Assembly: GCF_000020985.1 (NCBI RefSeq)
Contig: NC_011296.1
Location: forward strand, 620,001-684,000
Length of the DNA stretch: 64,000 nucleotides
Direction of reading: 5' to 3'
Source: Thermodesulfovibrio yellowstonii DSM 11347
GTDB lineage: Bacteria; Nitrospirota; Thermodesulfovibrionia; Thermodesulfovibrionales; Thermodesulfovibrionaceae
Positions 1 to 64,000 of the stretch are shown here, piece by piece. Under the pieces are notes generated by a model. That model made no database searches. It was not told where the DNA came from and saw only the letters and a program-made list of their open reading frames with translations. The translations under genes were made by a program, and so were the position numbers. How positions within the stretch are numbered: position 1 is the first letter of the stretch; the number at the start of each line of letters is the position of its first letter.

Positions 1-1512
1 TACTATAGGATTTTTTTTGCCAAGTTCAACACAGGCTCTAACAACTCTGTTAAGTTTATTTTCCATCTCAGCGTCTCCGCGCTGCACAGCATTAAAATCA
101 AGCTCTTCACTAAGTTCTCCTGAAACCACAGAAGATGCAGCTCCGCCTCCCATCCCTATTCTGTAAGCAGGACCGCCAATTTTTACAACATACATTCCCT
201 TTTTAGGTGAATCTTTCTCAGTATGAATTGCATTTATCTGACCTATGCCACCAGTAAACATTATGGGTTTTATCCACTCAACTCTTTCTCCGTCAGGAAG
301 CCTCATACCAAATGAACGGGTAAATCCTGCTATTACAGGTTCACCAAATTTATTTCCATAATCAGAAGCACCATTGCTGGCTTCAATCTCAATCTGTAGA
401 GGTGTTGCAAGATTAGAAGGATATTTAAAGGACTTATCTTCCCATGAAAGCTCATAGTTTGGGATATAAAGATTTCCAACACAATAAGCTGCTGTTCCTG
501 CAATTGGGATAGCACCTTTACCAGTTGCATGAACATCACGGATTCTTCCTCCTGTCCCTGTCTCAGCTCCAGGGAAAGGAGCTACACCTGTTGGAAAATT
601 ATGAGTTTCAGCTGTGAAAATAAGATGATGTAGTTCCCTTTTTATTGCGAATCTACAAGACTTTCCAGGTATTTCAGGTTTTAAATATCCTATTTTTGCT
701 CCATATATAGCGCTTGAATTATCTTTAAAGGCTATAACAGAATTTTTCGGATTTCTTTTCAAAGGTTCTTTTACTATATCAAAGAGCGTTTTTTCTGCCG
801 GTTTCCCATCAATAAAAAGAGTTCCTCTGAAAAACCAGTGTCTTGAATGTTCACTGTTTGATTGAGCAAGATCAAAACATTCAACATCTGTTGGATTTCT
901 CTTTAATCTGTCCTTGAAAAGCTTTAGATAAAACTCAATATCCCACTCATCCCATCCAAGACCAAGTTCATGATTTATTTTTTCAAGTGCTTTTTTCCCT
1001 TCTTCCAAAACAGGCACAATTCTTAAAGGTTTTGGAGATATGCCATGAGAAAAGTCATTAAGGGGCTCTGGATACGGACACTCAACCATTCTGTCATGAA
1101 TCATGTCAAGAAAAAGTTTCATAGGGAAATTTTTAATTACAGGTATCAATTTATATCTTCTTGAGCGTTCTATTCTTTGAATTTTATTGATTCCGATGCT
1201 ATGGCATACAGATACAGCACAGGTAGACCAGGCAGTAGAAAAATTAAGACGAGGTCCTACTTCAAATATCATTCCATTATCTGAAGATAGAAAGCTTTTA
1301 TCTGAAAAGTTTTCTGGTTCAAAGGTTTCAGCTAAAAGCCATTTTAAAATAGTTAATTCATACTCTGATAGTTTTTTATCTGTCAGGATGTAGTAGCAAA
1401 ATTCTGTTTCAACTTGTTTAATTTCATCTGAAATTTCAGAATTTATACGTTTGAGCAGTTGTTGTGTTTTATATTCTGAAAGAGCACCTTTTCTATAAAA
1501 TTTCAGAATCAT
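1..1512 (-). CDS. purL: Phosphoribosylformylglycinamidine synthase, 3'-truncated by window edge
   Basis: FGAM synthase converts FGAR, glutamine and ATP to FGAM in purine synthesis. The minus strand is open from an ATG at 1512 to position 1, giving the first 504 residues; the C-terminal half and any glutaminase domain lie outside. The motif ETHNFPTGVAPFPGAE near residue 300, followed by a Gly-rich TGTGGRIRD stretch, is the AIRS-like ATP/substrate region. The roughly 300 residues before this motif fit the long single-chain PurL, not the short PurL used with PurS/PurQ. The wording of this motif is closer to what I remember of eukaryotic PFAS than of E. coli PurL. The ATG overlaps the upstream thioesterase stop by 4 nt, so the genes are translationally coupled. 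Family assignment is firm; the total length cannot be seen. Confidence 0.93.
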   Translation of the reverse strand, partial: MILKFYRKGALSEYKTQQLLKRINSEISDEIKQVETEFCYYILTDKKLSEYELTILKWLLAETFEPENFSDKSFLSSDNGMIFEVGPRLNFSTAWSTCAVSVCHSIGINKIQRIERSRRYKLIPVIKNFPMKLFLDMIHDRMVECPYPEPLNDFSHGISPKPLRIVPVLEEGKKALEKINHELGLGWDEWDIEFYLKLFKDRLKRNPTDVECFDLAQSNSEHSRHWFFRGTLFIDGKPAEKTLFDIVKEPLKRNPKNSVIAFKDNSSAIYGAKIGYLKPEIPGKSCRFAIKRELHHLIFTAETHNFPTGVAPFPGAETGTGGRIRDVHATGKGAIPIAGTAAYCVGNLYIPNYELSWEDKSFKYPSNLATPLQIEIEASNGASDYGNKFGEPVIAGFTRSFGMRLPDGERVEWIKPIMFTGGIGQINAIHTEKDSPKKGMYVVKIGGPAYRIGMGGGAASSVVSGELSEELDFNAVQRGDAEMENKLNRVVRACVELGKKNPIV

Positions 1513-1907
1513 TCAGTTTTTTCCTTTATAATTAATTTACTTTCAGCTTCTGCTATTAATGTTCCATTTAAATTTTTTATCCAGGCTTTTGCTTCAATTA
1601 GTTTTGATTTTATATGCTCTGCATGAGCCTCTACCACTATTTTTTCCTGAGGCGCTACAGGATTTTTAAATCTTATTTTTAGCTCTGCTGTAACAGTATG
1701 ATATCCAAGTGAATTTCCTGCATAAACACAGGCTTCATCAAGAAGCGAGGCAATAATTCCACCATGAATTATTCCACTCCAGCCTTGATATTCTTTCGTA
1801 AGAATTAATTCTGCAAAGGATTTACCTTCTCCGTGATTAAATTTTACTTTTAGTCCAACAGGATTTTGTTTTCCACAGACAAAACAATAATCTTCAGTTT
1901 TCATCAT
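1509..1907 (-). CDS. Hotdog-fold thioesterase (PaaI/acyl-CoA thioesterase-like)
   Basis: This 132-residue single-domain protein has the 4HBT signature: an HGG motif near residues 48-50 followed by the helix [14 protein letters not shown], then beta-strand segments typical of the hotdog fold ([12 protein letters not shown]). Such proteins hydrolyse acyl-CoA or related thioesters; the substrate cannot be told from the sequence. Two Cys near the N-terminus (CFVCGKQNP) resemble those in a subgroup of PaaI-like thioesterases. The start overlaps the rho stop by 4 nt and the stop overlaps the purL start by 4 nt, so it lies within a rho-thioesterase-purL operon. A dedicated link to either neighbour is not evident. 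Confidence 0.85.
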
Positions 1908-3175
1908 TTATTCATCATCTCAAGAAACTCTTTATTGGATTTTGTTCCTTTAAGTTTACTCAATAAAAATTCCATTGCCTCAATTGGACTGAGTGTACTC
2001 AGAACTTTTCTTAAAATCCAGACTTTGTTTAAAACATCAGGAGCAACAAGGAGTTCTTCTTTTCTTGTGCCAGAAGCACCAATATCAATACTTGGAAATA
2101 TTCTTTTGTCTGCAAGTTTTCTATCCAGATGAACTTCCATGTTACCAGTTCCTTTAAACTCTTCAAAAATAACATCATCCATTCTGCTTCCTGTTTCTAC
2201 AAGAGCTGTTGCAATTATTGTAAGAGAGCCGCCTTCTTCTATATTTCTTGCTGTACCAAAAAATCTTTTAGGTTTCTGCAAAGCTGTTGCTTCAAGTCCA
2301 CCAGAAAGAACCTTTCCTGAAGCTGGAGTAATAGCATTGTATGCCCTTGCAAGTCTTGTTAAACTGTCAAGTAATATTACAACATCTTCTCCCTCTTCCA
2401 CAAGTCTTTTCGCTCTTTCAATGACCATTTCTGAAACCTGGCAGTGTCTCTGAGCGGGCTCATCAAAGGTAGAACTTATAATTTCAGCTCCTGTAACCTG
2501 TCTGCGCCAGTCAGTAACTTCTTCAGGTCTTTCATCAATAAGCAGAACTATAAGGTATATTTCAGAATGATTCTTTTTTATAGCTTTTGCAATTGACTGA
2601 AGAAGCATGGTTTTTCCTGTTCTTGGAGCAGCCACAATTAAACCTCTTTGTCCCTTTCCAACAGGAGTGAGTAAATCCATCACTCTTGTTGAGTAATCTG
2701 CTGGATTATACTCAAGATTAATTTTTTCAGTAGGATAATAAGGAGTTAAATTGTCAAAAAGAGGTCTAATAATACTCTCTTCAACAGGCTTTCCATTAAT
2801 TGATTCTACTTTAAGAAGTGCAAAATATCTTTCATTTTCTTTTGGAGGTCTAATCTGTCCTGTGATAAGGTCTCCTGTCCTCAAACCGAATTTTCTTATC
2901 TGGGAAGGCGAAACATAAATGTCATCAGGGCTTGGTAGATAACTGTAATCAGGACTTCTCAGAAAACCGAATCCTTCTGGAAGAATTTCAAGTACACCTG
3001 CACCGTAAACAGTTCCAATTTTTTCAATCTGGCTTTGAAGTATTGCAAAAATTAAATCCTGTTTTTTCATGGAAGTGGCATTCTCAATGTTCAGAGAATT
3101 TGCCATATCCATAAGCTCTGGAATTTTTTTCTGTTTTAATTCAGAAATAGAAATTGGAATGGTATTGTTTTCCAT
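1904..3175 (-). CDS. rho: Transcription termination factor Rho
   Basis: This is the hexameric RNA-dependent ATPase/helicase that terminates transcription. At 423 residues it has typical length. It has a Rho N-terminal helical domain (1-50), a cold-shock-like RNA-binding domain with GFGFLRS near 68-74, and a P-loop [15 protein letters not shown] at 175-189. Walker B ([16 protein letters not shown]) and the Q/R-loop region follow ([16 protein letters not shown]). A gag-gta Shine-Dalgarno lies just before the ATG at 3175. It is the first gene of a minus-strand operon with the thioesterase and purL. I saw few hairpin-plus-U-run terminators in this window, so Rho may carry much of the termination load; that is inference. 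Confidence 0.97.
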
Positions 3176-3346
3176 TATATTACCTCATTATGGATTTTTA
3201 AGGATTTTTTTCACTTTTTAAAATTGTTTAACCCTTCAGGAGGGCAACTTTAATGATAAATTAAGCTTACAAAATCTGATAAATTTTGTCAATACTTTTT
3301 CTCTTTCAGGTTAGGATATAGTATCCATGGTAAGAATAAACTATGA

Positions 3347-3613
3347 AGACTGTTCAATTGCTAAATGTCATTCCTCAGGATCTCAATGTTCTTGAGGAAT
3401 TTCTGAAATTGTTTAAAAAATGAGGAGATTCCTCGTAGACCCTTCGCCTAAGGCTCAGGGCTCGCTTAGCTCGGCTTGGGATGACCTTTTACTGTCACCC
3501 TGAGCGTAAGCGAAGGGTCTCCTAAAAGTCGGAATGACAGTTGGAGGTAATTGAAAAATAGCAGGAGTTGTAGTTTATTGATTTTCAATAAATTACAAGT
3601 TTTTGAACAGTCT
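3347..3613. repeat. MITE-like palindromic element with 11-bp inverted ends
   Basis: The element begins with AGACTGTTCAA at 3347-3357 and ends with its exact reverse complement TTGAACAGTCT at 3603-3613. Inside are an 8-bp perfect stem (3370-3377 with 3393-3400), a 5-bp stem around 3422-3434, and a larger imperfect inverted repeat whose outer arms are AGACCCTTCGC (3437-3447) and GCGAAGGGTCT (3510-3520). The last 26 bp recur exactly at 47231-47256. No clear target-site duplication and no transposase were seen. It could be a non-autonomous transposon remnant or a composite of REP-like repeats. Confidence 0.6.
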
Positions 3614-3718
3614 TTATCTGTGATTCTGAGAGGTGAAGCCCCGAAGAATCCGGGCAGAAATTGTTATCCCGAAAAACTTATGCTTTTTAGTTAATCCTGA
3701 GAAAAACTATAAAATCTA

Positions 3719-3747
3719 TTGAAATCCTCAAGGATTTTTATTAAAAT
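3719..3747 (+). promoter_or_regulatory. Promoter of the CARF gene with palindrome between -35 and -10
   Basis: TTGAAA (3719-3724) and TAAAAT (3742-3747) are separated by 17 bp, a good sigma-70-type match. The -10 lies 6 nt before the ATG at 3754, so the message is probably leaderless. A perfect inverted repeat AAATCC-TCAA-GGATTT (3722-3737) fills the spacer, in the position of a repressor operator. The downstream gene has a winged-helix-like C-terminus, which makes autoregulation plausible but untested. Confidence 0.55.
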
Positions 3748-3753
3748 TGAGCA

Positions 3754-4863
3754 ATGTATCAAAAATTTAAAGAAGTATTGGTATGTGTTGCTGGTGCTAC
3801 TCCACAGATAATTACTGAAACAATTTATGCCTTAGCTATGAAAGACCCTCCCATTTACATAGATGAACTCTACATTATTACAACTAAAAAAGGTGAAGAG
3901 ATAATAAAAGATGTTCTTATAGGAGGAGGTATTTTAAATTCTCTTTTTAACGAGTACGGTCTATCGCGAACAAAAATTACAGATATAATTACTATCAAAA
4001 ATGACAATATAGAGATTGATGATATAAGAAACACTGAAGAAAGTGAAGCAACTGCTGAAACTATAATTAGTTTCATAAGAAAGATTACTCAAAATCCAAA
4101 TATAAGGCTTCATTGTTCAATTGCAGGTGGAAGAAAAACAATGAGCTTTTATCTTGGCACAGCCCTTCAATTTTTTGGAAGGCCGCAAGATAAACTCTAT
4201 CATGTACTAGTCTCGCCAGAATTTGAGGCTAACCGAGAGTTTTTCTATCCACCTAAAAAACCACGGTGTATTAAATGTAGGATTGAGAATAGTTCTTTTA
4301 AAATGATAAGCACAGCTGAAGCAAAAATTGAACTTGCAGAACTCCCCTTTTTAAGGCTAAGGGATAAAATTGAATTAAAGGAAGGAACATTTAAGGAGCT
4401 TATGAAAATAAGTCAGAACGAAATTGATATTGCAATAATCCAGCCACAAATAAAAGTTAAATTAAAAGAAAGAGAAATAAAAATTGTCTCAGATGTATTG
4501 CTCCTTCCACCTGTAATGTTGACAATTTACTCCTTTTTTCTAAAAAGGAAAATTGAATGTGACAATGCAAAAGCTTGTCTGTCTTGTAATGACTGCTATC
4601 TTAGTCTTAATAAGTTGACTGAAGAACCATTTATTGATGAATTGGCTTCACTTTATGGATTTATTTACGATAAAGATCCAGTGAAAAGCAGCGAATTCAA
4701 GGAAAATTATACTCAAAAGTATGCCACTGAAAACTTAAGAAGCTATATTAGTAAGATAAATAGAAAAATCTCTCAAATTGTAAGTGATGGCTCTTCGTAT
4801 CACTACTGTCTCATTAAATCCATAAGGAAGTATGGTTCAACCTCTGTATGGAGTTCCAATTGA
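3754..4863 (+). CDS. CARF-domain CRISPR protein, NE0113/Csm6-like family
   Basis: The N-terminal 165 residues match the CRISPR-associated NE0113-type CARF family: VCVAGATPQ (10-18) at the first beta-turn, and SIAGGRKTMSFYLG (122-135) followed by a GR.QDKL.HVLVSPEFE block. CARF domains bind cyclic oligoadenylate made by Cas10. The C-terminal part (about 250-369) looks like a winged helix: helix LPPVMLTIYSFFL, a Cys insertion (C269, C275, C278, C281), a helix ending ISKINRKI, and a wing-like tail. No R-x4-6-H HEPN ribonuclease motif was found. Database names for this family call it a ring nuclease or Csm6; I cannot decide between cOA degradation and transcription control. It lies 104 bp upstream of csm1 on the same strand. 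Confidence 0.8.
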   Translation: MYQKFKEVLVCVAGATPQIITETIYALAMKDPPIYIDELYIITTKKGEEIIKDVLIGGGILNSLFNEYGLSRTKITDIITIKNDNIEIDDIRNTEESEATAETIISFIRKITQNPNIRLHCSIAGGRKTMSFYLGTALQFFGRPQDKLYHVLVSPEFEANREFFYPPKKPRCIKCRIENSSFKMISTAEAKIELAELPFLRLRDKIELKEGTFKELMKISQNEIDIAIIQPQIKVKLKEREIKIVSDVLLLPPVMLTIYSFFLKRKIECDNAKACLSCNDCYLSLNKLTEEPFIDELASLYGFIYDKDPVKSSEFKENYTQKYATENLRSYISKINRKISQIVSDGSSYHYCLIKSIRKYGSTSVWSSN

Positions 4864-4967
4864 TAAAAGAAGGATAAAAATAGTTTGAAATATTGTTGCA
4901 ACATTTTCTTTTAACGAAATGAGTGTAAAAGTTCAGTAAAATAAAAAAAACAATGAGGAGTTAAAAC

Positions 4968-7553
4968 ATGGTGGACAGAGAAATTTTAAAAATTGCCATT
5001 GCAGCTTTACTTCATGACATAGGTAAATTTTCAGAGAGAGCATCAGTTGAAATTCCTCAGGACTATGTTATTAATAATCAGGCTCTTTATCAACCTAAGT
5101 ATAACCACAGATATACCCACAGGCATTCTCTTCACACAGCTTACTTTTTTGATAGTTTTTCAAAATACTTACCAAAGCAAATACTTACTGATTCAACTGC
5201 AGATACTTCTCTCATAAATCTTGCAGCAATGCATCATAAACCCACCTCAGCAGAACAGTTAATTATAAGAGAGGCTGATATTTTAAGTAGTGGTATAGAG
5301 AGAAAAGAATTTGAAGAGCAAGACGCTCAAAGCCGAATGCCCAAGGAAATCCCCCTTTCAACAATTTTTGAGGATATTTCAATAAATGAGAACTGGAAAG
5401 AAAACAAACCAGAAAGTTTTAAGTTTGTTTATCCACTGGCAACTTTATCTCCTAAAAGCATCTTCCCTGTTGAGAAGAGTTCACTAAAACAAATTGATTA
5501 TAAAACCCTTTATGAACAATTTATAGAGCTTTTTAAAAAACTTCCTCATATTGAATATTCACCACTTTGGTTTGAACATCTTGACAGTTTACTTTTCCTG
5601 TTTACCAGCTCAATACCATCTGCTACCGTTACCAGAGATGACGCTGGAGATTTTAAAGAGATTATCACTGACATATCTCTCTATGACCACAGTCGCCTCA
5701 CTGCTGCAATTGCCACAGCATTTTATGCCTATCACAGAGAGACAAATTCTATAAATATAGATGCCATAAAAGACAGAGATATTGAAAAGTTTCTTCTCAT
5801 AGAGGGTAATTTTTACGGTATTCAGGATTTCATATTCTCTGATACAGGAGACACGAGAAAAAATGCTGCAAAGCTTCTAAGAGGAAGGTCTTTCTATGTG
5901 TCACTCCTTAGTGAGCTTGCATCAGATTTTATAGTTGAAAAGATAGGGCTGCCCTCAACCTCTATCGTTGTAAATGCAGCTGGCAAATTTAGAATGATCC
6001 TTCCAAATACTGAGAGAGCTATAAAACTTTTAGCGGAAGCAGAAAATGAAATTAATGATTGGCTTATTAAAAACTTCTATGGTGAAGTATCAATCGGTAT
6101 AAGTAGTGTAACAGCATCTTTTAATGTTTTAATAGATACTGAAACTCTGTCAGACATAGGGAAAAAACTTGGTAAAGTCTCAGAGGAAAGAAAATTCCAT
6201 AAATTTGACATTTTAAAGTATGCAGGGGCTAAAACAACCTATCTTAATGAATTTTCTTCTGAATTTGGCATATGCCCCCTATGTAACAGAAGACCTGCAG
6301 GGGACAGAAACAAGATAGATGACGAGCATCTTTGCGATGTGTGTTTTGATCATGTAAATATTGGAAGAAATCTAACATCAAAGGATTATATTGCGATTAC
6401 TTATAAAGATGCAGACTTGAAGGATAAGCTTAGAATTCCTATATATAACCGATATCAATTAGCTTTCATCACAGGCAAATTAAGAGACCTTGTTGAAGCA
6501 GGAAAAGTAAGGCATTTCTGGGATATAAACTCTCTCTGGCAGGAAGAACTACATTTAAGCAAAGAACTCTTTTCCATAAAACTTATTAACGCTTATGTCC
6601 CGAGATTTACAGAGGAACATAAGGATGCTGAGATATTGGAAAAATTGAAATATGATGAATCTGAAGAATCCCTCAAAGAAATAGATAACTTAATTAATTA
6701 TGGCGGAATTCTCAGCTTTGCTCACTTAGGAAAACTAAGTCTTCACAAAATTGATTCAGAATATCAGGGAGTCCCAGCTTTGGGAGTTTTCAAGGCAGAT
6801 GTAGATAATCTTGGGACAATATTCATGAAAGGGCTAAGGAAGGAAAAGAGAACTTTTTCCCGATATACAACTTTATCCAGACAGCTTAATCTGTTTTTTA
6901 CTCTTTATGTTCCTTATCTCTGCCGCACAGAATTTAAAAATATCTATACAGTTTTTACAGGCGGTGATGACTTGTTTGTTATAGGTCCATGGAAAGACAC
7001 CTTTGAATTTGCTCTTAGAGTGAAAGAGGATTTCAGTAAATACTGCTGTGAAAACAGGGAGATTTCCCTATCTGCAGGACTTTTCATTACAAAGTCAGAA
7101 ACACCAGTTATAAACATGGCTAAATTTTCAGAAGAAGCCCTTGATAAAGCAAAACAGAAGGGTAAAAACAAGCTTACAGTTTTTGATGTTTCAGTCTCTT
7201 GGGATGACCTTTCAAAACTTGCGGAGATTGAATCACATTTGCACAATTGGCTTGAAGAAGAAATAATAACAAAGGCTTTTTCTTATAAACTCAACGAAAT
7301 AGTAAAAATGGTGGAAGAAGAGATACATTTAAGACAGAGCAATTCTTTTGACCTATCAAGTTTGAATTCACTTACATGGAGGGCTAAACTTTACTACTCA
7401 ACTATAAGAAATGTGGCGAAAGGATATCCGAAGGACAAAAGAATTGAAATAGCAGAGGAAGTGCTTACACATCTAAGCCTTTGGCTTGAAAAATACAGGG
7501 AATCCATGAGGATTCCTCTCTGGAAAACTTTATACATGAGGAGGAAAGCATGA
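4968..7553 (+). CDS. csm1: Type III-A CRISPR Cas10/Csm1 large subunit
   Basis: The 861-residue Cas10 is the signature subunit of the Csm effector complex. An N-terminal HD nuclease domain is present (ALLHDIGKF, H16-D17, later HSLHTAYFF), a zinc-binding module starts at C436 (CPLC ... CDVC), and the second Palm domain has an intact TGGDDLF with GGDD at 665-668. Intact GGDD predicts cyclic oligoadenylate synthesis when target RNA binds, and intact HD predicts ssDNA cleavage. The start at 4968 has a GAGGAG Shine-Dalgarno. Its last 4 nt overlap csm2. The set of subunits downstream (csm2-csm5) marks subtype III-A and not III-B. Confidence 0.96.
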   Translation: MVDREILKIAIAALLHDIGKFSERASVEIPQDYVINNQALYQPKYNHRYTHRHSLHTAYFFDSFSKYLPKQILTDSTADTSLINLAAMHHKPTSAEQLIIREADILSSGIERKEFEEQDAQSRMPKEIPLSTIFEDISINENWKENKPESFKFVYPLATLSPKSIFPVEKSSLKQIDYKTLYEQFIELFKKLPHIEYSPLWFEHLDSLLFLFTSSIPSATVTRDDAGDFKEIITDISLYDHSRLTAAIATAFYAYHRETNSINIDAIKDRDIEKFLLIEGNFYGIQDFIFSDTGDTRKNAAKLLRGRSFYVSLLSELASDFIVEKIGLPSTSIVVNAAGKFRMILPNTERAIKLLAEAENEINDWLIKNFYGEVSIGISSVTASFNVLIDTETLSDIGKKLGKVSEERKFHKFDILKYAGAKTTYLNEFSSEFGICPLCNRRPAGDRNKIDDEHLCDVCFDHVNIGRNLTSKDYIAITYKDADLKDKLRIPIYNRYQLAFITGKLRDLVEAGKVRHFWDINSLWQEELHLSKELFSIKLINAYVPRFTEEHKDAEILEKLKYDESEESLKEIDNLINYGGILSFAHLGKLSLHKIDSEYQGVPALGVFKADVDNLGTIFMKGLRKEKRTFSRYTTLSRQLNLFFTLYVPYLCRTEFKNIYTVFTGGDDLFVIGPWKDTFEFALRVKEDFSKYCCENREISLSAGLFITKSETPVINMAKFSEEALDKAKQKGKNKLTVFDVSVSWDDLSKLAEIESHLHNWLEEEIITKAFSYKLNEIVKMVEEEIHLRQSNSFDLSSLNSLTWRAKLYYSTIRNVAKGYPKDKRIEIAEEVLTHLSLWLEKYRESMRIPLWKTLYMRRKA

Positions 7554-7981
7554 GTAATGGAGGATTACCAAAAATTGTTTTTTGGGCTGACGAGAAAGCT
7601 GAAATGATTAATCCAGATCTTTTTTCAACAGTAGCTGAGGCATGGGCAAAGAAGATTAAAGAAGTAGGTAAGATAGCTAAAGATAAAAATAAGATATCTC
7701 AGATACGAAAGTTTTATGATGAGGTATTATTGTTTTCAGATAGAGTAAAAAATGAAGATCAGTTCAAAAAAATGCTTCCTTACCTTAAAATGTTAAATGC
7801 AAAAGCAGCCTATGCAGATGGAAGGAATCATATAACAAAGGAATTTAAAGATTTCATTCAGGATTGTGTTTCTTTGGTTAACACTAAAAAAGATTTTGAT
7901 ATTTTTGTGAAATTTTTTGAAGCATTCATGGGTTTTTACAGATACTATGATGAATTATTTGATAGAAGAATGAGGAGGTAA
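7550..7981 (+). CDS. csm2: Csm2 small subunit of the type III-A complex
   Basis: The 143-residue, mostly alpha-helical protein lies between csm1 and csm3, where Csm2 is encoded. The C-terminal block ending VKFFEAFMGFYRYYDE resembles Csm2 families, and length fits the usual 120-150. Csm2 forms the inner filament of the effector and contacts crRNA-target duplex. The start overlaps the csm1 stop by 4 nt and has a GGAGGA ribosome site. Small-subunit sequences diverge fast, so assignment leans on position as well as sequence. Confidence 0.9.
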   Translation: MSNGGLPKIVFWADEKAEMINPDLFSTVAEAWAKKIKEVGKIAKDKNKISQIRKFYDEVLLFSDRVKNEDQFKKMLPYLKMLNAKAAYADGRNHITKEFKDFIQDCVSLVNTKKDFDIFVKFFEAFMGFYRYYDELFDRRMRR

Positions 7982-7984
7982 AAC

Positions 7985-8719
7985 ATGCAACTCAGAGAGA
8001 TTAAAACAATCAAGGGCACAATCAGACTTAAAACAGGCTTACATATCGGTTCAGGAAATACAGAAATGCAGATAGGCGGAACAGACAATCCTGTAATTAA
8101 GCATCCCTATACGAATGAGCCTTACATACCAGGGTCATCTCTGAAAGGCAAGATAAGAAGCCTTGTGGAGCTTTACTATGGAGTTGTTGCTGAGGCTACA
8201 AAACATGATGACATGATAAAGGCTGGAGGACTTGCGTCATCAAAAATGCTTGAGCAATCAAATGGTGGGATAAAAAAACACATTGAAAACATTCTCAAAG
8301 TTTTTGGCTCTGGAGCAGGAGATACAGATGAAAAGCTGGCAAAGCAACTCGGTCCCACAAGAGTGTCTTTTAGTGATTGTTTTCTGACCGATCAATTTAT
8401 TAAAGAAGCAGAGGAGAAAAGATGGAGCTATATTGAAGTTAAGTCCGAAAACAGAATCAACAGAATTACAGGAACAGCCGAGCATCCAAGATTCATAGAA
8501 AGAGTTCCAGCTGGAGCTGAGTTCAAATTAGAGATAAGCTTTAAGATTTTAAATAATGGAGAAGAGGAACTCTTTAAGAATTATCTATTGAAAGGGCTTA
8601 AACTTCTTGAGTATGACAGTCTTGGTGGGTCTGGTAGCAGAGGATATGGAAAAGTAGAATTCATCTTTGATGATGAAACTTTAAAAAGGGAGTATGATGA
8701 GATTAAACTTTGGGGGTAA
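7985..8719 (+). CDS. csm3: Csm3 backbone RAMP subunit, target-RNA nuclease
   Basis: This 244-residue RAMP protein forms the repeated crRNA-binding backbone. The N-terminus has TGLHIGSGNTEMQIGGTDNPV; the Asp in GGTDN aligns with the catalytic residue (D33 in characterised Csm3) that cuts target RNA at 6-nt steps. The conserved block YIPGSSLKGKIRS and the C-terminal Gly-rich loop LGGSGSRGYGKVEF are both present. A GAGGAGG site precedes the ATG, and it lies 3 nt after csm2. The Csm complex should therefore retain periodic RNA cleavage. Confidence 0.95.
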   Translation: MQLREIKTIKGTIRLKTGLHIGSGNTEMQIGGTDNPVIKHPYTNEPYIPGSSLKGKIRSLVELYYGVVAEATKHDDMIKAGGLASSKMLEQSNGGIKKHIENILKVFGSGAGDTDEKLAKQLGPTRVSFSDCFLTDQFIKEAEEKRWSYIEVKSENRINRITGTAEHPRFIERVPAGAEFKLEISFKILNNGEEELFKNYLLKGLKLLEYDSLGGSGSRGYGKVEFIFDDETLKREYDEIKLWG

Positions 8720-8722
8720 ACC

Positions 8723-9637
8723 TTGAAAACCTATTCAGTTAAAATAAAACCTCTCACAGGTTTTGGAGACTTTATAAAAGGAGACACGCTTTTTGGGCAT
8801 ATTTGCTGGCAACTATGCTATGACCCAAAAATATTTGGAAAGAGTCTTGATGAACTTCTTAATGACTATGATAAAAATCCTTTCATAGTCTTATCTTCAG
8901 CCTATCCTGTAGTAAACAACAAGATTTATCTCAAAAGACCCGCGTTACCGCTAAGCATGCTTTTTGATATCTCTGAGGAAGAAATTGTAAAAAATAGAAA
9001 GGAACTTAAAAGAAGAAACTATTTTGCTTTTGAACAACCACTAAATTTGCTAAGAAAAATCAATTATGAATCCTTATCTTTTTTCAAAGAGCAGGAGCAG
9101 ACAAGGTGTAGCATAAACAGGCTTACAAATACAACAACTGAACCACCTTTTGCTCCTTACAATGTAGGCAAAATTTTCTTTAATTGCGACTTGGTAGTTT
9201 TCGCAGGTTTGCGGGATGATATTAATATAAATTCGTTTCTTGAAATTTTGAGTCGTATTGGAAAACATGGTTATGGTAAAGATGCAACTGTTGGATACGG
9301 AAAATTTGATATTATCAGCTGGGAAGAGATTGATTTGTTAAATACCGCTAAGTCTCCAAATGCTCTATATACTCTGTCTCCTCTATGTCCTGACTCGGCT
9401 CAAACTGAGAAAATATATTTTAACCCTTTTGTAAGATTTGGCAGACACGGAGATATACTTTCAAAAAGCAAAAACCCCTTTAAAAATCCTGTAATATTTG
9501 CTGATGAGGCTGCTATAGTTTTTACAAAGGCAGAGATAATCAAGCCCTACATCGGAAAAGTGGTTAGAGATATCTCAAAAGCTTTACCAGAGGCAGTAAC
9601 CCAGGGATATAGCTTAGTAATTAAAGTGGAGGTATGA
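8723..9637 (+). CDS. csm4: Csm4 RAMP subunit capping the crRNA 5' tag
   Basis: The 304-residue RAMP protein starts with KIKPLTGFGDFIKGDTLFGH, the Csm4-type N-terminus, and has the RAMP Gly-rich segment IGKHGYGKDATVGYGKF in the middle. Csm4 binds the 5' handle of the crRNA and docks Csm1. Translation starts at a TTG at 8723, three bases after the csm3 stop and behind a purine-rich GGGGG site. It keeps the order csm3-csm4-csm5. Confidence 0.93.
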   Translation: MKTYSVKIKPLTGFGDFIKGDTLFGHICWQLCYDPKIFGKSLDELLNDYDKNPFIVLSSAYPVVNNKIYLKRPALPLSMLFDISEEEIVKNRKELKRRNYFAFEQPLNLLRKINYESLSFFKEQEQTRCSINRLTNTTTEPPFAPYNVGKIFFNCDLVVFAGLRDDININSFLEILSRIGKHGYGKDATVGYGKFDIISWEEIDLLNTAKSPNALYTLSPLCPDSAQTEKIYFNPFVRFGRHGDILSKSKNPFKNPVIFADEAAIVFTKAEIIKPYIGKVVRDISKALPEAVTQGYSLVIKVEV

Positions 9638-9638
9638 G

Positions 9639-10724
9639 ATGATTTATAATGTAAAATTACACACCGTAAGCCCGATTCACATTGGATGCGACCAGAGTTA
9701 CACTCCTGTTAATTTTGTAATAGATACTGACAAAAGTACTCTCATAGAGTTTGACCTTTGGGATTTCATCAATTCACTGGATGAAAAAGAGTATATAAAA
9801 TTAAGGGATATATCAGAGAATAAATCACCCATTGCACTTGTGTATCTATATAGATTCTATGCTGAAAGAAAAAACAGAATAAAGGGTAGAACTATTCCAA
9901 TTCCAAAAGAACTTGCTGATAGATACAGAGATGTTAAGCAATTCCAAAATGAAAGTGATGTTATCAGGGAATTTAATGAATTTGAAATACCAAAGACATT
10001 TTATAATCCCTACACAGGTAAACCTCTGATTCCAGGTAGTTCCTTAAAGGGCTCTATAAGGACAGCATACATTGAAGGATTAATCAAGGAAGAGGGTAAC
10101 GTTGCCCACTATAGAGATAGAGAGAAATACCCAAAATATACTGACATAGAAGAAAAGATACTGCAGGGTAAAACAAAAACCGATCCTTTTAGACTCTTAA
10201 AACTCAGCGACTTTGAACCTCAGGGAGAAGTAAAAACAGAGATAATCTTTCAAGTAAATGTACGAAAGCTAAATAACACATCAAAAGAATCTCTTTCTAT
10301 TCCGATAGAGATTATTCCTACAGGTAATGTTTTTAAAGGAACATTAGCAATAGAAGAGCCATTAGCTCATTCAGGTATATCTAAAAAGCTTGATTTGACT
10401 GAGCTATTGCTTAAGACTCATTCGCACTATGCAGGAATTTTTAACAAAGAGATTGACTTAAGAAAAATCAAGGGATTCAGTCTACCAAATCTTTCAGAGT
10501 ATAGAGAGATGTTTAAGCAAAAGTATTTTCTACTAAGACTGGGTAAGCACTCCGGTGCAGAGGCAGTTACATGGGAAGGGCTAAGAAAAATAAAAGTAAA
10601 AACAAAAGAGGGGACACAAATAATGGATTCATCAACTACAATATGGCTTGCCTCAAAGCAAAAAAAACCTTCTAATCTTTCAAGTACGACACCATTTGGC
10701 TGGGCTATTTTAGAGGTTTTATGA
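9639..10724 (+). CDS. csm5: Csm5 RAMP subunit at the crRNA 3' end
   Basis: The 361-residue protein begins KLHTVSPIHIGCDQSYTPV and has the RAMP block YTGKPLIPGSSLKGSIRTAY around 125-145, typical of Csm5. Csm5 caps the 3' end of the complex and is needed for crRNA maturation in studied systems. It starts 1 nt after the csm4 stop with a GGAGG site and ends 1 nt before cas6. All five Csm subunits are present and uninterrupted. Confidence 0.93.
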   Translation: MIYNVKLHTVSPIHIGCDQSYTPVNFVIDTDKSTLIEFDLWDFINSLDEKEYIKLRDISENKSPIALVYLYRFYAERKNRIKGRTIPIPKELADRYRDVKQFQNESDVIREFNEFEIPKTFYNPYTGKPLIPGSSLKGSIRTAYIEGLIKEEGNVAHYRDREKYPKYTDIEEKILQGKTKTDPFRLLKLSDFEPQGEVKTEIIFQVNVRKLNNTSKESLSIPIEIIPTGNVFKGTLAIEEPLAHSGISKKLDLTELLLKTHSHYAGIFNKEIDLRKIKGFSLPNLSEYREMFKQKYFLLRLGKHSGAEAVTWEGLRKIKVKTKEGTQIMDSSTTIWLASKQKKPSNLSSTTPFGWAILEVL

Positions 10725-10725
10725 G

Positions 10726-11622
10726 ATGAGGATAGAATATAAAAACATAGAATTTGAGCTTAAAGCTTTGACAGAGATAAAACTACCAGATTTCAAGGGT
10801 TCTGCCTTCAGAGGAGGTTTTGGGCATATCTTTAGAAAAATCACCTGCGTACTTAAGAGGCTTAATTGTCTTGAATGCCCACTAAAAAATCAGTGTATCT
10901 ATTCATATGTTTTTGAAACACCCCCTCTGGAGAATTCAAATATATTAAATATGAGCAATTATGAGAAAATTCCTCATCCTTTTATATTTGAGCCACCTGA
11001 AACAAAGAAAAAATTATTTCAACCAGAGGAAACTCTAAATTTAAAAATACTTCTAATTGGAAAAGCAATGGAATTTGCCCCTTATTTTATTTACACCATA
11101 TCTGAACTTGGAAAAGTTGGAATTGGAAAAGGTAGGGGTAAATTCACTGTAGAAAATATAAACATAGGTGAAAAGCTGTTGTTTCATCTTAATAACATAA
11201 ACATAAGAGAGTCGTACAGCGTTCTAAAAATCAGAGCAATAACTCCATTAAGAATTAAATACAATCGCGACCTTGTAAGAGACATTGAATTTCACATACT
11301 GATCCGCTCCTTATTAAGAAGGCTTAGCCTTATTTATTATTTTCACATAAAACCTGAAATTTTAATACATGAACCAAAAGAACTTATAAGGAAAGCAGAG
11401 ACGGTCAAAAAAGTTCAAGATATAACATTCTGGTATGACTGGGAGAGGTATTCATCAAGACAGGACAAACGAATGAAGCTTGGTGGAGTTATTGGAGAGA
11501 TAATCTATAAGGGGAATATATCTATATTCATTCCATATGTAAAGGCTGGTGAAATCCTGCATGTTGGCAAAGGAACAAGTTTTGGATTGGGCAAGTACGA
11601 GATTGTTGAGTTCTCAACTTGA
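10726..11622 (+). CDS. cas6: Cas6 pre-crRNA endoribonuclease
   Basis: The 298-residue RAMP endonuclease cleaves CRISPR repeat RNA. It has an FRGGFGHIFRK segment near residues 27-37, a Cys cluster CLECPLKNQC around 45-54 found in a Cas6 subgroup, and the C-terminal Gly-rich loop GKGTSFGLGKYEI. Together with Csm1-5 this completes effector maturation. It is the last gene before the leader and array and is co-oriented with the array. Which residues act as general acid/base is not clear from sequence. Confidence 0.92.
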   Translation: MRIEYKNIEFELKALTEIKLPDFKGSAFRGGFGHIFRKITCVLKRLNCLECPLKNQCIYSYVFETPPLENSNILNMSNYEKIPHPFIFEPPETKKKLFQPEETLNLKILLIGKAMEFAPYFIYTISELGKVGIGKGRGKFTVENINIGEKLLFHLNNINIRESYSVLKIRAITPLRIKYNRDLVRDIEFHILIRSLLRRLSLIYYFHIKPEILIHEPKELIRKAETVKKVQDITFWYDWERYSSRQDKRMKLGGVIGEIIYKGNISIFIPYVKAGEILHVGKGTSFGLGKYEIVEFST

Positions 11623-12029
11623 CAAACATACAATGGTTATGATTTGATTTAATAAATTGCTCTTTGACAAGGCTGGTTTGTTTTAATCTCTAATGATTAA
11701 AACATACGAATATTCACTCCGAGCTTGGCGCTTGGAAGAATATTATTTTGCATTATTTTAATGGAGAGCTAACACTGTTTATGAATAGTTATTCCGAGCC
11801 TGCGTAAACAGGCGATGAATCTCAATCTCTATTTTTGAAGAAAAGAGATTATTTTCAACCAACTATTGGATATATTCACGCAAAATATTGCAAATATTTG
11901 TTTTGCTGGGAATATAAAATTAAGCATTATCAATGTTTTGAACCTCATGCGGAGGTGGGAAAATGCGAAAAAATTTGCACACCCATTTTTATAACATGTT
12001 GAAAAATAAACAAAAAAATATGATAGGCA
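11623..12029 (+). promoter_or_regulatory. CRISPR leader region
   Basis: The 407-bp AT-rich, non-coding stretch between cas6 and the first perfect repeat is at the end opposite the degenerate terminal repeat, so it is the leader side. It contains two hairpins: 11709-11744 (about 15-bp imperfect stem with outer arms AATATT) and 11791-11820 (ends ATTC and GCCTG pairing). A TTGACA-like hexamer lies in ctttgacaagg near 11664-11674, but no matching -10 was convincing. No ORF was seen. Confidence 0.65.
11709..11744. repeat. Hairpin repeat in the leader
   Basis: An inverted repeat of about 15 bp with one mismatch and one bulge: arm AATATTCACTCCGAGC, loop TTGGC-like, arm GCTTGGAAGAATATT. A related but weaker hairpin with ATTCCGAG start lies at 11791-11820. 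They look like small dispersed palindromes; a role in array transcription or integration-host binding is possible but not shown. Confidence 0.5.
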
Positions 12030-13918
12030 GTAGGAAACAAGACCTCATTTAAAAGGGATTGCGACTTCATTGCTTATTTTATCAATTTCATCTTCAACTT
12101 GTTTGTAGGAAACAAGACCTCATTTAAAAGGGATTGCGACTTCTCTTTTAAATAGATATCGTGAGGGCAAATTTTGTAGGAAACAAGACCTCATTTAAAA
12201 GGGATTGCGACCTAAAGTATCCTTTATCTCTTGTATAAGAGATTGGTAGGAAACAAGACCTCATTTAAAAGGGATTGCGACATAATTTGATAGTTCTAAA
12301 TCTTGTCCTATTATCTCAGTAGGAAACAAGACCTCATTTAAAAGGGATTGCGACCGCTAGTTGGTATAACTACATGATAAAAATCAGTTGTAGGAAACAA
12401 GACCTCATTTAAAAGGGATTGCGACTTTTTCTTTTTTACAATATTCTCTACTTCTTTGTAGGAAACAAGACCTCATTTAAAAGGGATTGCGACATCAAAA
12501 ACCACTATTTCCTTTGCTTCTTTTTGTTGGTAGGAAACAAGACCTCATTTAAAAGGGATTGCGACTTTGACTATGTCATTTGTTTGACATGGGAAAGTTG
12601 AGTAGGAAACAAGACCTCATTTAAAAGGGATTGCGACCAATTTCAATTAATTCTTTCATTTTCCCCTCCGATGTAGGAAACAAGACCTCATTTAAAAGGG
12701 ATTGCGACTTCAAGTCCCATCTCCTTGTAAATTTTCTTCTTCTCGTAGGAAACAAGACCTCATTTAAAAGGGATTGCGACTTTAAGGCGGCGATAAGTGT
12801 CTCTTGCTTTTGTCCTGTAGGAAACAAGACCTCATTTAAAAGGGATTGCGACCCATTTTTACCTCCCTTTTTGGTTTTGTAAAAAGTAGGAAACAAGACC
12901 TCATTTAAAAGGGATTGCGACTAATTGGTTTAATGATACCCCGATATGGGTCCAATGTAGGAAACAAGACCTCATTTAAAAGGGATTGCGACATTTTGTT
13001 CCTCTTCCTTTGCCCACTCCCAATCTGTAGGAAACAAGACCTCATTTAAAAGGGATTGCGACATAACGTATCATATCAAATATTACAAGGATTTTCCCTG
13101 TAGGAAACAAGACCTCATTTAAAAGGGATTGCGACTTAATCCATAAGTTATATTGTCTTCTTTAAAATAAGTAGGAAACAAGACCTCATTTAAAAGGGAT
13201 TGCGACATCCATTTTTGAGTGCATTTTCAAAGACCTGAAGTCGTAGGAAACAAGACCTCATTTAAAAGGGATTGCGACCAAGCACTATAGCAGCACCACC
13301 GCACACAAACCCAAGTAGGAAACAAGACCTCATTTAAAAGGGATTGCGACTGCAGTAAACGCAATAGGCGGCAGAGTTATGTCAGGTAGGAAACAAGACC
13401 TCATTTAAAAGGGATTGCGACGGCTTTTCCTTTGCAGCATCAATTGCTGCAACTTGTAGGAAACAAGACCTCATTTAAAAGGGATTGCGACGATATGAAA
13501 CCAGAGGATACTTATTCATTATGTTGTGTAGGAAACAAGACCTCATTTAAAAGGGATTGCGACATAAAACCTCCTATATGTTTCATTTCTTCTTTAACTG
13601 TAGGAAACAAGACCTCATTTAAAAGGGATTGCGACCACACATAGTAACATAAGTTGTAACGGCAACATGTAGGAAACAAGACCTCATTTAAAAGGGATTG
13701 CGACTCAAAGAATCCCAGAAGGGTGCACCAACTATCTGTGTAGGAAACAAGACCTCATTTAAAAGGGATTGCGACATGAATCATTGTATTGTAGTCCTGA
13801 TAGCAGATTCTGTAGGAAACAAGACCTCATTTAAAAGGGATTGCGACTTAAAATACTCAGTTGTGGTTGTCCTGCTCTTTATGTAGGAAACAAGACCTCA
13901 TTTAAAAGGGATTGCGAG
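12030..13918 (+). CRISPR. CRISPR array, 27 repeats of 36 bp and 26 spacers
   Basis: Repeats begin GTAGGAAACAAGACC and end GGGATTGCGAC (36 bp), with the first at 12030-12065 and the last at 13883-13918. Spacers are 32-39 bp, mostly 34-37. All repeats I read are identical except the last, whose final base is G instead of C, marking the leader-distal end. The repeat end gives an 8-nt ATTGCGAC crRNA handle like the ATTGAAAC tags of type III crRNAs, so transcription runs left to right from the cas6 side. The array follows the csm operon, so it presumably feeds the Csm complex. Short ORFs read across the array are artefacts. Confidence 0.98.
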
Positions 13919-13938
13919 TTTCTAAAAAGGAGGTTTTA

Positions 13939-14512
13939 ATGAACGTTGACAACAGCAATCAAGAGCCTTTATTAGGTTTTTTATCTCTTTATGAGACAAC
14001 TTCGCATGATGGATATATTGGAAGCTTATTGATAACTGATCCTCATGGTATACCACAAGAATTTAGATGCACTCATCCTATTAAACCTACGGCAATCCAA
14101 AAGGATATTATACGGAGAGAGTTTAGAAACCTATGTTGGTGTCAATTTATGCGGATTTTCTTTGCTCAAATCTCTTCAAACTGTTCCATCAATTTTAATT
14201 GTTGGCAAGAATTACCTACTTGACACACGAAAAGTAACTTCTTATCCCGTTGTATATGTTAGAAAAGCTGGTGAAACAATAGATTTAAGTTCATCGGAAA
14301 GTTCAAAAATTGGTAAAAGGGAAAGAATTGAATGCCCTACCAGTAAATTTCAACCGATAATAGTTATCTCTCATCCAGATTTTAGTGATGATTTAGCAGT
14401 GGCAAAACAGATGCTTGAAAATATTTTTATTTTACTTGATCCTTTGGAACCATTTAATAGAATGTTAAAAGCAATTGAAGTCTTAGGCAAACAAGATAAA
14501 ACATTTCAATGA
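13939..14512 (+). pseudogene. Frameshifted conserved hypothetical gene, partner of the SNF2 gene
   Basis: A strong AAGGAGG site (13927-13933) and ATG at 13939 open a frame that reads well up to HPIKPTAIQK; then coding sense continues one base later as ILYGESLETYVGVNL. One extra base near 14101-14105 (aaggata) accounts for the break. The repaired protein would be about 190 residues: N-terminal alpha/beta with GYIGSLLITD and HPIKPTAIQ motifs and a middle region SLLKSLQTVPSILIVG. I do not know its function. The start lies only 21 bp from the last CRISPR repeat. A sequencing error or programmed shift is possible, but the next gene is also damaged, which favours decay. Confidence 0.65.
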
Positions 14513-14543
14513 ACATAAGAAAACATAAGATTTCTAAAATATT

Positions 14544-16166
14544 ATGAAATTTCTTAAAGATTTACGGATTAATTTAGCTAAAAAATTAATACTTAAAAAG
14601 AAAGAAGACATATTTTTACTTGATAAGATTGAAATAGACTTAAAGGGAGGAAGCCCAGTTAAACTTAAAATTCCTCCTTTCCCTACGCCTCAGAATATAG
14701 AACACCAATATTTTCAGAAACCATTAGTTAAGGATTATAATGTAAATTTCCCCGATTGTAAACATACTTGTATGTATCGTATTTCAAAAGATAAATTACC
14801 TGAAATCTCTGTTTTTGAAATAAGGGGAAAACTTTTCTGCCCTAAAATAAAAGCTTTTGCAGTTAATTTAGGTAACCCCGTGGTCATTGGAATGTCTTAT
14901 AAAAAATACGAAAGAAAGGATAGGGTGTCAACCTTATTCCCTGTTAGTGATGATAAACTTTGTATTCACGGTATTGAAAGAAAGTTATGTTCTATTTGCA
15001 ATCAAAGATTACAAAATAAAAAAACACCAATTAAGTCTAATTTTTTTCAATTAATTTTACCCATTCTCCAACCTCCATTAGGTGAAAATTTTGATAATCC
15101 GATTGCTTTTCAAAATAAATTGAAGTTATATCCCTTTAAAATAGATGGAGTTAAATTTTTAGCCAATCATAAACAGGCAATACTTGGAGATGAGATGGGA
15201 CTGGGAAAATCTATACAAGCAATTGTTGCAATAAGATTACTATTCAGAATTGGGGAAATAGTCAATGTAATAATAGTTTGTCCAAAATCAGTGCTAACTG
15301 ATTGGAAGAAAAAATTAAACGATTGGGCTCCTGAATTGAAAGTTGTAAAAATATGTGGCACTCCAGAACAAAGAAAAATTATCTGGTACTTTCCCGCGCA
15401 TGTTTATCTAATAACTTATGATACGTTAAGGCAGGATGAGAATGTATCAAAAAAAGATTTTGATCTGGTTATATTAGACGAAATTCAGAAAATAAAAAAT
15501 CCAAGCTCTGGAATTCCAAAAGCAGTCAGACAAGTTAATGGTAAAATTCGCTGGGGATTGTCTGGGACACCATTGGAGAATCACCTTGATGAGCTTGTGT
15601 CTATTTTTGCTTACATTAAACCAGGGCTTTTAACTTATAATGATGTTCAAAATCTTAAGAAGATTAAAGATTTAATTAATCCATTTTTTCTTAGGAGAAG
15701 AAAACAAGATGTTCTGAAAAAACTTCCTAAAAAAGTTTATGAAGAAGTTTGGCTTGAACTTACACCTGAGAGGAAAGCATATAATAAAGTTGAGCAAGAG
15801 GGAATTGTTACTTTAAAAAAGCAAGGAACATCTGTAACAGTTCAACATATTTGGGCATTAATTTCAAAATTGAAACAAATTTGTAATTTAGACCCTATAT
15901 CAAATGAAAGTTGTAAACTTGAATATCTTCCTGTTGCCATTCAAACAGAAGACAGAACTCATAGAATTGGGCAGAAAAAAACTGTATTTGTTTCATCACT
16001 TTTTACTGTTAATACAATAGAAGAGCGAATACAAAATATTCTTAACAAAAAGAAACAACTCTTTAAAGAGGTTATTGATCACTTGAGTGATACAAGATTA
16101 TCTAAAATTTTATCTGAAGAAGATTTGTTCAGCCTTTTTAATATCAAAAAATCTAAGAGTAAATAA
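14544..16166 (+). pseudogene. SNF2-family helicase with internal deletion
   Basis: The 540-residue frame has a SNF2 N-terminal helicase lobe: Walker A GDEMGLGKS near 214, DEIQ near 312, motif III LSGTPLENH, and the RRRKQDVLKKLP segment. A Cys/His patch C-x-H-G...LCSIC lies near 135-150. The C-terminal lobe is broken: sequence jumps from ESCKLEYL to PVAIQTEDRTHRIGQ (motif VI, near 472), where intact SNF2 proteins have over 100 residues carrying motifs IV and V. The junction is near 15925-15935 and stays in frame. Such a protein should not translocate on DNA. With the frameshifted neighbour it appears to be a dying accessory cassette, perhaps once a mobile or defence module. Confidence 0.75.
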
Positions 16167-16315
16167 AATGTCATAGCCAAGATTTAATCTCATAAGATAA
16201 TCCAACCTTGACAATATTTCTGCAATGTTTCTGTTTGAAAAATTAATTTCCTCAGAGGGTTATAATTAACTTAAGGGCAAAAGCTCTGAATACAAGTAAT
16301 AAAAAGAGGTGTGCT

Positions 16316-17479
16316 ATGAGTTTAAAAATTCTTCATACTTCTGATTGGCATTTGGGAAAAGTTTTCAAAGAGACCACCTTTGAGCTTTTACCAATTCAAA
16401 AGCAGATAATGGACGAAATCGTTGATATTACCAGAAAAGAAAACCCTGACATTGTATTAATTGCAGGTGATATTTTTGACACATACAATCCTTCCTTTGA
16501 AGCTGAGAAAATTTTTTATGAAACTCTTTCAAGGCTTTCCGAGCAAAACTGTTTTGTATTTGCTCTCGCTGGCAATCATGACTCACCTGACAAGCTTCAA
16601 ATATCAAAACCTTTAATAGCTGGTAAACATTCAATCTTCATAAAGAGCACAGCCTTTGATGAATCTAAGGATATTGAATTTGAAAATGAAAATTTTAAGC
16701 TCGCTCTTGAGAATTCATTTCTAAAACTACACTTAAAAAATGAAGGAACAGTTATAGCATTAAAATGTCTGCCCTATCTTTCAGAGGTTAGATTAGGATT
16801 AGCCGGTGATGAATATCTTAAAAAGGTCAATGAACTCCTATCCATTGAGCCACAATTTAGTTGTGATTACTTTTTATTGACGAGTCATCTGTCTATAGCA
16901 GGTGCTCAACAGTCTGGTTCTGAGAGGATTTTTCAAATTGGTGGCATTGAATATATTCCTATAGATTTTTTACCCAAAAGTGCTCACTACATAGCTCTCG
17001 GGCATCTTCATAGACATCAAAAACTAAGAAATGCTACTTACTCAGGTTCAATCTATCCCTTTGACCTTGCTGAGATAGAGCATAAAAAGGGAGTTTCTGT
17101 ATGGGAAAACGGTAAGCCTGATTTTATAGAATTTAACAAAATTCCAAAGATAAGAAAGATTGAATTTGATTCTCTTGAAGATGCAGTAAAGAATGCACCA
17201 GAGGATGAGGCATACTATTATGTATTAATAAAAAATCCGCATGCTTATACTACCGCTTCAATTGATGCATTACTTAAAGCATACAGAAATAGACTGGTAA
17301 ATTGGCAGTTTTATACTCCTGATGTTCCAGAAGAAATTTCAATTCCAGAACTTCACTCTTTGAATGAAGAAGAGATGTTCATAGAATTCTATAGGGCAAA
17401 GTTAAACAAAAAACCTTCTCAGGATATTTTGAGTCTTTTTCTAAAAACATTGGAAGAGGTGAAAAATGCTACCAATTAG
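16316..17479 (+). CDS. sbcD: SbcD nuclease subunit (Mre11-like)
   Basis: The 387-residue metallophosphoesterase has all Mre11/SbcD motifs: TSDWHLGK at the N-terminus, AGDIFDTYNPS, AGNHDSPDKL, a LTSHLSIAG block, and ALGHLHRHQ. SbcD with SbcC forms an ATP-regulated nuclease that opens hairpins and trims blocked DNA ends. A purine-rich AAAGAGGTG site precedes the ATG. It overlaps sbcC by 14 nt. It starts a same-strand run that continues through sbcC into the cas2-cas1 genes. Confidence 0.96.
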   Translation: MSLKILHTSDWHLGKVFKETTFELLPIQKQIMDEIVDITRKENPDIVLIAGDIFDTYNPSFEAEKIFYETLSRLSEQNCFVFALAGNHDSPDKLQISKPLIAGKHSIFIKSTAFDESKDIEFENENFKLALENSFLKLHLKNEGTVIALKCLPYLSEVRLGLAGDEYLKKVNELLSIEPQFSCDYFLLTSHLSIAGAQQSGSERIFQIGGIEYIPIDFLPKSAHYIALGHLHRHQKLRNATYSGSIYPFDLAEIEHKKGVSVWENGKPDFIEFNKIPKIRKIEFDSLEDAVKNAPEDEAYYYVLIKNPHAYTTASIDALLKAYRNRLVNWQFYTPDVPEEISIPELHSLNEEEMFIEFYRAKLNKKPSQDILSLFLKTLEEVKNATN

Positions 17480-20400
17480 CTTAATTTTTGAGGGATTAAA
17501 CAGCTATGCCCGTGAGGTAAAAATTGATTTTACAAAATTTTACAGGACAAAGCTATTCGGTATATTCGGTATCACGGGAGGAGGTAAATCAACTATACTT
17601 GATGCAATAATTCTCTCAATTTACGGTAAAACACCAAGACTTGCTTCAACAAAAATCAAAGAAGCAATAAATCCACAAAGAGGGGTAATTAATATTGAGT
17701 TTACCTTTGAAATCGGGAGAAGAAGATTTAAAATCCAAAGGGGTATAGACCAAAGGGAGACCCAAATAAGGCTTTACAGGCTTGAAGAAGACAAAGAAAT
17801 CCCTATTGCAGAAAAATCAAACGAATTTAATGAAAAAATAAAGGAAATAATAGGGCTCTCCTATGAAGAATTTTGTAAAGTCGTGATTCTTCCACAAAAT
17901 CAGTTTGCGGAACTTTTACGGCTTGAACCTGCCAAGAGAGCTGAACTAATAGGTAACTTATTTGACCTAAACTACTTTGGTGAGCCTCTATATAGCAAGT
18001 TTTCAGAAAAATTTTTAAAACTTGAGTCAACGATTCAAGACAAACAAAGAAGACTCAATGAACTTTCTGAAATTTCACAGGAAAGCATTATTAACAAAGA
18101 AAGAGAGGTTGATGAGATAACAAAGGCTCTCGGCGAACTAAGACAAAAACAGAAAGAATTGATGGAAAAGCTTAATATTCTTAGAAATTTCAAACAACTT
18201 AGCGATAAAAAGAAAGAACTTGAGAGAGAACTCCAAAAAATGGAAACAAAAAAGATAGAAATAGAGAGCTTAAAAAATAAAATTCAGATGGATGATGAAC
18301 TTGCTCCGTATAAAAAATCATTTGAAGAATTAAAAAATCTTAAAAAATCAATAGAGGCTAATAAACAAAAACATGAAGAACTTGCCAGAGAATTAAAAAT
18401 CATTGAAAGCAGGTTTGAAAAACAAAGAGAACAAAAGGAAGAATTTGAAAAGTTTTTTTCTCAGAGAAATGAAGAGTTAATAGGAAAAATCAAAGAAAGT
18501 GAGCAATTGGTTGAGCTTGAACAAGAGATTAAAAGTCTTTTAGATAAAGAGCAGCAGAGAGCAAAAGAGATGAAAAAGCTTAATCTTGAGTTTAAAGAAG
18601 TTGATGAACAGTTGAAAAGAATTGACACTGAAACTACTCAATTAATGAAAAATATTGAAAAAAATAAAGCTCTTTTTGAGAACACTCAATTGAATGATGA
18701 AGAATTAAGGCTCTATGATTTGCTTCCAAATGCTTTATTAAAACTAAATGAGATAAAAAATCTTAAAGAAGAAATTGAGATATTAATCAAAAAAACTGAA
18801 AGAGAAAGAAAAAAGTGGGAAGAAAGCTTTGCCCAAATTCAGAAAGAGTTTAGGGATAGATTTAATTTAACGATAGCTACTTATGAGGAGATTGATTCGG
18901 TCATAGTCGCAAAAACCGAAGAAATCAAAGAGTTAAAGGATAAGCTTTTAAGAGAGCTTGATGAGTTTAAAGTTAAGAATCTGGCGTTTACCTTAAGCAA
19001 AACATTGTTGGAGGGGAAACCTTGTCCCGTGTGCGGAAGCACTGAACATCCAAAACCAGCAGAGAGTATAGATGATAAAAATATTGCACTGAGGGAAGAA
19101 AAACTCAAAGAAGTGGATGAAAACATATTTAAAATTGAGGACGTTAAAGCAAAAATAAAACCCTTAATGGAAAAGGTGTTTATTTCAAAGACAAATATTG
19201 AAACCTATGCTAAAGAGATTTCAGACAAAAAATCCAAACTAACAAAGGCTGAGCATGAACTTTCTCAGATTATTTCGGTGAAACTCTGGGCTAATGCTGA
19301 ACAATTATTTGAACAAATTAAGAACAAGAAAAAGAAAAATGATGAAGTAATGAAAGAGTTAAATTATCTAAACAGCGAATTTCATGAAAAGATGAAACTC
19401 AAAAATGATGTAACTCAAAAAAGAGTTGAGATTTTCACAAAGATTCAGCAAACACATAAGGAACTGGAAGAAATTAAAAAAGATACAAAGGAAAAGAAAG
19501 ATAAATTAAATGAAAAGACAGGGGGTAAAACTTCTTATGAAATCAAAACAGAAGCAGAAAAAGAACTTGAGATAATCAAAAAGAGAAGTTTACAACTTGA
19601 AAATGAACTCAAAGACTTAGACATTAAAAAACAAAACACTCTCATTGCAATGGAGAGAATTACGGAAGGAATCAAAAAAGACGAACAAAAGCAGAAAGAG
19701 ATAAAGGCAAGCTTAGATTTAAAAGCAAAGGAAATGAGAATTGATGTATCCGAGCTTGCTGCCATAATTCTTGATGAGGAAACAAAGAAATCCTTAAAAA
19801 ACACAGTGGAAGAATTTGAGAAAGAATTTAACAAAGCAAAAGGAGCTCTGGATAACATACTTAAGAATCTTGAAGAAATTCCCATAAAGGCAATACAACC
19901 TGATGAATTACAGGAGACCGAAAAATTTATTGCTGAAACAAACGACAAAATTGCTCAATCAAATGAAAAATTGGGCACACTAAAGGAGCAGATAAGAAAG
20001 GAAAAAGATATGCTCAAGGAAAAACAACTTCTTTCAAAAGAAATAACTTTAATGGAAAATGAATTTGAAAATGTAAAGCTACTCAAAAATCTTACCTATG
20101 GGAAAGAGATGGTTAAATTTTTTTCCTGGCAGTTATTAAAAGAAATCGTTAAATTGACAAACGGAATCCTCAGAACTCTCATTGGCAGAAGATTTTCAAT
20201 CAACGTAAATCCTAATCTTGAATTTACCGTTTCAGACCTTCTTTATAACAAAGAGCGTTCAGTAAATACTCTTTCTGGTGGTGAGACTTTCATAGTTTCT
20301 TTTGCTTTAGCCCTTGCCCTTTCAAGCTATATTCAGAGCAAAAGAATGAGAGCCATACAGTTCTTTTTTATAGATGAGGGATTTAGCTCCCTTGATAGAG

Positions 20401-20561
20401 AACTTCTTGATTCTGTATGTGCTGTATTAAATGAACTCAAATCACAGGATAGACTTGTTGGGCTCATATCTCATATTGAAGAACTTAAACAGGTTATACC
20501 GAATAGTATAAATATAAAAAGGGATATAACAGGCTCAAGCATAGTAACCTTTAATGTGTAG
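17466..20561 (+). CDS. sbcC: SbcC ATPase subunit (Rad50-like)
   Basis: The 1031-residue SMC-like ATPase has a P-loop GITGGGKSTILDAI near 36-49, long heptad-rich coiled coils (about 180-880) interrupted by the zinc hook CPVCGS near 520, then signature motif NTLSGGETF and Walker B FFIDEGFSSLD near the C-terminus. SbcC tethers DNA ends and gates SbcD. The start has a GAGGTG site and overlaps sbcD. The stop is only 9 nt before cas2, so sbcDC and the adaptation genes are likely one transcript. Confidence 0.96.
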   Translation: MLPISLIFEGLNSYAREVKIDFTKFYRTKLFGIFGITGGGKSTILDAIILSIYGKTPRLASTKIKEAINPQRGVINIEFTFEIGRRRFKIQRGIDQRETQIRLYRLEEDKEIPIAEKSNEFNEKIKEIIGLSYEEFCKVVILPQNQFAELLRLEPAKRAELIGNLFDLNYFGEPLYSKFSEKFLKLESTIQDKQRRLNELSEISQESIINKEREVDEITKALGELRQKQKELMEKLNILRNFKQLSDKKKELERELQKMETKKIEIESLKNKIQMDDELAPYKKSFEELKNLKKSIEANKQKHEELARELKIIESRFEKQREQKEEFEKFFSQRNEELIGKIKESEQLVELEQEIKSLLDKEQQRAKEMKKLNLEFKEVDEQLKRIDTETTQLMKNIEKNKALFENTQLNDEELRLYDLLPNALLKLNEIKNLKEEIEILIKKTERERKKWEESFAQIQKEFRDRFNLTIATYEEIDSVIVAKTEEIKELKDKLLRELDEFKVKNLAFTLSKTLLEGKPCPVCGSTEHPKPAESIDDKNIALREEKLKEVDENIFKIEDVKAKIKPLMEKVFISKTNIETYAKEISDKKSKLTKAEHELSQIISVKLWANAEQLFEQIKNKKKKNDEVMKELNYLNSEFHEKMKLKNDVTQKRVEIFTKIQQTHKELEEIKKDTKEKKDKLNEKTGGKTSYEIKTEAEKELEIIKKRSLQLENELKDLDIKKQNTLIAMERITEGIKKDEQKQKEIKASLDLKAKEMRIDVSELAAIILDEETKKSLKNTVEEFEKEFNKAKGALDNILKNLEEIPIKAIQPDELQETEKFIAETNDKIAQSNEKLGTLKEQIRKEKDMLKEKQLLSKEITLMENEFENVKLLKNLTYGKEMVKFFSWQLLKEIVKLTNGILRTLIGRRFSINVNPNLEFTVSDLLYNKERSVNTLSGGETFIVSFALALALSSYIQSKRMRAIQFFFIDEGFSSLDRELLDSVCAVLNELKSQDRLVGLISHIEELKQVIPNSINIKRDITGSSIVTFNV

Positions 20562-20570
20562 GCAATAAAT

Positions 20571-20849
20571 ATGAGAGTACTTTACATAATAGCCTACGAT
20601 ATAACAGATGCGAGAAGACTTGGACAGATAAGATATTTTCTTAAAGGTTACAGCACGGGTGGTCAAAAGTCTGTTTATGAATGCTTTCTTGAAAGAGAAG
20701 AACTAAAATTTATAATTAGCAAAATAAAACGATTAATTAATCCCAATGAAGATAGAGTTCACATTTTCAGAATTGATGGAAGAAGCAAAGTTATTACACT
20801 TGGCATAGCAGTGCCCCCAATTGATCCAGAGTATTTTTACATAGGATAG
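20571..20849 (+). CDS. cas2: Cas2, first copy
   Basis: The 92-residue ferredoxin-like protein has the Cas2 first-strand motif YIIAYDITDARRL with D10, and GGQKSVYECFLE at strand 2. Cas2 bridges two Cas1 dimers in the spacer integration complex. It precedes cas1 by 4 nt, reversed from the frequent cas1-cas2 order. It starts 9 nt after sbcC with only a weak ribosome site, consistent with coupling to sbcC translation. Confidence 0.94.
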   Translation: MRVLYIIAYDITDARRLGQIRYFLKGYSTGGQKSVYECFLEREELKFIISKIKRLINPNEDRVHIFRIDGRSKVITLGIAVPPIDPEYFYIG

Positions 20850-20853
20850 AGTC

Positions 20854-21810
20854 ATGAGTACAGTGTTTATAGACAGAAAAGATATAGAGATAAGAGTTGA
20901 TGGAAACTCAATCAGCTTTTATGCGAAAGGCAAGAAAGACGGTAGCCTTCCTTTGTCACCTTTAAAGAGAGTGGTTATAGTAGGAAATGTTAAGATTGAG
21001 ACCTCGGTTTTGTATAAACTGGTAAATCACGGAATTACTGTGCTTTTTCTTACTGGCAAACTTAAATATAGTGGTATATTAAATGGTCCACTCCACAACA
21101 ACGGATTGTTGAGAGTTAAGCAGTATCAAAAATCTCTTTCTGGTTTTTCTTTAAAGTTTGCAAAAGAGCTAATAAAAAGAAAAATAGTCTCTCAAAGGGA
21201 TTTTCTCTCTGAAATCAGGGAGATAAAAAAAGCTTTGGCTATGCAGGCAGATAGAGCAATTGAAATACTTAATAAAGCTATATCAAACATTGAAGTAACA
21301 CCCATATCAATAGATTCCTTAAGAGGTATAGAAGGTGCTGCTTCTTCAATTTACTTTATTACCTATTCAAAAATTTTTCCAAACTCTTTGAAATTCGTTA
21401 GAAGAATTAAGCGTCCACCAAAAGATCCTGTAAATGCTATGCTTTCTCTTTGTTACACTCTGCTACATTATGAAATTGTGAGAGAAATTCAATTAATTGG
21501 ACTTGACCCTACAATTGGTTTTTATCATCAATTTGAATATGGAAGAGAGTCTCTTGCCTGTGATTTAGTTGAACTTTTCAGAGTTAATGTGGACAGATTT
21601 GTATATGAACTTTTTAAGGCAAAACATTTGGGGAACAGAGACTTTATGAAGGATGAAGAGTCAGGTGGAGTATATCTAAAAAAAACTGGCAGAAAAAAAT
21701 TTTATCCCCTTTATGAACAATGGGTTCAACAACAGAGAACCATTTGGAGAGGGGAGGTGCAAGGATTTGCAAGAAGAATACTTGAAGAAAAGGACATTAT
21801 ATCTGGTTGA
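20854..21810 (+). CDS. cas1: Cas1 integrase, catalytic copy
   Basis: The 318-residue protein inserts spacers into the array. An N-terminal beta domain (1-80) is followed by the helical catalytic domain. Metal ligands are all visible: Glu160 in LRGIEGAASS, His225 in GFYHQFEYG, and Asp237 in SLACDLVELFR, matching E141/H208/D221 of E. coli Cas1. PVNAMLSLCYTLL matches the conserved NALL helix. Length is normal. Its 3' end overlaps the next cas1-like frame. Confidence 0.95.
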   Translation: MSTVFIDRKDIEIRVDGNSISFYAKGKKDGSLPLSPLKRVVIVGNVKIETSVLYKLVNHGITVLFLTGKLKYSGILNGPLHNNGLLRVKQYQKSLSGFSLKFAKELIKRKIVSQRDFLSEIREIKKALAMQADRAIEILNKAISNIEVTPISIDSLRGIEGAASSIYFITYSKIFPNSLKFVRRIKRPPKDPVNAMLSLCYTLLHYEIVREIQLIGLDPTIGFYHQFEYGRESLACDLVELFRVNVDRFVYELFKAKHLGNRDFMKDEESGGVYLKKTGRKKFYPLYEQWVQQQRTIWRGEVQGFARRILEEKDIISG

Positions 21811-22585
21811 AAAAGGCAACGGAACAACTGTAAGCAGAGATGGTCCTTCAGTTTTAATAGAAAGAAATTTTGCCGCGCCTGTAAGAATTCCTGCAGATTA
21901 TATTGATAAAGTCATAATTTACGGAAATGTAGAAATTGATGCCTTTTCAATAACGCTTTTTTCTTCTAAATTTATACCAATTTTGATTATAGGCAGACAT
22001 GAGGAATCCTCTATAATACTCCCAAATACAAGTGAATTAAAAAGCTATACTAAATATCAGATAATGATGCTTGATTCAAAGAAAATTGTTGAGAGCTTTA
22101 TTAATTGGATTAAAGAAAGAAGAGCACAGAATCAGAAAAAAGTCCTAAATAGTCTCTTTGAAAACATCTCTATATCAATAGAGGCAGAAGATAGAAACTA
22201 CAATGTAATGATTAACAAAATCAAACCCTCTGATTTTCTATGGAGCAGGGTAAAAGAGATAATGCAAAATTTAATAATCATAACAATTCTTTCAAACCTT
22301 ATAAAATTCAAATTAGATCCTCACATAGGAGTAATCAATCAGGGATATAATTATGGTTTAGTGTTTGATATATATCAGATCTATGAACCCTATGCAGACT
22401 TTTTAACCTTTCAATTTTTTTATGCTGACGGAGCGAATATTGATTTTATAAAAAATCCAGATTTGAACTATGATAGACTCAGGTTTCTGATAGATAAATT
22501 TGAGAAGAAGAAAGATGACATTGAGCAAGAACTTAATTCGTCAATAGCTCAAATACTTTCTTTTCTAAGGAGTATATCCACATGA
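21767..22585 (+). CDS. Second, divergent Cas1-like protein, probably catalytically inactive
   Basis: The best start is a TTG at 21767, 9 nt after a GGGGAGG site inside cas1, giving 272 residues; an in-frame ATG exists at 21713 without a good site. The N-terminal beta domain is recognisable (TLYLVEKGNGTTVSRDGPSV; IIYGNVEIDAFSI). In the helical domain the segment LDPHIGVINQGYNYG aligns with LDPTIGFYHQFEYG of the neighbouring Cas1, but the catalytic His is Asn191. The Gly-x-Glu helix carrying the first ligand is missing or shortened; only an Asp (201) near the third ligand remains. A structural partner role in the Cas1-Cas2 complex is the simplest guess. It overlaps cas1 by 44 nt and the second cas2 by 4 nt. 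Confidence 0.8.
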   Translation: MQEEYLKKRTLYLVEKGNGTTVSRDGPSVLIERNFAAPVRIPADYIDKVIIYGNVEIDAFSITLFSSKFIPILIIGRHEESSIILPNTSELKSYTKYQIMMLDSKKIVESFINWIKERRAQNQKKVLNSLFENISISIEAEDRNYNVMINKIKPSDFLWSRVKEIMQNLIIITILSNLIKFKLDPHIGVINQGYNYGLVFDIYQIYEPYADFLTFQFFYADGANIDFIKNPDLNYDRLRFLIDKFEKKKDDIEQELNSSIAQILSFLRSIST

Positions 22586-22857
22586 GATTGCCTTATCTTG
22601 TATGTTATGACATATCAGATGAAGGCAGACTTAATAGAGTTTACAGATTTATGAAAGGAAAAGGTTTTCATATTCAGTATTCAGTATTTTATTGTATTTT
22701 AACTGATGTTGAGTTAAAAGAGATGAAAGCAGAAATACTAAAGTTAATACACTCAAGATACGATGATGTAAGAATATATCCCTTGCCAAACAACTCACTT
22801 GTAGCAGTTTTAGGAGTTGGAGACAGGATTCCAGATGGTGTAGAGGTTTTTTATTGA
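22582..22857 (+). CDS. cas2: Cas2, second copy
   Basis: The 91-residue protein has the Cas2 motif YLVCYDISDEGRL (D10) and the strand-2 segment QYSVFYCIL. It is clearly different in sequence from the first Cas2, so it is not a recent duplication. An AAGGAG site precedes the ATG, which overlaps the stop of the second Cas1-like gene by 4 nt. It closes the order cas2-cas1-cas1-like-cas2. Pairing with the inactive Cas1-like protein is inferred from this coupling. Confidence 0.92.
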   Translation: MRLPYLVCYDISDEGRLNRVYRFMKGKGFHIQYSVFYCILTDVELKEMKAEILKLIHSRYDDVRIYPLPNNSLVAVLGVGDRIPDGVEVFY

Positions 22858-23015
22858 TAAAACATAGTACCATCTTTTTTCTGATTGATAGCGAAGAATC
22901 CTGCCTCGAGTCTTCTTCATCTGCGCGAAAGTTACTGAAAATAGAGACTAAAATGTAGATAAAATATTGCCCTAAAGGGAAAGGAGCATTTTTAATAAAG
23001 ATTTTATCAATTAAG

Positions 23016-23088
<73 letters not shown>

Positions 23089-23148
23089 ACAAAAATAGGA
23101 TACAAAAAAGCGTGTTAAAAGGTCAACTTATCTCATTTCTCATTCTGT

Positions 23149-23154
23149 TATAAT
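23149..23154 (+). promoter_or_regulatory. -10 box of a probable leaderless ogt promoter
   Basis: A perfect TATAAT lies 5 nt before the ATG at 23160, with no Shine-Dalgarno between them. Transcription from this box would start at or next to the start codon. No strong -35 was identified. Confidence 0.5.
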
Positions 23155-23159
23155 AGAAA

Positions 23160-23651
23160 ATGTATTTTGCATGTGTGATGACTCCTATTGGATTACTGGG
23201 AATTGTCTTTGATTCTTTTTTATCAGTAAAAAAAATATTCATAACAGACTCCGATAAAAATACAACTATTCCTGAATTTGCATTAAATTTTGTTAAGCAG
23301 TTGAATTCATATTTTAAAGGTGAACTCTTAGAGTTTAACTATCCTGTCAATATCCAAAATATCTCAGAGTTTGATAAAAAAGTTCTTGAAGTAACTTGTG
23401 AAATTCCATACGGGCAAACTGTTACATATAATTGGCTTGCGAAAAAGCTTAATACATCGCCAATAGCTATTGGACAGGCTTTAAAGCGAAATCCTTTGCC
23501 AATCATTATTCCCTGTCATAGGGTGATTAAGTCAGATGGAACATTGGGTGGATACAGTCTTGGAATAGAAATAAAAAAGTGGCTTATAGAGCATGAAAGG
23601 TCTACGCTTTACAAATTTCAATTAATGAAACTTCATCACAGGATGTTATAA
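23160..23651 (+). CDS. ogt: Methylated-DNA-protein-cysteine methyltransferase
   Basis: The 163-residue suicide DNA-repair protein has the active-site IIPCHRVIKSDG with the acceptor Cys119. The DNA-binding helix EIPYGQTVTYNWLAKKL precedes it. It moves O6-alkyl groups from guanine to its own Cys. Length matches Ogt/MGMT single-domain enzymes without an Ada N-terminal domain. Its stop codon overlaps the TATAAT of the next gene. Confidence 0.92.
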   Translation: MYFACVMTPIGLLGIVFDSFLSVKKIFITDSDKNTTIPEFALNFVKQLNSYFKGELLEFNYPVNIQNISEFDKKVLEVTCEIPYGQTVTYNWLAKKLNTSPIAIGQALKRNPLPIIIPCHRVIKSDGTLGGYSLGIEIKKWLIEHERSTLYKFQLMKLHHRML

Positions 23652-23652
23652 T
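23647..23652 (+). promoter_or_regulatory. -10 box of a probable leaderless DUF815 promoter
   Basis: A perfect TATAAT lies 6 nt before the ATG at 23659 and overlaps the ogt stop codon. No ribosome site is present between them. Confidence 0.45.
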
Positions 23653-23658
23653 AGATAC

Positions 23659-24396
23659 ATGTTTGTTCAACATCAAGCATTTATTTGGAATGGTAAAGAA
23701 AAAAGCTTGAAAATTGTTAACAGGCTTCCCAAATATGATATCAAAGAACTTTTTGGAATTGACAAGCAAAAAGAGTTACTTCTTTCAAATACAAAAGCTT
23801 TTATTGAGGGCAAAAGGGTTAATAATGTCCTTTTATGGGGAGAAAGAGGAACAGGTAAGACTACCCTTATAAGAAGTTTGCTTGGTTATTTTAAAAAATC
23901 TTCTTTAAGAATGATTCAGGTTTTAAAAAATGATATTATCACAATGCCTTATCTTTATGACATTATCTATGAACACAGAGATTTTAGATTTATTATTTTT
24001 ATAGATGACCTGTCATTCAATGAAAATGAACAGGAATTCAGAGATTTAAAAATCGTCATGGATGGAGGGATAGAGGAAATTCCTGAGAATTCTGTTATTT
24101 ATGCTACTTCAAACAGGAGAAATCTCATGCCTGCTGTATCCCAGAGTGACAATGAGCTTTTTCCCGAAGACAGCCTTCAAGAGCGCGCTTCATTGATTGA
24201 GAGATTTGGTTTAAGAATAGGATTTTATAGATTTTCACAGGAGCAGTATCTTGATATTGTTAAACATTACGCAACAGTTGCTGGGATAGATTTAAATCCT
24301 GAAGAACTGACCAAAAAAGCCAGAGAATGGGCTTTAATCCATGGAACAACAGGGCGGTCTGCCTATCAGTTTGTCTTAAGTCTTCAGATTTTTTAA
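23659..24396 (+). CDS. DUF815-family AAA+ ATPase
   Basis: The 245-residue protein has a P-loop [10 protein letters not shown] at 61-70, a Walker B-like [10 protein letters not shown], and a sensor-like [13 protein letters not shown]; these match the DUF815 ATPases common in bacteria, whose role is unknown. The N-terminal part is shorter than in many DUF815 members. It has a probable leaderless start. It converges on leuA, and their coding ends overlap by 21 bp with no room for a terminator. Confidence 0.85.
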
Positions 24397-25890
24397 AGCA
24401 AGCTTATTCAGGGCATTAATATAGGCTTTTGCAGAAGCAACAATTATATCTGTGTCAGAACCATGTCCTCTTACAGTATGTCCTCCTTCTTCAAGAATAA
24501 CTGTTACTTCACCAAGAGCATCTGTTCCGCCTGTAATTGCTTTTATCTCAAACTTGTTTAGTTCCGCCTTTGAACCTGTAAGTTCTGTGATAGCTCTATA
24601 CACGGAATCAACAGGACCATCTCCAGACACTGTTATTTCCTTTTCATCTCCGTTTATTTTCATTTTTACTGTGGCTGTTGGTTTTTTCTTGGTTCCACTT
24701 GCTACCTCAAGGTCTATTAACTGATAAACCTCTGCAATTCTTAGAACTTCATCTGAAACAAGTGCTTCAATGTCCTCATTGAATATATACTTTTTTTGGT
24801 CAGCAAGCTTTTTAAATCTTTCAAATGCCCTGTTTATTTCTTCTTCTGTTAAGCTAAATCCAAGTTCTTCAAGTCTTTTCTTGAATGCATGTCTACCAGA
24901 ATGTTTACCAAGAACAATCTTTGAACTTGGAATTCCTATGTCTTCTGGTCTCATTATTTCATAGGTTGTTCTTTCCTTTAGCACACCATCCTGATGGATT
25001 CCTGCTTCGTGGGCAAAGGCATTTGCTCCAACAATTGCTTTATTAGCCTGAACAACCATGCCTGTAATTTTACTTATAAGTCTGCTTGTTCTATAAATCT
25101 CCTGAGTTACAATTCCAGTATCAGCTTTGAAAAAGTCGTTTCTTACCTTTAAAGCCATAACTATTTCTTCTAAAGCAGCATTCCCTGCTCTTTCACCAAT
25201 GCCATTTATTGTGCATTCAACCTGTCCTGCACCTTTAAGTATTGCAGTAAGTGAGTTTGCAACAGCAAGTCCGAGATCATTATGACAGTGAACACTTATT
25301 GTGGCTTTGTCTATATTGGGGACTTTATTCATAAGATACTCAATAAGTTCTCCATATTCCTGTGGAATTGTGTATCCCACTGTATCTGGTATATTTACAG
25401 TTGTAGCACCTGCTTTTATTACTTCTTCAGTTACTTTGCAGAGATAGTCCCAATCTGACCGAGTTGCATCCTCAGCTGAAAACTCAACGTCATCAGTGTA
25501 CTGTTTTGCTTTTTTAACAGCTTTAACCGCAGCCTGAATTACTTGGTCTCTGTCCATTCTGAGTTTATATTTAAGATGTATATCTGAGGTGGCAATAAAA
25601 GTATGTATTCTTTTCTGTTCTGCAGGTTTCAAAGCCTCAGCAGCTCTTTCAATGTCTTCATCCCGGGCTCTACAGAGTCCTGCAACTACAATACCCTTAA
25701 CTTCTTTTGAAATTCTATTGACTGCTTCAAAATCTCCTGGAGATGCTATAGGAAATCCTGCTTCTATTATGTCAACCCCAAGTTTTTTAAGCTGTTTTGC
25801 CACTTGAATTTTTTCATCAACATTCATTGATGCTCCGGGAGACTGTTCTCCATCTCTAAGGGTAGTATCAAATATTTTTATTCTTCTCAT
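24376..25890 (-). CDS. leuA: 2-isopropylmalate synthase
   Basis: The 504-residue enzyme catalyses the first step of leucine synthesis from acetyl-CoA and 2-ketoisovalerate. Its N-terminus [17 protein letters not shown] and the metal-binding [13 protein letters not shown] mark the DRE-TIM barrel, and [13 protein letters not shown] follows. The C-terminal allosteric LeuA_dimer domain (about 390-500) ends [16 protein letters not shown], as in leucine-inhibited enzymes. The start overlaps pssA by 23 nt. It is the last gene of ilvC-psd-pssA-leuA. Confidence 0.96.
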
Positions 25891-26653
25891 CTTGCACCTC
25901 AGGTTTTTGTTTTCTTTTTTTAATTAAAATTATTATATTTTCAATTATACCTGATAATACGTAAATGCTGGCAAGTGTAAATATTGCAATCTGTGGATGA
26001 ATTACTATGAAGAAGATTAAAAGAATAAAAAACAAAAGTATCCAAAAAGGTTTTTTTTCCTTAAAATCAACTTCTTTAAGTCCATGAAATTTAAGATTAC
26101 TAACCATCATAAAAGATAATAAAAAAGTCAAAGCAGGGAAAAATATATTTTTTTGAGGAGTAAAATTCAGTATGTCCTGACAGAAAATAACTGTAGCAGC
26201 AATCATTGTTGCAGCACCTGGAATGGGCAAGCCTTTAAAAGATTTTATTCCTCCTCCTGACTGAATATTAAATCTTGCCAATCTTAAAGCACCGCATGCA
26301 GCAAATAAAAAAGCTATGGCAAAACCAACTCTGCCAAAATCAAACAATGCCCATTTATATATAAGAATAGAAGGCGCTACTCCGAATGCTACAAGATCAG
26401 AAAGAGAATCAAGCTCTACACCGAAGCGTGTTGTTGTTCTTGTAAGTCTTGCTACCCAACCGTCAAGTCCGTCAAATATGTTTGCAAGGATTATAGCCCA
26501 TGCAGCATAAATAAACTTTCCATTTATTGCTGAAATAATCGCATAAAAGCCAAAAAACATTCCACAAAGAGTTAAAGCATTGGGTAGGATATAAACACCT
26601 TTGGCTGGTTTTCTATCAGGATCTCTTATTTTCTTTTTTCTCACTTTTATCAT
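25868..26653 (-). CDS. pssA: CDP-diacylglycerol-serine O-phosphatidyltransferase
   Basis: The 261-residue membrane enzyme makes phosphatidylserine. The CDP-alcohol phosphotransferase motif is present around residues 61-86: [11 protein letters not shown], then G-x3-D-x3-D in GVELDSLSD. Several hydrophobic segments follow. It lies 5 nt from psd, whose product decarboxylates PS to phosphatidylethanolamine, so the pair forms the PE pathway. Confidence 0.94.
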
Positions 26654-26658
26654 GTTTT

Positions 26659-28307
<1,649 letters not shown>

Positions 28308-28385
28308 TTATAAAATTTTTAGAATTATAACACATACATTATATAGTTTTCACTTTATTAAGCATTAGAAGCTTTAAATTTGAAT

Positions 28386-28408
28386 TTTAAAAAAATATTG
28401 TGGTATTC
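28386..28408 (+). promoter_or_regulatory. Probable ileS promoter with a very short leader
   Basis: A TTGAAT-like -35 is followed, after about 18 bp, by TATTCT about 8 nt before the ATG at 28417, with no Shine-Dalgarno in between. This fits a leaderless or near-leaderless message. Exact boundaries are approximate. No T-box leader was seen. Confidence 0.35.
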
Positions 28409-28416
28409 TTTTATTT

Positions 28417-31164
28417 ATGTCTCAGGATTACAAAGATACCCTTAACTTACCTCAGACAGGATTTCCTATGAAGGCAAATCTTGCTGAAAGGGAACCTGCT
28501 ATTTTGAAGTTCTGGAAAGAACACAGGGTATATGAAAATCTTGAGAACAAGAATAAATCTCTTGGTGGGAAATGCTTTATACTTCACGATGGACCGCCCT
28601 ATGCTAACGGACATATACATATTGGTCATGCTTTGAATAAAATTCTCAAAGATATAATTGTTAAATACCATTCAATGCTTGGTCAATACAGCCCCTTTGT
28701 TCCAGGCTGGGATTGTCATGGTCTTCCTATTGAGCTACAGGTAGATAAATCACTCGGTAAAGAAAAAGAAAATATTGATATTTTTAAGAAAAGACAACTC
28801 TGTAGAGAATATGCAGAAAAATTTATCAATATTCAAAGAGATGAGTTTATTCGTCTGGGAGTCTTTGGTTACTGGGATGAGCCATATATTACAATGTCTA
28901 ATGAATACGAAGCTACAATAGTAAAAGAATTTTTGAGTTTTGTTAAAAATGGTTATGTTTATCGTGGCAAAAAGCCTGTTTACTGGTGTCCTTCATGTGT
29001 AACAGCCTTAGCTGATGCAGAAGTTGAGTATGCTGATAAGGAATCTCCTTCAATATTTGTTGCCTTTGAAGTAATTGATAGAGATAGATTTTCTGTTAAA
29101 AATGAACCTTTATATATTGTTATATGGACAACAACTCCCTGGACATTACCTGCAAATTTAGCATTAGCTGTTCATCCAGATTTTGATTATGTCGGAGTTA
29201 AAAGTTCAAAGGGAATACTTGTAATAGTTAAGGAAGCAATTAAAAACTTAAAAGACAAAATTGATATTGATGAAACACCATTGTTTGAGATCAAAGGTTC
29301 AAAACTTGAAGGCATAAAAGCTAAACATCCATTTATTGACAGAGTATCAAAAGTCGTGGTTGCTGATTTTGTTGAAACAGGTGAAGGTACAGGAGTAGTC
29401 CATATAGCACCTGGACATGGAGATGAAGACTATGAGGTTGGATTAAAATATGGTTTTGATATTTATGCACCTGTTGATGATAAAGGCAGATTTACAGAGG
29501 ATGTTCCTTATTTTGCGGGAGAAAATGTTTTTAAAGCAAATAAAGCAATAATAGAGCATATGAAAGAAAATGGCTCATTAATCTGGGAAGGGAAAATTAC
29601 CCATTCTTATCCGCATTGCTGGAGATGTAAAAAACCTATAATTTTCAGAGCAACAACTCAGTGGTTTATTTCAATGAGTCATAAAGACCTTCGCCATCGT
29701 GCTCTTCAGGAAATAGATAAAGTAAGATGGATTCCTTCATGGGGGAGAGAGAGAATTTACTCAATGGTGGAGAGAAGACCTGATTGGTGTCTCTCCCGTC
29801 AGAGAGCATGGGGAGTGCCGATTACTTTATTTGTTTGTAAAAAATGTGGAAGTATAATTAAAGAGGAAGAACTTTTTGATAAAATATATGCTTTTGTTGA
29901 AAAAGAAGGTTCTGATGTATGGTTTAAACTAAATCTTCATGATTTACTTCCTGATTACTCATGCCCAGAGTGTGGTTCAAGGGATTTTGATAAAGAAAAA
30001 GATATTCTTGATGTATGGTTTGATTCAGGGGTAAGCCATGCAGCAGTTCTTGAGAGAGACCCGAGACTTAGTTGGCCTGCTGACATGTATCTTGAAGGAA
30101 GTGATCAGCACAGGGGATGGTTTCAAAGTTCTTTAATAGCTTCTCTTGGTAATAAAGGAAAAGCTCCCTACAAAATTGTTCTTACTCATGGATTTACAGT
30201 TGATGGGCAAGGAAGAAAAATGTCAAAATCTCTTGGGAATGTAATATCTCCACAGGAAATTATAAAATCCAACGGAGCTGATATTGTAAGACTTTGGGTT
30301 TCAGCAGAAGATTACAGAGATGATATAAAGCTTTCACAGGAAATTTTGCAAAGGCTTACAGAGGCTTATAGAAAGATAAGAAATACTTTAAGATATCTGC
30401 TTGGTAATATTTATGATTATGATGCTAAAGACTACACAGACCAACTTCTGGAGATAGACAGATGGGCAATGATGCGACTTCAAAAATTAATTGGGAAAGT
30501 AAGGCTTGCATATGAAAATTTTGAATTTCATCAAGTCTTTCATGCGATATATAACTTTTGCGTTACTGACATGAGTGCCTTTTATCTTGATATTTTAAAA
30601 GACAGACTTTATACATTTAAATCTGACTCACCAGAAAGAAGAGCAGCACAATGGGTTTTATATAATATTGCTGATTCTTTAATTAAGTTAATCGCTCCAA
30701 TTCTTTCATTTACAGCAGAGGAGGCATGGCAACATCTTCCATTTAAGAAAACTGAAAGCGTATTCTTAGATAGGATGCCAGAGATAGAAGAAAGTTTTAT
30801 AGATGAAGAACTACAGTTAAAATGGGAAAAATTGATTGAGATAAGGGATGAAGTTAATAAAGCTCTTGAGATTAAAAGGCAGGAAAAATTCATAGGAAAC
30901 TCCCTTGAAGCAAAAGTAATACTTTCCGTTAATCCGGAATTGAAGAAATTTTTAAGCCCCTATTATGATTTCCTACCAACGCTTTTTATTGTTTCTCAGG
31001 TAAAATTGAGTGATTTAGAATCTAAGGATACTGAATTTACTGTTACTATAGATAAAGCTGAAGGGCAGAAATGTCAAAGATGTTGGAATTACTCTCCAAT
31101 GGTTGGAAAACTTGAAATTCCTGATTTATGCCCGCGATGTTATCATGTCATTAAAGCTTTATAA
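28417..31164 (+). CDS. ileS: Isoleucyl-tRNA synthetase
   Basis: The 915-residue class I synthetase has PYANGHIHIGHA (HIGH motif) near 57-68, a CP1 editing domain with TTTPWTLPANLAL, DVWFDSGVSH, and GRKMSKSLGN (KMSKS) near 605. A C-terminal zinc knuckle CQRCW...CPRC closes the protein, as in bacterial-type IleRS. It opens a long plus-strand run. The next gene, lspA, overlaps its 3' end by about 20 nt. Confidence 0.97.
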   Translation: MSQDYKDTLNLPQTGFPMKANLAEREPAILKFWKEHRVYENLENKNKSLGGKCFILHDGPPYANGHIHIGHALNKILKDIIVKYHSMLGQYSPFVPGWDCHGLPIELQVDKSLGKEKENIDIFKKRQLCREYAEKFINIQRDEFIRLGVFGYWDEPYITMSNEYEATIVKEFLSFVKNGYVYRGKKPVYWCPSCVTALADAEVEYADKESPSIFVAFEVIDRDRFSVKNEPLYIVIWTTTPWTLPANLALAVHPDFDYVGVKSSKGILVIVKEAIKNLKDKIDIDETPLFEIKGSKLEGIKAKHPFIDRVSKVVVADFVETGEGTGVVHIAPGHGDEDYEVGLKYGFDIYAPVDDKGRFTEDVPYFAGENVFKANKAIIEHMKENGSLIWEGKITHSYPHCWRCKKPIIFRATTQWFISMSHKDLRHRALQEIDKVRWIPSWGRERIYSMVERRPDWCLSRQRAWGVPITLFVCKKCGSIIKEEELFDKIYAFVEKEGSDVWFKLNLHDLLPDYSCPECGSRDFDKEKDILDVWFDSGVSHAAVLERDPRLSWPADMYLEGSDQHRGWFQSSLIASLGNKGKAPYKIVLTHGFTVDGQGRKMSKSLGNVISPQEIIKSNGADIVRLWVSAEDYRDDIKLSQEILQRLTEAYRKIRNTLRYLLGNIYDYDAKDYTDQLLEIDRWAMMRLQKLIGKVRLAYENFEFHQVFHAIYNFCVTDMSAFYLDILKDRLYTFKSDSPERRAAQWVLYNIADSLIKLIAPILSFTAEEAWQHLPFKKTESVFLDRMPEIEESFIDEELQLKWEKLIEIRDEVNKALEIKRQEKFIGNSLEAKVILSVNPELKKFLSPYYDFLPTLFIVSQVKLSDLESKDTEFTVTIDKAEGQKCQRCWNYSPMVGKLEIPDLCPRCYHVIKAL

Positions 31165-31588
31165 AACTTCTATATCAATTTTTCTAATTCTTTTGATTGA
31201 CCAGATTACAAAATATCTTGCTATTAAATTTCTATCTCCTGATGGAATAGTGAAGCTATTACCTTTTTTAAATTTAGTTTATGTTGAAAATACAGGCACT
31301 GCTTTTGGAATGTTTAAATTTCTCGGTTCAGGATTTTTTATAATTATAGCTTTAGTAGTTACAGGGTTTCTTGTTTATATGTATTTCAAAGACACTCAAA
31401 ACTGGTTTATTTATTCTCTTATAATTGCAGGAGCATTAGGGAATATCATTGATAGGCTGATTTATGGGTATGTTATAGATTTTATAGACCTTCATCTGAA
31501 AAATCTTCACTGGCCAGCCTTTAATGTAGCTGATTCAGCTATAAGTATAGGAATTGTTCTTTTTGTCTATAAGAACTTAAAAAAATGA
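31145..31588 (+). CDS. lspA: Lipoprotein signal peptidase II
   Basis: The 147-residue membrane aspartic protease removes signal peptides from prolipoproteins. Motifs are LIDQITKY near the N-terminus, NTGTAFGMF, the first catalytic Asp in ALGNIIDRL, and the second in AFNVADSAISIG. Four hydrophobic segments fit LspA. I place the start at ATG 31145, giving MSLKLYKTSIS before the first membrane helix; an upstream ATG at 31103 would add 14 residues inside ileS. It overlaps ileS and tsaE, indicating coupling. Confidence 0.93.
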   Translation: MSLKLYKTSISIFLILLIDQITKYLAIKFLSPDGIVKLLPFLNLVYVENTGTAFGMFKFLGSGFFIIIALVVTGFLVYMYFKDTQNWFIYSLIIAGALGNIIDRLIYGYVIDFIDLHLKNLHWPAFNVADSAISIGIVLFVYKNLKK

Positions 31589-31992
31589 AAATTTTTACTT
31601 ACTCTGAAAAGGAAACAAAAATTTTAGGAAAAATGATAGGAAGTTTTGTGCAAAAACAAGGAATTAATGTTATAGCTCTTTACGGAGAGATGGGAACAGG
31701 GAAAACTGTTTTGACAAAAGGAATTGCTTCAGCATTTGGCATAGAGGAGAAAGATATAGCAAGCTCAAGTTTTGTAATAGTATCTCATTATCCAGAAGCT
31801 AATTTTTATCATATTGACCTTTACAGGCTTGATAATGTAAAAGAAGAAGATATTGATTTATGGGAGTATTTTGAACTCGGCACGTGCGTTATAGAATGGG
31901 CTCAAAGCATTAATGAGTTGCCTGAAAATGCATTAAAGATTACAATAGATTTAGTTGATGAAACAACAAGAGTTTTTGAGATGGAGATTTAA
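31585..31992 (+). CDS. tsaE: TsaE ATPase for tRNA threonylcarbamoyladenosine synthesis
   Basis: The 135-residue protein has a P-loop GEMGTGKT at 34-41, where the family usually reads GDLGAGKT, then SSSFVIVSHYP and FYHIDLYRL, and a C-terminal CVIEWAQ. TsaE works with TsaB and TsaD to make t6A37 in tRNAs. Its ATG overlaps the lspA stop (ATGA). Confidence 0.93.
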   Translation: MKIFTYSEKETKILGKMIGSFVQKQGINVIALYGEMGTGKTVLTKGIASAFGIEEKDIASSSFVIVSHYPEANFYHIDLYRLDNVKEEDIDLWEYFELGTCVIEWAQSINELPENALKITIDLVDETTRVFEMEI

Positions 31993-32844
31993 ATGTTTAA
32001 GAAACTCTCAATTCTTTATAAGGAAAATGACAATTCAGCTCTGGAAACAGCCATTAAAGTTCAGGATTGGCTGAAAAATAAAGGCACTGAATGCATAGTT
32101 TTTCACTCTGTAGGAATCTTTTCCAGTTTTAATCATTCTGAAATAATGGCAATCCAAAATTCTGATGCGGTAGTAGTTCTTGGAGGAGATGGGACCATGT
32201 TATCTGCCTCCAGACTCATTGGTGGAAAAAAAATTCCAATAATCGGAATAAACATGGGAAAGCTTGGATTTATCACAGAGATTCCAAAAAGTGATTTATT
32301 TGATAGCTTAGAACAAATATTTTCAGGTCATTATGAAATAGAAGAAAGAAGCATGATAAATGCTCAGATTTTCAGAGATGAACAGGTAATAAATGAATAT
32401 CTTGGACTTAATGACCTTGTAATCGGGAAAGGTATAATGGCAAAGATTTCAGATTTTGGTTTAATTATAAACGATGTTTATGTATCAACAATAAAGGCTG
32501 ATGGTATAATAGTATCTACGCCAACTGGTTCAACAGCTTACAATCTTTCAGCAGGAGGACCTATATTGTATCCAACATTAAAGGGATTAGTATTTACAAC
32601 GATATGTCCTCATACTCTCAGTGTCAGGCCTTTGGTTCTCCCTGACCATTTTACAATTGATATAATTATATCATCACATGTCAGAGATATATTTTTGACA
32701 ATAGATGGGCAAATCGGACTTCCTTTACAGAAAAATGATAGGGTTAGATGTAGAATAGCTAATGAAAAAACCTATCTTATCGCACCTTTAGGTAGAGATT
32801 ATTTCAGAGTTCTAAGAGAGAAGCTAAGATGGGGAGAGAGATAA
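31993..32844 (+). CDS. nadK: NAD kinase
   Basis: The 283-residue enzyme phosphorylates NAD to NADP. It has the GGDGT motif at 64-68 and the NE/D-type block LNDLVIGKG, followed by DGIIVSTPTGSTAYNLSAGGP. The start immediately follows the tsaE stop, and its end overlaps the uracil-DNA glycosylase gene by 16 nt. Confidence 0.95.
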   Translation: MFKKLSILYKENDNSALETAIKVQDWLKNKGTECIVFHSVGIFSSFNHSEIMAIQNSDAVVVLGGDGTMLSASRLIGGKKIPIIGINMGKLGFITEIPKSDLFDSLEQIFSGHYEIEERSMINAQIFRDEQVINEYLGLNDLVIGKGIMAKISDFGLIINDVYVSTIKADGIIVSTPTGSTAYNLSAGGPILYPTLKGLVFTTICPHTLSVRPLVLPDHFTIDIIISSHVRDIFLTIDGQIGLPLQKNDRVRCRIANEKTYLIAPLGRDYFRVLREKLRWGER

Positions 32845-33542
32845 ATAATATAGTTGAGATTCTGAATTTTTATAAAACTCTTGGATTTAATGAGTTGCCT
32901 CAGGGGTTTATTCAGTCATTATTTGGGCAAAACTGTGTATCTGCTTCACCTTTGCATTATAATGAGTCCTCTAAAAACGTGAAGTCACTTATGGAGATTT
33001 TGAATGAAGAAATTAAGAAATGTAAAAAATGTCCATTGAGTAACTCAAGAAAAAATCCTGTATGCGGAGAAGGTAATATTAATGCAAAACTTATGTTTGT
33101 TGGTGAAGCCCCAGGGGTTGATGAGGATTTACAAGGAAGACCTTTTGTTGGTGAAGCAGGGAAACTTTTAACAAGCCTTATAGAGAAGATGGGTTTTAAG
33201 AGAGAAGATGTTTATATAACTAATACTGTTAAATGTCATCCTCCAATGAATAGAGATCCTTTTGAAAGTGAAATATCTACATGCTTTGATTATCTAAAAA
33301 GAGAGATAGAGATAATATCTCCTCAAGTTATTATCAGTCTTGGTAAAGTGGCAACCTATACATTAATGGGCATGAATGGGAAGCTTAAAGATTTACATAT
33401 ATCTAAACTACGAGGCAAGGTATTCCCCTACAATCAAATTCCTGTTATTCCTACATTTCATCCAGCTTATTTGCTTAGAAACAAAAAAGATAAATGGCTT
33501 ACATGGGAAGATGCGCAGGAAGCTTTAAGGAGGCTTAGATGA
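32829..33542 (+). CDS. Type 4/5-like Fe-S uracil-DNA glycosylase
   Basis: The 237-residue protein belongs to the Fe-S uracil-DNA glycosylases (family 4). After a variable N-terminus of about 50 residues it has CKKCPLSNSRKNPVCGEG, the active-site block GEAPGVDEDLQGRPFVGEAG, TNTVKCHPPMNRDP, and TFHPAYLLRN. The Cys positions fit the cluster ligands. It excises uracil from deaminated cytosine, a frequent lesion at high temperature, which fits a thermophile. It is coupled to nadK and to the HIT gene by overlaps. Confidence 0.92.
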   Translation: MGREINNIVEILNFYKTLGFNELPQGFIQSLFGQNCVSASPLHYNESSKNVKSLMEILNEEIKKCKKCPLSNSRKNPVCGEGNINAKLMFVGEAPGVDEDLQGRPFVGEAGKLLTSLIEKMGFKREDVYITNTVKCHPPMNRDPFESEISTCFDYLKREIEIISPQVIISLGKVATYTLMGMNGKLKDLHISKLRGKVFPYNQIPVIPTFHPAYLLRNKKDKWLTWEDAQEALRRLR

Positions 33543-34024
33543 AGGTTCTATGGGCGCCATGGAGAATTGAATACATATTGGGGCATAAAGAAAAAGGATG
33601 TATATTCTGTGACAAACCAAAAGAAGACAAAGACAGGGATAATTTAATTCTTTACAGAGGCAAACTTTCCTTTATTATTATGAATAAATATCCTTACAGT
33701 TCAGGACATCTTATGGTTGTTCCTTACAGACATGTGCATAGCCTTGAAGAACTAAAAGTAGAAGAACTTACAGAATGTATGGTTCTTACTGTTAAATGCT
33801 TGAAATGTTTGAAAAAGGTGCTTCATCCAGATGGATTTAATATAGGACTTAATATAGGAGTGGTTGCTTCTGCAAGTATTGATGAACATCTTCACTGGCA
33901 CATTGTACCAAGATGGGCAGGAGATGTGGGATTTATGACCATACTTGAGGATGTGCGAGTAGTTCCAGAGCATATCCTTGTAACTTATGATAAACTCTAT
34001 CCATGTTTTAAGGGGGAAGGATAA
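33539..34024 (+). CDS. HIT-family nucleotide hydrolase/phosphorylase
   Basis: The 161-residue protein has the histidine triad EHLHWHIVPRW with three His in H-x-H-x-H. CIFCDKP at the N-terminus may bind zinc. Such proteins act on AP4A or other nucleoside phosphoramidates or phosphates; the substrate is not set by sequence. The start is GGAGG-preceded and overlaps the glycosylase stop by 4 nt; its stop overlaps the gmhA ATG by one base. Confidence 0.9.
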   Translation: MKVLWAPWRIEYILGHKEKGCIFCDKPKEDKDRDNLILYRGKLSFIIMNKYPYSSGHLMVVPYRHVHSLEELKVEELTECMVLTVKCLKCLKKVLHPDGFNIGLNIGVVASASIDEHLHWHIVPRWAGDVGFMTILEDVRVVPEHILVTYDKLYPCFKGEG

Positions 34025-34629
34025 TGGAAATAGAAGACAAAATAAGGAAAGCTTATGAAGAATCAGTCAGGGTTAAAGAGCAATTTTTTAGAGAAAATAT
34101 TAGTTTAATTAAAGAAGTTGCTGAGATTATTGCAAAGTCTCTTAATGAAGGTGGTAAAATTTTGATTTTTGGAAATGGCGGTAGTGCTACAGATGCATCT
34201 CATATAGCAGCAGAGTTTGTTAATAGATTTAAAAGAGAAAGACCTGGATTGCCTGCAATTGCTTTAAATACAGATATGGCTGTGCTTACAGCAATAGCAA
34301 ATGATTATGACTATTCTGAGATTTTTGCAAAGCAGGTTAAAGCATTGGGAGAATCTGGAGATATTGTAATCGGAATTAGCACATCTGGTTCATCAAGAAA
34401 TGTTATTAAGGCAATTGAGGTAGCTAAAAAAAGAGGGCTTAAATCTATAGCATTTACCAGTAAAAAGGGTGAAAAATTAATTTCAAAAGTTGACTATGCA
34501 TTTGCAGTTCCATCAGAGGATACTCCAAGAATTCAGGAAACTCATATTACACTTGGACATATTTTATGTGAACTTGTGGAAGATATACTATTTGAGATTC
34601 CAGCAGCTAAAAAGAAACTCAAACAATGA
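34024..34629 (+). CDS. gmhA: Phosphoheptose isomerase (SIS domain)
   Basis: The 201-residue sugar isomerase converts sedoheptulose 7-phosphate to D-glycero-D-manno-heptose 7-phosphate for LPS core. Motifs are [18 protein letters not shown] and [15 protein letters not shown], then [19 protein letters not shown] with the catalytic Glu/His. This implies a Gram-negative outer membrane. Other heptose genes are not in the window. Confidence 0.92.
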
Positions 34630-35096
34630 CAGTTATAGGCATTGACCCAGGTAGCAGACATTTTGGATATGGAATTGTAGATGCTAAACAGATGAAATTA
34701 ATCCATGCTAATACGATTAATCTTTCCCATGATATCAGTCTGCCTTATAGACTCAAATCTATTTATGAAATTCTTTTGAGCATGGTTGAAAAGTATTCTC
34801 CTGATGAAATGGCAGTAGAAAAAATATTTGTTGGCAAAAAGATTACTTCTTCATTTGTTCTTGGATATGCAAGAGCAATAGCTTTTTTAGTGGCAGCTCA
34901 AAAAGAGATTCCTGTTTATGAATATAGTTCTACTGAAATAAAAAAAGCACTAACAGGCTATGGAAGAGCGCATAAGGTTCAAGTTAAAAGCATGGTTTAT
35001 AATTTTTTACATATTGATAAAAAGATTTCCTATGACTGTGCAGACGCTTTAGCTGTTGCTATATGCCATATCAATTCAAAGACAAATTTTATGTAA
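34626..35096 (+). CDS. ruvC: Holliday junction resolvase RuvC
   Basis: The 156-residue endonuclease has four acidic active-site positions: [15 protein letters not shown] (D6), [11 protein letters not shown] (Glu), and [12 protein letters not shown] (two Asp). It resolves Holliday junctions with RuvAB, which are not in the window. It overlaps gmhA by 4 nt. Its length is slightly shorter than the 170 usual but no motif is lost. Confidence 0.95.
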
Positions 35097-35175
35097 AGAG
35101 AAATTAATTTTCGGATATAGATACAGATTCCCCTTTAAGCTTGACTTTAAGTTCAATAGGTGGGTATCATTTTTT

Positions 35176-36090
35176 ATGGATAATGTTGCATTTATATATG
35201 ATGATATATTTTTAAAACATGAAACACCAGAAGGTCATCCTGAGTCAAAGGAAAGGCTAATAGCCATTGTAAACCACCTTAAAAATAAAGAAATCTGGAG
35301 AAAACTTCTGCATATTAAGCCAAGAAAGGCAACAGAAAAAGAATTGGCACTGGTCCATGAGCCTCATTATATTGATAAAATTAAAAATTCTCCTGCTGGA
35401 TATATAGAGCCAGATACATATCTTAGTGAACATTCTTATGAGGTAGCATGTTATGCTGTAGGTGCTGTTCTTCAAGCAGTGGATGGAGTTTTAAATAAAG
35501 ATTTTGATGGAGTTTTCTGCGCAGTTAGACCTCCTGGACATCATGCTGAAATAGACAGTGCTATGGGATTTTGTATTTTTAATAATATTGCTGTTGGTGC
35601 TGCCTATGCAAAAACAAAGGGATTTAAAAAGATTTTTATCGTTGACATTGATGTGCATCACGGAAATGGAACTCAACATATATTTGAGGATGATTGTTCT
35701 GTTTTTTATTTTAGCTCTCATCAATTCCCATTTTATCCAGGGACGGGTAGAGAACTTGAAATGGGAAGAGGTGCAGGAGAAGGATGTACATATAATGTTC
35801 CATTAAGGTCAGGTTCAGGCACAAAGGAATATTTGACAGTTTTTCAGGATATAATGCCTCAGAAAATAAGAGAAGTTAAACCAGAACTTATTCTTGTATC
35901 AGCAGGATATGATATGCATAAAGATGACCCCATGAGTTACATAAATGTGACAACAGAGGGGGTAAGAAGCATTATAAGAAGCATTCTCAAGTCTTCCTAT
36001 GCTCCTAAGATATTCGTTCTTGAAGGCGGATACAATGCTCAGGTTTTAGCTGAATGCGTTGGAGTAACTCTTGAAGAAATGCTGAGTTAA
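35176..36090 (+). CDS. Histone deacetylase-like (AcuC/HDAC superfamily) amidohydrolase
   Basis: The 304-residue protein has the arginase-fold HDAC motifs: CAVRPPGHHAE near 115-126, IVDIDVHHGNGTQ near 157-169 with the zinc Asp/His, and SAGYDMHKDDP near 240-250. Bacterial members deacetylate acetylpolyamines, AcuC targets or unknown amides. I use ATG 35176 (MDNVAFIYDD), because upstream sequence to 35056 overlaps ruvC and lacks similarity. It converges with the DUF296 gene with a 4-bp overlap. Together with the Sir2 gene at 59117-59887 the cell has two classes of deacylase. Confidence 0.9.
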   Translation: MDNVAFIYDDIFLKHETPEGHPESKERLIAIVNHLKNKEIWRKLLHIKPRKATEKELALVHEPHYIDKIKNSPAGYIEPDTYLSEHSYEVACYAVGAVLQAVDGVLNKDFDGVFCAVRPPGHHAEIDSAMGFCIFNNIAVGAAYAKTKGFKKIFIVDIDVHHGNGTQHIFEDDCSVFYFSSHQFPFYPGTGRELEMGRGAGEGCTYNVPLRSGSGTKEYLTVFQDIMPQKIREVKPELILVSAGYDMHKDDPMSYINVTTEGVRSIIRSILKSSYAPKIFVLEGGYNAQVLAECVGVTLEEMLS

Positions 36091-36509
36091 CTTTTCCATA
36101 AAAATAATCCTGTTTCCTCGTCAAATCCTCTTTCAAAATAATTACCTTCAAATTCTATTATCTCAAACTCAAAAGCAAAAACTTCCGCTTCATAGAGATG
36201 TCCACCAATGCATGAGAAATCCTTTTTTGACAGAACAATATGAATATGTGGGAAAGCTTCTCCATCTTTCAGTGAAATATTCCCTTTTAGAGATAGTATC
36301 TCCATAGGTTCATTAAAATCATGAGAAATATATTTTTTTTCACTCTGGTCGTAATACCCAATTTTAACTCTTGTTACAGCACCTATTCCGTTTACCAATC
36401 CAGCTTTTATAGAATTTTCTTTTAAAAACTTATTGAGTCCAGAGATGATTTCTTCTCCTTTAAAAAGTCTACCCTGAAAAACTTTTTTTACATTGAAATT
36501 TTTAATCAT
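36087..36509 (-). CDS. PPC/DUF296-domain protein
   Basis: The 140-residue protein has the PPC (plants and prokaryotes conserved) fold. It contains [18 protein letters not shown], then [21 protein letters not shown] and [17 protein letters not shown]. These domains often have a metal site formed by three His near HIHIVLS and GGHL. Function is generally unknown; plant relatives bind AT-rich DNA. It overlaps the chemoreceptor stop by 4 nt. Confidence 0.87.
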
Positions 36510-37738
36510 TTTTCTTCCTCCTTTTTAGCTTTATGAATACCTATTGCAATATTTAAATCTTTTCCAAGTTTTTTAATATCAGATGCAGTTTTGGCAGTTT
36601 GTTCTACAGTAATTGTGATTTCCTTTATTCCCTCTGCTATGCTTCCTATATCCTGTGTTATATGGTCTGTTACTGAAGACATCTCCTCTGTTGCAGATGC
36701 TATCTGCTGTATCATTGACTGAAGTTCTTGTGCTTTGCTCAATATCTGCCCAAGTATCTCTGCTGACTTGTTGCTTAGCTCAACTCCACTTGCCACTTTC
36801 TTCGTTGCATCTTCCATTGACCCCTCTGCTACATCTACCTCTGTCTGTATCCCTCTTATCATCTCCGCTATCTCATCTGTTGCCTTTGTTGTCCTCTCTG
36901 CTAATTTTCTTACTTCATCTGCAACTACTGCAAAGCCTCTTCCTTGCTCTCCTGCCCGAGCTGCTTCTATTGCTGCATTCAATGCAAGTAGATTTGTCTG
37001 GTCTGCTATGTCTTTGATCACTGTTACTATCTCTCCTATCTGACGAGAACGGTCTCCTAATACATTGATTACTTCTGAAAGTTTCCCTATTGCTCCTTCA
37101 ATTACTTTTATCTCTTGTGCTGTGTTCATTGTCATGTCTTTGCCTTCTTTTGCAACACTGGCTGTTGTTACACTTACTTCTGCTATGTTTGATGCATTCT
37201 TTGCTATGTCTACTACTGTCTGGCTCATTTCTTCTGCTGCAGAGGCTATCTGGCTTGCTCTTTCTGTCTGGGATTTGAGGTTTCTTGATATTTCTTCTGT
37301 TGTTGCTGAAAGTTCTTCAGAAGATGATGCAAGAGAGTCAGATATGAGTTTTGAGTCAGCAAAAAATTTTCTTCGTTTTAAAATAATTTCATGTAAAATT
37401 TGGGATGCCTCACCAAGTTCGTCTTTAGTATATACATTAATGTCTACTGTGAAATCTCCTTTATTCAGGGTATTAAGCACTGACTTAAGTTCTTTTGCTG
37501 ATTTTCTTATAGATTTTGAAATAGATAAGGCTATCGGAAATCCTGTTAATATCCCAAAGAAAGCAATAGAAGTAGTTATAATGGAGATTGTTCGGATTGT
37601 TTGAAAAGTGTCAGAATCTTTGAATGACTGAATTTGAATAAGAAGTAATACCATCAAAATTATAATAAATACAAGAGGAAAAATGAACATTCCAAATCCT
37701 ATGCTAAGTTTTTTACCAATGCTAAGATTTGTGAACAT
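36506..37738 (-). CDS. Methyl-accepting chemotaxis protein without periplasmic sensor domain
   Basis: The 410-residue receptor has two N-terminal membrane segments (about 10-34 and 47-70) joined by only about 12 residues, so there is almost no external ligand domain. A HAMP-like linker follows (70-125), then a long cytoplasmic coiled coil with the conserved hairpin tip [20 protein letters not shown] and [18 protein letters not shown]. Sensing may be by membrane state or within the cytoplasm. A GGAGGGG site precedes the ATG. Antisense ORFs here are shadows of its low-complexity composition. Confidence 0.93.
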
Positions 37739-37783
37739 ATATTCCCCTCCGTTGTCTATATATGTACAATTTGTATTTTAATT

Positions 37784-39907
37784 TTATTTTTTAAGCCTCT
37801 CTGCAAGAACTTGAAGGGAATGTTTTACTTCAATTGGGAGTCCTTCCTTGTCAACTCCACCTCTAATCTGCATTACACACCCGGGACAGTCTGTGCATAC
37901 AAGTTTTGTTTCAGTTTTTATGATATTATCAAGCTTTCTTCTAAGTATATTTCCTGAAATCTCTGGGAATTTCAGGGAGTAAGAGCCGCCCATACCACAG
38001 CATGTATCTGATTCAAACATCTCAATAAGTTTCATTCCTGAAGATTCAAGACTTTCTCTTGGCTCTTTATAGATACCAAGACTTCTTATAAGATGGCAAG
38101 GATCATGATAAGTAAATGCAGTTTCAGGAAGTTTATCAAACTTAATTTTATCTTCCTTTATTAGTTTATTGATTAATTCTGAAGCATCCAATACTTTTTC
38201 TGCCAGTCTTTGAGCTGAGTTTATTAAGTCCTCTCCATAGTTTTGTTCTTTTAAATCTTTAACAAACTGTTTTTTAAGAGCTACGGTGCATGTTGGACAT
38301 GCTGAGACAATATAGTCTGCATCAACACTAAGAAGTGCTTCAATATTTTGCTTAGAGTTATTAGCTGCTACATCCATTACTCCTGAGTATCTTGCAGGTG
38401 CGCCACAGCATGTTTGCTCTTCAGGGAAAAGCACTTCTATGTTTGCAGCATTAAGTAGTTTAACAAGAGCTTCACCTATTTCAGGATAAGCAAAATCAAT
38501 AAGACAGCCTGCAAAAAAGACAGCTTTTTTGTTAGATTTAGGTTGTTTAATTTTTTTAAATCTGTCCCTGAATGGAACATCTGCAATCGCTGGGAGGCTG
38601 CGTTCAGTTGTTAATTCTGAAAGGAAGAAGGGCAGATGCCTTATAAAGCCTTGTTTTTCAAAAGGCTTTTGAAGTTTTGAAGCAGCTCTCAAAATTGAAT
38701 GAAAAAGTTTTCTGTTGTTTACTACAGAGTATATTGCTTTAGTTTTAAAATTAAGTCCTTCTTCTTTGGCTAATCTTTTTCTTATCTCTAATATTAATTC
38801 AGGAATATCTATTTTACCTGGACATACTCTGACACAGTTTCCGCATTGAATACAGAGTCCTTGAATATCCTTTGAAGCTTTAAGCCCCTCTGTCCATGCT
38901 GTAAGAATAGTTCCGATTCCTCCAGTATAAACTTTACCAAAAACATGTCCACCAATGAGTCTGAATACAGGACATACATTCAAACATGAAGCACAGCGGA
39001 TGCATTGCAGGCTTTGTTTAAAAATCGGGTCTTTTGCTATTACACTGCGGTTATTGTCAAATAATATTATATGAAATTCTTTTTGAGAACCATCTATATG
39101 CCTGTAGGGTTTCGTTACAAAAGATATATAACTTGTTATAAGTTGGGCTGTTGCGCTTCTTGGAAGAGCTTTTATAATTGGGAATATATCTTCCATCTTA
39201 GCAACAAGTTTTTCAACTCCAACAACAGCAACATGAATTTTGGGTAATGCCATTGTTAATCTGGCATTTCCTTCATTTGTAAATATAACAAGTGTTCCAG
39301 TTTCTGCAATAGCTATATTTGCTCCTGTAATACCCATATCTGCTGCAAGAAACTTTCTTCTTAAATGTTTTCTTGCAAACTTAACCATTCTGGCAATGTC
39401 TGGTTCAACAGGTTCAACTTTTTTCGTAAAAACATCTGAGACATCATATCTTGTTAAATGTATTGCTGGTAGCACCATATGTGAAGGCCTTTGCCCAGCG
39501 AGCTGAATTATCCATTCTCCAAGGTCTGTTTCATTAACTTCAATGCCGTGTTCCTTGAGATATTTATTTAAATGAATTTCTTCTGTTGCCATTGATTTAG
39601 ATTTAACAATGCTTTTTACATTATTTTTCTTTGCAAGTTCAATAATGTAGTTTCTTACCTCATCAGGACTTTTTGTATAAAAAACCTTTGCTCCATTTTC
39701 TGTTGCTGAATTAATAAAAGTTTGAATAAGTTCATCAAGGTGCTCAGCTACATAGGATTTAATTGATGCAATCTTTTCTCTTAATTCTTCAAAATTAAGT
39801 CCTTCATAGGCTTTCTGCCTGCTTACAGCATAGGCTTCCGAAAATCTTGTTAATGCTCCAGAAAGATTGGCATTCTGTAAAGCTTTTTTAATTTCTTCTC
39901 TAATCAT
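37784..39907 (-). CDS. LutB-LutA-type fused lactate oxidation Fe-S protein
   Basis: The 707-residue protein joins an N-terminal LUD domain (about 1-290, LutB/LldF-like, with TGANIAIAETGTLVIFTNEG), two [4Fe-4S] ferredoxin motifs (CIRCASCLNVCP near 300; CIQCGNCVRVCP near 352) and a C-terminal pair of CCG domains (CCGAPARYSG near 510; CCGMGGSYSLK near 650) like LutA. In Bacillus these are separate genes; the fusion is reported for sulfate reducers. It would pass electrons from lactate oxidation to the quinone/menaquinone pool or other carriers. It is the last gene of the lactate operon, 10 nt after lutC-like. Confidence 0.9.
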   Translation of the reverse strand: MIREEIKKALQNANLSGALTRFSEAYAVSRQKAYEGLNFEELREKIASIKSYVAEHLDELIQTFINSATENGAKVFYTKSPDEVRNYIIELAKKNNVKSIVKSKSMATEEIHLNKYLKEHGIEVNETDLGEWIIQLAGQRPSHMVLPAIHLTRYDVSDVFTKKVEPVEPDIARMVKFARKHLRRKFLAADMGITGANIAIAETGTLVIFTNEGNARLTMALPKIHVAVVGVEKLVAKMEDIFPIIKALPRSATAQLITSYISFVTKPYRHIDGSQKEFHIILFDNNRSVIAKDPIFKQSLQCIRCASCLNVCPVFRLIGGHVFGKVYTGGIGTILTAWTEGLKASKDIQGLCIQCGNCVRVCPGKIDIPELILEIRKRLAKEEGLNFKTKAIYSVVNNRKLFHSILRAASKLQKPFEKQGFIRHLPFFLSELTTERSLPAIADVPFRDRFKKIKQPKSNKKAVFFAGCLIDFAYPEIGEALVKLLNAANIEVLFPEEQTCCGAPARYSGVMDVAANNSKQNIEALLSVDADYIVSACPTCTVALKKQFVKDLKEQNYGEDLINSAQRLAEKVLDASELINKLIKEDKIKFDKLPETAFTYHDPCHLIRSLGIYKEPRESLESSGMKLIEMFESDTCCGMGGSYSLKFPEISGNILRRKLDNIIKTETKLVCTDCPGCVMQIRGGVDKEGLPIEVKHSLQVLAERLKK

Positions 39908-39917
39908 CTATAGCCTC

Positions 39918-40454
39918 CTAAAAATCATCCACACAAAGAATAATAACCCTTTCTGGTCCGTGAACTCCGATTGTAAGAACTCTTTCTATATCAGCTGTTC
40001 GGCTTGGTCCACTTATTATTGTCATATATGGAATCTTTTTTATATCTACCTGTTTCATTACTGATTCTATATCAGGTAAAATTTTTTTTATGGGAAGAAT
40101 TGCTATATGAATTTCTGGTAAAATGGAGCAAAGTCTTTTAAAAATTATTTCAGCTATTTCAACAAGACTTCCAGTTTCGGCAATGCCGAAATCAACTTGA
40201 TTTATACCTATTTTGGCTGAAGAGGCAGAATTAAGGTCTATATTAAACTCAATCTGGGGCAACTCTTTTTGCAGTGCGTCTTTATCTATTCCTTCAAGAA
40301 AGATTGAATCACACCATACAACCTCTTTAGAAATAGCTTTGGAAGTATTTTGTTTAATAAAATCCTTTATAAATTCAAGTGCCTCTGCTTTACTGTTAAA
40401 AAAGTGTACTTCTGCATTTATTGCTTCTGCCTTTTGTTTAAATTTTTCAAACAT
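39918..40454 (-). CDS. LutC-like LUD-domain protein
   Basis: The 178-residue single LUD domain has the family segment QVDFGIAETGSLVEIAE and the C-terminal ISGPSRTADIERVLTIGVHGP. Together with the fused LutB-LutA protein this makes a complete LutABC-type set. It overlaps the GlcF-like gene by 8 nt. LutC's biochemical role within the complex is not established. Confidence 0.9.
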   Translation of the reverse strand: MFEKFKQKAEAINAEVHFFNSKAEALEFIKDFIKQNTSKAISKEVVWCDSIFLEGIDKDALQKELPQIEFNIDLNSASSAKIGINQVDFGIAETGSLVEIAEIIFKRLCSILPEIHIAILPIKKILPDIESVMKQVDIKKIPYMTIISGPSRTADIERVLTIGVHGPERVIILCVDDF

Positions 40455-41784
40455 TTTCTTTCTCCTCAGCTTTATAAGATTGTGCCAATAAACTTACAGT
40501 ATGTGTAACATTACATTGTCCGTCAAATCTGTGCATGCTTTCAAAAATCTCCATCATGCAGGCGGGACAGCCTGTGCAAACAGTATCTGCTCCTGTTGCT
40601 TTTATGTCTTCAGCCTTTGCCTTTGCTATTTTAATAGAGGTATCTGCATGAGTTAGGTGATAGCTTCCACCACTACCACAGCAGGCATCGGGTTTTTTCA
40701 TTTCTATGAGAGTAAGTCCAGGAATCATTTTAAGAAGTTGTCTTGGCTCATTAAATACCTTCATGGATTTTTTAAGATGACAGGAATCATGATATGTAAC
40801 CTTAAGCTCAACTTTTCCCTTTGGTGGCTCAAGATTAATAACTTTTAAAAGAAATGTGGATATATCATAAACTCTTTCAGCCCATTTTTTTGCCTTTTCT
40901 ACATGCTCTGTTCCCTCAAGAATTAGGGGATATTCATGTTTTAAGGCGCTTCCACAGGAACCACAAACAGTGACTATGTATTGAGCATTGGTTTGTTCAA
41001 AGATATCAATGTTTTTTCTTGCAAGTTCTCTTGCTGTATCAATATCTCCATGAACCATTACAGGCATTCCACAGCAGTTCTGTTTTTTAGGAGTTATAAC
41101 TGAGACATTATTTTTATTTAATACATAGAGTAAGTCATCGCCAACTTCTGGATATAGATAATTGACAGAACAACCTGTAAAGAATATTACAGTAGCTTGA
41201 GAAGATTTAGCCTCTACAGTCTCATTTACTCTATCTCTAAAGCTTTCCCGAGAAAGTTCCGGCAGAATAAATTGTTCATCAAATCTTGGACTTATTCCTT
41301 TGAGAAATCTTTTTGGTGTTCTTATTTTCTCTCCTTCTTCCCTAAGAAATAGTCCTTGCATTGTTGCGAAGGCTTTCATCCCCTTGTCAAAAAGTTCTGG
41401 ATTCTTTAGAAGTCCGAAGAGGGCTTTTTTAACAAATGGAATGCCCTTTTTCTTTGCTATTGCAGCTCTCAGTCCAAGAATAATTCTATCATAGCGAACT
41501 CCGGAAGGGCATGCGAGCATACAGGATTTACAGACAAGACAGTTAAAAATAAGTTTTACAAGAGTTTCATCATCTATATTAATTTCATCAGATAAAACAG
41601 CTTCTCCCAAAGCAATTTTACCTCTTGCAACAGAGGATTCCTTTTTTTCTACATTGTAGATAGGGCATGCAGACATGCAGTTTCCGCATTTCATGCATCT
41701 AATTAATTCCTTTTTTAAAGTTTCCACATCATCAAATACTGTTTTTGAAATCACTGTTGCCAACTTAATCCTCCATAGGAACAA
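40447..41784 (-). CDS. GlcF-like Fe-S subunit of lactate/glycolate dehydrogenase
   Basis: The 445-residue protein has two ferredoxin motifs (CMKCGNCMSACP near 30, CLVCKSCMLACP near 88) and two CCG domains (CCGMPVMVHGD near 240, CCGSGGSYHLTH near 370). This is the pattern of GlcF and of the Fe-S partner of D-lactate dehydrogenase in sulfate reducers. It overlaps the FAD subunit gene by 20 nt, so the two form a complex. D-lactate is favoured over glycolate because of the adjacent lactate permease. Confidence 0.9.
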   Translation of the reverse strand: MFLWRIKLATVISKTVFDDVETLKKELIRCMKCGNCMSACPIYNVEKKESSVARGKIALGEAVLSDEINIDDETLVKLIFNCLVCKSCMLACPSGVRYDRIILGLRAAIAKKKGIPFVKKALFGLLKNPELFDKGMKAFATMQGLFLREEGEKIRTPKRFLKGISPRFDEQFILPELSRESFRDRVNETVEAKSSQATVIFFTGCSVNYLYPEVGDDLLYVLNKNNVSVITPKKQNCCGMPVMVHGDIDTARELARKNIDIFEQTNAQYIVTVCGSCGSALKHEYPLILEGTEHVEKAKKWAERVYDISTFLLKVINLEPPKGKVELKVTYHDSCHLKKSMKVFNEPRQLLKMIPGLTLIEMKKPDACCGSGGSYHLTHADTSIKIAKAKAEDIKATGADTVCTGCPACMMEIFESMHRFDGQCNVTHTVSLLAQSYKAEEKENV

Positions 41785-43156
41785 GTTTGCCAGGGTTTAA
41801 AATATTGTCAGGGTCAAGAGCCTGCTTTATCCTTCTCATTGTTTCCACTCCTGCACGTCCGATTTCATTTTTCAGATATTTTAACTTTGCCACACCTATG
41901 CCATGCTCTCCTGAAAGAGTTCCTCCTAAGGAAAGAGCTGAATCAAATATTTCATCTACTGCTTTATGAACTTTTTCCATTTCTTCTTTATCCATTGGAT
42001 CAATTAACAGGGTTGGATGAAGATTACCATCTCCTGCATGTCCAAATGTTCCAATCATGAGATTATATTTTTTAGCTATGTTTTGGATGGCAATCAGCAT
42101 ATCAACAATCTTTGTTCTTGGCACTGTTGCATCTTCAAGAACTGTAGCAGGCTTTACCTGAGCAAGTGCTGGAAGAGCAGCTCTTCTTGCTGCCCATAGA
42201 GAGTCTCTTTCAGCATCAGTCTCAGCGATTTTATATTTACCATTGTTTTGTTTTATAATCTCAACACATTTTTCTGCTTCCCACTCAACAGAGTCTTTTC
42301 CCATTCCATCAACTTCTATGAGTAAAAGTGCCTCCACATCAGTAGGAAGTCCTACTTTTGCATAGTTTTCAACTGTTTGAATAGTGACTTTATCCATTAT
42401 TTCAAGGGTTGCAGGTATGACATGATTACGAACAATATCTGTAACAGTTTTACCAGCATCTTCAAGTTTATCAAAGAAGGCAATCATTGCTTTACGATGT
42501 TTGGGAGCAGGTATAAGCTTACAGATTATCTCAGTTATTATTCCGAGAGTTCCTTCTGAACCAACAAAAAGATGAGTAAAATCATAGGCAGTGACATTTT
42601 TAACTGTTTTGCCACCAAAACGGAAAACTTCTCCTGTAGGCATAACAACTTCCATTCCCATTATATAATGTTTCGTAACTCCGTATTTTAAGCCTCTTAG
42701 CCCACCTGAGTTTTCAGCAACAGAACCACCAACAGTTGCTGTTGCCATAGAACCAGGATCAGGTGGGTATATTAGTCCGTATTTTGCAACTGCTGCATTT
42801 AAGTCAGCAATAACCACACCTGGCTGCACGGTTGCTGTGAGATTGTCTGGGTCTATCTCAACTATTTTATTCATTTTTTGAAAGGAAACAACAACACCTT
42901 TGCTTAAGGGTACAGGACCGCCACTCAAGCATGTTCCAGCTCCTCTTGGATATATCGGAGTTTTTGTCTGTCTCGCAAGAAAAATTAGCTTCTGAATTTG
43001 CTTTGTATTTTCAGGGAAAACAACCACCCCGGGAATCTCACGGGGAATCCCGGGGGTGGCATCATAGCTGTATGTGATTAACTCAGCCCTGTCAGTAAGA
43101 ACATTTTCTGTGCCGAAAATATTCCTACATTTATTTATGAAGTTACTATCAATCAT
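41765..43156 (-). CDS. FAD-linked D-lactate (or glycolate) dehydrogenase, GlcD-like
   Basis: The 463-residue flavoprotein has the FAD_binding_4 motif YPRGAGTCLSGGPVPLS near 71-87, GSMATATVGGSVAENSGG near 130-147, and a C-terminal cap with HAGDGNLHPTLL and SGEHGIGVAKLKYL. Such enzymes oxidise D-lactate or glycolate. The operon (permease, GlcD, GlcF, LUD proteins) equals the organic-acid oxidation cluster known in Desulfovibrio. It overlaps the permease stop by 4 nt. D-lactate is the likelier substrate. Confidence 0.92.
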   Translation of the reverse strand: MIDSNFINKCRNIFGTENVLTDRAELITYSYDATPGIPREIPGVVVFPENTKQIQKLIFLARQTKTPIYPRGAGTCLSGGPVPLSKGVVVSFQKMNKIVEIDPDNLTATVQPGVVIADLNAAVAKYGLIYPPDPGSMATATVGGSVAENSGGLRGLKYGVTKHYIMGMEVVMPTGEVFRFGGKTVKNVTAYDFTHLFVGSEGTLGIITEIICKLIPAPKHRKAMIAFFDKLEDAGKTVTDIVRNHVIPATLEIMDKVTIQTVENYAKVGLPTDVEALLLIEVDGMGKDSVEWEAEKCVEIIKQNNGKYKIAETDAERDSLWAARRAALPALAQVKPATVLEDATVPRTKIVDMLIAIQNIAKKYNLMIGTFGHAGDGNLHPTLLIDPMDKEEMEKVHKAVDEIFDSALSLGGTLSGEHGIGVAKLKYLKNEIGRAGVETMRRIKQALDPDNILNPGKLVPMED

Positions 43157-44919
43157 TTTACAACTCCCTTACCAATTATTCTGGATAGGATTACTATGAA
43201 TAGAGAAATTGCAAATGTGGCAATAAGATAGTTGATTCCTTCCTGAATATTAACAGGAGCAGCTGCTTTTGTCGCTTGTACAGCAGCTTGAACAACCTGT
43301 TCCCATTGAGGAATCATCCATGTAAATACATAAGCCTGAAGCATTGCAAGTACTCCCATTATAAATGTAAGGATAATTGAATGTTTAAGGGTGAATCTGA
43401 AGATATCTCCTTCATGTCCTACATATCCAGTAGCTGCTGTTGCAACAGCGATTGACTGAGGAGAAATCATTTTTCCAAAAACACCACCAGAAGAGTTTGT
43501 TGCCACTGTAAGCACAGGGTCTATTCCAATTTGACGGGCTGTAACTTCCTGAAGCTTTCCAAAAAGTGCATTAGAAGATGTATCTGAACCAGTCATGAAA
43601 ACTCCGAGCCAACCGAGGAATGCTGCAAAGAATGGAAAGATAATTCCGGTGGATGCGAAAGCATATCCAAGAGTAATTGCCATACCAGAGAAGTTGTAAA
43701 GATAAGCAAATCCAAGAATTGTTCCAATTGTTACTATAGGCCATTTAAGTTGATTAAGTGTTTTTCCTGCGACTCTTAAAGCAGTTCCAATTGATGCTCC
43801 CATGACAGGGATTGAAAGAATACCTGCAAAAAGAATTGCTGTTCCTGCTGCTGAAAGGATATTAAAGGCATATACTGCGGCTTTTGGTTTACCAAGATGA
43901 TCTATAACTGCTTTATCAAGTCCTGCAATTGGGAATTTCAATGTAGCAATTTGATCAAGTGCAGCTTTTACTGGCTTTACTCCCCATGCAGCAACAAAAA
44001 TTGAAAGAAGAATAAAAGGTGCCCATGCTCTAAATACCTGTCCTGCAGTAAACTCAAGCTTTGCTCTTCCGACAGCAGCTGCTTCATGTTCAAATGTCCA
44101 TGATTCCTTAGGATGCCATATTTTAGCAAATATTACTGTTGCAATTATTGAAACAATAGCTGACAGAATGTCTGGCAAATAAGGACCAATGTAGTTGGAT
44201 ACTAAAAACTGAGTTAATGCAAAGGAACCTCCACTTACAAGAAGTATAGGCCAGATTTCAACAGCTTTTTTCCATCCAGCCATTACAACAGCCATATAAA
44301 AAGGAACAATTATACTGAAGAAAGGAAGTTGTCTACCAACCATCTTACTTATTGCCATCATATCTACTCCAGAGACTCCTGCAGCAACAACTATTGGAAT
44401 TCCGATTGCACCAAAGGCAACAGGCGCTGTGTTTGCAATAAGACAGATACCTGCAGCATAAATTGGATTGAAACCTAATCCTGCAAGCATCGCTGCTGAA
44501 ATTGCAACAGGAGTGCCAAATCCTGCTGCACCTTCAAGAAATGCACCGAAAGAATAAGCAATAATTACTGCTTGAACTCTTCTGTCATCAGAGATTGCGG
44601 CAAGAGAGTTTTTAATAATTTCAAACTGTTTTGTTTCAACAGACAGGTTGTAAATATAAACAGCAGTTACAACTATCCAGCAGACAGGCCATAGACCAAA
44701 AAGAAATCCATTAAAAATTGAAAGAACTGAAAGATTAACAGGCATTCCATAGGCGATAATAGAAATAAGAACAGCAATAGCAACCGCAGAAATTGCTGCC
44801 CAGTGCCCTTTCATTCTTTTATAGGCGAGTGCCCAGAAAAGATAAAGAATAGGCACTGCCGCAACTAAGGCACTTAAGGCAAGACTACCCAACGGATTAA
44901 TATCCATTGTCCAAGGCAT
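43153..44919 (-). CDS. lctP: L-lactate permease (LctP family)
   Basis: The 588-residue transporter has at least 13 hydrophobic segments and the LctP signatures EGAAGFGTPVAISAAML near 110-126 and TGSDTSSNALFGKLQ near 445. It imports lactate (and often glycolate) with protons. An AAAGGAGG site lies before the ATG at 44919. It starts the five-gene lactate operon, preceded by a promoter and two palindromes. The Ala at the initial helix region is typical and there is no sign of truncation. Confidence 0.95.
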   Translation of the reverse strand: MPWTMDINPLGSLALSALVAAVPILYLFWALAYKRMKGHWAAISAVAIAVLISIIAYGMPVNLSVLSIFNGFLFGLWPVCWIVVTAVYIYNLSVETKQFEIIKNSLAAISDDRRVQAVIIAYSFGAFLEGAAGFGTPVAISAAMLAGLGFNPIYAAGICLIANTAPVAFGAIGIPIVVAAGVSGVDMMAISKMVGRQLPFFSIIVPFYMAVVMAGWKKAVEIWPILLVSGGSFALTQFLVSNYIGPYLPDILSAIVSIIATVIFAKIWHPKESWTFEHEAAAVGRAKLEFTAGQVFRAWAPFILLSIFVAAWGVKPVKAALDQIATLKFPIAGLDKAVIDHLGKPKAAVYAFNILSAAGTAILFAGILSIPVMGASIGTALRVAGKTLNQLKWPIVTIGTILGFAYLYNFSGMAITLGYAFASTGIIFPFFAAFLGWLGVFMTGSDTSSNALFGKLQEVTARQIGIDPVLTVATNSSGGVFGKMISPQSIAVATAATGYVGHEGDIFRFTLKHSIILTFIMGVLAMLQAYVFTWMIPQWEQVVQAAVQATKAAAPVNIQEGINYLIATFAISLFIVILSRIIGKGVVK

Positions 44920-44953
44920 AGCTTTAACCTCCTTTTTATAAAATTTTTAATAA

Positions 44954-44982
44954 ATTATGCATGATTTAAAGGAAGTTGTAAA
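44954..44982 (-). promoter_or_regulatory. Promoter of the lactate operon
   Basis: On the minus strand TTTACA (44977-44982) and CATAAT (44954-44959) are separated by 17 bp. The -10 is 34 nt from the lctP ATG, leaving space for the AGGAGG ribosome site. Two palindromic elements lie directly upstream, the nearer ending 2 bp from the -35. Confidence 0.6.
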
Positions 44983-44983
44983 T

Positions 44984-45020
44984 CAGAATATTCTTACATT
45001 ATTGTAGGAATATTCCTACA
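44984..45020. promoter_or_regulatory. Tandem palindromic operator upstream of the lactate operon
   Basis: A perfect 18-bp palindrome TGTAGGAATATTCCTACA covers 45003-45020. A second, imperfect copy at 44984-44998 shares the GAATATTC core and the TTACA arm. The two cores are centred at 44989.5 and 45011.5, exactly 22 bp or about two helical turns apart. Being immediately upstream of the -35, they fit an activator's sites better than a blocking operator. The distal one overlaps the argF stop codon. There is no T-run, so a terminator is unlikely. Confidence 0.6.
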
Positions 45021-45915
45021 AATTCAGCAAAAACTCAAGAATTGCTTTTTCTGTATGGAGTCTATTTTCTGCCTGGTCTAATACCACGCTTTGAGGTCCG
45101 TCAAGCACTTCATCAGTGATTTCCTCCCCTCTGTGGGCAGGCAGACAGTGCATGACTATAGCATCTTTTTTTGCTTTTTTTAATAAAATTGAATTTATCT
45201 GAAAGTTTTTGAATTTTTCTTTTTTCTCAGTATGTTGTTCCTCTCCCATGCTGAGCCAGACATCTGTGTATATAACATCAGCATCCAATGCTGCTTCATA
45301 GGGATCATTAAAAAGATTTATTTCCGTCATATTTTTTGCTTTTTCTACTGATTCTTCAAGAGGTTCAAATCCCTGAGGAGTAGCTATATTGATTTTAGCT
45401 CCTGTTAAGGCAGAGGCTTCAATAAGAGAGTTTGCTACATTATTGCCATCTCCAATATAGGCAATTTTAATTCCTTCAAGATAGCCCTTTTTCTCAAAGA
45501 TAGTCATCATGTCTGCCATAGCCTGACAAGGATGATGGCTATCAGTGAGAGCATTTATAACAGGAACATCTGACCATTTTGCAAATTCTTCAATTATACT
45601 ATGAGAAAAGGTTCTTATTACAACAGCATTTAAGTAGCGTGACAGAACCTGAGCAGTGTCTTTTACTGTTTCTCCCCTTGAAAGTTGTAATTCTCTTTGG
45701 CTTAAATAAACAGGATGTCCACCAAGCTGATAAATAGCCACTTCAAAGGAAACTCTTGTTCTTGTTGAAGGTTTTTCAAAAATCATACCTACACATTTGC
45801 CAATGAGAGGATATTTTAAATAATCTTTATTTGACTTAAGCTCTATAGCTCTTTTTATTAGGAAAAGGAATTCCTGTTTATCAAAATCAAATACTCTCAG
45901 GTAATCTCTTTTCAA
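45016..45915 (-). CDS. argF: Ornithine carbamoyltransferase
   Basis: The 299-residue enzyme makes citrulline from ornithine and carbamoyl phosphate. It has the carbamoyl-phosphate site STRTRVSFEVA near 50-60, HPCQAMADMMT, and MHCLPAHRGEEITDEVLDGP. Length and motifs are normal for an anabolic OTCase. The start is coupled to argD by a 4-nt overlap and has a GGAGGTA site. Confidence 0.96.
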   Translation of the reverse strand: MKRDYLRVFDFDKQEFLFLIKRAIELKSNKDYLKYPLIGKCVGMIFEKPSTRTRVSFEVAIYQLGGHPVYLSQRELQLSRGETVKDTAQVLSRYLNAVVIRTFSHSIIEEFAKWSDVPVINALTDSHHPCQAMADMMTIFEKKGYLEGIKIAYIGDGNNVANSLIEASALTGAKINIATPQGFEPLEESVEKAKNMTEINLFNDPYEAALDADVIYTDVWLSMGEEQHTEKKEKFKNFQINSILLKKAKKDAIVMHCLPAHRGEEITDEVLDGPQSVVLDQAENRLHTEKAILEFLLNL

Positions 45916-47117
45916 ACTGATACCTCCTTCAGAGCTTTATCAACTATTGATATTGCCTCATCTATGTTTTCTTTTTCAATAATTAAAGGAGGTGTGAATC
46001 TAATCACAGAACCATCTCCTGCTGTGCCGATAAGTAGTCCCTTTTCCATACATTTTTTAACTATTTCTGTAGCACTAAATGTTAGTTCTACTCCTATGAG
46101 AAGTCCCATTCCTCTTATTTCTTTTATTTTTTCAGGATATTTATCTTTTATTGAATTTAGTTTCTTCATAAAATATTTGGACATTCTCTGACAATAGTCA
46201 AGTAAATAGCCATCTTCAAGCACTGTTTCAAGTGTTGCTACAGCAGATGCACAGGCAACAGGATTTCCACCAAAGGTTGAGGCATGGGTTTTTGAAGTAA
46301 ATGCGCTGGCAATTTCTTCCTTTGTAAGTATGGCTCCGATTGGAATTCCACCACCAAGTCCTTTTGCAAGAGTCATAATGTCCGGTTCAATCCCAAAATG
46401 TTCATAAGCAAAAAGTTTTCCTGTTCTGCCTATGCCTGTTTGAACTTCGTCAAGAATTAGAAGAATACCCTTTTTGTCGCAGATTTCTCTTACCTTGGGT
46501 AGATAGTTTTTATCAGGAACATTTATGCCTCCCTCTGCTTGAATAGGTTCAAGAATAACTGCACAGGTTTTTTCAGTTATAGCATTAGCAATAGCATCAG
46601 GATCATTAAATGGAACAAATTTTATTCCCTTTAAAAGAGGCTCAAAGCCGTGATGATACTTTTCCTGCCCAGTTACACTAAGGCTTCCGAATGTTCTGCC
46701 ATGAAAGGAATTATAGGCAGAAATAAACTCATATCGCTCTTTACCATATTTGTTTTTCATATATATTCTTGCAAGTTTTAGTGCGCCTTCGTTTGCTTCT
46801 GTCCCTGAATTGCAGAAAAATACTCTATCTGCAAAGGAATTTTTTATCAATATTTGTGCAAGAGCAAGTTGGGGCTCAGTATAGTAAAGGTTTGATACGT
46901 GAATGAGTCTTTGCACCTGTTTCTGGACTGCCATTACTACTTTTCTTGGGCAGTGTCCAAGAACATTAACTGCAATTCCTGCAAGAAAATCAAGATATTC
47001 CTTGCCATTTATATCCCATACCTTTACGCCACGTCCTTTTCTCAACACCAATGGGTATCTTGAGTAAGTAGGAATAAAGAGTTTTTCTGAAAGTTTTATT
47101 ATTTCCTTTTCTTCCAT
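45912..47117 (-). CDS. argD: Acetylornithine aminotransferase
   Basis: The 401-residue class III aminotransferase has NSGTEANEGALKLAR, LDEVQTGIGRTGKLFAYE, and the PLP lysine in TLAKGLGGGIPIGA near 252-265. It makes N-acetylornithine in arginine synthesis, and may also serve lysine synthesis. The minus-strand region just upstream has TATTAT/TATAAA boxes 5-8 nt from the ATG and no Shine-Dalgarno, so this start may be leaderless. It leads argD-argF. Confidence 0.94.
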   Translation of the reverse strand: MEEKEIIKLSEKLFIPTYSRYPLVLRKGRGVKVWDINGKEYLDFLAGIAVNVLGHCPRKVVMAVQKQVQRLIHVSNLYYTEPQLALAQILIKNSFADRVFFCNSGTEANEGALKLARIYMKNKYGKERYEFISAYNSFHGRTFGSLSVTGQEKYHHGFEPLLKGIKFVPFNDPDAIANAITEKTCAVILEPIQAEGGINVPDKNYLPKVREICDKKGILLILDEVQTGIGRTGKLFAYEHFGIEPDIMTLAKGLGGGIPIGAILTKEEIASAFTSKTHASTFGGNPVACASAVATLETVLEDGYLLDYCQRMSKYFMKKLNSIKDKYPEKIKEIRGMGLLIGVELTFSATEIVKKCMEKGLLIGTAGDGSVIRFTPPLIIEKENIDEAISIVDKALKEVSV

Positions 47118-47230
47118 AAAGCTTTATAATACCATAAATATTTAAGTTAATGGTATAATTTGAAATGTTGATTTTTATGCTGGTAGTCCTTTAGAAATAA
47201 TTGAAAAGTAGATGTAATTTACTGCTTTTT

Positions 47231-47256
47231 ATAAATTACAAGTTTTTGAACAGTCT
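47231..47256. repeat. Solo copy of the inverted end of the 3347-3613 element
   Basis: These 26 bp are identical to 3588-3613 and end in TTGAACAGTCT. Similarity continues weakly to about 47198 (aattgaaaa-tag context). The left inverted end was not found nearby. It lies in the divergent argD/cyclo-ligase gap, so it may be a decayed copy or a functional promoter-proximal repeat. Confidence 0.6.
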
Positions 47257-47273
47257 CAGACTACATAAGAAAA

Positions 47274-47834
47274 ATGTTTTTTATGAATAAAAAAAATATA
47301 AGGGAGAAAATGCTTCAAATAAGAAACAATATAAAAAAAGAAGTAAAAAATCAGAAGGATGAAAAGATAACTGAGACTTTTATTGGTTTGCTTTTAAAAA
47401 ACAATATTAAATCAGTTCTGCTTTATGCATCTTTTGGAAGTGAGGTAGATACTTGGAGAATTTTCCAGTTTTGTCTTGAAAATTCAATAAAAACAGCCTT
47501 TCCAAAGGTAATGGGCACTCAGTTAGAGCTTTATTGGGTAAAAGATAAGGAAGAACTGTTTCCTGGATATAAATCTATTCTTGAACCAAAAAATGGATTA
47601 AAAGCTTTCATTGAGGAAATAGATGTTATAGCTGTTCCAGGCATTGCTTTTGACTATAAATGTTTCAGAATTGGCTATGGAGGCGGTTATTACGATAGAG
47701 TTCTTGAAAATAAAAAAGGCGTAGCTGTAGGATTAGCTTATGAAGAGCAAATAATAGATGAAATTCCTATAGAGCCTCATGATAAAAGGCTTGATTTAAT
47801 AATTACTGATGAAAGGATGATAAGCTGTGTTTGA
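47274..47834 (+). CDS. 5-formyltetrahydrofolate cyclo-ligase
   Basis: The 186-residue enzyme converts 5-formyl-THF to methenyl-THF. It has the family's C-terminal signature [22 protein letters not shown] near 123-144 and an N-terminal [11 protein letters not shown] helix. An alternative ATG lies at 47283 (MNKKNIREK), which may be the true start. It heads a folate/C1 run with folE, folD, metV and metF. Confidence 0.93.
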
Positions 47835-48393
47835 CAGAAAAAAGATTGAGGAAGGAGTAAGATTAATTTTAGAGGGTATAGGAGAGGATGTTGAAAGACC
47901 TGGAATTAAAGATACGCCTATTCGTATTGCCAGAATGTTTGAAGAGATTTTTAGAGGATTACTCCCACCAGACGAGGATTTACTAAAAAGCATTGAAGGA
48001 GAAACCCATGATGAAATGGTTTTAATAAAAGATATTCCCTTTTATTCTGTTTGTGAACATCATCTTTTGCCATTCTTCGGGAATGCTCATATTGCCTATA
48101 TTCCTGACGGAAGAATTGTGGGGCTAAGTGAGCTTCCTAAGGCTCTTGATTATCTTTCCAAAAGACCTCAGGTTCAGGAAAGATTGACAAGCCAATTGGC
48201 TAATTTGTTAATGGAAAAGTTAAAGCCTAAGGGATGTATGGTTGTTATTGAAGCAGAACACCTGTGTATGAGTATGAGAGGCATAAAAAAACCGGACGCT
48301 AAAACAATTACTTCAGCTGTTAGAGGCATATTCAGAAAAAGTCAGACAACAAGACAGGAAGCACTGGAACTAATTAATAGAAGGGATAAATAA
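47827..48393 (+). CDS. folE: GTP cyclohydrolase I
   Basis: The 188-residue enzyme makes dihydroneopterin triphosphate, the first step of folate synthesis. The zinc/active-site block [20 protein letters not shown] is near 75-95, [21 protein letters not shown] follows, and [11 protein letters not shown] supplies the third ligand. It overlaps the cyclo-ligase gene by 8 nt. Confidence 0.96.
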
Positions 48394-49254
48394 ATGAGTG
48401 CAGAAATTCTTGATGGTAAAAGCCTTGCTTTAAAAATTAAGGAAGAATTAAAAAAAGAAGTTCAGGATTTAAAGAATCAAGGAATTAATCCATGTCTGGC
48501 TGTTGTGCTTGTTGGTGAAAATAAATCCAGTCAAAAATATGTATCCTTTAAAGAAAAAACCTGTAAGGAATTAGATATTCAGAGTTTGGTTTTCAAACTT
48601 CCTGAAAATACAGAAGAAACGAGTTTAATAAAACTCATTGATGAATTAAATGAAAATTCTCAGGTTAATGGTATTCTTATACAGCTTCCTCTACCCAAAC
48701 ATTTAAATCAAAATAAGGTTTTAGAAAGGATAAATCCTTTCAAAGATGTTGATGGTTTTACTCCATTTTGTCTTGGAAGACTCCTAATTGATAGTCCATT
48801 GTTTATACCCTGTACTCCAAAAGGTATTATTCGTATGCTTGATGAGTATAAAATCAACTTAGAAGGTAAACAAGCGGTTGTTATAGGAAGGAGTATTATT
48901 GTTGGCAAACCTCTTTCTTTACTGCTTTTGAAAAGAAATGCTACTGTGACAATGTGTCATAGCAAAACCATTAATCTTCAAGATATAACAAAAAAAGCTG
49001 ATATTTTATGTGTTGCCATAGGAAGAGAAAAATTTATTACCTCTAATATGATAAAAAAAGGTGCAGTTGTTATAGACATCGGAATAAACGTTACAGCTTC
49101 AGGTAAAGTTGTTGGAGATGTTAATTTTGATGATGTGAAAGAAAAAGCTTCTTACATAACACCTGTTCCAGGAGGAGTTGGACCAATGACAATAGCTATG
49201 TTAATGGAAAATGCTATTTATGCAGCCAAGCTTCAGAAGAGAGTAGTTAAATGA
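48394..49254 (+). CDS. folD: Methylenetetrahydrofolate dehydrogenase/cyclohydrolase
   Basis: The 286-residue bifunctional enzyme has SQKYVSFKEKTCKELDI with the catalytic Lys, GILIQLPLPKHL, FKDVDGFTPFCLGRL, and VIGRSIIVGKPLSLLLL for NADP. It links methylene- and formyl-THF. It starts just after the folE stop and overlaps the next gene by 4 nt. Confidence 0.96.
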   Translation: MSAEILDGKSLALKIKEELKKEVQDLKNQGINPCLAVVLVGENKSSQKYVSFKEKTCKELDIQSLVFKLPENTEETSLIKLIDELNENSQVNGILIQLPLPKHLNQNKVLERINPFKDVDGFTPFCLGRLLIDSPLFIPCTPKGIIRMLDEYKINLEGKQAVVIGRSIIVGKPLSLLLLKRNATVTMCHSKTINLQDITKKADILCVAIGREKFITSNMIKKGAVVIDIGINVTASGKVVGDVNFDDVKEKASYITPVPGGVGPMTIAMLMENAIYAAKLQKRVVK

Positions 49255-49898
49255 TTATAACTAAAAAGAAAGACTTAAAAGAGATTGAAAATTTTGTTGA
49301 AAATTTTAACAGCTTTTTTCTTATTGGGTGTTCTGAATGTGCTACTTTATGTGGCACAGGAGATGAAGATGCTATATTGAATTTGAAAGAATGGCTTGAA
49401 AGTCAGAGTAAAAAAGTAACCGGATGGATGATTGCAAAAACAGGTTGCCAGATACTGGGGACAAGAAGAGAGCTCGTTGAATACAAAGAAGCCTTAAATG
49501 AAGCTCAATGTATTATGGTTCTTTCATGTGGTGCAGGAACTCAAACTATTACAGAATTTTTCAAGGAAAAGCCTGTTATTCCCCTAAATGACACTCTTTT
49601 TATCGGCAATATGCGTCGCTTTAGAGAGTTTGAAGAAAAATGTCGTGCCTGTGGCGAATGTTTTCTTGCGATTACAGGTGTTTGTATTGTAACTCTATGT
49701 CCAAAATCAATGCTTAATGGTCCATGCGGTGGATATAAAGAAGGTAAATGTGAAGTTAATCCCTTAAGAAAATGTGCATGGATAGTTGCCTATGAAATAC
49801 TGGAAAAAAGAGGATTTGTTGAAAAATTCTATGAAGAGATTTTAGGACCTAAGGATTGGTCCAAGTCTAATTCACCAAGAGAATTTAAGGAGAAATAA
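49251..49898 (+). CDS. MetV-like zinc/Fe-S partner of methylenetetrahydrofolate reductase
   Basis: The 215-residue protein matches the MTHFR C-terminal (MetV) family: an N-terminal GCSECATLCGTGDED, central GAGTQTITEFF, and a Cys-rich end CRACGECFLAITGVCIVTLCPK and GPCGGYKEGKCE. In acetogens and other anaerobes MetV partners MetF to make methyl-THF. The adjacent metF two bases downstream supports this. It suggests an anaerobic Wood-Ljungdahl-type or related C1 route. Confidence 0.9.
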   Translation: MIITKKKDLKEIENFVENFNSFFLIGCSECATLCGTGDEDAILNLKEWLESQSKKVTGWMIAKTGCQILGTRRELVEYKEALNEAQCIMVLSCGAGTQTITEFFKEKPVIPLNDTLFIGNMRRFREFEEKCRACGECFLAITGVCIVTLCPKSMLNGPCGGYKEGKCEVNPLRKCAWIVAYEILEKRGFVEKFYEEILGPKDWSKSNSPREFKEK

Positions 49899-49900
49899 AG

Positions 49901-50788
49901 TTGAGCAATCTTAGAAAGAGATTAATGAGTGGAGATTTTGTAATTACTGTAGAGATTACTCCACCAAAAGGACCTGATATAACGGGAATGGTAAAAAAGT
50001 TGGAAGAACTAAAAACAATGGTTGATGCGGTAAATTTCACTGACAATCCTTCAGCAAGAATGCGTTTATGTTCTCTGGCAGCCTGTAAGCTTTCAATGGA
50101 TATAGGTTTTGAACCTGTGCTTCAGATGGCTTGTAGGGACAGAAATAGACTTGCAATACAATCAGACCTTTTAGGCGCTCATGCTCTTGGTATAAGAAAT
50201 CTTTTAGTTATGACAGGAGACCATCCTGTATGGGGAGACCATAGGGAAGCAAAACCTGTATATGATATAGACTCTTCTATACTTGTTAAATTGGTGGGTA
50301 ATCTCAACAGTGGATTGGATATAAATGGAAACAAACTGAATGGAAAGACTGAGTTTTTTTGTGGTGCTGTAGTAAATCCTAATGCAGAACCGTTAATGCC
50401 CCAACTAAAAAGATTTGAACAGAAACTCAAAATGGGAGCAGAATTTTTTCAAACCCAGATGATCTTTGAGATTGAAAAACTTGAAAGATTTATAGATTAC
50501 TCAAAAAAATTTAATACAAAAGTTATTGCTGGTATAGTTCTTATAAGAACTAAAAAAATGTTACACTATCTTGCCAGCAAAGTGCCTGGTGTTGTTATGC
50601 CAAGCTGGTTAATAGACAAGATAGAAAGATTAAATGATGAAGATGTTGAAAAATTTGGAGTTGATTTTGCAGGCTCAATAATTTTAAATTTGATGGAAAG
50701 AAAGCTTTGTGATGGTGTTCATATAATGGCATTTTCAAAGGTGGAAGAAGTGAAAAACTTATTGGATTTTCTTAAAATCAGAATGTAA
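49901..50788 (+). CDS. metF: Methylenetetrahydrofolate reductase
   Basis: The 295-residue TIM-barrel flavoprotein reduces methylene-THF to methyl-THF. It has VEITPPKGPD at the N-terminus with the catalytic Glu, NLLVMTGDHP near 100-110, and FFQTQMIFE. Translation starts at a TTG at 49901 with an AAGGAG site 9 nt upstream. It ends one base before the next ATG. The MetV-MetF pair suggests a complex that may draw electrons from ferredoxin or NADH. Confidence 0.94.
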   Translation: MSNLRKRLMSGDFVITVEITPPKGPDITGMVKKLEELKTMVDAVNFTDNPSARMRLCSLAACKLSMDIGFEPVLQMACRDRNRLAIQSDLLGAHALGIRNLLVMTGDHPVWGDHREAKPVYDIDSSILVKLVGNLNSGLDINGNKLNGKTEFFCGAVVNPNAEPLMPQLKRFEQKLKMGAEFFQTQMIFEIEKLERFIDYSKKFNTKVIAGIVLIRTKKMLHYLASKVPGVVMPSWLIDKIERLNDEDVEKFGVDFAGSIILNLMERKLCDGVHIMAFSKVEEVKNLLDFLKIRM

Positions 50789-52495
50789 ATGGGAATTGTT
50801 GGAATAACTTCCTTAGGACAGTATTTAGTCAAAAAAGGAGTGATTACAGAAGGGCAACTCCTTAATGCTTTAAAACTTCAAAAATCTGAAGGGATAAGAA
50901 TTGGTGCTGCTCTAATAAAATTAGGATATATTACTGAAGATCAACTTGTTTATGCATTGAGTGATATATACGGTTATCCATTAATTAGTTTATCCCAAAC
51001 AGAAATTGATATAAATGCTTTTAAATTAATCCCAGAAGAGGTTATAAAAAAATATAAAATTGTTCCATTTGCTAAAACAGGCAATACTATAAAAGTAGCG
51101 ATATGTGAACCCTTAAATACAGTCGTTGACTATATAAAATTTTTATTAACAGGATTTAATCTAAAAATATATCTTACAAAAGACTCTGAAATTCTAAAAG
51201 TAATAGATAAGTTTATATCAATTGGAAACAATACTCAAACAACAGAAACCGTTGCAGAGCTTGTAGAGAGCGCTCTTGTTGATGCTGTTCCTTCAGAGTA
51301 TATTGAGGCAAAAGAAGATAGTGTCAAAGTAGAAGCTCCCATTATAAAACTGGCTAATAAGATAATTATAGATGCTTTAAAAATGAGAGCAAGTGATATT
51401 CACATTGAACCTTATGAAAAAGGAGTTAATGTGAGATATAGAATAGACGGGGTTCTTCACAACAGTTTAAATCTTCCGCTTCAGATAAAAAGTTCTTTAA
51501 TTACAAGGTTCAAAATAATGGCTCATCTTGACATCTCAGAAAGAAGACTACCGCAGGATGGAAGAATCAAGTTAAAAATTTCTGGTAAAGAGGTTGACTT
51601 CAGAGTATCAACTCTTCCCATTATTTATGGAGAAAAAGTTGTTTTAAGAGTTCTTGAAAAAAGTTCTTTGCAACTTGATTTAACAAAATTAGGATTTGAA
51701 GAAATCTCATTGAAATTTTTTAGTGAAGCCCTTGCAAAACCATATGGAATGATACTTGTTACAGGTCCTACAGGTTCTGGGAAAACAACAACCCTTTATT
51801 CAGCTTTGATGAAACTAAACAAACCTGGTGTTAATATAATGACTGTTGAAGATCCTGTTGAATACAGCTTTCCGGGAATTAATCAGGTTCAGGTAAAGGA
51901 AGATATAGGACTTACTTTTGCTTCTGCTCTAAGAGCATTCCTCAGACAAGACCCTGATATTATAATGGTTGGAGAAATAAGAGATTTTGAAACTGCGGAA
52001 ATAGCTGTAAAAGCAGCACTTACAGGACACCTTGTTCTGAGCACGCTGCATACAAATGATGCTGCAAGTACAATAACAAGGCTTATAAATATGGGAATAG
52101 AACCTTTTTTGATATCTTCTTCTTTAATTCTAATTATAGCTCAAAGACTTGTAAGAAAACTCTGTTCCCATTGCAAAAAAGAAGAAAAATACTCAAAAGA
52201 AAATCTTATAAAAATTGGCTTTCCTGAAGACTTGACAGAACAAATTAAAATTTACAGTCCTCAGGGTTGTCCTGAATGTAATAATACAGGATATTCAGGA
52301 AGAATTGCTTTATACGAAGTTATGCCTATAAAAGAGGAAATAAAAGAGCTTATCTTAACAGGTGCGCCTGCAACAGAGATAAAAAAAGAAGCAGTAAAAC
52401 TTGGAATGATAACATTGAGACAGAGTGGAATTAACAAAATTATACAAGGAATTACGTCAGTGGATGAAGTCATGAAAATAACTTTTGAGGACTAA
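50789..52495 (+). CDS. PilB/GspE-type secretion or type IV pilus assembly ATPase
   Basis: The 568-residue ATPase has an N-terminal GspE_N/MshEN domain (1-150), a Walker A GPTGSGKTTTLYSAL near 330-345, an Asp box VEDPVEYSFPG, a His box LSTLHTNDAAS, and a tetra-Cys zinc motif CSHCKKE...CPECNNTGYSG. It powers pilus assembly or type II secretion. No pilin or platform protein is adjacent, so its partners lie elsewhere. It follows metF without spacing and there is no clear ribosome site. Confidence 0.92.
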   Translation: MGIVGITSLGQYLVKKGVITEGQLLNALKLQKSEGIRIGAALIKLGYITEDQLVYALSDIYGYPLISLSQTEIDINAFKLIPEEVIKKYKIVPFAKTGNTIKVAICEPLNTVVDYIKFLLTGFNLKIYLTKDSEILKVIDKFISIGNNTQTTETVAELVESALVDAVPSEYIEAKEDSVKVEAPIIKLANKIIIDALKMRASDIHIEPYEKGVNVRYRIDGVLHNSLNLPLQIKSSLITRFKIMAHLDISERRLPQDGRIKLKISGKEVDFRVSTLPIIYGEKVVLRVLEKSSLQLDLTKLGFEEISLKFFSEALAKPYGMILVTGPTGSGKTTTLYSALMKLNKPGVNIMTVEDPVEYSFPGINQVQVKEDIGLTFASALRAFLRQDPDIIMVGEIRDFETAEIAVKAALTGHLVLSTLHTNDAASTITRLINMGIEPFLISSSLILIIAQRLVRKLCSHCKKEEKYSKENLIKIGFPEDLTEQIKIYSPQGCPECNNTGYSGRIALYEVMPIKEEIKELILTGAPATEIKKEAVKLGMITLRQSGINKIIQGITSVDEVMKITFED

Positions 52496-52496
52496 T

Positions 52497-54074
52497 ATGT
52501 CTGAAAAAATTTATACGGATTATCTTATTATTGGAAGCGGTGTTGCTGGACTTCGTGCAGCAATTGAACTTGGTATAAAGGGTAGGGTTCTTGTCGTAAC
52601 AAAGGATTTACCTACAGAAAGCTCAACTGAATATGCTCAAGGCGGGGTGGCAGTTGCTTTAAGTGATGAAGATGAGATAGGTATTCATTTTGAAGATACT
52701 ATCAAGGCTGGAGATGGGTTATGTAACGAAGAAGCTGTAAAAGTTCTTGTAAGTGAAGGTCCTGAAAGAATTATAGAGCTTATTAACTGGGGAGCTGAGT
52801 TTGATAAAGAAGGCTCTAAGCTTGCCTTTACCTTAGAGGCTGCCCATTCAAGAAAAAGAATTCTCCATGCTCATGGAGATTCAACAGGAAGAGAGATAGA
52901 AAGAGTTTTGATAAATAAAGTATCTACATTAAAAAATGTTAAAAAAGCTTCCTTTACAATGGCAGTTGATTTGATAGTTAAAGAAGGTAAATGTATTGGG
53001 GCATTCCTTTTAAAAGGAAAAGAGATTATAAAATGTTTTTCAAAGGCAACTATTCTGGCAACAGGCGGGGCTGGACAGATTTATTCACGAACAACCAATC
53101 CAAAAGTATGCACAGGAGATGGAATGGCAATGGCTTTTAGGATGGGTGTCTATTTAAAAGATATGGAGTTTGTTCAATTTCATCCTACAGCACTTTATGC
53201 ACCTGGCATCCCGGCTTTTCTCTTAAGTGAAGCAATGCGTGGTGAAGGAGCTCGTTTGAAAAATATTCACGGAGAAGAATTTATGAAAAATTATCATCCG
53301 CTCGGAGAGCTTGCGCCGAGAGATGTTGTTTCAAGGTCTATAATATCTGAAATGGTAAAAACCAATTCAACACATGTGTATCTTGATATGACACATCTTG
53401 ATGAAAATTTTTTAAAAAATAGATTTCCCACAATATATTCAACATGTTTGAGGTTCAATTTTGATATAACAAAGCAGCCGATTCCTGTTTCTCCAGCAGC
53501 CCATTTTATAATGGGAGGAGTTGAAACAGATATTAATGGGAAAACAAATATTGAAGGATTATTTGCTGCAGGTGAGGTAGCCTGCACAGGAGTTCATGGA
53601 GCAAATAGGCTTGCAAGTAATAGCCTACTTGAAGGACTTGTTTATGGATATAGAGCAGCTCATGGAGCAATTGAGTATGTTGAAGGAAGTCAGTTTGATA
53701 ATACATTATTCCATGTTTCTACCCTTGAACCTGACAAGCAGTATATAGAATATTCTGAAATAAACAAAATGAGAGAAGAATTAAGACAGACAATGTGGGA
53801 AAAAGCAGGGGTAATAAGATGTGGTGAATCTCTTGGTATAGCCAGAACTAAAATTACTTCAATTTATGAAAAAGTGACTGAAAGATTTTTCATTGATCCG
53901 CTGGCTATAGAACTTAAAAATATGACTACAGTTGGATTATTAATTACAGAGGCTGCTTTAGCAAGGAAAAACAGTGTTGGAGCACATTATAGAACTGATT
54001 ATAAAGAAAAGTTACCTGGATGGGAAAAACATTTGAGAATCAGGAAAACAGAAACAGGGTTTGAGGTATTTTAA
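52497..54074 (+). CDS. nadB: L-aspartate oxidase
   Basis: The 525-residue flavoprotein makes iminoaspartate for NAD synthesis. It has the FAD motif DYLIIGSGVAGLRAAIELG near the N-terminus, TEYAQGGVAVA, EAAHSRKRILHAHGDSTG and APRDVVSRSI. The ATG at 52497 has a GAGG site 6 nt upstream, better than the upstream in-frame 52485 ATG inside pilB. Anaerobic growth would require fumarate or another acceptor for the flavin. Confidence 0.95.
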   Translation: MSEKIYTDYLIIGSGVAGLRAAIELGIKGRVLVVTKDLPTESSTEYAQGGVAVALSDEDEIGIHFEDTIKAGDGLCNEEAVKVLVSEGPERIIELINWGAEFDKEGSKLAFTLEAAHSRKRILHAHGDSTGREIERVLINKVSTLKNVKKASFTMAVDLIVKEGKCIGAFLLKGKEIIKCFSKATILATGGAGQIYSRTTNPKVCTGDGMAMAFRMGVYLKDMEFVQFHPTALYAPGIPAFLLSEAMRGEGARLKNIHGEEFMKNYHPLGELAPRDVVSRSIISEMVKTNSTHVYLDMTHLDENFLKNRFPTIYSTCLRFNFDITKQPIPVSPAAHFIMGGVETDINGKTNIEGLFAAGEVACTGVHGANRLASNSLLEGLVYGYRAAHGAIEYVEGSQFDNTLFHVSTLEPDKQYIEYSEINKMREELRQTMWEKAGVIRCGESLGIARTKITSIYEKVTERFFIDPLAIELKNMTTVGLLITEAALARKNSVGAHYRTDYKEKLPGWEKHLRIRKTETGFEVF

Positions 54075-54085
54075 ATGGAGGATAG

Positions 54086-55504
54086 ATGAAAAAAGCCAAG
54101 ATTGTCTGTACAATAGGTCCTTCTTCCGAAAACAGAGAAATAATTCGCAGGATGATAGAAAGCGGAATGGATGTAGCAAGACTCAATTTTTCACATGGTA
54201 ATTATGAATGGTTTGAAAATATTATAAAAACAATCCGAGAAGAAGCAAAAAACATTAAAAAATCAATAGCTATCTTACAAGACCTTCAGGGAGTTAAAAT
54301 TAGAATAAGTGATGTGGAAAATGAAGAAATTCACTTAAATGATGGAATGATAGTAGAAATTTATTCTGGTAACGAAGTTTCAAACACAAATAGAATCTTT
54401 ATTTCTTATCCATCCCTGATAGAAGATGTAGAGCCTGGAGAAGATATTCTAATAGATGATGGAATTTTGAAAATTAAAGTAATTGATAAACTTCAAGATA
54501 GATTAATTGGACAAGTCATAGAAGGAGGGATTCTTAAATCCAGAAAAGGTATAAATCTTCCATTTACAAGAACTTCTATAAGTTCTTTTACAGAAAAAGA
54601 TAAATCTGATCTTCTTTTCGGAATTAAAATGGATGTGGACTATGTTGCTGTATCCTTTGTAAGAAATGCAGATGATATTGAATTAATTAAAGAATGGGCA
54701 AATGAAAAAAATATTGTTCTACCTCCTGTAATTGCTAAGATAGAAAAAAGAGAGGCGCTCAAAAAAATTCATGAAATTCTTGATGTCACTGATGGAATAA
54801 TGGTAGCCAGAGGAGATCTTGGCGTTGAACTTCCTGCTGAAGAAGTTCCCTTTTATCAAAAGATGCTTATAGATATTGCAAATCAAAGGAAAAAGATTGT
54901 TATAACAGCAACACAGATGCTTGAATCAATGACAGAACATTCAAGACCAACCAGAGCAGAAGCAAGTGATGTTGCAAATGCGGTTCTTGACGGAACAGAT
55001 GCGCTTATGCTTTCTGCAGAGACAGCCAGCGGAAAATATCCTGTTGAATCAGTTAAAACAATGAGTTCAATTATAAGTTTTACAGAAGAAAGTTTTTCAG
55101 ATAAAATTGCTACTGCATTTAAAGTTAGTAAATATTTTCCTGAAGCTATTGCCTCGGGAGCTGTTAGAGTAGCTCAGGATATAGAAGCAAAAGCTATTGT
55201 TGTTTTTACTTACTCAGGATTTTCAGCATTGCTTATTTCTAAACTGAGACCTTTTATGCCTGTAGTAGCATTTACTCCTGATGAAAAGGTATACAGAAGA
55301 CTCTCACTTTTATGGGCTGTTATCCCTATGCACATATCTAAAAAAATTGATATGATAGACAATTTATTTTTAAAAGAAACTGAAACAGAACTGAAAAAAT
55401 TAAATCTTGTTAAAGATGGTGATGCAGTTGTATTTGTAGCGAGTTCGCCTTTTTTAGGAAACAGAAATGTGGTAAGACTTCATAAGGTTGGTGATCCTTT
55501 ATAA
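54086..55504 (+). CDS. pyk: Pyruvate kinase
   Basis: The 472-residue enzyme has MKKAKIVCTIGPSSEN, the catalytic region IAKIEKREAL and IMVARGDLGVELPAEEVP, and TRAEASDVANAVLDGTDALMLSAETASG. It converts PEP and ADP to pyruvate and ATP. A GGAGG site precedes the start. Its last 6 bp overlap the convergent LysR gene. Confidence 0.96.
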   Translation: MKKAKIVCTIGPSSENREIIRRMIESGMDVARLNFSHGNYEWFENIIKTIREEAKNIKKSIAILQDLQGVKIRISDVENEEIHLNDGMIVEIYSGNEVSNTNRIFISYPSLIEDVEPGEDILIDDGILKIKVIDKLQDRLIGQVIEGGILKSRKGINLPFTRTSISSFTEKDKSDLLFGIKMDVDYVAVSFVRNADDIELIKEWANEKNIVLPPVIAKIEKREALKKIHEILDVTDGIMVARGDLGVELPAEEVPFYQKMLIDIANQRKKIVITATQMLESMTEHSRPTRAEASDVANAVLDGTDALMLSAETASGKYPVESVKTMSSIISFTEESFSDKIATAFKVSKYFPEAIASGAVRVAQDIEAKAIVVFTYSGFSALLISKLRPFMPVVAFTPDEKVYRRLSLLWAVIPMHISKKIDMIDNLFLKETETELKKLNLVKDGDAVVFVASSPFLGNRNVVRLHKVGDPL

Positions 55505-56407
55505 AATCAAATCTGAATAAGGATAATTTTTAAGATACGTTATAAACTCTTCAACGGCAGGAGAAAGAATTGTATTCTTCGGTAAAATAATATAAAAATC
55601 TCTTGTTATCTTACCTTCTTTAAGCTTAAGAATTCTTAAATTTCCACATGATACTTCTTTACGAATAGCCCACTTGGATACTATAGAAAGTCCAATGCCT
55701 CTTTCAACTGCTTCTTTAATGGAGCCAGTACTTCCAAGAATAAGTGATATATGTAAATCAGAAACGCTAAGTCCGTGTTCTGCTAAAAATTTTTCAATTA
55801 TAACTCTTGTGCTTGAACCTTCCTCTCTTATTACAAATGGTTCTTTCACAACATCATACAATGAAACAGACTTTTGATTATTAAGAGGATGATCCGCAGA
55901 GCAAATCACGCATAGCTCATCTGATATAATGGAGTCCACGATAAATTTGCTTTTTCCAGGCATTTCAGAAATAATTCCAAAATCTATCATGCTTGAATTA
56001 AGCATTTCAAGAATTTTTTTTGCATTACCTATAGAAACGCTTACTCTAATTTTGGGGTGTCTTTTTTTGAAATCAACAGCTACAGCAGGCAGAATATAGT
56101 TACCAACAGTTGTTCCTGCTCCGATTTTTACACATCCTTTTATTAATCCTGTTATTTTACTTATTTCTTTTGCTGCTTCAGCATACATTGTTAGAATTTG
56201 TTTAGCATATTTGTAGAGTATCTCACCTGCTGGGGTTAGCGTAATACTGCCTGAGGAACGGTCAAATAGTTTGGTTTCATATAATTCTTCCAGTGCCTGA
56301 ATTTGAAGACTCACTGCAGGCTGCGTAAGATGAATAATTTCTGAAGTTTTAGAAAAACTTTTTGTTTCAGCTACTGTACAGAATACTTTTAATTTGTGAT
56401 CTTCCAT
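55499..56407 (-). CDS. LysR-family transcriptional regulator
   Basis: The 302-residue protein has an N-terminal HTH typical of LysR: LKVFCTVAETKSFSKTSEIIHLTQPAVS, followed by the LysR substrate-binding fold with GCVKIGAGTTVGNYILPAV. I take ATG 56407 (MEDHKLKVF) rather than 56473, which would add an unrelated hydrophobic stretch. The inducer is unknown. It stands beside pyk and the CsoR-like gene. It is the only LysR in the window and so one candidate, among genome-wide ones, to act on nearby promoters. Confidence 0.92.
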   Translation of the reverse strand: MEDHKLKVFCTVAETKSFSKTSEIIHLTQPAVSLQIQALEELYETKLFDRSSGSITLTPAGEILYKYAKQILTMYAEAAKEISKITGLIKGCVKIGAGTTVGNYILPAVAVDFKKRHPKIRVSVSIGNAKKILEMLNSSMIDFGIISEMPGKSKFIVDSIISDELCVICSADHPLNNQKSVSLYDVVKEPFVIREEGSSTRVIIEKFLAEHGLSVSDLHISLILGSTGSIKEAVERGIGLSIVSKWAIRKEVSCGNLRILKLKEGKITRDFYIILPKNTILSPAVEEFITYLKNYPYSDLIL

Positions 56408-56527
56408 GAGCAAGTTTATTTTAGCATAAAAAAAATTAATAGGCAAGACAAAATATACCTTGATGCTTGACAATGATTATATACTCTATTTTATTATAAA
56501 AATAAAATAATAGGGGGGTTAGGTATA

Positions 56528-56791
56528 ATGGAAAAAGATAAGACAAAGCTTATTCAAAGATTCAGAAGAATTGAAGGGCAGATTAGGGGACTTCAAAGGA
56601 TGATAGAAAGTGGGCGAGCCTGTGAAGAGATTATAACCCAGTTTGCTTCAATTAATGGAGCATTAAAGAGTGCTGGTTTTTTGATTGTGATGTATTATCT
56701 TAATGACTGTTTAATGCGTAAAGCAGATTCTGTTGAAAATCTTGAAAAGGAAGTAGAAAAAGTTATAAAAACCTATATATCTTCTATGTAA
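56528..56791 (+). CDS. CsoR/CstR-family repressor lacking the metal-site His
   Basis: The 87-residue all-helical repressor has the DUF156 pattern RFRRIEGQIRGLQRMIESGRACEE. Cys32 and Cys61 are both kept, but the residue four before Cys61, normally the copper-binding His, is Tyr57. Copper CsoR needs C-H-C; the persulfide sensor CstR uses only the two Cys, so a sulfur-species sensor is more likely than a copper sensor. It precedes an FmdB zinc ribbon and an Fe-S/cytochrome b pair on the same strand. A GGGGGG site precedes the ATG. Confidence 0.9.
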   Translation: MEKDKTKLIQRFRRIEGQIRGLQRMIESGRACEEIITQFASINGALKSAGFLIVMYYLNDCLMRKADSVENLEKEVEKVIKTYISSM

Positions 56792-56804
56792 GGAGGTGTT
56801 GTCT

Positions 56805-56987
56805 ATGCCTTTATATGAGTATAAATGTAAAAGATGTAAAACAACTTTTCAAGTTTTAAAACCTGTAAGTGAAAGAGATAAGTCTGAAAAATGTCCTGAT
56901 TGTGGAAGTAGTGAAACTGAAAGATTAATTTCTCTATTTACGAGCAATGCTACGACATGCAGTCCTTATGTTCATACAGGTGGTTGA
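56805..56987 (+). CDS. FmdB-family zinc-ribbon protein
   Basis: The 60-residue protein starts MPLYEYKCKRC, the FmdB/PF09723 signature, and has the second pair EKCPDCGSSE. An AAGGAGGT site fits ATG 56805. Function in the family is unclear, with regulatory or Fe-S/metal roles suggested. The tail has an extra Cys. It sits 13 nt after the CsoR-like gene. Confidence 0.88.
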   Translation: MPLYEYKCKRCKTTFQVLKPVSERDKSEKCPDCGSSETERLISLFTSNATTCSPYVHTGG

Positions 56988-57027
56988 AGAATAAGATAAT
57001 CAGCAGTTTGCTGAGGGAGGAAGAAAA

Positions 57028-58005
57028 ATGGAGATTTCAAGAAGAGGATTTTTAGCATTATCATCAGCTATAGGCGCATCTTTGTTATTGGGAAATAATG
57101 CAGAGGCAGTTGAAGGTAAGTATGCGACATTAATTGACCTTACTAAATGCGATGGTTGTAAAGATGAGCCTATCCCAAGATGTGTAAAAGCATGTAGAGA
57201 ATACAATAAAGATAGATTCCCAGAACCCAAAAAGCCTATTCAGCCTTATTGGCCAAGAAAAACCTATGAAGACTGGTCAGACAAAAAAAATAAAATTGAT
57301 ACCTTGACTCCCTATAACTGGATTTTTGTTCAAAAACTCAATGTTGATGGGCAAGAGATTAATATTCCAAGAAGGTGTATGCATTGCGATAATCCTCCAT
57401 GTGTGAGAGAATGTCCCTTTGGTGCTTTAACCAAGCAGCCTGAGGGTAATTCTGTGATAAATGATAAAATCTGCTTTGGTGGTGCTAAATGTAGAGATGT
57501 CTGTCCATGGCATATTCCTCAGAGACAAGCAGGTGTTGGTATATATTTACAAATTCTTCCTAAGTATGCTGGAGGTGGGGTTATGTATAAATGTGACCTT
57601 TGTAAAGATAAAATCAGAAAAGGCGAGGAGCCTGCCTGCGTTACAGCATGTAGAGACCGACTTAAAGAAAATGCGGTTTTCAGTTTTGGTGAAAGAAAAG
57701 CTATTTATGAACTTGCATACAGAAAAGCTCAAGAAGAAGGACTTTATATTTATGGAGATAAACAAAATGGAGGAACATCAACGCTTTATATTTCAAAAAT
57801 TCCTTTTGAAGCAATAGAAAAAGTTTTAAAAGCAAAAAAAGAAAAATTTCAAATGCCTGTAAAGGTTGAAAATAAAATAGAATCAAAATTCAATCCAATT
57901 GGAAAATTGGTTTTAGCTTCAGGATTTATTTCAATGGCTGCAGCTTTTATAGGAGCTCTTTCTTCCAGAAAAACTAAAAAGGAGGATGAAACCAATGAGA
58001 AATAA
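57028..58005 (+). CDS. Tat-exported four-cluster ferredoxin subunit (HybA/DmsB-like)
   Basis: The 325-residue protein opens with a Tat signal (ISRRGFLALSSAIGASLLL). Four Cys groups follow: CDGCKDEPIPRCVKAC, CMHCDNPPCVRECP, CFGGAKCRDVCPW and CDLCKDKIRKGEEPACVTAC, predicting four [4Fe-4S] clusters. A C-terminal hydrophobic segment (about residues 292-310) anchors it. This is the electron-transfer subunit type of Mo/W oxidoreductases or hydrogenases. No catalytic subunit is adjacent. Confidence 0.9.
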   Translation: MEISRRGFLALSSAIGASLLLGNNAEAVEGKYATLIDLTKCDGCKDEPIPRCVKACREYNKDRFPEPKKPIQPYWPRKTYEDWSDKKNKIDTLTPYNWIFVQKLNVDGQEINIPRRCMHCDNPPCVRECPFGALTKQPEGNSVINDKICFGGAKCRDVCPWHIPQRQAGVGIYLQILPKYAGGGVMYKCDLCKDKIRKGEEPACVTACRDRLKENAVFSFGERKAIYELAYRKAQEEGLYIYGDKQNGGTSTLYISKIPFEAIEKVLKAKKEKFQMPVKVENKIESKFNPIGKLVLASGFISMAAAFIGALSSRKTKKEDETNEK

Positions 58006-58651
58006 AATAAAAAGACATAGCATAATTGAAATTATTGAACACTGGAGTATAGCCTTGTCTGGAATAATTTTACTTTTTACTGGGCTTGGTTGCCTTCCTC
58101 TTTACAAGAGATATTATATAACTGATTTGCCTGGATTTGCATGGACTGGTGATTTTTATAATGTCACATTGATTCATTATATTGCTTCAATAGTGTTTGT
58201 AGCAGGTGTAATTTTTCATGTTTTTTATCATGGATTAAGAAAAGATTTCGCTCTCTTGCCTAAAAAGGGTGATTTGTCTCAAAGCATTAAAGTGCTATTA
58301 GCAATGATTGGAATTGGTAAAGAACCTCCATCAGACAAATATCTGCCCGAGCAAAGAATTGCTTATGTTGGAATTGGCTTGATAGTTTTGATTTTGACAG
58401 TTACAGGTATTATAAAAGTTCTTAAAAATCTTGAATGGATTGTGCTTTCTCCAGGGTTAGAATCAATTAATACATTGGTTCATACTCTAACAGGTTTTTT
58501 ATTTATAATTGCATTTTTTGTTCATGTTGCAACAGTTATTTTATTTAAATCAAACTGGCCACTGCTAAAAAGTATGTTCACAGGATGGGTTGATGAAGAA
58601 TATGTAAAACAAAGACATTCAATATGGTATAAAAAAATTAAGATGCACTAA
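57995..58651 (+). CDS. Membrane cytochrome b subunit (FdhC/PhsC/b561-like)
   Basis: The 218-residue protein has four hydrophobic segments (about 14-35, 58-80, 120-140, 160-185) with likely haem His in IEHWSIALSG, LIHYIASIVF, HVFYHG and VHTLTGFLFIIAFFVH. It resembles the cytochrome b subunits that move electrons between quinone and periplasmic Fe-S subunits. I choose ATG 57995 since the one at 57986 lies too close to the GGAGG site. It overlaps the ferredoxin gene by 11 nt, so the pair forms a membrane module. Confidence 0.88.
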   Translation: MRNKIKRHSIIEIIEHWSIALSGIILLFTGLGCLPLYKRYYITDLPGFAWTGDFYNVTLIHYIASIVFVAGVIFHVFYHGLRKDFALLPKKGDLSQSIKVLLAMIGIGKEPPSDKYLPEQRIAYVGIGLIVLILTVTGIIKVLKNLEWIVLSPGLESINTLVHTLTGFLFIIAFFVHVATVILFKSNWPLLKSMFTGWVDEEYVKQRHSIWYKKIKMH

Positions 58652-58762
58652 TTTTAGGCAAACAATAAATTTTTCCGTATTTATCGTAGCTTTTCAGAAA
58701 GATTAACAGAGTTTTTAACAAAATTTGTTTAAAAGCTAAAAATTCTTTAATTTCCAAGAGAT

Positions 58763-59008
58763 TTAAAGTTCAAGGAATTTCTTTCTAATAACCTCTCTGA
58801 TTCTTTCATCAGAGGGGTCAGGTTCTGATAAAAATAACTCTATTAGTCTTACTGAATTATTAGAAAGACAATTTGGACATTTATCTTGAATATGAATAGC
58901 AAAACAATCCATGCAAAAAAGAGCTAATCTGAAAGGAATTAGACATTTACCAAACTTTTGTCTTATTGTGCATTTTTCTTCAATTTCATATATTTTTGTT
59001 TTTTCCAT
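58763..59008 (-). CDS. Small Cys-rich protein of unknown function
   Basis: The 81-residue protein has Cys at about 13, 22, 32, 35, 44 and 47, including CMDC and CPNC pairs with a nearby His, suggesting a zinc or Fe-S site. The C-terminal 20 residues are helical (PSDERIREVIRKKFLEL). I do not recognise the family. TATAAT lies 5 nt before the ATG, so it is probably leaderless. A Fur-like palindrome lies about 80 bp upstream. Confidence 0.6.
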   Translation of the reverse strand: MEKTKIYEIEEKCTIRQKFGKCLIPFRLALFCMDCFAIHIQDKCPNCLSNNSVRLIELFLSEPDPSDERIREVIRKKFLEL

Positions 59009-59013
59009 AAGCT

Positions 59014-59019
59014 ATTATA
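59014..59019 (-). promoter_or_regulatory. -10 box of the small Cys-rich gene
   Basis: On the minus strand TATAAT (59019-59014) lies 5 nt before the ATG at 59008, without a Shine-Dalgarno. No strong -35 is present at 17 bp. Confidence 0.45.
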
Positions 59020-59086
59020 TACCAAAATTGGCAATATAAATAAAAAAATTTTTTTCCAATTTAAAAAATTTTTAATAAAAATCAGA

Positions 59087-59098
59087 TGATAATTATCA
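59087..59098. promoter_or_regulatory. TGATAATTATCA palindrome, Fur-like half-site pair
   Basis: A perfect 12-bp palindrome resembling the TGATAAT/ATTATCA arms of Fur boxes but without the central base. It lies between the sir2 stop and the promoter of the small Cys-rich gene. Short AT-rich palindromes are common here, so it may be chance. Confidence 0.3.
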
Positions 59099-59116
59099 CT
59101 AAAAACAGACTTGCCA

Positions 59117-59887
59117 TTAAAATTTTTCTGATTTTATTACATCCAAGATATCTTTCAAAACTTTTCCAGCACTGTCATAAAATATAATTTCTGCGATCCA
59201 GTCCCACTCTGTCTGGACTTTGTTGATGAAAATAAGTTTCGCACCATTTTGGTAAGCAATTCTTGGAATTGAGGCTGCGGGTTCAACCTGAAGAGATGTG
59301 CCGATAACAAACATGATATCACATTTATTTGCAATTTGTTGAGCCATAAGGAGTTCTTTTTCAGGCATAGGTTCTCCGAAAAATACAATTGTTGGTTTTA
59401 TAATACCTCCACAAACTTCGCATCTTAAATCAAGTTCCTGTTCTTTGAGCATTTTCAGAACTTCCTCAAGAGGATAAACTTTTTCGCAATCAAGGCATAT
59501 ATATCCTCTCTGATTTCCGTGAAGTTCAATAACACTTTTATTACCAGCCATCTGATGAAGTCCGTCAATATTCTGAGTTATTACATATTTGAGAAGCCCT
59601 CTTTTTTCAAGCTCTGCGAGCGCATTATGAGCATTATTTGGTTTTGCATTGATAATTTCCTGAATCAGTTCTCTTTTCATTTTCCAAAATTCATTTCTTG
59701 CTTTTCTATCAATGATAAATTCCTGATAAGTTACGATTCTAAATCTTTGCCATAAACCATTCGGACTGCGAAAATCAGGTATTCCAGATTCTGTAGAAAT
59801 TCCTGCGCCAGTAAAGGCAACAGAGTATGTTGATTTTTTTATGAGTTCATAGGTTTTACTAATTTTTTCGTGGTAAGAAATGTCCAT
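59117..59887 (-). CDS. Sir2-family NAD-dependent protein deacylase
   Basis: The 256-residue sirtuin has FTGAGISTESGIPDFRS near 25-41, the catalytic His in VIELHGNQRG, TQNIDGLHQ, and a structural zinc formed by CLDCEKV and CEVCGG. It removes acetyl or other acyl groups from lysines using NAD. It lies downstream of uvrB with a 41-nt gap and no ribosome site is clear. Confidence 0.94.
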   Translation of the reverse strand: MDISYHEKISKTYELIKKSTYSVAFTGAGISTESGIPDFRSPNGLWQRFRIVTYQEFIIDRKARNEFWKMKRELIQEIINAKPNNAHNALAELEKRGLLKYVITQNIDGLHQMAGNKSVIELHGNQRGYICLDCEKVYPLEEVLKMLKEQELDLRCEVCGGIIKPTIVFFGEPMPEKELLMAQQIANKCDIMFVIGTSLQVEPAASIPRIAYQNGAKLIFINKVQTEWDWIAEIIFYDSAGKVLKDILDVIKSEKF

Positions 59888-59928
59888 GTTTTTTGAAAAT
59901 ATCAGAAAGAAAATTTTCTGTCAAGCTT

Positions 59929-61944
59929 TTAAACTGTAAGTTTCATTCCGAGTTTTAACATTTTTTCTTTTATTTTGAATATCTTATCTCGTATCTCTGC
60001 TGCTTTTTCAAATTCAAGATTCTCTGCTGCGTGCTTCATTTCCTGTTCAAGTTTTTTAATTGTTTCTTCATTTAGTTCATATTCTTCTGCTTCTTCTTTA
60101 ACTACATCTACTGTTACATAATCTTTTTCATAGATTGATGATAAAATGTCTTTTATTTTGCTTTTTACGGTTTCTGGAGATATTCCGTTCTTTTTGTTAT
60201 ACTTCATCTGAATTTCACGTCTTCTTTCAGTTTCTTCAATTGCTTTTTTCATTGAATCTGTTACTGTATCAGCATAAAATATAACAGTTCCATTTATATT
60301 TCTGGATGCTCTGCCTGCTGTTTGAATTAATGACCTTTCAGAGCGAAGAAAACCTTCTTTGTCAGCATCAAATATGGCAACTAAGGATACTTCAGGAAGG
60401 TCAAGTCCTTCTCTAAGAAGATTAACTCCTATAAGCACATCAAACTTTCCAAGCCTTAAATCCTTTAGTATTTCAACTCTTTCAAGAGTGTCAATATCTG
60501 AATGGAGATACTTGGCTTTTATGCCAACAGTTGTGTAGTAATCAGTCAGGTCTTCAGCCATTTTTTTTGTGATTGTGGTTACTAAAACTCTTTCACCTCT
60601 GCTTACCCTTTTATGAATTTCTTCAAGTAGGTCTTCAACCTGATTTGTAGCAGGACGAACCTCAATCTTAGGGTCAACAAGTCCAGTTGGTCTGATAATC
60701 TGTTCAACAATCCTTCCCCCTGATTTTTCAATCTCATAGTCTCCTGGTGTTGCGGATACATAAATTACGTAATTCATTCTATGTTCAAACTCTTTAAATG
60801 TAAGAGGTCTGTTATCAAGAGCAGAGGGAAGCCTAAATCCATATTCTACAAGTGTCTGCTTACGGGAACGGTCTCCTTCATACATTCCTCCAATCTGAGG
60901 CACAGTAACATGGCTTTCATCAATAACTGTAAGAAAGTCTCCCTTTGATGGTCCAGCGTAAATATAATCAATCAATGTAAAGGGAGGTTCTCCAGGAAGT
61001 CTGCCGCTAAGGTGCCTTGAGTAGTTTTCTATTCCGTGGCAGTGTCCGAACTGACTCAAAAGCTCCATGTCAAAACGGGTCCTCTTTTCAATTCGTTCTG
61101 CAAAAAGCTCTTCACCTCTTTCTTTGAAATATTTAATTCTCTCTTGCAGTTCCTCTTCTATAGTCTCAAGAGCTTTTTTAAGTCTTGGTTCAGGAGTTAC
61201 CCAGTGGCTATTTGGTGGAATAAATATTCTTTGTAGCCTTTTTTGCCTGCTTCCTGTAAGAGGGTCAATTTCATAAATAGCATCAATCTCATCATCAAAA
61301 AACTCAACCCTGTAAGCTTTGTCAAGGCAGTGTGATGCGAATATATCAACCACATCTCCTCTAACCCTAAAAGCGCCCCTTCTAAATTCCTCTTCTGCTC
61401 TTATATAAAGTATTTCAACAAGCTTTTTTAGCATAGCATCTCTTTCTGTTTTCATTCCTTCCTCAAGTGTTACATGCATTGACATATAGTCATCGGGAGA
61501 GCCAATTCCATAAATGCAGGAGACAGAAGCAACCACTATTACATCTTGTCTTGTAAGTACAGATAAAGTTGCAGAATGCCTCATTCTATCAATATCATCA
61601 TTAATTAAGGCATCCTTTTCAATATAAGTGTCTGTTTCAGGAATATAGGCTTCGGGTTGGTAGTAGTCATAGTAACTAACATAATATTCCACTGCATTAT
61701 AGGGAAAAAGTTCCTTTAATTCTCCATAAAGTTGAGCAGCGAGGGTTTTATTGTGGGCAATGACAAGTGTAGGCTTATTTACCTTTTCAATTACATTGGC
61801 AATAGTAAAAGTTTTCCCTGAACCAGTAACACCAAGCAAAACCTGATGTTTATAACCTTTTTTAATTCCTTCAACAAGTTGCTTTATTGCTTTTGGCTGA
61901 TCTCCCTTTGGTTTAAAGGAGGTGTAAATTTTAAAATTTCCCAT
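59929..61944 (-). CDS. uvrB: UvrB excision nuclease subunit
   Basis: The 671-residue helicase-like damage verifier has the P-loop LGVTGSGKT at 37-45, a beta-hairpin region with [12 protein letters not shown], motif [11 protein letters not shown], and a C-terminal UVR domain [21 protein letters not shown]. All expected motifs are there. UvrA and UvrC are not in the window. It follows HepT with an 11-nt gap. Confidence 0.97.
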
Positions 61945-61954
61945 TGTTGATTTT

Positions 61955-62287
61955 TTACTTTAACAGACCTTCTATTAATGGTTTGATAATTGGTAGTTTG
62001 TTTTTAATAACATCCCAGACAATTTCATAATCTATGCCAAAGTAAAAATGTGCAATCTTATCCCTCATCTTTGCCATATATTTCCAAGGAATTTCTTTTG
62101 AGTTTTCTGTTAAATCCTTAGATAATTTTTTAGTAGATTCTCCTATGATATGAATTTGCCATAAAATTGCACTTTTTGTTTTTTCATCTTCAATAAATCT
62201 TTTAAAATCAATATCTTGAATAAAATTTTCTATGAGATTTATAGCAGTGAGGATATCCCGAATAAATAATTCATTTTCTTTTCTCAT
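61955..62287 (-). CDS. hepT: HepT-like HEPN ribonuclease toxin
   Basis: The 110-residue helical protein has R75-x4-H80-x-Y82 (RDKIAHFY), the HEPN active site of HepT. HepT is an RNase whose partner MntA blocks it by AMPylating the Tyr. It overlaps mntA by 4 nt, matching the type VII toxin-antitoxin layout. It lies between uvrB and hemB, so it may share their transcript. Confidence 0.93.
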
Positions 62288-62577
62288 AAAAATATAGCTT
62301 CTTTCATAACTTTTTTCTTTATTTCTTCTCTTATCGCTGAAAGCCTGACAAGATCAATTTTTCTTTTTAGAATTTTTTGCAAATACTCCTCTAAATCAAT
62401 AAGTAAAAAAATATCAGGAGTTTGATCAAAATCTACTAAAATATCAATATCACTTTTTTTATTCGCTATTCCTTTTGCCCATGAACCAAAAATAGCGATT
62501 TTATTTATATTAAATCTAAGTACAATTTCTTTTTTGTGTTTAGCTATGGTTGATTTAATATCATCTAATGATTTCAT
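62284..62577 (-). CDS. mntA: MntA-like nucleotidyltransferase antitoxin
   Basis: The 97-residue minimal nucleotidyltransferase has GS at 31-32 and D43-x-D45 in GSWAKGIANKKSDIDILVDF. Its expected action is to add AMP to the HepT Tyr. It begins just 5 nt after the hemB stop. The active-site residues look intact, so the antitoxin should function. Confidence 0.93.
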   Translation of the reverse strand: MKSLDDIKSTIAKHKKEIVLRFNINKIAIFGSWAKGIANKKSDIDILVDFDQTPDIFLLIDLEEYLQKILKRKIDLVRLSAIREEIKKKVMKEAIFL

Positions 62578-62582
62578 TTTAT

Positions 62583-63554
<972 letters not shown>

Positions 63555-63875
63555 TTATACGCCGCAGGAACCTCCACAACCAGGTCCGCAAGAAGGCATT
63601 GGTCCTTTAAGTATGAATCCTTCCTGCTCTTCATCCTCATAGTAATCAAGCTCAAGCTCGCTTAAGAGATCAAAGGTCTGTTTATCCATATAAACCTTTA
63701 ATCCATCTTTTTCTACTACTTCATCTCCTTCCTGAGGATTTTCATCAATATCAAGGCCAAATGATGGACTACAATATCCTTCAGCTGAGAATATTCTTAA
63801 GCCCCAACCTTCTTTTCCCTCGTTTTTGAGGATTAATTTTGCCTTTTCGGCTGCTTTTTCACTGATACTAAACAC
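63555..63875 (-). CDS. IscA/HesB-family iron-sulfur protein with unusual Cys tail
   Basis: The 106-residue protein has the HesB/IscA fold: KAKLILKNEGKEGWGLRIF, then C35 in EGYCSPSFGLDID. The usual C-terminal CGC/CxC is replaced by a Gly/Cys tail CGPGCGGSCGV with C96, C100 and C104. This tail resembles HesB-like selenoprotein relatives that replace one Cys by Sec; here all are Cys. Likely an Fe-S carrier. It leads the operon with hemB. Confidence 0.88.
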   Translation of the reverse strand: MFSISEKAAEKAKLILKNEGKEGWGLRIFSAEGYCSPSFGLDIDENPQEGDEVVEKDGLKVYMDKQTFDLLSELELDYYEDEEQEGFILKGPMPSCGPGCGGSCGV

Positions 63876-63929
63876 AGCTACCTCCTAAAAATTTTTTCTA
63901 ACTTCAGAATAGCAGTTTTTTTTAATAAT

Positions 63930-63958
63930 TTGCAAGAAAAAAATTAATTGGATAAAAT
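63930..63958 (+). promoter_or_regulatory. Promoter of the gene starting at 63965
   Basis: TTGCAA (63930-63935), 17-bp spacer, TAAAAT (63953-63958). The ATG follows 6 nt later with no ribosome site, so the message is predicted to be leaderless. Confidence 0.5.
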
Positions 63959-63964
63959 ACAACT

Positions 63965-64000
63965 ATGCAATCACTTGAAAACAAAAAAATAGTTAGAGTT
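63965..64000 (+). CDS. Start of an unidentified gene, truncated by window edge
   Basis: ATG 63965 opens a frame MQSLENKKIVRV that continues past the window. Only 12 residues are visible, too few for identification. The well-formed promoter directly before it supports a real start. It is divergent from the IscA-like gene. Confidence 0.45.
   Translation, partial: MQSLENKKIVRV

What the first reader, a model, noticed from the sequence alone, without database searches (positions are those of the whole stretch)
20571..22857. Tandem adaptation module cas2-cas1-cas1-like-cas2 with a probably inactive second Cas1
Two different Cas2 proteins flank two Cas1 proteins in one overlapping run. The first Cas1 has Glu160, His225 and Asp237; the second has Asn in place of His and lacks the Gly-x-Glu helix, keeping only an Asp, yet retains the N-terminal beta domain and alignable LDPxIG region. 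A dead Cas1 coupled to its own Cas2 could act as a structural or prespacer-selecting partner, giving a hetero-oligomeric integrase. I know of no described system of this kind.
Basis: partly seen in the sequence, partly recalled or inferred. Interest (0 to 1): 0.85.

Follow-up and report, generated by a model that had tools for sequence, protein, structure and literature searches.

The report
CRISPR integrase with built-in dead Cas1
Many bacteria with RNA-targeting (type III) CRISPR immunity carry a conserved four-gene 'memory-writing' cassette in which one of the two Cas1 integrase proteins has lost its active site, which suggests that a normally uniform machine has split into a working subunit and a purely structural one.

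Summary
Window 20571-22857 encodes cas2A-cas1-cas1L-cas2B beside a type III-A csm operon and a 27-repeat CRISPR array. Cas1L is a true Cas1 by sequence (Pfam 38.9 bits, cut-off 22.3) and predicted fold (pLDDT 91; top PDB hits all Cas1). It has lost the catalytic Glu and His and the LRGxEG, RRPPxDPVN and YGRxS motifs; the Asp remains.

It is not a local remnant. Cas1L occurs in 46 of 396 Nitrospirota genomes and 20 of 369 genomes of a gammaproteobacterial class sample. Nearly every Cas1L locus with enough sequence has the same gene order. I found 75 non-redundant four-gene loci in several phyla, where examined linked to type III-A or III-B effectors. Cas1L forms one clade, co-varies with its partners (r about 0.85-0.90), and is under purifying selection (dN/dS 0.15-0.19).

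Best reading: Cas1L is a dedicated version of the non-catalytic Cas1 protomer that every Cas1-Cas2 integrase contains. It would pair with active Cas1 on a Cas2A/Cas2B core, giving a hetero-oligomeric integrase. Assembly and function are inferred, not shown. A few relatives keep all three catalytic letters, and three loci lack cas1L. I found no published description in the open-licence papers searched.

The parts
20571..20849 (+). cas2A, 92 aa Cas2; family signature KGYSTGGQKSVYECFL, conserved C-terminal tail ending PxYFYIG
   Evidence: Pfam CRISPR_Cas2 5.5e-17; 32 of 92 positions invariant in 20 loci
20854..21810 (+). cas1, 318 aa catalytic Cas1 with E160, H225, D237
   Evidence: Pfam Cas_Cas1 3.1e-80; triad invariant in 86 of 86 relatives
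21750..21757 (+). Shine-Dalgarno-like AGGGGAGG before the probable TTG start (21767) of cas1L, inside the 3' end of cas1
   Evidence: read from the sequence; inference
21767..22585 (+). cas1L, Cas1 paralogue without the catalytic Glu and His (ATG-to-stop ORF 21713-22585, 290 aa; probable protein 272 aa from TTG 21767)
   Evidence: Pfam 38.9 bits; AF2 pLDDT 91.3; PDB fold hits all Cas1; catalytic columns
22582..22857 (+). cas2B, 91 aa second Cas2; signature HxQYSVFYC and DDxRIYPL; overlaps cas1L by ATGA
   Evidence: Pfam CRISPR_Cas2 1.6e-19; alignment
12030..13918 (.). CRISPR array, 27 copies of a 36-nt repeat; the last copy differs at its final base, so the leader probably lies on the low-coordinate side
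3754..11622 (+). type III-A effector operon: Cas_NE0113 (CARF-type) protein, cas10/csm1, csm2, three RAMP proteins, cas6 (context)

Best explanation
The four genes encode a hetero-oligomeric spacer integrase used by type III CRISPR systems. In known complexes four identical Cas1 chains sit as two asymmetric dimers on a Cas2 dimer. Only one chain of each dimer is catalytic; the other contacts Cas2 and walls the repeat channel. I propose that here the two roles are split between two genes: Cas1 is the permanent catalytic protomer, and Cas1L is the permanent non-catalytic, Cas2-binding protomer. A Cas2A/Cas2B pair forms the core. The fixed asymmetry could help position the repeat or orient the spacer. 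Shown: the genes, their conservation, the Cas1 fold, loss of catalytic residues, purifying selection and co-inheritance. Inferred: the heterodimer, the Cas2 pairing, and any role in orientation.
For: 1) Fixed order cas2A-cas1-cas1L-cas2B in 75 non-redundant loci. Loci found with Cas1L alone as query carried the other three genes, apart from one decayed copy. 2) Cas1L-cas2B junction is a 4-nt overlap in about half of the loci. 3) Cas1L has a Cas1 fold in both main branches (pLDDT 91.3 and 92.1; PDB top hits all Cas1 or casposase). 4) Cas1L versus Cas1 identity is 24% in the N-terminal domain but 15% in the catalytic domain, as expected if shape and contacts are kept and chemistry is lost. 5) Single clades for Cas1 (96) and Cas1L (99) in the tree; pairwise distances of the four proteins correlate at 0.85-0.90. 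6) dN/dS of Cas1L 0.147 and 0.192 against 0.114 and 0.113 for Cas1. 7) Precedent: only one Cas1 per dimer catalyses and Cas1b contacts Cas2 (PMC10011333); inactive Cas1 subunits form the channel walls (PMC12259127); casposase subunits A and C are noncatalytic (PMC6977970). 8) Weak hint: both Cas1L models fit casposase chains A/C (TM 0.67-0.69); the only catalytic chain listed, B, fitted worse (0.43).
Against: No complex was modelled. Three loci have cas2A-cas1-cas2B without cas1L, and a search of those genomes found no cas1L elsewhere, so Cas1L is not indispensable to a two-Cas2 module. Seven of 82 Cas1L keep E, H and D letters by column. Two distinct Cas2 could also form two separate homodimers.
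Confidence: 0.55

Rival explanations
1. Cas1L with Cas2B is an accessory factor outside the catalytic hexamer: it selects or protects prespacers (the job of Cas4 or DnaQ elsewhere) or restrains Cas1 as a dominant-negative brake on acquisition.
For: Cas1L and cas2B are translationally coupled in about half of the loci. Cas1L-less modules with cas1 and both Cas2 exist, so Cas1L may be an add-on. The NCBIfam and Pfam hits for the four window proteins include no Cas4 domain of their own.
Against: cas2B persists where cas1L is absent, so it is not Cas1L's private partner. A brake would not be expected to be kept in nearly all modules across phyla next to long arrays.
Confidence: 0.25
2. Cas1L is still an enzyme, with a rearranged active site built from the retained Asp, a His after LDP and another acidic residue.
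For: Asp237 column kept in 76 of 82; a His directly after LDP in 57 of 65 Nitrospirota-type members; an acidic or Gln residue one turn after the Glu column in 74%; 7 members with all three original letters.
Against: Catalytic His lost in 46 of 82 including all 17 proteobacterial-type members; LRGxEG kept in 1, RRPPxDPVN and YGRxS in 0 of 82. None of the substitute residues is conserved in the proteobacterial branch.
Confidence: 0.1
3. Cas1L is a decaying duplicate without function.
For: It evolves faster than Cas1. One genome (G009, L039) has a deletion-fused remnant.
Against: dN/dS 0.15-0.19; intact reading frame and fixed position in 75 non-redundant loci from several phyla; one ancient clade.
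Confidence: 0.03

Closest known systems
Canonical Cas1-Cas2 integrase (E. coli type I-E and relatives)
   Same: Cas1 fold, Cas1 next to Cas2, beside CRISPR arrays; functionally asymmetric Cas1 dimers with one catalytic chain each (PMC10011333)
   Different: There both Cas1 roles are played by one gene product and Cas2 is a homodimer; here there are two Cas1 and two Cas2 genes, one Cas1 without an active site
RT-Cas1-Cas2 modules of type III systems (PMC8102632)
   Same: Adaptation module tied to type III; non-catalytic Cas1b protomers seen in the structure
   Different: One Cas1 and one Cas2 gene, with a fused reverse transcriptase; no RT or Cas6 fusion in the window's Cas1
Casposase tetramer (M. 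mazei, PDB 6opm)
   Same: Cas1-fold integrase with two catalytic and two noncatalytic subunits; PDB match to both Cas1L models
   Different: Homotetramer from one gene, no Cas2, transposon-borne
[quoted passage not shown]
   Same: Cas1 homologue without a complete active site
   Different: Described there as a probably vestigial outgroup; Cas1L lies in a CRISPR adaptation operon next to an active Cas1 and is under purifying selection

Membership tests
Cas1 (PF01867) | sequence match above the Pfam gathering score | tested here: met
   38.9 bits against 22.3; below the NCBIfam equivalog cut-off (26.7 against 71.7)
Cas1 (PF01867) | Cas1 fold (N-terminal beta domain, C-terminal helical domain) | tested here: met
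   AF2 models of two divergent members, PDB top hits Cas1
Cas1 endonuclease/integrase (catalytic) | Glu-His-Asp metal-binding triad | tested here: not met
   window: gap/Asn/Asp; family: Glu 14, His 36, Asp 76 of 82
CRISPR adaptation module | cas1 and cas2 adjacent and near a CRISPR array | tested here: met
   window; arrays in 49 of 75 non-redundant loci within the DNA held
CRISPR adaptation module | spacer acquisition activity | not testable with these tools
   needs an in vivo or in vitro integration assay
Type III CRISPR-Cas association | cas10 and RAMP effector genes in the locus | tested here: met
   window csm operon; cas10 or RAMP genes in 27 of 75 loci by comparison with the window's own proteins, and Cas10/Cmr3/Cmr4 in others by PADLOC
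RT-Cas1 module | reverse transcriptase fused to or next to cas1 | tested here: not met
   the window Cas1 is 318 aa and its only Pfam hit is Cas1; not tested across all relatives
Hetero-oligomeric integrase (proposed) | Cas1-Cas1L and Cas2A-Cas2B contacts | not testable with these tools
   only single chains can be modelled

The most novel reading that the evidence does not exclude
A previously undescribed class of CRISPR integrase built from four different proteins, in which catalytic and structural Cas1 roles and the two halves of the Cas2 core have become separate genes. The built-in asymmetry, rather than a PAM or Cas4, would then fix which prespacer end is integrated first and hence spacer orientation in RNA-targeting type III systems.
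Probability: 0.25. Interest if true: 0.88.

Novelty: new variant of a known kind. Interest (0 to 1): 0.74.

Why it matters
In described Cas1-Cas2 integrases half of the Cas1 chains are idle as enzymes. A lineage in which that half became a separate, active-site-less gene would let the structural role be studied apart from catalysis, and would give a natural asymmetric integrase. How type III systems, which must copy spacers in a useful orientation against transcripts, orient new spacers is a question this system would make testable. The module is common enough (about 12% of sampled Nitrospirota, about 5% of a gammaproteobacterial class sample) to be studied in cultured hosts such as Tepidimonas.

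Tried and rejected
PDB sequence search with Cas1L alone: one irrelevant weak hit. Plasmid collection: no Cas1L. Hypotheses rejected: local pseudogene (dN/dS, distribution); reading the long stop-to-stop frames around some Cas1L (L138, L149, L154) as fusions, because stop-to-stop frames in GC-rich DNA run far upstream of the gene; a relocated catalytic triad (no further conserved acidic or His column across the family). The cas2A apparently alone in Nitrospira is not a separate system: a multicopper-oxidase gene cluster lies between it and cas1-cas1L-cas2B.

Full report
What is in the window. The genome is one contig of 2,003,803 bases and the window is bases 620001-684000 of it. From memory this size fits Thermodesulfovibrio yellowstonii, and the closest named relative is a Thermodesulfovibrio MAG. 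On the plus strand lie a type III-A operon (3754-11622: Cas_NE0113 protein, Cas10, Csm2, three RAMP proteins, Cas6), a CRISPR array of 27 repeats of 36 nt (12030-13918), a SNF2 gene, two genes that by my reading of the ORFs are sbcD-sbcC (16316-20561), and then cas2A, cas1, cas1L and cas2B (20571-22857). A tRNA-Lys gene follows. Two further, ordinary Cas1 genes lie elsewhere in the genome.

The second Cas1. Cas1L passes the Pfam Cas1 gathering score (38.9 bits, cut-off 22.3) but not the NCBIfam equivalog cut-off. Its AF2 model from 50 relatives is confident (pLDDT 91.3, pTM 0.90), and every listed PDB match is a Cas1 or a casposase. A second, very divergent proteobacterial member gives the same answer (pLDDT 92.1). 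So the protein is a Cas1 in fold.

The active site. In a joint alignment of 86 module Cas1 and 82 Cas1L the columns E160, H225 and D237 of the window Cas1 are invariant in Cas1. In Cas1L they hold Glu 14, His 36 and Asp 76 of 82. Motif counts agree: LRGxEG-like 77 of 86 against 1 of 82, RPPxDPVN 83 against 0, YGRxS 80 against 0. The window protein has a gap, Asn and Asp. All 17 proteobacterial-type members lack the His. Caution is needed for a minority: 7 of 82 have all three letters by column, although without the surrounding motifs, and a D/E/Q one helical turn after the Glu column occurs in 74%. I read the latter as a helix cap; without coordinates that is inference.

Distribution. Searching with Cas1L alone: 46 of 396 genomes of the phylum have strong matches (E below 1e-40), and 20 of 369 genomes of a gammaproteobacterial class sample (E of 4e-29 or better). 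Of the Cas1L matches taken as loci, all show cas2A, cas1, cas1L, cas2B in that order except a decayed copy in G009 (L020/L039). A Cas2A-baited scan of 84,980 species gave 80 loci from Nitrospirota, delta-, gamma-, beta- and alphaproteobacterial genomes, Aminicenantes, Solibacteraceae and others, several of them MAG contigs whose binning may be wrong. After removing duplicates 75 loci have all four genes. Arrays are visible in 49 of the 75 and cas10 or RAMP genes in 27 by similarity to the window's own proteins. PADLOC shows Cas10, Cmr3, Cmr4 or CARF effectors in others. So where it could be typed the module goes with type III, both III-A and III-B.

Exceptions. L143 (Thiobacillus), L150 (Cardiobacterium hominis) and L153 (Micavibrio) have cas2A-cas1-cas2B with no cas1L between, and a search of those genomes gave only weak matches over the N-terminal part, lying in longer Cas1-type frames and not in a separate Cas1L. 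In Nitrospira MAGs a multicopper-oxidase gene cluster lies between cas2A and cas1-cas1L-cas2B. In G009 a deletion fused cas2A to the end of cas1L and removed cas1.

Evolution. In a tree with 28 other Cas1 the module Cas1 and the Cas1L are each one side of a branch (96 and 99); long branches in Cas1L make finer placement unsure. Pairwise distances of the four proteins over the 75 loci correlate at 0.85-0.90, far above permutations: the cassette is inherited as a unit. Two unsaturated close pairs give dN/dS for Cas1L of 0.147 and 0.192 (Cas1 0.114 and 0.113). This is purifying selection. Cas1L resembles Cas1 more in the N-terminal domain (24%) than in the catalytic domain (15%).

How it probably works. 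In E. coli, four Cas1 form two asymmetric dimers on a Cas2 dimer; only Cas1a catalyses, and Cas1b contacts Cas2 (PMC10011333). In Pseudomonas Cas1-2/3 the inactive Cas1 subunits wall the repeat channel (PMC12259127). In the casposase, chains B and D are catalytic and A and C are not (PMC6977970). A gene that keeps the fold, loses the chemistry, sits between an active cas1 and a second cas2, and is inherited with them fits a fixed Cas1b. Both Cas1L models match casposase chains A and C (TM 0.67-0.69); the only catalytic chain listed, B, scored 0.43. Complex formation, Cas2 pairing and any role in spacer orientation remain inference. The main rival is an accessory or regulatory role outside the hexamer.

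What is known. Ten full-text searches of open-licence papers returned no description of this cassette or of a dedicated inactive Cas1 in an adaptation operon. Subscription papers and supplementary tables of the CRISPR classification articles were not searchable, so an earlier mention there is possible.

Noticed in passing
window 16316-20561: Two genes that read as sbcD and sbcC end 9 nt before cas2A; the same arrangement is in G010 (L025) but not beside the module in most other relatives. A nuclease pair that could make prespacers, lineage-specific.
   Followed up: partly
window 14544-16166: SNF2-family gene next to the array appears to lack much of its C-terminal helicase part (540 aa); possibly a decayed copy, with an unidentified 155-aa ORF before it.
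   Followed up: no
L039 9703-10496 (G009): Natural decay of the module: cas1 deleted, start of cas2A joined to the end of cas1L, cas2B shortened, while the csm operon is intact.
   Followed up: partly
L203 3000-15300 (Nitrospira MAG): A multicopper-oxidase gene cluster separates a CARF-type gene plus cas2A from cas1-cas1L-cas2B-cas6.
   Followed up: partly
L143, L150, L153: Three-gene modules cas2A-cas1-cas2B without cas1L (Thiobacillus, Cardiobacterium hominis, Micavibrio): a two-Cas2 integrase with one Cas1.
   Followed up: yes
Cas1L column aligned to T220 of window Cas1: A His directly after LDP is conserved in 57 of 65 Nitrospirota-type Cas1L and is not the usual residue in Cas1; role unknown.
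   Followed up: partly
window 23015-23088: tRNA-Lys gene on the minus strand about 160 nt downstream of the module, a possible boundary of a mobile CRISPR island.
   Followed up: no
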